A stretch of 22,464 nt of DNA from a virus, in IMG/VR virus record IMGVR_UViG_3300021470_000031, positions 1-22,464 of that record, one strand, 5' to 3'. Positions 1 through 22,464 of this stretch are shown here, piece after piece; position 1 is the stretch's first letter, and each line of letters opens with the position of its first letter. Both the position numbers and the translations under genes were made by a program. The notes below the pieces were generated by a model. That model saw nothing but the letters and a program-made list of their open reading frames with translations. It was not told where the DNA came from and did no database searches.

Positions 1-600
1 CCACCTCCTCCGTGCGATCAGCCGACCATTACCACGTCAGACCTGAATATTCTGGTTGACCCAACGATTGGAGATCCGCCCACCGTATGCCCGGATTATT
101 CCGTTGATCTTTCAGCCCAGGTTTCAGTGGCAGGTGGAACGCTGGTCGGATTCGCCATGGTTGGTAATGATGGGTCTGAAACCAATGCTTATGGACCGAG
201 CGACTCAGTGACTGTCAACAACCCCGGAGAGTACACGTTTAAGGCTCACGCGGTATCGGATTCGGGATGCCCATCCAGTGCTGATTTCAAGGTCAGGGTT
301 TCATGTGTGTATCTTCCCCCGCACATGGAAGGATTGCTCCAGCTTGAATCAGGTGGAATTTTTGGGTACGACATTTTCTGGAACATCTACACCAAGCAGT
401 ACGATGTGAACCAGGCTGAATCTTCACTGCTTCCCGACATGACATCGTTCCCGGTAGTTTGGAATGCCATCATTGGGTACACCGATGGGGAAGGTTCTTA
501 TTTGACGAAGTGGAAGCTTAACGTAACCCCACTTGGAACATACGAACTTGTGATGGTCACACAAGGTGAGGTATCTTTCAAGACCATCGAAATATCGTAA
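1..600 (+). CDS. Phage structural protein with Ig-like character, 5'-truncated
   Basis: The frame is open from the first base of the window to the TAA at 598-600, so this is the last 199 residues of a longer protein. The visible part begins with a Pro-rich run (PPPPCDQPTITTSD) and continues as alternating hydrophobic/polar beta-type sequence. The segment NPGEYTFKAHAVSDSGCPSS, followed by a short beta strand, resembles Ig-like/PKD-type surface domains of phage virion proteins. An internal GTG at 127 could be read as a start, but the coding character continues upstream of it, so truncation at the window edge is preferred. The stop overlaps the ATG of the Thr/Ser-repeat mini-gene (TAATG). No enzyme motif is visible. 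An exposed tail or capsid decoration role is inferred from fold impression and context only. Confidence 0.6.
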   Translation, partial: PPPPCDQPTITTSDLNILVDPTIGDPPTVCPDYSVDLSAQVSVAGGTLVGFAMVGNDGSETNAYGPSDSVTVNNPGEYTFKAHAVSDSGCPSSADFKVRVSCVYLPPHMEGLLQLESGGIFGYDIFWNIYTKQYDVNQAESSLLPDMTSFPVVWNAIIGYTDGEGSYLTKWKLNVTPLGTYELVMVTQGEVSFKTIEIS

Positions 601-725
601 TGCGCTTCGACCTCATCATCAAGTCGCCCTGCGAAACACCTGAAGGTGGCAATTCCACAACTACCACCGGAAGCGACTCGACGACGACCACATCTTCGGA
701 CTCCACCACCACGACCAGCACCTGA
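600..725 (+). CDS. Thr/Ser-repeat (mucin-like) mini-protein, 41 aa
   Basis: A 41-codon frame starts in TAATG at the upstream stop and ends in TGATG at the downstream glycosyltransferase start, so both ends are translationally coupled. After a short N-terminus (MRFDLIIKSPCETPEGG), residues 18-41 are almost entirely Thr and Ser. The octapeptide SDSTTTTS occurs twice in tandem (25-32, 33-40), preceded by NSTTTTG, giving three STTTT blocks. No signal peptide or membrane segment is visible. Such composition is typical of O-glycosylated linkers. Because the genes that follow encode glycosyltransferases, one ppGalNAc-transferase-like, it could be a glycan acceptor, but that is inference. It could also be a degenerate peptide from duplication of the next gene's start, since both begin MRF and share nearby bases. 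Confidence 0.6.
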   Translation: MRFDLIIKSPCETPEGGNSTTTTGSDSTTTTSSDSTTTTST

Positions 726-1381
726 TGCGCTTCGTCGTCAAGTACCCCACGCGCGGGCGTCCCACGCTGTTCCTGCGCCAGCTCCAGCGGTATCGCTCCA
801 TGGCGTCCCGCAAGCACCAGATCAAGTTCGTTGTCTCCGTGGACGAGGATGACGCCACAATGAACTGCGAGGATGTCCGGCGCATCGCCAAGGCCACCCC
901 CAACCTGTTCATCCACCGGGGCCGCTCCACGGGCAAGATCGCGGCGGTGAACGCGGACATGGACAAGCTGGGCGACTACGACATCCTGATCCTCGCCTCG
1001 GACGACATGATCCCGCAGATGGTCGGGTACGATGACCTGATCGCCACGCTGATGCAGAAGCACTTCCCGAACCTGGACGGGGTGCTGCACTTCCGGGATG
1101 GGCTCAACCATGCGAATCTGAACACGATGCCGATCATGGGCAAGCGGCTGGTGGACAAATGGGGCTACGTGTATCATCCGTCCTACGTTTCGGAGTGGTG
1201 TGACAACGAATTCATGTGCGTCACTGAGCGCGATGGCAAGAGCGCCAAGTTCGACCAGGTTCTCTTCAAGCACGAGTGGACCACTCACACCGGCACCGAT
1301 GCCACCTTCAAGCGCAACAGCGGATTCTTCGAGCGTGACCAGAAGAACTTCCTCGCACGCCAGGCCGCAGGATTCCCGTGA
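725..1381 (+). CDS. Glycosyltransferase, GT-A/GT2-like
   Basis: A 218-residue protein with the layout of a short GT-A fold nucleotide-sugar transferase. There is an N-terminal beta strand (MRFVVKYPTRGRP), then SVDEDD at 38-43, the STGKIAAVNADM segment at 68-79, which resembles the GxxxARNxG region of GT2 enzymes, and LASDDMIP at 90-97 as the likely DxD-type metal and sugar-nucleotide site. A later acidic SEWCDNEF (156-163) may supply the acceptor-side acid. No membrane segment is seen, so it should be cytosolic. The ATG lies in a TGATG overlap with the Thr/Ser-repeat gene, and the stop overlaps the GTG of the next transferase, so these genes are one operon. Donor and acceptor cannot be read from sequence. 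Confidence 0.75.
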   Translation: MRFVVKYPTRGRPTLFLRQLQRYRSMASRKHQIKFVVSVDEDDATMNCEDVRRIAKATPNLFIHRGRSTGKIAAVNADMDKLGDYDILILASDDMIPQMVGYDDLIATLMQKHFPNLDGVLHFRDGLNHANLNTMPIMGKRLVDKWGYVYHPSYVSEWCDNEFMCVTERDGKSAKFDQVLFKHEWTTHTGTDATFKRNSGFFERDQKNFLARQAAGFP

Positions 1382-1929
1382 GCGCACCCGAACTATCCAT
1401 CCTCATCTGCACGCTGCCCGAGCGCGGGGCCGTTCTCCAGCGCCTCCAGCAGATGCTTCAGCGCCAGATGGCCCGGCAGCCGGTGGAGATGATCTTCGAC
1501 CGCACGGGGCCGCACATGACCGTTGGGGCCAAGCGCAATGCCCTGCTCTCCCGTGCCAGCGGCCGGTACGTGGCCTTCATTGACGACGACGATACGATTC
1601 ACACTTCCTACGTTGGCCTCGTGTTGGATCGCCTGAAGTTCAATCCCGATTGCGTGGAGCTGCGCGGCACAATGACCACGAATGGGGTGAATCCGAAGCA
1701 GTTCATCCACACCATCCACTGCACCCACTGGCACGAGAAGGATGGCGTGTACTGGAGGATGCCGAATCACCTGAATCCCATCCGTCGGGAGCTGGCTGTG
1801 AGGGCTGGCTTCCCAGAGAAGTCCTTTGGGGAAGACCACGAGTTCAGCCAACGGGTCCAACCGCTGCTCAAGACCCAGGCGGAACTTCCAATTTCGATCT
1901 ACAACTACTTGTACAGAACCAGAAAATAA
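1378..1929 (+). CDS. GT2-family glycosyltransferase, compact
   Basis: A 183-residue GT2-type enzyme. LSILICTLPERG (7-18) is the first beta strand and loop, TVGAKRNALL (48-57) is the family's 'GxxRNxG'-like helix start, and FIDDDDTIH (67-75) is the DxD metal-binding motif. FGEDHEFSQRV near residue 150 matches the ED-type catalytic motif. It is shorter than the usual 230-300 residues but has all core motifs, so it is probably functional. The start is a GTG overlapping the previous stop by four bases (GTGA), which argues for translational coupling. It ends with TAA one base before the Tad1-like gene. Acceptor unknown. Confidence 0.82.
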   Translation: MSAPELSILICTLPERGAVLQRLQQMLQRQMARQPVEMIFDRTGPHMTVGAKRNALLSRASGRYVAFIDDDDTIHTSYVGLVLDRLKFNPDCVELRGTMTTNGVNPKQFIHTIHCTHWHEKDGVYWRMPNHLNPIRRELAVRAGFPEKSFGEDHEFSQRVQPLLKTQAELPISIYNYLYRTRK

Positions 1930-1930
1930 T

Positions 1931-2311
1931 ATGAGAACAGTCAACGACCACATCATCAATCCAGCAAACGACAAGCTTCGCATCGAAGTTACTGACCAGC
2001 CCGGCGCTGGAGGCGCAAACCATCACTACGTTGTCAGTGGGTACGTTCCAAGCAATAGTGGCACTTCAATTCCTGACCGCACGCTGATCGCGTTCCAGAA
2101 TGGGCCAATCAATGAGAATGGTGTGAATGGACTGACTCAGGAGGTTCTGATCGCAATCTGCGTTGACAGGCTTCGATCTTTTCAGGCAGGCCCGTTTGCT
2201 TGTCGCGAGAACGCCATCGCCCTCACTAAGCTTGAGGAGGCTCAGATGTGGCTCCAGAAGCGAACGCTGGATCGGATGCGTCGCGGCGTTGAAGGAACGA
2301 ACGTGAAGTGA
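1931..2311 (+). CDS. tad1-like: Tad1/Acb2-family cyclic-nucleotide sponge (anti-Thoeris/anti-CBASS)
   Basis: A 126-residue protein. From memory of the family, its features match phage proteins now named after Acb2/Tad1: an N-terminal beta part with NPANDKLRIEVTDQPGAGGA (10-29), the bridge FQNGPINENGVNG (55-67), and the helical hairpin with GPFACRENAIALTKLEEA (87-104) ending RRGVEGT (117-123). Characterised members sequester signalling nucleotides made by Thoeris (gcADPR) or CBASS systems, blocking effector activation, without cleaving the ligand. The ATG at 1931 is chosen because homology-like sequence begins there. An in-frame ATG at 1826 would only extend into the preceding gene. The gene is slightly AT-richer than its glycosyltransferase neighbours, consistent with separate acquisition. 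Ligand specificity cannot be predicted here. Confidence 0.8.
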   Translation: MRTVNDHIINPANDKLRIEVTDQPGAGGANHHYVVSGYVPSNSGTSIPDRTLIAFQNGPINENGVNGLTQEVLIAICVDRLRSFQAGPFACRENAIALTKLEEAQMWLQKRTLDRMRRGVEGTNVK

Positions 2312-2314
2312 CCA

Positions 2315-3109
2315 ATGAAGAAGGTCATCAGTTACAGTCTGTTCTGGCTCGGCAAGGATGAGCACTCGCTGCTCTACTCCAATGGCATCAAGGCCATCTG
2401 CCGGGCGCATCACTCCGTATTTCCGGGGTGGGAGTGGCGCGTCCACCATGATGGCACCATCGGCTCTGACAAGACGGCCCGCCACCTCGCGGCCTACGAG
2501 AAGGCTGGCCTTGTGAAGCTCGTGGACATCGGCCCGCAGACCAGCATCTGCCGGGCGATGATCTCGCGGATGATGCCGGTGTGGGACACCGATGTTTCGC
2601 ACACGCTCTGCCGCGACATGGACTCGCTTCCGACGCCGCGTGATGCCATGGCCGTGGCGCAGTTTATCGAGTCCCGCGCTGCCATGCACTGCTTGGCGGA
2701 TCATGTTCAGCACGGCGCGTGCATCATGGGCGGCCTGTGCGGATTCCGAAACGACCGCTTCCGCCAGATCACCCGCATCCCGCACTACGAGTCGTTCATC
2801 TCGCAGGAACCTCTCGACCGGCATGGCGATGACCAGCTCCTCCTCGCCAAGAAGGTATGGCCATTCCTCCAGCACAGCCTGTGCGAGCATCGCCTGGGCG
2901 GCCACCGCACGCCGCACGCGGTGCGCTCCTACGACAAGATCGCAGCAGTCGCTCTCCCCGGAGTCCTCCCCGAGGTGGTTGCTGGCGGCGACTCCCTGAT
3001 CCCGTTCATGGGTGCTCCCGGCTTTGACTTCCACCGCGCCGAAGCTTTCTACAATGAGCATGGCGATCCGGTCCTGATGCAGAAAATCTCCGAAGCTGAA
3101 TCCGCATGA
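2315..3109 (+). CDS. Glycosyltransferase of the R-D-x-D-S type (GT-A-like)
   Basis: A 264-residue protein whose centre carries CRDMDSLPTPRD (99-110), the pattern of a little-characterised transferase family in which R-D-x-D-S takes the place of the DxD motif. It is followed by ADHVQHG and MGGLCGFR (128-145), equivalent to the family's 'RDHP.H...GGMWG' segment, and RHGDDQLLLAKK (169-180), a conserved acidic motif. The N-terminus (MKKVISYSLFWLG) is a typical Rossmann-like first strand. The gene starts three bases after the Tad1-like stop with a weak GAAG upstream, and its stop overlaps the next ATG (ATGA). It is probably a cytosolic sugar transferase in the cassette. Substrate unknown. Confidence 0.65.
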   Translation: MKKVISYSLFWLGKDEHSLLYSNGIKAICRAHHSVFPGWEWRVHHDGTIGSDKTARHLAAYEKAGLVKLVDIGPQTSICRAMISRMMPVWDTDVSHTLCRDMDSLPTPRDAMAVAQFIESRAAMHCLADHVQHGACIMGGLCGFRNDRFRQITRIPHYESFISQEPLDRHGDDQLLLAKKVWPFLQHSLCEHRLGGHRTPHAVRSYDKIAAVALPGVLPEVVAGGDSLIPFMGAPGFDFHRAEAFYNEHGDPVLMQKISEAESA

Positions 3110-3786
3110 AGTTCAACTACCGATCCATCCCGCGCGACAAGCTGGCCATGCTGGACCAGTTCGCCGCCATGGCCTGCTCTACCAAGCAAGGCATCCAGCA
3201 CACCTACCTTGCCGCGCTGGACATCGCGGAGCGCGGAGTGCCCGGAGAGGTGGTCGAGTGCGGCGTCGCCTATGGTGCCCAAATCTGCTCCATGGCGGAG
3301 GCATTGCGCGGGCAGTCCCGCACCTTTCACCTGTTCGACTCCTTCGTCGGAATCCCCATGGCCGGAATTCATGACCACGACCAGCCCGGCATTGGAAAGC
3401 ACGTCGTCGATCCGAACCTTCCGATTGAGCAGCGACTCGTGTCCAGCGGCATCAGCGCATCCTCGGTGGAGAACGTGAAGCGCAACCTGGCCAAGTTCAA
3501 CTTCGACGCCAACTTCCTCTACCATCCCGGCTGGTTTCAGGACACGGTGGGTGCCGTTGAGACTGGTCCGATTGCGATTCTCCGGCTCGACGGCGATCTC
3601 TACGAGTCCACCAAGGTCTGCCTGGAGAACCTGTTCTTCCGTATCGTGAGCGGTGGATGCCTCATCCTCGACGATTACCCGCTGCCGGGCTCCCGCAAGG
3701 CGCTGGACGATTTCTTCCGGGACATGGGCATCGACCTAAAGCCTGTCATTGAGTGCGATACCGGTGCTGCCTACTTCCGCATATGA
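3106..3786 (+). CDS. TylF/MycF-type SAM-dependent O-methyltransferase
   Basis: A 226-residue class I methyltransferase of the macrocin-O-methyltransferase (TylF) family. Motif I is VVECGVAYG (49-57). LFDSFVGIP (76-84) is the diagnostic TylF segment, and LRLDGDLYEST (159-169) followed by GGCLILDDY (183-191) supplies the metal-binding acidic residues and motif for the family. Length matches family members (about 220-260). Known members methylate sugar hydroxyls on macrolides or polysaccharides, so in this cassette it most likely decorates a glycan. Translationally coupled on both sides by ATGA overlaps. Confidence 0.85.
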   Translation: MKFNYRSIPRDKLAMLDQFAAMACSTKQGIQHTYLAALDIAERGVPGEVVECGVAYGAQICSMAEALRGQSRTFHLFDSFVGIPMAGIHDHDQPGIGKHVVDPNLPIEQRLVSSGISASSVENVKRNLAKFNFDANFLYHPGWFQDTVGAVETGPIAILRLDGDLYESTKVCLENLFFRIVSGGCLILDDYPLPGSRKALDDFFRDMGIDLKPVIECDTGAAYFRI

Positions 3787-4640
3787 ACCTCGCTGTTGTT
3801 TATCTTGCCGCGCCGCGTGAGTGGTCATGGCTGAAATGGTCAAGGCTGGACTGCCTGAAGGCTTCACTGAAGCTGTTGAAGCAGTTCGGAGGTGGTTGGC
3901 CGGTCATCATCTTCAACGAAGACTTTACCGATAAAGACGAGGAAGAATTGCAGGAGATTTACCGGCCGATCAAGTTCGAGCGTGTGGACTTTTCCACCCA
4001 CAAGGACCGTTACAAGCCGGGCTACCGGGATGCCCGTGTTGGCACCTACGGGTACGGCATGATGTGTCGGTTCTTCAGCGGCGTCATGCAGGCGCATCCC
4101 TCGCTTCAGGGATTCACCCACTACATGCGGCTCGACGATGACTCGTACTTCATGTCTCCGCTCACGGGAGGAATCATCCAGCGCATTGCCGAGAACGACT
4201 ATACCTACCGCTGCACCTTCGAGGACTACGTTCCAAGCTTCAACCAGTTCACCGAGGAGTTCATGCAGGCGCGTGGGTTCAAGTTCCTGTGGCCGCGCAT
4301 CGACGCAGTTCGCACGGCCCCGTACACGAACTATCACACCAGCAGCCTGAAGCTGTGGCGGCACCCGGTCATCAAGCAGTTCACCGACGAGATTGAGCAG
4401 CGCGATGGGGCCATCACGATGGGCTGGGATGACGCCATCGTTCAGGGCATGATCGCCACCGTGATCTGTCCGGTGCTCGGGTTGAAGGTTCACGTCGAGC
4501 GGGACTTCTGCTATCGCCACAACCAGCACTGCTCCCACCGGGAAGGTCACGGCCACACCGATCTTTGCCGGGATGGCAATGACGCGCACCACGGCGGGGA
4601 CATCAACTACAACTGGGGGCCGCCGGTAACGCTGGCGTGA
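3783..4640 (+). CDS. GT15-like (KRE2/MNT1-type) mannosyltransferase homologue
   Basis: A 285-residue protein with the pattern of GT15 alpha-1,2-mannosyltransferases, enzymes best known from the fungal Golgi. It has MCRFFSGVMQAHPSL (94-108), then HYMRLDDDSYF (113-123) in place of the family's YWRVEP.V.F segment, and TNYHTSSLKLWR (182-193). GWDDAIVQGM (214-223) takes the place of the ERWGDAPVHS catalytic/manganese segment, and VHVERDFCYRHNQHC (237-251) matches the family's final 'DIGYRH' block. It lacks the N-terminal membrane anchor of fungal enzymes, so it would be cytosolic. The ATG at 3783 in an ATGA overlap is preferred to an upstream in-frame GTG at 3753. Donor (GDP-mannose in the family) is inferred. 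Confidence 0.75.
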   Translation: MNLAVVYLAAPREWSWLKWSRLDCLKASLKLLKQFGGGWPVIIFNEDFTDKDEEELQEIYRPIKFERVDFSTHKDRYKPGYRDARVGTYGYGMMCRFFSGVMQAHPSLQGFTHYMRLDDDSYFMSPLTGGIIQRIAENDYTYRCTFEDYVPSFNQFTEEFMQARGFKFLWPRIDAVRTAPYTNYHTSSLKLWRHPVIKQFTDEIEQRDGAITMGWDDAIVQGMIATVICPVLGLKVHVERDFCYRHNQHCSHREGHGHTDLCRDGNDAHHGGDINYNWGPPVTLA

Positions 4641-5008
4641 ACTACTTCTTCGACATTGGCGCGAACTCCGGCCAGGCATTCGACTGGTTCCTCTGCCAGA
4701 CCGACAGGTACGATGGTTGTGAGGTGTTCCTCTTCGAGCCATCCCCGAGGAGTCTCCCTGCTCTGATGGAAAAGGCCAAGGCGATGTCGTCCAGGTTCAA
4801 CGTGACCATTCTGCCGTTCGCCGTCGCATCGGCTTCTGGCACTGGCAGATTCAACGAGAGCGTTGACTCGCTGTGCGATTCACTTCAGCCGCGCTCGCTT
4901 CACAACGACCTCCACAACCGTCCCAACAAGGAATCCGGTCTTGGTCCTACGGACTGGGCAAGAAAATCCTTGCTTTACGTCGCTTCCAGCGGTATTCGTA
5001 TTACGTGA
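4637..5008 (+). CDS. FkbM-like SAM methyltransferase, C-terminally truncated
   Basis: A 123-residue frame starting at a GTG that overlaps the previous stop. It has the N-terminal half of an FkbM-type methyltransferase: FFDIGANSGQAF (4-15) is the SAM-binding motif I, FLFEPSPRSLPAL (31-43) is motif II, and ILPFAVASASGTGRF (58-72) is the usual 'n.Avs..G...f' block. FkbM proteins normally run beyond 220 residues with a 'vDVEG.E' acidic motif. Here the sequence leaves family-like character at about residue 95-100 and ends within 25 residues, just before a minus-strand tRNA. A 3' deletion or replacement at about 4920-5010 is likely, so it may be a non-functional remnant. Confidence 0.65.
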   Translation: MNYFFDIGANSGQAFDWFLCQTDRYDGCEVFLFEPSPRSLPALMEKAKAMSSRFNVTILPFAVASASGTGRFNESVDSLCDSLQPRSLHNDLHNRPNKESGLGPTDWARKSLLYVASSGIRIT

Positions 5009-5014
5009 ATTGAG

Positions 5015-5089
5015 TGGAACCGGCGGGGATTGGACCCGCGTTTCGCGCAGTGTAAACCAGCGGCGTTCTACCAATTGAACTACGGTCCC
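5015..5089 (-). tRNA. tRNA-like gene, anticodon ambiguous (TAC Val or TTA)
   Basis: Read on the minus strand, a 75-base cloverleaf is visible: acceptor GGGACCG (5089-5083) pairs with CGGTTCC (5022-5016, one G-U), followed by discriminator A. D arm GTTC/GAAC encloses AATTGGTA, and T arm GCGGG/CCCGC encloses TCCAATC. No CCA is encoded. The anticodon arm is irregular. The best stem, CGCTG/CTGCG with one U-U mismatch, gives loop GTTTACA and anticodon TTA (reads UAA). The loop consensus TTTACAC instead suggests TAC (valine), but with a poorly paired stem. Position 55 of the T loop is C rather than T. It lies opposite in strand to the flanking cassette genes. Confidence 0.7.
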
Positions 5090-5106
5090 TTAATTGGGTG
5101 GCCTCT

Positions 5107-5155
5107 GCGGGCGGCGTGACTAACTTGTGACTGAGCTATCACGTCGCCCGCTTTT
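5107..5155 (+). terminator. Rho-independent terminator in the glycosylation cassette
   Basis: Bases 5107-5119 (GCGGGCGGCGTGA) pair with 5139-5151 (TCACGTCGCCCGC) over 13 consecutive positions with one G-U, around a 19-base loop, and are followed at once by TTTTCTTT. It ends transcription of the operon that finishes with the truncated FkbM-like gene. The second half of the cassette would then need its own promoter or read-through. Confidence 0.85.
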
Positions 5156-5285
5156 CTTTCTGAATGGAAAGAATCAGCCACAGGAGGAAATTAGGACACT
5201 ACCGAAAGCGGAGCGCGATCTGGAGCAGGAATTGATGCGTCGGTTAAATGAGGCTGGCTATGTTGCGAGAATCTTGCCATACTGA
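5127..5285 (+). CDS. Possible small charged protein, 52 aa
   Basis: A frame from a GTG at 5127 to TGA at 5283-5285 encodes up to 52 residues. Its second half (EEIRTLPKAERDLEQELM then RRLNEAGYVARILPY) reads like a charged amphipathic helix from a real protein rather than random translation. The start is unclear. The GTG lies in the terminator loop without a ribosome site, and an ATG at 5235 would leave only 16 residues. An AGGAGG at 5182-5187 has no usable start codon after it. It may be the remnant of a longer gene lost next to the tRNA. Its stop is seven bases before the GT25 start. Confidence 0.3.
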   Translation: MTELSRRPLFFLNGKNQPQEEIRTLPKAERDLEQELMRRLNEAGYVARILPY

Positions 5286-5292
5286 TTCCAGC

Positions 5293-6018
5293 ATGATCGC
5301 CCGCGTAATCTCAGTTCACCCCCACCAGTGGAAGCCTGGCGTCCATTCCAAGTTCGTGCGCCGCTGGAAGCATGTGCAGGAGGTGCTGTTGCCGAGTATC
5401 CGCTCCATGGACATCGAAGCGGAGCCCATCGAAGCCGTGCTCTCAGTCGATCTTCCTCCGGTCGTGAATGGCAAGCTCACCTTCGACGGCTTGGAGCTGA
5501 CCATCGGTGAGGGTTGCACTGGAAACACGCTCTCCAATTACCTGCTTTGGAAGCTGGCTGTGGAGCGCAATGAGTCGGTTCTTATCTTGGAGGACGATGC
5601 CATCATGTCTCCTCATAATGCATACTACGTGGAGGGCGCACTGGATTCATTTGGTGCGATGAACACTGGCTTCAGCGACATCCTCTACTTGCTCTCCCAG
5701 TGCCCTTACCTGAAGGACACGTACAAGGGCTACCATCCGTCGGAGTGCCAGCCTATTGACAGGTTCATCACGCGGTTGAAATCCACGGCTGATCTCGCCT
5801 GTACCGCTGCCTATGTCGTCACCCCCAAGGCTGCGCGCGTGCTCATCGACCGGCTGACCAAGGCTCCGACCGTTCCTGTGGACGGCTTTGTCCACCGCGC
5901 TTTCCGTGACGGCGTGCTTGGGGTGGTAGTCCAGCGCGATCCCATGAAGGGCTTCATGCTCAACGATAACTGGGCGGAGTGGAACCACAAGAACTCGCCC
6001 GAGCTGCTCCATGCGTGA
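5293..6018 (+). CDS. GT25-family (LPS-type) glycosyltransferase
   Basis: A 241-residue protein with the GT25 signature. The N-terminus MIARVISVHPHQWKPG is followed by a region ending in EGCTGNTLSNYLLWK (73-87), the family's 'GC..SH..lw' equivalent. LILEDDAI (97-104) is the metal-binding EDD motif, AAYVVTPKAARVLID (172-186) is the conserved 'gYliS..gA..Ll' block, and PVDGFVHR (195-202) is the 'pvD.....' motif. GT25 members add galactose, glucose or other sugars to LPS cores or, in other lineages, to hydroxylysine. The ATG at 5293 is preferred to in-frame ATG 5248 because family-like sequence begins there, though no strong ribosome site is seen. Its stop overlaps the GTG of the next gene. Confidence 0.82.
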   Translation: MIARVISVHPHQWKPGVHSKFVRRWKHVQEVLLPSIRSMDIEAEPIEAVLSVDLPPVVNGKLTFDGLELTIGEGCTGNTLSNYLLWKLAVERNESVLILEDDAIMSPHNAYYVEGALDSFGAMNTGFSDILYLLSQCPYLKDTYKGYHPSECQPIDRFITRLKSTADLACTAAYVVTPKAARVLIDRLTKAPTVPVDGFVHRAFRDGVLGVVVQRDPMKGFMLNDNWAEWNHKNSPELLHA

Positions 6019-6734
6019 AGATCTCAGCTATCTGCTGTACCTACGGACGGCCCGATCTGCTCGAAGAGGCCATCGAGAGCTTTCTGAAGCAGGACTTCCA
6101 AGCGGATCAGCGCGAACTGGTGGTCTGGAACACGATGAACCGGCAGAAGCTCGTGCTGAAGCATCCCGGCGTCCGCATCATCAACGAGCCCATCCGCCCA
6201 TCTACCCTGGGGGAAACTCGCAATCGCGCGATTGGGCAGTGCCTCGGGGAGATGGTGCTGACGTGGGACGATGACGACATCTACCTGCCGGGCTACATCT
6301 CCTGGCTCGTGAGGCACATGGAGGGGCGCGACTGGGTGAAGCAGAATCACCGCTGGTCCATGAACGCAAGCCGCAAGGTTCACCTGTCAGAGCAGGCCAC
6401 CAACCAAGTGATGTTCCGCAAGGATGCGTGGCATCGCTCTGGAGGCTATCCCCACATGGATAGCGGCGAGGACCGGGTGTTCATGGACCGCTTGAAGGCG
6501 TGCTCGAAGGGCGATGTAGTGCCGTGCGCGTGCGAGGAGATCGGTTTCATCTATCGCTTTGGATTCGGACCTTACAACATCAGCGGCATTGGGCCGACGG
6601 TGCTGGGCCGCCCTACCGGGATGCGCGAGGCGGAGCGGCTCGTGCTGATGAAGACGCACCGGTTCGGAACCATCAACTTGCGGCCTCACTGGCGGGCTGA
6701 GTACGACCGGATTGTGAAAGCCTTATGCAAATAA
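6015..6734 (+). CDS. GT2-family glycosyltransferase
   Basis: A 240-residue GT2 enzyme. ISAICCTYGRPDLLEEAIES (3-22) is the first strand and helix, STLGETRNRAI (63-73) is the nucleotide-binding 'G...aRN.ai' segment, LTWDDDDIYLPGY (82-94) is the DxD metal site, and DSGEDRVFMDRL (149-160) is the ED catalytic motif. No membrane segment is visible. A GTG at 6015 overlapping the GT25 stop (GTGA) gives a start exactly at the first strand and is preferred to an ATG at 5979. The 3' end overlaps the next gene by ten bases. Donor and acceptor unknown. Confidence 0.87.
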   Translation: MKISAICCTYGRPDLLEEAIESFLKQDFQADQRELVVWNTMNRQKLVLKHPGVRIINEPIRPSTLGETRNRAIGQCLGEMVLTWDDDDIYLPGYISWLVRHMEGRDWVKQNHRWSMNASRKVHLSEQATNQVMFRKDAWHRSGGYPHMDSGEDRVFMDRLKACSKGDVVPCACEEIGFIYRFGFGPYNISGIGPTVLGRPTGMREAERLVLMKTHRFGTINLRPHWRAEYDRIVKALCK

Positions 6735-7657
6735 TCTCCATAGTAATGACCGTCCGCAACGACCAGGACGAGGCGAACCGCACCATTCAGTCCATCCGCG
6801 ATACCGCTGGTGATCGCGTCGAGATTGTGGTCATCGACGACGGCAGTGATGTGCCGCTGGTGCTGGCTGACGGGAACACCGTCTTCTACCGCGTCCACGG
6901 ACGCTGTGGCGTCGGACCCGCGCGTCACCTCGGGGCCACACTCGCCAGTCGTCCATGGCTGCTCATCATCGACGCGCACATGCGCTTTGAGCCCGGCTGG
7001 CTGGAGATCGCTGAAGCACGCCTGAAGAGCCATGATCGGACACTTTTCTGCGGCACCTGCATCGGCCTCGACCGTGGTAACATGGAGATGAGCCGACCTA
7101 ACAGCGTGTACAATGGCGCATTCATCCGGTTCGTCGGACCAGATGAGAACACTGGCAAGATGCAGTTCCTGGAGGCCAAGTGGCTGCGCTCCCCCGTGGC
7201 CGACAACGAGGAGATTCCTTGCGTGCTCGGTGCCTGCTACTTCATCCAGCGGAGCTTCTTCTTCCAGATTGGCGGTCTGCGGATGCTCACCGGGTGGGGG
7301 AACGATGAGGACTTCCTCTCGTTGAAAGCGTGGTTGGCAGGTGGGTCAGTGCGGCTCCTGAAGCCAGTTCGAATCGGCCACCAGTTCCGCACGGCCACCA
7401 CCTATACCACCAAGACAGCGGCCATCCTGCGGAACAAGCTGATGATCGCCACCACGATCTTCCCCGAGGATGCTGCCAGATGGTTTTCTGCGATGATGTT
7501 GGCGCACACGCAGCCCATCGGAGAGATCAACCTGGCCATGCAGCTTGCCAAGAATGACCAGCCGCAGATCGAGTGCGAGCGGGCCATGTACAATGCCGTG
7601 TTCGAGCGGTCGTTCGAGGCGTGGCTGGAACGCTGGACAGTTCAGCGGTTCTGGTAG
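6725..7657 (+). CDS. GT27-like (polypeptide GalNAc-transferase-type) glycosyltransferase
   Basis: A 310-residue GT-A enzyme closest in pattern to polypeptide N-acetylgalactosaminyltransferases. It has ISIVMTVRNDQDEANRTIQS (4-23), VVIDDGS (35-41), and IDAHMRFEPGW (82-92), in which D-A-H replaces DxD as in GT27. CVLGACYFIQRSFFFQIGG (166-184) corresponds to the family's 'aGGlf.i.r.yF.eiG'. WGNDEDFLSLKAWLAGG (191-207) corresponds to 'WGGENlE.SfR.WqCGG', with IGHQFR (217-222) after it. It lacks an N-terminal anchor and a C-terminal ricin domain. GT27 enzymes attach the first GalNAc to Ser/Thr, so a peptide acceptor is a reasonable inference, although some bacterial relatives use other acceptors. 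Confidence 0.8.
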   Translation: MQIISIVMTVRNDQDEANRTIQSIRDTAGDRVEIVVIDDGSDVPLVLADGNTVFYRVHGRCGVGPARHLGATLASRPWLLIIDAHMRFEPGWLEIAEARLKSHDRTLFCGTCIGLDRGNMEMSRPNSVYNGAFIRFVGPDENTGKMQFLEAKWLRSPVADNEEIPCVLGACYFIQRSFFFQIGGLRMLTGWGNDEDFLSLKAWLAGGSVRLLKPVRIGHQFRTATTYTTKTAAILRNKLMIATTIFPEDAARWFSAMMLAHTQPIGEINLAMQLAKNDQPQIECERAMYNAVFERSFEAWLERWTVQRFW

Positions 7658-7668
7658 AGAGTTGCGCC

Positions 7669-7791
7669 ATGAAACATATTCTCGCCGCAGCTTTTGTGAC
7701 ATTCGACTTCGCGGTCTTCGCGCTGGCCGCGCTGGCAGCCGTGGTTGCCATCGTGATTGCTGGTGGCCGCCGGGACCGCAATTCCCTCTGA
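7669..7791 (+). CDS. Small single-span membrane peptide, 40 aa
   Basis: A 40-codon frame 11 bases after the GT27-like stop, preceded by a GAGAG that could serve as a ribosome site. After MKH, residues 4-31 are strongly hydrophobic (ILAAAFVTFDFAVFALAALA and on to VVAIVIAGG), followed by the basic tail RRDRNSL. One membrane helix with the C-terminus on the positive side is expected. Size and topology would fit a pinholin, a holin-like peptide or a membrane anchor for the cassette, but no family is recognised. Confidence 0.5.
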   Translation: MKHILAAAFVTFDFAVFALAALAAVVAIVIAGGRRDRNSL

Positions 7792-7912
7792 TTTTCTCCG
7801 CTGGCCGCATGGCGCGCAGGGAGATCTTGCGACGGCACTTGGGTTGAGTTGGTGCTCATGCAACACGGCGGCGGAGATTTCCTGAAAAAAAGATTTGACG
7901 CGGTGGCCCACT

Positions 7913-8365
7913 ATGGTCCATCTTCACGTCGTGCAGCAGACAACCTCAACAATTTCCAGCCCCGCCGACGCCCGGCTCATGTTTGCTGCACAACTTACGG
8001 AAAGCAAGGCGTGGTGGGGCTGGACTACTTTGAGCGCGTGGCGTAATAGCAGCGCACGCAAGTCCGAGACGCAGCAATGCGGAGTAGGCATCCAAATGGC
8101 GGGTGAAGGTGCAATTCCTTCCGCGCTCACCCCTTCCCACTCATCTCACCAGCAAGCCATCTCGCAGACTCATAGCTGCGTGACGCTGGCGGGGTGGATC
8201 GGAAGCTCCGCCCGGCGAGTGTCCGTGTGCGGAGTTTTGCTTAGGCAGGGTAGCGCCCTGATGAACTTGGAGGTTACGGGCCAATCCAAGCGAGATCGAC
8301 AAATGGAAGAAACCCCACAGGAAACTGTGAACCCGTCAATTTCTCCCACAGCAAACACGAAGTGA
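7913..8365 (+). CDS. Doubtful 150-aa frame, Ser/Thr/Gln-rich
   Basis: A 150-codon frame (or 156 from a TTG at 7895) whose TGA overlaps the GTG of the dNMP kinase, an arrangement matching the real couplings in this window. The translation is Ser-, Thr-, Trp- and Gln-rich, poor in typical fold-forming blocks, and runs straight through the inverted repeats and tRNA-like element, which argues for non-coding DNA. Only the last 20 residues, from an ATG at 8303 (MEETPQETVNPSISPTANTK), look like a hydrophilic leader peptide. No family is recognised. Confidence 0.2.
   Translation: MVHLHVVQQTTSTISSPADARLMFAAQLTESKAWWGWTTLSAWRNSSARKSETQQCGVGIQMAGEGAIPSALTPSHSSHQQAISQTHSCVTLAGWIGSSARRVSVCGVLLRQGSALMNLEVTGQSKRDRQMEETPQETVNPSISPTANTK
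7928..7994 (+). ncRNA. Candidate long hairpin (inverted repeat)
   Basis: Arms 7928-7941 (GTCGTGCAGCAGAC) and 7981-7994 (GTTTGCTGCACAAC) are complementary at 12 of 14 positions, with one further G-U and one mismatch. The 39-base loop contains a smaller AGCC/GGCT stem. It lies about 40 bases upstream of the tRNA-like element. Whether it is transcribed is unknown. Confidence 0.3.
8032..8129 (+). tRNA. tRNA-like element, oversized (98 bases), possibly degenerate type II
   Basis: GAGCGCG (8032-8038) pairs perfectly over seven bases with CGCGCTC (8122-8128), which directly follows a T-arm-like hairpin GAAGG-TGCAATT-CCTTC (8105-8121). A discriminator-like A and CC follow at 8129-8131. TG plus GCGT-AATAGCA-GCGC gives a D-arm-like hairpin resembling tRNA-Leu. 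The central part is about 15 bases too long, and no clean seven-base anticodon loop can be drawn, though CGCA-GCAA-TGCG forms a tetraloop hairpin. It could be a decayed tRNA, a tRNA-like RNA, or chance. Confidence 0.35.
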
Positions 8366-8889
8366 AAAAACCATTCCTCATCGGCCTCTCCGGCTACAAG
8401 CAGTCTGGTAAAGGTGTCCTTGCAAATCACCTCATTGACCAATGGAGCTTCGTGCGTTTCGAGTGGGCTGGCCGTTTGAAGGCTGCGCTTTCAGCGATGG
8501 GCGTTGAGGATGAATTTCTCCACGGTGCGCGCAAGGAAGAGAATGTCCCCGTCTTCAACAAAACTGCCCGCCAACTCATGCAAACCCTAGGCACCGAGTG
8601 GGGCCGCGATCTCGTGGACAAAGACCTGTGGGTGAACCTCTGCTGCGCCAGGGATATTGCACCGGCTCTGTGCTCCAACCGATCAGTCGTCCTCGAAGGC
8701 ACCCGCTTCCCGAACGAGGTGCAGGCGATTCGTGACCGGGGAGGCATCGTCATCCACGTCACCCGGCCAGGCTGCGTGTCGGATGGCCACCGGTCAGAGA
8801 TCCTGCCGGACTTTGATCTGGAGATCGTGAATGACGGGTCGAAGGAGGACTTGTGCCGGAGGTTTGATGAGCTGGTGTTTCTGGTGTAA
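8362..8889 (+). CDS. Deoxynucleoside monophosphate kinase (T4 gp1-like)
   Basis: A 175-residue P-loop kinase. LIGLSGYKQSGKG (6-18) contains the Walker A motif in the form used by phage dNMP kinases. LMQTLGTEWGRDL (72-84) is the family's 'lQ.lGte.gR' block, EGTRFPNEV (112-120) is the 'd.Rf.NE' block, and HVTRPG (132-137) with DGHRSE (141-146) is the lid/base-binding region. It would phosphorylate dNMPs to dNDPs in the cytosol to feed phage DNA synthesis. In T4 the enzyme also accepts the modified nucleotide hm-dCMP. The GTG start at 8362 places the P-loop at its usual position near the N-terminus. Confidence 0.85.
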   Translation: MKKPFLIGLSGYKQSGKGVLANHLIDQWSFVRFEWAGRLKAALSAMGVEDEFLHGARKEENVPVFNKTARQLMQTLGTEWGRDLVDKDLWVNLCCARDIAPALCSNRSVVLEGTRFPNEVQAIRDRGGIVIHVTRPGCVSDGHRSEILPDFDLEIVNDGSKEDLCRRFDELVFLV

Positions 8890-8893
8890 CCTT

Positions 8894-9160
8894 ATGGATG
8901 CATCACTCCTTGGTGAAAAAACAATGGACCTGGTACGGAAGTTCAAATCTTCCGAGCGTTATGAGATTCCGCCAAGAAGTGATCCTGAGAATTTCACGTA
9001 CATCATAACAGATCAAGAGAAGTCTGAAAACTTACCACTTCTTCCGACGGATGAGTGCTGGGTTCTGAATCATTTCTGGTCAACTTCAGATTTGACTCAA
9101 AAATCTGACACATTTGGTCCGTGTTTTTGGAGGCGAAAGAAGAGTCCCAAATCGGATTGA
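8894..9160 (+). CDS. Hypothetical protein, AT-rich, about 88 aa
   Basis: A frame from ATG 8894 to TGA 9160 encodes 88 residues. A later ATG at 8924 would give 78 residues starting MDLVRKFKSSERYEIPPR, and one at 8831 would overlap the kinase by 59 bases. No clear ribosome site decides the start. The protein is hydrophilic with a Trp/Phe-containing patch (ECWVLNHFWSTSDL) and a basic end (CFWRRKKSPKSD). No family is recognised. Base composition is clearly more AT-rich than its neighbours, suggesting independent acquisition of a small accessory gene. Confidence 0.55.
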   Translation: MDASLLGEKTMDLVRKFKSSERYEIPPRSDPENFTYIITDQEKSENLPLLPTDECWVLNHFWSTSDLTQKSDTFGPCFWRRKKSPKSD

Positions 9161-9193
9161 CACCGCATCCCCGTCAGCCAGTATCCCGCTGGC

Positions 9194-9388
9194 ATGACCA
9201 GTTGTCCGCTTCCGAGCCAGTTCGACGCCTTGCGCCCGGCTGATCCGCAGAATCCCACCTGCGATGAGCTGCGGAACATCCTGCTCAACGGCAACAACCT
9301 GCTGGCCGACTTCAACGCCTGCTGGTACAACGAGGACGGCTCCCTGACAACGAACCTTGTGGCCCAAATCTGCGCCACCTCCTGCTGA
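9194..9388 (+). CDS. 64-aa virion module protein, paralogous to the N-terminus of the next gene
   Basis: A 64-residue protein that matches residues 1-64 of the next gene product nearly position for position. Both have PSQF[D/N]ALR near residues 7-16, a Cys at 23/24, a hydrophobic helix with a D.[N/Y]..WY pattern, N.DGS ending at residue 50, and QIC/KIC at 58-60 followed by AT[S/G]C at 61-64. The module probably folds as a small helical unit that docks on the virion. Here it stands alone and ends exactly where the longer protein enters its Gly/Ser linker. It starts just after a five-base inverted repeat (GCCAG/CTGGC, 9177-9193) and is two bases from the next ATG. Confidence 0.7.
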   Translation: MTSCPLPSQFDALRPADPQNPTCDELRNILLNGNNLLADFNACWYNEDGSLTTNLVAQICATSC

Positions 9389-9390
9389 TT

Positions 9391-10395
9391 ATGGCCCTAC
9401 CCGCTCTCCCCACACCGTCCCAGTTCAACGCCCTGCGCGTCACCTCGGGAGATCCCGCCTGCACGGTCCTCCAGAACTACGTGGCGATGATTAACTACGT
9501 GGCGGACTGGTACGCCAACATCTACAACCCGGACGGCTCGTTCACCCAGGAGTTTATCGACAAGATTTGCGCTACGGGCTGCGCGGGCGGTGGTACCGGA
9601 TCATCCACCACCGGGGCTTCCAGCAGCGTCTCGCTGTACATGGCCAGCCGGTTCCTCGACAGCGGCGTGTACCGGGGCCGATTCTTCTACATCGACTCCT
9701 CCTCGTTCACCTACAGCACGATCAACGGCAGCATGAACGAGGTCATCACAGGAATTGCTGTGCGGCCTTCCGATGGCAAGGTGTTCGTGCTCTACTACGA
9801 CTGGACACTTGGAGTGCATCCGCTGGACCTATGGCTCGGCACGATCAGCACTTCAACCGGCGTCATCACACCGATTGCAATCACGGTCCCCGGTGGCGGC
9901 CTGCTCCCGAATCCTGACTACTCGCTGTGCTTCCGCGCTGACGGCACGCTGTTCATGTCCAATCGCCTCGGGGCTCCGCAAATCTACACCGTCAACACGA
10001 CCACCGGAGTACCCACGGCCCTGGGCGCTGGCATCTACTGGGGTGGCACTGGGACGCTCAAGCCGGACTCCATCAGCTTTGACGCCAGCGGAATCCTATA
10101 CGGGTACGGTTGCGATGGCAGCGCGGTGGCAGGAACGCTCTTCACGATCAATACCACTCCGAACCCGTCATATGGGCTCGCGCTCGTGGCGACGCTCTCC
10201 TGCGGCTCCGTGAACCCGTGTGGCACTTTCAATGCGCTGGCGATCAAGGGCGGCCAGAAGATGGTGTTCTACACTGGCACTGGCGATCTGTACTCCATCC
10301 GCGACGGCTCCGGGTGTCTCTCTCCAGCCGCGCTCAAAATGCTCGGCTCCACGGCCATGGCTGACGTGACTGCTGCTGGAGGCATCCCATCGTAA
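9391..10395 (+). CDS. Virion protein: docking module plus propeller-like body
   Basis: A 334-residue protein in three parts. Residues 1-64 repeat the module encoded just upstream. Residues 65-80 are a flexible Gly/Ser/Thr linker (AGGGTGSSTTGASSSV). From about 85 to the end, beta-rich units recur: GIAVRPSDGKVFVLYYD, LGTISTSTGVITPIAI, YSLCFRADGTLFMSN, IYTVNTTTGVPTALG, ISFDASGILYGYG and LFTINTTPN. This alternation of 'xxDGxLY' and 'LYTVNTTTG' is characteristic of beta-propellers of the NHL/DUF4394 kind. A receptor-binding or tail-surface role is inferred. The stop overlaps the start of the next gene (TAATG), placing it in the structural operon. Confidence 0.72.
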   Translation: MALPALPTPSQFNALRVTSGDPACTVLQNYVAMINYVADWYANIYNPDGSFTQEFIDKICATGCAGGGTGSSTTGASSSVSLYMASRFLDSGVYRGRFFYIDSSSFTYSTINGSMNEVITGIAVRPSDGKVFVLYYDWTLGVHPLDLWLGTISTSTGVITPIAITVPGGGLLPNPDYSLCFRADGTLFMSNRLGAPQIYTVNTTTGVPTALGAGIYWGGTGTLKPDSISFDASGILYGYGCDGSAVAGTLFTINTTPNPSYGLALVATLSCGSVNPCGTFNALAIKGGQKMVFYTGTGDLYSIRDGSGCLSPAALKMLGSTAMADVTAAGGIPS

Positions 10396-12338
10396 TGGCC
10401 TCGCCTTTCAAAACCGTGGTGATGCGCCCGTTGACCGGTCCGATGGATTCGCGCTCCAACCCGGAGGACTGCCCGCCGCTGTCCTTCCGCTTCAAGCTCA
10501 ACATGGAGGTGGACACCAGCGACCGGCTGGCGCGGGGCTACGGCTGGGACCGGCTGCTCCACGATGCCGCCCGCTACTCCAATCAGGATGCCCACGATCA
10601 GGGCGACTGTTACGACACCTCCCCCACGCGCGAGCCAATCACCTTCCTTTCCGAGTTTACCCGCACGGACCAGGCCCGCAAGCTGTACCATGGCACGCGC
10701 TCCCGGCTGGCCTTCCTAAACGAGAGTGATGGGTCGTGGACCACCGTGGCGCGCGGATTCGGCGGTGGCGCGGCGACGGACACGCAGATCCGCTGGAGTG
10801 CTGGCCAGTCGGTGGACACGCTCATCCTGACCAACGGCATCGACAAGCCGCAGTCGCACGTCATCGGCGTGTCCCCGGCCGCGTGCGGGATGAATTCTGT
10901 GTCCGAGGTGGCGGACCTGAATACCCTCAAGGTGACGCAGGCGCGCATCGCCACGCAGTTCTCCGGCTGCGTGTTCCTGATGGGTGTCACCCAGGACGGG
11001 CGCTTCTATCCAAGCCGGGTGCGCTGGAGCGGCGTCAACAAGCCGCTGACGTGGGTGCCGGGGCTGGACACAGTGGCAGGATTTCAGGACTTGCCGTACA
11101 CGGAGACGATCCTCGGAGCCATCGAGGTGCAGAGCAACCTGGTGATCTTCACCGACAGGTCGATCTACCGCTGCTACGTCAACGGCAATACCTTCGGATT
11201 CACCCGCACCTACACGGAGCCCGTCAGCAAGGATCGCTGTCTCGTTTACCCGGACACGCTGGTCACGGACGGCTCCAACTGCTGGTACGCTGGGCGGGAT
11301 GGATTCTATGAATGGAATCTTTACGTACAGCAGCCCAATCGTCCAGATTGGCTGTGGCGTTCTTCCAACCTCGTCTTCGACAACATCGACCAGACGTGCT
11401 GCCGGGGACCAGTAGGCCAGTACTGGCCGGAGAAGAAGAGCATCCTGTGGTCGTGGCCCCGGAGCGGTACTGACTGCCAGCCGTACCGGACCATCCATGC
11501 CAACCTCCGCTCCCTGACGGCCCACATCATCGACCACGGATTCACGGCCTTCACCTCATTTCGGTCGGACGCGCAGATGACCATTGGCGACTTGCTGGAC
11601 ACCTGCACTGTGGACTTGCGCACCTTCTGCGCACAGCTCGGCGACAAGCGCCTTATCGAGTTCTGTCAGGAGTGCAATGCCCAGCAGATCATCGTCGGCG
11701 CATCGTCGGAAGATTGGTGTCTGAAGGAGCTTGGCAGTTCGTATCACCGTGACACCTGCACCAACGCGGCCACGGGGACGGGCACGCTCGGGCCGGATGG
11801 CACCTTCCAGCCGTTCGTCGGTCAGTATCAGTCAGACGGCTACTTCTCGATCATCCGGGGCATGTTCCCGCTTGGCAACATGGACCGGGATAAGCAGATC
11901 AACGACTTCCTCCTGAACGCCAAGCAGGACTTTCTGCTCGGGCCGCTCAACTATTGGAGGCTGAGGATCGGCACTTCCTACGAGGCGCGGGACGCCAACC
12001 CTGATGGCAATGTGCTGGCGTTCGCGTACCCAGGGGATGATCTGGCACCGGCCTACGTGGATGAGTTCTCCACGGATGGCGGCTACTGCGAGGTGCTCTG
12101 GCATCTCCAGTCCGACCGGGAGATCCACTGCGTTGATAAAGACACCGAGGCGCAGTACCTGGCCAATAACACGCGGCCTAGCGAGGGGAGAAACTGGCCG
12201 CTGTTCGAGCAGGGGAGGTTTCTGTACTACGAGATTACGGCGATCTCCAAGGACCAGTTTGGACAGGTGGTGCCACCGGTCGGCGCTTCCTTCATCGCTT
12301 CACGGGTGCAGGTGCAGGCGCGGGTGATGCAGGTTTGA
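10395..12338 (+). CDS. Phage tail/neck-type structural protein, 647 aa
   Basis: A 647-residue beta-rich protein with no signal peptide. The central part, with WSGVNKPLTW near residue 210 and LVIFTDRSIYRCYVNGN near 248, has the pattern of phage head-tail or tail-hub proteins that contain a propeller-like domain, in which a 'RW[S]...p..W' segment is followed by 'lviFt..siy'. Cys is unusually common after residue 330 (TCCRGPV, CTVDLRTFC, FCQECNA). It begins in a TAATG overlap with the propeller-like gene, so both are made from one mRNA. The exact position in the virion cannot be assigned. The gene ends 47 bases inside the convergent HTH gene. Confidence 0.65.
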   Translation: MASPFKTVVMRPLTGPMDSRSNPEDCPPLSFRFKLNMEVDTSDRLARGYGWDRLLHDAARYSNQDAHDQGDCYDTSPTREPITFLSEFTRTDQARKLYHGTRSRLAFLNESDGSWTTVARGFGGGAATDTQIRWSAGQSVDTLILTNGIDKPQSHVIGVSPAACGMNSVSEVADLNTLKVTQARIATQFSGCVFLMGVTQDGRFYPSRVRWSGVNKPLTWVPGLDTVAGFQDLPYTETILGAIEVQSNLVIFTDRSIYRCYVNGNTFGFTRTYTEPVSKDRCLVYPDTLVTDGSNCWYAGRDGFYEWNLYVQQPNRPDWLWRSSNLVFDNIDQTCCRGPVGQYWPEKKSILWSWPRSGTDCQPYRTIHANLRSLTAHIIDHGFTAFTSFRSDAQMTIGDLLDTCTVDLRTFCAQLGDKRLIEFCQECNAQQIIVGASSEDWCLKELGSSYHRDTCTNAATGTGTLGPDGTFQPFVGQYQSDGYFSIIRGMFPLGNMDRDKQINDFLLNAKQDFLLGPLNYWRLRIGTSYEARDANPDGNVLAFAYPGDDLAPAYVDEFSTDGGYCEVLWHLQSDREIHCVDKDTEAQYLANNTRPSEGRNWPLFEQGRFLYYEITAISKDQFGQVVPPVGASFIASRVQVQARVMQV

Positions 12339-12672
12339 GTGATTGTCGCCACTCCGTAAACCTCCGATTGAAAGCCCGGCGCTGCACCGCTCCCAGCATT
12401 GGCAGCGGGCTTTTCGACTGGATGGTGTTCTTGAGATAGCGCAGGGATTTTCCTGGGTGGAGGAGATTGATGCCGCAGGCGTTCGTCACCCGGTGTGCGG
12501 TTTCCAGATTCACCTTCCCCCATGACATGCGCGTAGAGATTCGTTCGATGGTGCGGAGCGGTACGCTGGAGTACGCTGACACCTGGGCGATTGTCAGGAA
12601 GTCCTTCCGGCCCGTCGCAATGGCGATGCACAGGAACGGCGGGATGCGGTCAAGCTTCTGGAGCAGGGTCAT
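12292..12672 (-). CDS. Small HTH-type DNA-binding protein
   Basis: A 126-residue basic protein on the minus strand. Residues 26-46 (LTIAQVSAYSSVPLRTIERI) have the spacing of a helix-turn-helix, and a second helical part, ETAHRVTNACGINLLHPG (57-74), follows. The C-terminus is basic and ends in an Ala/Pro-rich tail (KPASPAPAPAPVKR) that may be flexible. Its ATG overlaps the stop of the zinc-ribbon gene (ATGA), the best evidence that the frame is real. The 3' end overlaps the convergent structural gene by 47 bases and contains that operon's terminator in antisense. A regulator or terminase-small-subunit-like role is possible but unproven. Confidence 0.65.
   Translation of the reverse strand: MTLLQKLDRIPPFLCIAIATGRKDFLTIAQVSAYSSVPLRTIERISTRMSWGKVNLETAHRVTNACGINLLHPGKSLRYLKNTIQSKSPLPMLGAVQRRAFNRRFTEWRQSLKPASPAPAPAPVKR
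12371..12414 (+). terminator. Rho-independent terminator after the structural operon
   Basis: AAAGCCCG-GCG-CTGC (12371-12385) pairs with GCAGCGGGCTTT (12402-12413) as a 12-bp stem with a three-base bulge around a 16-base loop. The 3' arm runs into TTTT. It lies 33 bases after the stop of the 647-residue structural gene, inside the antisense HTH coding region. Confidence 0.65.
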
Positions 12673-13256
12673 TCCTCAACAAGCTCCAGCAGTTCCTTGT
12701 TCGCGTCCCCGCACTCACGACCTTGCGTATTGGTCACACCCAGCATCCCCTCCCCGGAGAAGTGCAGCACATACCCATCTGCCAGTGGATAATCGAACGG
12801 CGGCGGATTCTCCACGGCGAACTGGAAGAACGCTACCACCCCGGCAGCATCGCACCCGCAGTGCTTCACGAGCACCTTCCAGATGCGCCCCGCCATGTCG
12901 CGCGCCTTGAAGGCATCCATCTCCGCATCCGTGACGAGTTGCACGGTGCCAGCGGACCCCGGAGCGATCTCCTTCAGGTTGACGAAGCAGGACCGCTTAC
13001 TAGCCGTGGTCAACGCGGTGAGCCCGGCCGCCAGGCTCTGCTTGCAGGCATTGCACTGTTCAGCCTTCAACTGGCCGGTGCCCACGAGCGTAGCTGGCCG
13101 GAACATCTCGTAGCAGATCGGGCAGCAGCGGGTGAACTCGGGAGGAGCCTTCTTGAAGCTGCCCTTGGAGACGGTGGCGTGGGCCATGCCAGGGAGGGCG
13201 CGGAACAGGCGCTCAAGGCCGATGGGGTCGGGATTGTTTGGGTCAAATAGGCTCAT
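12669..13256 (-). CDS. Zinc-ribbon protein of unknown function, 195 aa
   Basis: Starting at the ATG at 13256, the protein has two CxxC pairs, CPIC at 45-48 and CNAC at 68-71, about 20 residues apart, the arrangement of a treble-clef or zinc-ribbon site. The N-terminus MSLFDPNNPDPIGLERLFRA is a likely helix. After residue 90 the sequence is mixed alpha/beta without a known catalytic motif, ending in a Glu-rich tail (NKELLELVEE). A TTG at 13277 would add seven residues, but it lies inside the palindrome and is less likely. The gene follows the giant gene on the same strand and is coupled to the HTH gene. Confidence 0.65.
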   Translation of the reverse strand: MSLFDPNNPDPIGLERLFRALPGMAHATVSKGSFKKAPPEFTRCCPICYEMFRPATLVGTGQLKAEQCNACKQSLAAGLTALTTASKRSCFVNLKEIAPGSAGTVQLVTDAEMDAFKARDMAGRIWKVLVKHCGCDAAGVVAFFQFAVENPPPFDYPLADGYVLHFSGEGMLGVTNTQGRECGDANKELLELVEE

Positions 13257-13270
13257 GCTGTGGAAATGGT

Positions 13271-13286
13271 CCGCCAAACTTGGCGG
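13271..13286 (-). promoter_or_regulatory. Palindrome between giant gene and zinc-ribbon gene (operator-like)
   Basis: CCGCCAAACTTGGCGG has perfect seven-base arms around two bases. It lies just upstream of the zinc-ribbon ATG and downstream of the giant gene's stop. On the minus strand a TTGACA (13294-13289) precedes it, overlapping that stop codon, but no good -10 box follows at the right spacing. There is no T tract, so an operator fits better than a terminator. The candidate binder would be the adjacent HTH protein, by position only. Confidence 0.4.
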
Positions 13287-13290
13287 GTTG

Positions 13291-16200
13291 TCAAGCTAGT
13301 TTCTGCGTGAGTGACAGCCGTTTGAAGGTTGTTGCACGGGGGCGCTGCAACCGGCTCACTCCTGCCATTGACACCCGTGCCCGCTGAGGAGCGCGGCCCC
13401 GCAGCGTCAACCGGCCAACGCGCACACCCCGGCTGCCACCCGGCCCGGCCCCGCGCCCGGCGGAGATCATTCCCACCGATCCACTGCCACCGCCACCCGC
13501 CGTGGCCGCCACTGCTGAAACGCCGCTGCCGCCGCGCGTCGCCGCCACCTCTTCCTTGGTGATCGCTCCCGGACGGCCGAACAGCGCCTGCGCTCCTGCC
13601 TGCCACGCCTCGATGCCGCGCTGCTGGGTTTCAGCGCGTTCGCCAGTGGCACCCGAGGTGAGGGACTGGTACTCGGCATTGGTGACGCGGCGACCACCGA
13701 GGGCCGCCAGCACTGGATTCGTTTCCTGGTAGTCGCGCCAGACCGCCTGCTTGGCGTGCTTGGCCGCCTCCTCGGGCGTGTCCCCAAGCTTGGTGCGCTG
13801 CTCAACGTAGAAGTCAGTGAGCTTGGTGATTTGCTCCTGTGCGGAGGCCACCGCCTTGTCGTATCCAGCAGCGTCGCCTTCAGCCTGTGCTCGGGCCATG
13901 TTCCCGACGGACTCCTGCAAGAGGCGGCGCACCACGGTGGTCGGCCCAAAGGAAGGCGCGGCACCGGGCCGGGGCATTTCCATGTTCAGAGCCCGCGCTT
14001 CAGCGGCGGTGATCTGGGAGGAGCGGCGAAGGTCGGTGTTAGCACCGAACAGCTTGCGAAGCTCCTGCGCGCCGGGGGTGAGGCGGCTCGCGGCGTCGAT
14101 CAGTGGCACCGCGAAGTCAGATCCCTTACCAGCGCCCTGCGCAGTCTGATATGCGCCTGTCACTGCATTCGACATTGCCTGGATGAGTGACACGAGGAAC
14201 ACGCGGCTCGCGGGATCAAATCCGCGATTGCCCTGAATCTGGTTCTGCAATCCGAGGATGATGTCCCCGATGTAGAACATGTTCGAGGCGAGGAATCGTC
14301 CCACCCCGGAGGCGAACTTGTCCTTGTTGTCCCAGAAGTCCTTGTCGAGTACGCCTGCCTGCGAGGATTGAATCCCCTGCATCCGGCGCTTCCAGTATTC
14401 CGATGCGCCGTCCGCTGCGGCCCCGGCCAGCAACATCATGGTGGCGATGCCGAACAGCATGGGCAGCTTGGCCGCAATCGTAGCGGCGGTGCGCCGGTCC
14501 CGCGTGCCGGAGAGCGGGATGTTGAGCAGCTTCAGCATGGCGTCAGCCGGATAGCCTTGCAGGGTGAGCACGGAACGCCAGATGGCGCTGCCGGATGAAA
14601 CGCTGGCGCGGTTGCTGGGCAGCGACGAGTTCATGGCAGCCAGCAGGGTACGCGAGACGGCATCGCGCTGGCGGTCAGTGTAGATCGGGATGTCGCGCCC
14701 AGCCTTCTGGTTCTGGTAGTAATCCCACAGGGCTTTCTCCAGTTGGAACCCTTCCGCGCTGGCACTGGTCTGGAACAGCAGCCGGGCGTTTTCAATGGCG
14801 TCCTTGCGGGCTTGCTCGTTGCCGGTGGTGCTCCACTCGGAGGGCTTCAACTGGAACGCGGGATCGGAGACATTGAAGTCAGTGTGCCCGGCGTCTTCGA
14901 GCCGCTTGCCATACTGCATGGCTACTTCCGTCAATCGCTGCTCCAGCGCCGCCGCACGGGCGAGGTTCAGGGAGTTGAGCACCTGGTCCGAGTTCTCCAC
15001 GCCCACGCTCCCAAGGAAGGCGTTGATGGTCTTGGCGGCAGTGAGCGCAGTACGTTGGACTGCGGCCAGCTTGGGATTACGGGCGGCCCATTCCTGATCG
15101 TCACGGTTGGTGAACAGTGCGGACTCCAGCCATGCCGCCTTCATGGCGTCGGTCCAGCCCTGCTTGGTGTCGTACCCGAGCTGCTTCACCGCTTCTAGAT
15201 CAGCCTTCCAGCCTGCCGCACTGATGGCGGGATTCCTGAGTGCGGCCCGCGCCGGTGCCAGCATGGCATCGGCCATCACATCGACCACCTTTTCCAGCGC
15301 ATTGCTGTTGCGGGTCAGGTTCTTGTCCACGAACTTGGCGGCCCCGTTCGCCCACACGTAGCCCAACCGGGCAAGGCCACGGGGCATGTTGGCCACCGCG
15401 TGCCACAGGGCCATGCGGTTCATGGTGATGCCCATGGCGATGTCGGACAGGTAAACCAGAAGCTGACCCTGGGTGAGGTTGCGAAGGTTGACGGTCGGGA
15501 GCGCCAGCACTCCGGACACCGCGAACTTGGCGATCTCGCTGGCGATGCGGGAGGGCAGCAGTGACGGATCGTTGACGGTGAAGGCCGCCTCGAAGTCCTT
15601 CTGGATGGCAGACAGGATTTGCAGCGTGTCCTTCAACTCGTTAATGTCGCCGCCATAGTGTTCAGCGGCTTCCTTGGCGGAGAGCCTGCTGGCGTCGGTT
15701 CGGTTGTAGCCATCGAGACGGCTCCTTAACTCACCAACCGCCCGGCGCAGCGAGTTGGCGTACTCGACGATGTTCTGATGATTGGCGGCCGACTGCTTGG
15801 CGATGCGCTCGCCAGGCGTCAACGCGCCGTAGTTGTAGAGCGAGGATGGCAGTTCGAGGTTCTTGGCAGGCTTGGTGAACTCGTTGTCCGCCGAGAGCGC
15901 CACCTTGATGCCGCTGTTCCGCTCATTCTCATCACGCTCAGATTGGATGCGCGCACCTTCCTTGGCGTACTGGGCGAGTTCTGAATTCAGGCGCTCCGTG
16001 ACGTAGGACACAGGATTCACCCCGGCGAGCGGCTTCAGGGTGGTGGCGAGCTGGGAGGCCAGTTCGGACAGGTTCGACGGCTGCACCTCCGCACCAGACT
16101 TCCACAGCGCGGCCAGGCGCTTCTCCGCTTCCTGCATGGCCGGGTCCAGCTTCATGGTGCGGTCAGTGCGCCCGCTGTCATTGATGTGGTCGATCAGCAT

Positions 16201-19200
16201 CTGGTTGTTGCTGTTCCAGAACTGTACCACCGGATTGGAGGAGGAATTGGTCAGGTCCGTGGCCGCATCGAATCCACCCGTCTTGTAGGCTTCTGCCATG
16301 TTGGCGATGAAGGACTTGACATGCTGGTTCAGGTGGCGGTCCATGCCGTAGTCACCCACCGATCCGCTCTTGCGGATGAACGTGTCGCCACCGACCTGAA
16401 AGCGCACACCCCGCAGCGGATTCGTTTCGGAAACCTCCGTGCGCTGGAAGCCATTGAGCTGAAGCTGGCGGCGCAGCAGGGCCATGTCTTCCTTGGTGAC
16501 GATGGCCCCGGTGGGGAGCTGGAATCCGACCTTCAATTCAGATCCGAACTTGCGGCCCTCATGCGCCATGGGATTGAACACCCGCTGGCGGTACACCTCG
16601 TAGTTCTTGTGCGAGTTGTCATTAGGATTCGCCGGGTCTTCGTGCGAGTGCATCGCCTGCGAAGTGAGCTTGGGAAGATCCTCGAAGCGGGACATGACGC
16701 GCTTGCTGTCCAGCGTGCCTTGAATCCAGCGGCCCATGCTGGTGCGCAACGCATTGCCAATGATCCCGCCCACCATCTTGACCGCCGCCTCGTGCTGGCG
16801 GAACCAGGGCAGCTTCTGGAGCTGGCGGCTGATGGTGGCCGTCTTCAGGCGGTTGAATCCGGTGTCAAGGAATTCGCCGCGTCCATTGCCGATCTCGGCG
16901 CGGAGCCCGCGTGCGACGGATTCCTTGAAGCCGAGCTGCTCGGGGGTCTTGGCAGTCGGGTCGAGCTTGCTCAGGAAGTATGCCCTATCGTAATCATCGC
17001 AGTACTTCTCCGCCGCATCGAACCACGACAGCATCTTCTTTCGCGCAGCCTCCTGAGTGGACGGGTCTTGTGCCACGTTGATGACCACCTCCTGATGGTT
17101 CGGCGTCTGGCCGCTCGTGCCAAACTCCTTGAACACGAAGCCGGACGGCGGGCGCTCGATCATGCTTTGGAGCCCACCCTTGGAGGCGTAATCCAAACTG
17201 CCGCGCAGCGTCTGGAACTGCGGCGATGCCACGAGATTGTTAAACAGGTCCGCGCCATGGTTGAGCGCCGTCAGCCGCGTGAGCAGCTTGTTGATGGTGC
17301 GGGATGCCTGCCGGTTGTCGGCCCGCGAGGCCACCACAGCGGGATTTACCGTGCGGCCAAGCTGGTTGGCAATCTGCGCGGCGGCATTCAGGCCGGGCTT
17401 GCCACCCAGCTTCAGCGCATCGGCAATGCTCGGTAGCGCGCCCACAAGCTGCGCCGGGTTGCTGGCCGCCTTGGCTGCCGCTGCGGCATCTGCCAAGGCC
17501 ACGATGCTGGAGGCGAACTGCGGGGAGCTGCCCGCCACGTCGATCACCTTCTGGAGCACCTCGGGGGAGACGTTCAAGGAGGTGGCATCAATGGGCGAGA
17601 ACGTGACGGAACCACCCGGCGACGCGCGCCATCCGGAGAGAAAGTCGTAGAGCCAGCGGTTCTGGGTGAGATTCTCACCGAGATGCTTGGCGAGGTTGGT
17701 GATGGCGGTGACGTTGTTCAGCAGCGAATCCACCTCGGTGGCAGTCAGGACCGAATGCGCCAGCGAAGGATCGCCCTTGGCGGCGTTGAGTGCGGCCTGA
17801 ATCAGCGCCTCGTTCTCCTGCGTGTCGTTGGCGGACTTGCTGAAGGACTTCTGCGCATCCTCGATCTGCTTGATGATGTCCACCTGCTCCTGCTGGAGGA
17901 GGTCGTTCATCTGCTGGCGTGCATCATCGAACTCCAGAAACGCCTTCTGCAACTCCGACACCACGGCATCCTGCTGGCGCTGGTCCAGCGGCGTGTTCTC
18001 TTCAATCGCGTTCTGGATGGTGGCCGGGAGATCGCCGTAGCGGCGGTACTCGTCAGCAAGCGTCTTGAGCTTCTCTGGGTCGGTGGTCGTCTTGCGCAGC
18101 TCGTCGATGAGATCGCGGGCAGCCTTGGCCTTGTCGAAGAGGTTCCGCAGGCGCGCAATGCCAGCGCCAAAGAAGTCGGCCACCGGCCCGAGGTGCAGTG
18201 CGTCCACCTTGGCCTGTGCCTCGATGCGGTTGGATTCGGCCTGCTTCAGCTCGTTCACGCGGTCCCCGACGGCGGCGTCTGCGCCATTGCGTTCCAGGAC
18301 GGTGGCTTCGGAGTTGGCGATGGCAGCCGTGTTCAGCGCAATCAAGTCTTGCAGGCGCTTCACCTCGGAGGCCGGAGCATTGATCTTCTGGTAGTAGGCC
18401 AGCCGGTCACGTAGGTCTTGCAGGCGCTCCCGCGCATCGGATGCCTTGCGGGACAGGTGCTCGAAGTACAGCTCGGCCTGCATGGCCTTCACGTTGTCCG
18501 GGTTGTGCTGGATGCCCAGGGCCGTGAGCTTCTTGCTGAAGGTGTCATCCACCACGATGCGGCCCCCGACGGTGGCGATGCCGTCCGTGACCTTGGGGTA
18601 CAGGTCCGGGTGGCGCTGGTCCTCGGGCATCCGGCGGATGGCTCCATCGGCCAGGTTCACCAGCGTGGACAGCGCGGACTTGGCCTGCCGGAACTGCGAC
18701 TTCTCGAAGGCGGTCTTGTCCAGCGTGCTGTAGCCATCCTCCAAGTCCGCGTACTGCTGGGCGGCAAGCTGGGGGATGGCCTCGGTGGCGGCGTTGACTT
18801 CGAGCTGGTTGACGGCGGTGCGCTCGGCGGCGTTGAGGGCTTCGTTCTCGGCGGCGAGTTCCTGCTGGATGGACTGCGCGGCAGACTTCGCATCAATGCC
18901 GCTGGCGGGGAACTGCTGGCGCACTTTGTCCACGGCCTCGCGGATGGCGACTTCCAGCGGGCGACCAGCGCGGAGGATGTGCTTGGCGACTTGCAGGGCG
19001 ACCGGCCCCCATACGGTGGACAGGAACGGGTCCGAGAAGGTTTTTCCCTTGAGCTTCTTCTGGAGGTTGTCGATGGCGGCGATGGCGGCGTCGGTGGTGA
19101 GGGGTTTAGCTGAAGTCCGCTGCTCTTCAGCAACCCTTCGGGAAGATTTCTTAACGATCTCAAGCTGGGAGATTGGCACACGCTTGCTACCAAACCAGTC

Positions 19201-22200
19201 CACAGTAGCCATCGGTTCTTGATCGTTCACCATCTTCGTAATCTGCTGCACGGTAGCGCGAGCCATGTCCCCGGCACCGGTCCTCCATGTCACCTCATCG
19301 CTTACCTGCGGAATAAGGTCGTTGGTCTGCGGCTTCGGAGCCGGTTCATTTGTAACCTGTTCCGGCTTTGGGGATTCGTACCACTTTGGAGGCGACCTGT
19401 CGGCTTTTGACACGATCTGAGGCTTTCCAGACCTGTCGAATCCGGTGACATCTTCGGAGAACATCGCCCGCTTTGCCTCCGACATCCGCATCAGGTCTTC
19501 ATTGGAAGGCGATGCTTTCGTGAGGTCAGCGCCAGAATGGATGAGTGCCTTGATGAACTGCTTGGCCTGCGCGAGGGTTGGAATCTTCAGATCGTTTCCA
19601 AGCCCAAGGCCGCTCGCAACATGAATGATCTTGAACTTGTATGGTCCAGTCTTGTTTCCAGTAGGAATGATTGCGATTCCTCCATAAACAGTGGCGTCAA
19701 CTTCTGTCTTTCCTGCATCCCTATTGGTAGTGAGGATTTTTTTCTTCTCAGCCTTTGGTAGTTCAGTTGCATTCACCTCGGCATCGTAATCAGAACGGCG
19801 CTTGGACTCAGCCTCCGCTTCCGCCTTTTGCTTTGCTTCAGCAGCTTCCCGCGTGGCTTTGCGCTCAAGGTATTCGGTCTTGGCATTCTTGAAGGCTGAG
19901 TCATGCAGTGTGGCATCAGGATGACGCTCAACAAATCGATAGGCGGTTTCGTAGCGGTTGGTTCCGCTCCCAAATCCGCCGCTCTCCCACTCCGAGAATG
20001 AACCATCAGGGCGCACGATTCTGGCTTCAATCTTATGAGTGTCTCCATCCTTTTTGAGCCGGTACTGGTAATGCGTTCCACCAACTGTCTCTTCAGCATG
20101 AACCCCCGCCACCTTCCCGAGCGCACCCTCCTGCGTGACGCCCTGGGGGAGAGGTGCAGCCGGGGTGGGGGAGGGTTGTTCAGGCTTTAGGACGCTACGG
20201 TCGAACACAAACGACTGTTGAGCCAGCTTGTAAGCCTTCCATCCCAACGCATTCAAATAGTCACCGACAGCTTTTGGAGAGGTTTCGCCATGCTTGTCAC
20301 GGAGGTATTTTGTGACCGATTCAACCACGTCTATTCCAGTTATTTTTCTTGGAAGTCCTATGACAGTGATTTTATCCATCCCCCTCTCAAGTAGATCGTT
20401 TTCAGAAACAATTTGGTCATGCCTTAGCACGTCATCCGCTTCGAGCTTGTACTTCGACACCTTCCCGTAGCTTTTAGCCACGTCCTCTGAAGTGGTTACA
20501 GATGTTCCGATGTGGCCTTCCCCGCTTCCTCCGGTTTCACCACGGTACACTGTTTCTGAGATTGGATTCTTGGTGTATTCAGGCGGTTTCGATTTTGACA
20601 CCACCGACTCAAGCAATGTCTTGTAGTCTCGGTCCAGACCCATCTTCTTGAGATACTCCGCAACCCTGTCGATTGATTTGGTTTTCTCGAACAGGTCAAG
20701 CGCGTTCAGGAAGTATAAACCGTTTCCAGAGATGACCTTCCTTCCGGTTCCGAGATCCCATGAGTGCGCAGGAGTTGCATCCCTGGCAAGCTTTAAAAGC
20801 TCAGTCTCGACAGCCATTGATCCATGTATTCCTACAATTCCTGACGACTTTATTTGCTCGGCAGCACCCCCCTCCTTGCCCATCTCCTGCGGCACCACCC
20901 TGGGGGAGGCGGGCGGGGTGGGGGAGGGTTCAGCGGGATGCTTCCTTTTTTGAACCTCGCTTAGAACATGTTCGAAGAGAGCCTCAGCACTCTGGAACTG
21001 AGCGACAACCTTTCCAGTTTTATACTGTGGAGCTGGCTTCTCGCCGGGAGCAGTCCAAGTCGGTTCCCCTGCCACCACATTGATGGACCCATCCTCTTGC
21101 TTTACAAAGTCAACGAACTGACCACTGGCAAAGAGTGAACTTTGAGGAGCGTGCTGCGGAGCCTTGCCGCCAAATTTCTCAAACCCGTCATTAAGCGACT
21201 TGAGCCAGTCACTCTTAATCTGATCGGGAGTCCGGTTGGTGATCTCCTTCATCATGGCCGCGATGTCAGTGAAAGCACCAAGCGCATTCGCCTCGCGATT
21301 TGAAAGTCCGGCAGCAAGACCTTCCTGCATTTTCTTTTCGCCAGCCGATTGGGACTGATCCGCATTGCTGATGCTGAGTTCTTCATTCATGCGGACCACC
21401 GTGGACCGTTCTGGGCCAGATGTCAACTTTGCATTTGGATTCGTCAGCGACAATCTCCCCGACGCCTGCTCAACCTTGGGCGTCCTCTTGAGATCACCAT
21501 CCGGCAGGTTCACTCCCACCGACTCAAGGAACTTGGAAACCCGATCCGTGATCGTCTTGGCGAATTCGATCTTGTCGCCCTGGCTGCTGGATTCCCGCGT
21601 GGTGTACTTGTCGATCTCGCGGATCAGATCGGACTTCGTGATGCCATTCTCAGCCATCCTGCGGGCAGCAATGGCAGCACTGATATAGCGGTCACTGGTG
21701 ACGCGCTCATCGACGCCACGCACGACGGCTGAAATGAGCGCAGATGGAAGCGCATCAGGATTCTCGCTGGCAACCTCTTCCGGGTTGATCCGCTTGTCAC
21801 CCTCCCAGAATTCAAACGGGTGGCCCTTCTTGTTGTAGGGTGAGTGCTCGAAGAACTGCTCCATGCGGGCAGCCTTCTCAGGGCCAATGCGCTGTTCAAA
21901 CTTCTTGGTCGAGGCTTCCCGGAACACTAAATCGTGAAGCTCCTGCGCCTCCTTCTGAGTGAGCCCGATCTCCTGGCGGTACAGGGCCACCTCTTCAGCC
22001 AACCGCTTCTTACGGAAGGCTAGTAGTTCATCCACCGAGTTGAAGGTTTCCGGTGTTGGTGTCTGTGTGACTGCTTTCGGCTCAACCTTTGGAGCCACCA
22101 CCCCCTGCGGATTCGTCAGCGACAACCTCCGCGCCCCCGCCAACACCGCCCGAGGATTCTCCACGCGCTTCACCTCCGGGACACCGGGCTTGGAGAATGA

Positions 22201-22464
22201 CATCTCCTTGAAGTTCTTCACCACTTCGAGCGGCACTGTTTGGTGCGCTATTGGAGCAGGTGTCGGTAGCCCGGTGTCGTCATATGCCTTCACCAGCCAT
22301 GGAGAATCTTTCGGAATATCGACATACCAAACCCCTTCACCAGATTTTTCAGCGTATCCTTTCGCATAGTCGAACCGGGGCGTTATGTCCACCGGACCCA
22401 CTGGTTTCTTTCCACCGTGGTACAGTCTTACCATGCCCTCCTTAATTGGAGGCTGTAGATTCAC
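13291..22464 (-). CDS. Giant phage polyvalent protein with two ADP-ribosyltransferase-like regions, 5' end at window edge
   Basis: The minus-strand frame is open for 3057 codons to the window edge. Residues 11-90 (MVRLYHGG, then ITPRFDYAKGYAEKSGEGVW) and about 545-755 (VYRGE at 639, GTSVTTSEDVAKSYG) look like ADP-ribosyltransferase-type modules. Residues 140-330 and 345-510 are helical or mixed regions without assignment. Pro-rich linkers lie at about 512-527 and 763-779. A charged helix spans 860-890, long coiled-coil-like helices 1320-1520, and hydrophobic candidate membrane segments about 2312-2345 and 2662-2685. A Gly/Arg-rich basic tail follows about 2965. RLSLTNP occurs at 113 and 337, and RLSLTQ at 3049. 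Size and architecture fit virion-packaged polyvalent or ejection proteins. Base composition is AT-richer in the ART-like part. The frame either continues upstream or starts at ATG 22434. Confidence 0.8.
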   Translation of the reverse strand: MNLQPPIKEGMVRLYHGGKKPVGPVDITPRFDYAKGYAEKSGEGVWYVDIPKDSPWLVKAYDDTGLPTPAPIAHQTVPLEVVKNFKEMSFSKPGVPEVKRVENPRAVLAGARRLSLTNPQGVVAPKVEPKAVTQTPTPETFNSVDELLAFRKKRLAEEVALYRQEIGLTQKEAQELHDLVFREASTKKFEQRIGPEKAARMEQFFEHSPYNKKGHPFEFWEGDKRINPEEVASENPDALPSALISAVVRGVDERVTSDRYISAAIAARRMAENGITKSDLIREIDKYTTRESSSQGDKIEFAKTITDRVSKFLESVGVNLPDGDLKRTPKVEQASGRLSLTNPNAKLTSGPERSTVVRMNEELSISNADQSQSAGEKKMQEGLAAGLSNREANALGAFTDIAAMMKEITNRTPDQIKSDWLKSLNDGFEKFGGKAPQHAPQSSLFASGQFVDFVKQEDGSINVVAGEPTWTAPGEKPAPQYKTGKVVAQFQSAEALFEHVLSEVQKRKHPAEPSPTPPASPRVVPQEMGKEGGAAEQIKSSGIVGIHGSMAVETELLKLARDATPAHSWDLGTGRKVISGNGLYFLNALDLFEKTKSIDRVAEYLKKMGLDRDYKTLLESVVSKSKPPEYTKNPISETVYRGETGGSGEGHIGTSVTTSEDVAKSYGKVSKYKLEADDVLRHDQIVSENDLLERGMDKITVIGLPRKITGIDVVESVTKYLRDKHGETSPKAVGDYLNALGWKAYKLAQQSFVFDRSVLKPEQPSPTPAAPLPQGVTQEGALGKVAGVHAEETVGGTHYQYRLKKDGDTHKIEARIVRPDGSFSEWESGGFGSGTNRYETAYRFVERHPDATLHDSAFKNAKTEYLERKATREAAEAKQKAEAEAESKRRSDYDAEVNATELPKAEKKKILTTNRDAGKTEVDATVYGGIAIIPTGNKTGPYKFKIIHVASGLGLGNDLKIPTLAQAKQFIKALIHSGADLTKASPSNEDLMRMSEAKRAMFSEDVTGFDRSGKPQIVSKADRSPPKWYESPKPEQVTNEPAPKPQTNDLIPQVSDEVTWRTGAGDMARATVQQITKMVNDQEPMATVDWFGSKRVPISQLEIVKKSSRRVAEEQRTSAKPLTTDAAIAAIDNLQKKLKGKTFSDPFLSTVWGPVALQVAKHILRAGRPLEVAIREAVDKVRQQFPASGIDAKSAAQSIQQELAAENEALNAAERTAVNQLEVNAATEAIPQLAAQQYADLEDGYSTLDKTAFEKSQFRQAKSALSTLVNLADGAIRRMPEDQRHPDLYPKVTDGIATVGGRIVVDDTFSKKLTALGIQHNPDNVKAMQAELYFEHLSRKASDARERLQDLRDRLAYYQKINAPASEVKRLQDLIALNTAAIANSEATVLERNGADAAVGDRVNELKQAESNRIEAQAKVDALHLGPVADFFGAGIARLRNLFDKAKAARDLIDELRKTTTDPEKLKTLADEYRRYGDLPATIQNAIEENTPLDQRQQDAVVSELQKAFLEFDDARQQMNDLLQQEQVDIIKQIEDAQKSFSKSANDTQENEALIQAALNAAKGDPSLAHSVLTATEVDSLLNNVTAITNLAKHLGENLTQNRWLYDFLSGWRASPGGSVTFSPIDATSLNVSPEVLQKVIDVAGSSPQFASSIVALADAAAAAKAASNPAQLVGALPSIADALKLGGKPGLNAAAQIANQLGRTVNPAVVASRADNRQASRTINKLLTRLTALNHGADLFNNLVASPQFQTLRGSLDYASKGGLQSMIERPPSGFVFKEFGTSGQTPNHQEVVINVAQDPSTQEAARKKMLSWFDAAEKYCDDYDRAYFLSKLDPTAKTPEQLGFKESVARGLRAEIGNGRGEFLDTGFNRLKTATISRQLQKLPWFRQHEAAVKMVGGIIGNALRTSMGRWIQGTLDSKRVMSRFEDLPKLTSQAMHSHEDPANPNDNSHKNYEVYRQRVFNPMAHEGRKFGSELKVGFQLPTGAIVTKEDMALLRRQLQLNGFQRTEVSETNPLRGVRFQVGGDTFIRKSGSVGDYGMDRHLNQHVKSFIANMAEAYKTGGFDAATDLTNSSSNPVVQFWNSNNQMLIDHINDSGRTDRTMKLDPAMQEAEKRLAALWKSGAEVQPSNLSELASQLATTLKPLAGVNPVSYVTERLNSELAQYAKEGARIQSERDENERNSGIKVALSADNEFTKPAKNLELPSSLYNYGALTPGERIAKQSAANHQNIVEYANSLRRAVGELRSRLDGYNRTDASRLSAKEAAEHYGGDINELKDTLQILSAIQKDFEAAFTVNDPSLLPSRIASEIAKFAVSGVLALPTVNLRNLTQGQLLVYLSDIAMGITMNRMALWHAVANMPRGLARLGYVWANGAAKFVDKNLTRNSNALEKVVDVMADAMLAPARAALRNPAISAAGWKADLEAVKQLGYDTKQGWTDAMKAAWLESALFTNRDDQEWAARNPKLAAVQRTALTAAKTINAFLGSVGVENSDQVLNSLNLARAAALEQRLTEVAMQYGKRLEDAGHTDFNVSDPAFQLKPSEWSTTGNEQARKDAIENARLLFQTSASAEGFQLEKALWDYYQNQKAGRDIPIYTDRQRDAVSRTLLAAMNSSLPSNRASVSSGSAIWRSVLTLQGYPADAMLKLLNIPLSGTRDRRTAATIAAKLPMLFGIATMMLLAGAAADGASEYWKRRMQGIQSSQAGVLDKDFWDNKDKFASGVGRFLASNMFYIGDIILGLQNQIQGNRGFDPASRVFLVSLIQAMSNAVTGAYQTAQGAGKGSDFAVPLIDAASRLTPGAQELRKLFGANTDLRRSSQITAAEARALNMEMPRPGAAPSFGPTTVVRRLLQESVGNMARAQAEGDAAGYDKAVASAQEQITKLTDFYVEQRTKLGDTPEEAAKHAKQAVWRDYQETNPVLAALGGRRVTNAEYQSLTSGATGERAETQQRGIEAWQAGAQALFGRPGAITKEEVAATRGGSGVSAVAATAGGGGSGSVGMISAGRGAGPGGSRGVRVGRLTLRGRAPQRARVSMAGVSRLQRPRATTFKRLSLTQKLA
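20128..20177 (+). repeat. G-rich dispersed repeat, copy A (in-frame in giant gene)
   Basis: This 50-base stretch and copy B at 20884-20930 share CTCCTGCG at one end, CCCTGGGGGAG in the middle and GGGGTGGGGGAGGGTT at the other end. On the coding strand it encodes the linker QPSPTPAAPLPQGVTQEG. The two copies differ by three bases in length, keeping the frame. Confidence 0.65.
20884..20930 (+). repeat. G-rich dispersed repeat, copy B (in-frame in giant gene)
   Basis: The second, 47-base copy of the element at 20128-20177. It encodes EPSPTPPASPRVVPQEMG in the giant protein, just N-terminal to the second ADP-ribosyltransferase-like region, while copy A follows that region. The pair therefore brackets one domain. 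Confidence 0.65.
22436..22443 (-). promoter_or_regulatory. Possible ribosome-binding site for an internal or true start of the giant gene
   Basis: AAGGAGGG on the minus strand stands just before ATG 22434-22432, which opens MVRLYHGG. The spacing (about three bases after AAGGAG) is shorter than ideal. If real, the giant gene begins here and is complete at 3047 residues. If not, these bases encode KEG in a longer protein. Confidence 0.3.

Follow-up and report, generated by a model that had tools for sequence, protein, structure and literature searches.

What does a phage gain from a gene whose 41-residue product is about half serine and threonine, and which is wedged between a virion protein and a series of sugar enzymes? 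The gene lies in a 22,464-base record of an uncultivated virus (the window, i.e. the whole stretch of DNA analysed here), belonging to a group of uncultivated short-tailed phages (Table 1). The open reading frame runs from ATG to TGA and encodes MRFDLIIKSPCETPEGGNSTTTTGSDSTTTTSSDSTTTTST, whose composition, three STTTT blocks and perfect tandem octapeptide SDSTTTTS (residues 25-32 and 33-40; positions 672-695 and 696-719) are as the initial annotation had described them. The two octapeptide units differ at 7 of 8 codons, every difference being synonymous, and the repeat has thus been kept as protein and is not the product of recent DNA slippage; all four Thr codons are in use in the gene. The start codon shares bases with the upstream stop (TAATG) and the stop codon with the start of the glycosyltransferase gene (TGATG), so that the proposed translational coupling on both sides holds in the window; the junction with the glycosyltransferase is shared by the nearest relative only, and elsewhere another small ORF intervenes. 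In several relatives, the ORFs between the mini-protein and the glycosyltransferase are small, Cys-rich and zinc-ribbon-like (7158-7463 in L017, 14935-15186 in L099), and a Pfam scan of these ORFs gave no convincing match. The upstream neck/tail protein has 59% identity over 103 aa to the neck protein of the nearest relative, the distal C-terminus not being shared, and its Ig-like Pfam match is weak and below the cut-off.

Table 1. Features of the mini-protein locus and the adjoining sugar-enzyme operon in the window.
Feature	Positions	Strand	Evidence
Neck/tail virion protein, C-terminal part	1..600	+	includes Ig-like stretch; full length 825-826 aa in close relatives
Mini-protein gene, predicted docking motif and Ser/Thr tail	600..725	+	ORF; conserved in relatives; purifying selection
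N-terminal anchor motif, residues 1-14 (MRFDLIIKSPCETP), Cys11	600..641	+	common to large adhesin N-termini
Ser/Thr-rich tail, residues 15-41, 74% S/T	642..722	+	S/T fraction in homologues 0.59-0.74
Glycosyltransferase-like protein (GT1)	725..1381	+	phrog_14945, E=2.7e-14; no Pfam match
Glycosyltransferase family 2, homologue of Che8 gp108 N-terminal half	1378..1929	+	PF00535 7e-7; 33% identity
TylF-like O-methyltransferase, homologue of Che8 gp108 C-terminal half	3106..3786	+	PF05711 2e-34; gp108 E=1e-7
Mannosyltransferase-like protein (Glyco_transf_15)	3753..4640	+	PF01793 2.4e-8
Glycosyltransferase family 25 protein	5281..6018	+	PF01755 1.5e-12 (scanned from 5248)
Glycosyltransferase-like protein	5979..6734	+	syntenic L017 homologue under a PF00535 match
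Glycosyltransferase family 2	6725..7657	+	PF00535 1.7e-16

Database searches with the peptide itself returned no match in isolated phages (tblastn, even at E=10) and no meaningful family in PHROGs and Pfam, and the nearest relative was the only viral contig matched by DNA patterns of the peptide. Since these contigs contain other Ser/Thr-rich frames that are spurious, it took conservation to decide whether the frame is a gene. The nearest relative, IMGVR_UViG_3300020229_000024 (L001/L098), encodes the identical 41 residues with nine nucleotide differences, all of them third-position and synonymous; when nine changes were placed at random, they caused 6.5 amino-acid changes on average and never none at all (20,000 trials). 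Between the more divergent pair L017 and L021 we counted 22.8 synonymous changes on 38 sites but 7.2 non-synonymous ones on 106, so that dN is well below dS. Homologues of 40-48 aa follow the same neck/tail protein at the same site in at least six further contigs, and eight related contigs have the gene in this position. The homologues include those of L101 (on the same contig as L017), L100, L102, L053, L052, L050 (40 aa) and L099 (43 aa), and the frame is intact in every contig that carries it. Their tails vary in sequence and length, yet all are 59-74% Ser/Thr. The 41-aa frame is a real gene, in place and under purifying selection; an absent or broken frame in relatives, which the initial annotation had named as evidence against its proposal, was looked for, and the frame proved to be conserved.

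The key point, which the initial annotation had missed, is that the N-terminus of the mini-protein is common to large adhesins. We gathered further relatives (some 50 or more contigs) by searches with the capsid and neck proteins. In about 19 distant relatives the gene directly after the neck protein encodes a long virion adhesin (about 850-1520 aa), whose N-terminus has the same pattern as the first ~14 residues of the mini-protein, MRFDxIIxxPCETP (examples are MNFGLIIKVDCVN in L103 and MNFGRITSANCAN in L077, Cys being residue 11). We made a profile of the long adhesins only, with the mini-proteins left out; it gives the mini-proteins 21.5-23.0 bits (21.5 for the window peptide), a level that adhesins alone reach when the N-termini of 1919 ORFs in 18 related contigs are scored. 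The family is marked by an N-terminus of the M[NR][FL][GD]xI type together with Cys11, which is present in 24 of 25 anchors; in the remaining one (L065) the Cys is shifted towards the N-terminus by one residue. The bodies behind the anchor differ: in the adhesin of L041/L077, VWA and P domains pass the Pfam cut-off, Big_2 and F5/8 match more weakly, and one stretch resembles a phage tail protein family; the close relative L056 has two tandem 339-aa genes at the site, each with the anchor and the same Ser/Thr repeats, of which the first, the one scanned, continues into a BNR/Asp-box propeller after the repeats and the second ends alike. The mini-protein shares with the adhesin anchor family both the N-terminal pattern with Cys11 and the position after the neck/tail protein. 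Distal binding domains are present in the long adhesins and in L056 and absent from the mini-proteins, and we therefore classify the latter as a stand-alone variant of the anchor and not as an adhesin. From homology and position we infer that residues 1-14 are a docking peptide, a well-supported prediction. Tail fibres and spikes of phages have modular N-terminal anchors, in which a short conserved N-terminus attaches varied distal domains. The present motif is similar in this respect, but it has only ~14 residues, with Cys at position 11, and it exists in a stand-alone form with a Ser/Thr tail.

Ser/Thr-rich ends are also found on a second protein of this phage group, the putative major capsid protein. 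It had no meaningful match in Pfam or PHROG and no relative in isolated phages or GTDB genomes. A first structural model (9 sequences) was poor (pLDDT 46) and was set aside; the model of the L098 protein (pLDDT 76) has an HK97 fold with residues 564-572 below pLDDT 50, and the solved structures closest to it are phage capsids (VIA Z 15.2 for VP1 and 14.8 for phicrAss001), which predicts that the Thr-tailed protein is an HK97-fold major capsid protein with a disordered tail. In most of the clade the protein terminates in a run of Thr or of Ser/Thr (such as STTTTPA or TTTTTTYH), whereas in a second clade the capsid protein ends in GSYYV or DIYE without a Thr run; a T-run followed by PA recurs at the C-terminal ends of both capsid protein and mini-protein. 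Within the contigs whose capsid protein is Thr-tailed, every long ORF that has a Thr run is a virion gene (capsid, neck or adhesin); most were classed automatically, and the three ORFs that fell under 'other' are capsid or neck proteins of contigs missing the neck end. In L042, L085 and L092 the Thr run joins the capsid C-terminus to an extra domain, which looks DUF5977-like by eye. We counted a capsid tail as Thr-rich if it had at least three consecutive T, or six S/T among seven residues, a rule that we set ourselves. Among contigs of at least 25 kb, all 15 with such a tail encode a PF00535 enzyme, as do 3 of the 12 without (Fisher 4.7e-5), a correlation that tracks clades and a value that is uncorrected for descent. 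Some phages have glycosyltransferases without a Thr-rich capsid tail.

The enzymes encoded downstream of the mini-protein include a Che8-type set, namely the GT2 and TylF O-methyltransferase families of gp108, which itself matches TylF, and the GT25 family of gp110 (PF01755 1.2e-7); the pairwise match of gp110 with the GT25 protein of the window is marginal (E=0.007 over 43 aa), and the link is by Pfam family only. Virion glycosylation has been described for the mycobacteriophages Che8, Corndog and Myrna (Freeman et al. 2023, via PMC12363180, PMC12619734, PMC11600133); the Che8 and Corndog enzymes are reported in these papers to glycosylate the capsid and the tail tube, the C-termini of which bear the glycans. 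These reported sites correspond in the phage group of the window to a capsid C-terminus that is a Thr run, whereas the capsid and tail-tube C-termini of Che8 itself are not Thr-rich; furthermore, the Che8 enzymes are encoded far from the virion genes and those of the window adjoin them, and the excerpted accounts of Che8-type systems describe no stand-alone acceptor peptide. Relatives of the GT1 protein come from MAGs with labels that include Planctomycetota, Chlamydiae and Bacteroidota, too mixed a set for a host to be named, and the mini-protein was not found beside these relatives.

Two further ORFs lie inside the sugar operon. The product of 1931-2311 matches the Acb2/Tad1 hairpin in Pfam (28.0 bits at a cut-off of 27) as well as PHROG 2428 and is possibly a cyclic-nucleotide sponge against host defence. 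The stretch 4637-5089 encodes an FkbM-like methyltransferase fragment (123 aa, below the Pfam cut-off), with a tRNA-Val gene after it in the opposite orientation (5014-5089); this piece is absent at the corresponding site of L017 and looks like a captured or inserted one.

How might anchor, tail and enzymes act together? In the explanation that we prefer, the gene would give rise to a small virion protein, with residues 1-14 as the element that fastens the large adhesins of this phage group to the neck/tail region. The clade of the window lacks the adhesin body, and the anchor there carries only a flexible, mucin-like tail rich in Ser/Thr. This tail, like the Thr-run C-terminus of the capsid protein, would be O-glycosylated by the glycosyltransferases and O-methyltransferases of the adjoining operon, and the particle would thus display a glycan brush that replaces or scaffolds a protein adhesin. 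The parts of this explanation differ in strength. Docking of the mini-protein on the virion is quite probable, given the shared anchor and its position; glycosylation of its tail, argued from the resemblance to known systems and from the genes and proteins with which the tail is associated, is somewhat favoured; and the full statement, a virion-docked mini-protein with its tail as an O-glycan acceptor, seems to us evenly balanced. Only tentatively do we suggest the further step, that docking peptide and mucin-like tail are kept specifically to carry and display glycans made by the phage, taking over from a protein adhesin, the same enzymes also modifying the capsid Thr tails.

A peptide acceptor encoded together with its own glycosylation enzymes had been proposed in the initial annotation. 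The acceptor part of that proposal is compatible with our evidence, as glycosyltransferase genes follow the mini-protein in the relatives and two enzymes match Che8 gp108. The exclusive pairing has become weaker, because the long adhesins and the BNR form have glycosyltransferase genes after them too and Thr runs are found on the capsid as well; the range of targets of the enzymes is probably wider. Mucin-like or Thr-rich O-glycosylated linkers are dense in Ser and Thr. The mini-protein is like them in its dense Ser/Thr, its few charges and its repeats, kept as protein and not as DNA, and unlike them in that no sequon is strictly conserved. D(S/T)(A/I/L/M/T/V) is the O-glycosylation sequon of Bacteroidota; it does not occur in every mini-protein, DST being present in most tails and absent in L099.

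The same observations leave some room for an unmodified anchor plus linker, i.e. a minimal plug or structural peptide that sits in the adhesin socket and whose repeats are a landing site for modular domains, while the nearby sugar enzymes act elsewhere, on the capsid tail or on host glycans. L056 uses the same Ser/Thr repeats to join anchor and propeller, Thr runs connect the capsid protein with the extra domain in L042, L085 and L092, and the enzymes follow virion genes with or without a mini-protein. These linker uses of Thr runs, and the presence of the enzymes in phages that have no mini-protein, weigh against glycosylation, which is nevertheless plausible; however, a tail with nothing attached to it has stayed Ser/Thr-rich, within the range given above, through deep divergence, and the terminal T-run with PA recurs on two different proteins. 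We consider the plain linker possible, though on the unlikely side. Improbable, by comparison, is a glycosylated acceptor or primer peptide that acts outside the virion, as an intracellular carrier or in secreted form: a stand-alone peptide with enzymes next door would suit such a role, but large adhesin-type proteins begin with the same anchor, and the gene lies within the virion block.

The mini-protein equals the anchor and linker of longer proteins, and it might for this reason be a remnant, the decaying and functionless 5' stub of a former adhesin gene. Against this stand the exclusively synonymous differences between the window and its nearest relative, the low dN between L017 and L021, and the intact frame of 40-48 aa in all carriers. 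The neck-protein tree also bears on this question. The phages with the mini-protein or the BNR form make up one clade (support 100/100), in which mini-protein phages occupy the early branches and the BNR form is nested inside, some inner forks being modestly supported (93/82, 80/51). The simplest reading of this topology is that the stand-alone form is old in its clade and that L056 gained the propeller, repeated losses being a possible alternative history. The tree thus favours an old stand-alone form, the mini-protein is probably not a fresh truncation, and we regard a functionless remnant as decidedly improbable.

Two other explanations are highly improbable. The initial annotation had offered a C-terminal glycan tag for the upstream protein as its second option, and such a tag on the neck protein, produced by frameshifting or readthrough, would be in line with the close spacing and the 1-base overlap in the window. 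It is contradicted by an offset to the upstream stop that varies from -3 to +27 bases with no conserved frame, by an in-frame stop between the two genes in L017, by upstream C-termini that are unrelated even between phages with an identical peptide, and by the peptide's own conserved start and anchor motif. A leader peptide rich in Thr, acting on the glycosyltransferase operon through ribosome stalling or attenuation in the manner of E. coli thrL, would likewise be a short Thr-rich ORF upstream of an operon, but no terminator-like or promoter-like site was found in positions 300-1500, the N-terminal motif is conserved and common to adhesins, and all four Thr codons are used.

Phages commonly encode glycosyltransferases, few of which have a known target; the tail of the mini-protein and the capsid Thr tails offer testable candidate acceptor sites. 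Should the tail of the mini-protein prove to carry glycans, it would amount to a minimal phage mucin, and the particle would be decorated in a new way. Moreover, a very short docking motif could mark adhesins across a large group of uncultivated phages.

A comparable arrangement is seen elsewhere in the window, where a 64-aa stand-alone protein (9194-9388) and the N-terminus of the adjacent 334-aa protein (9391-10395) have a domain in common, and L017 encodes a stand-alone 76-aa form of this domain with a Ser-rich tail at its end (GCGSSGSSSTPP). By its sequence, this pair may represent a second docking-type module, parallel to the pair of mini-protein and adhesin. Finally, an open frame on the minus strand (13291-22464; 3057 aa), which has almost no Pfam match and runs off the end of the window, probably encodes a giant multi-domain virion protein or ejected protein.
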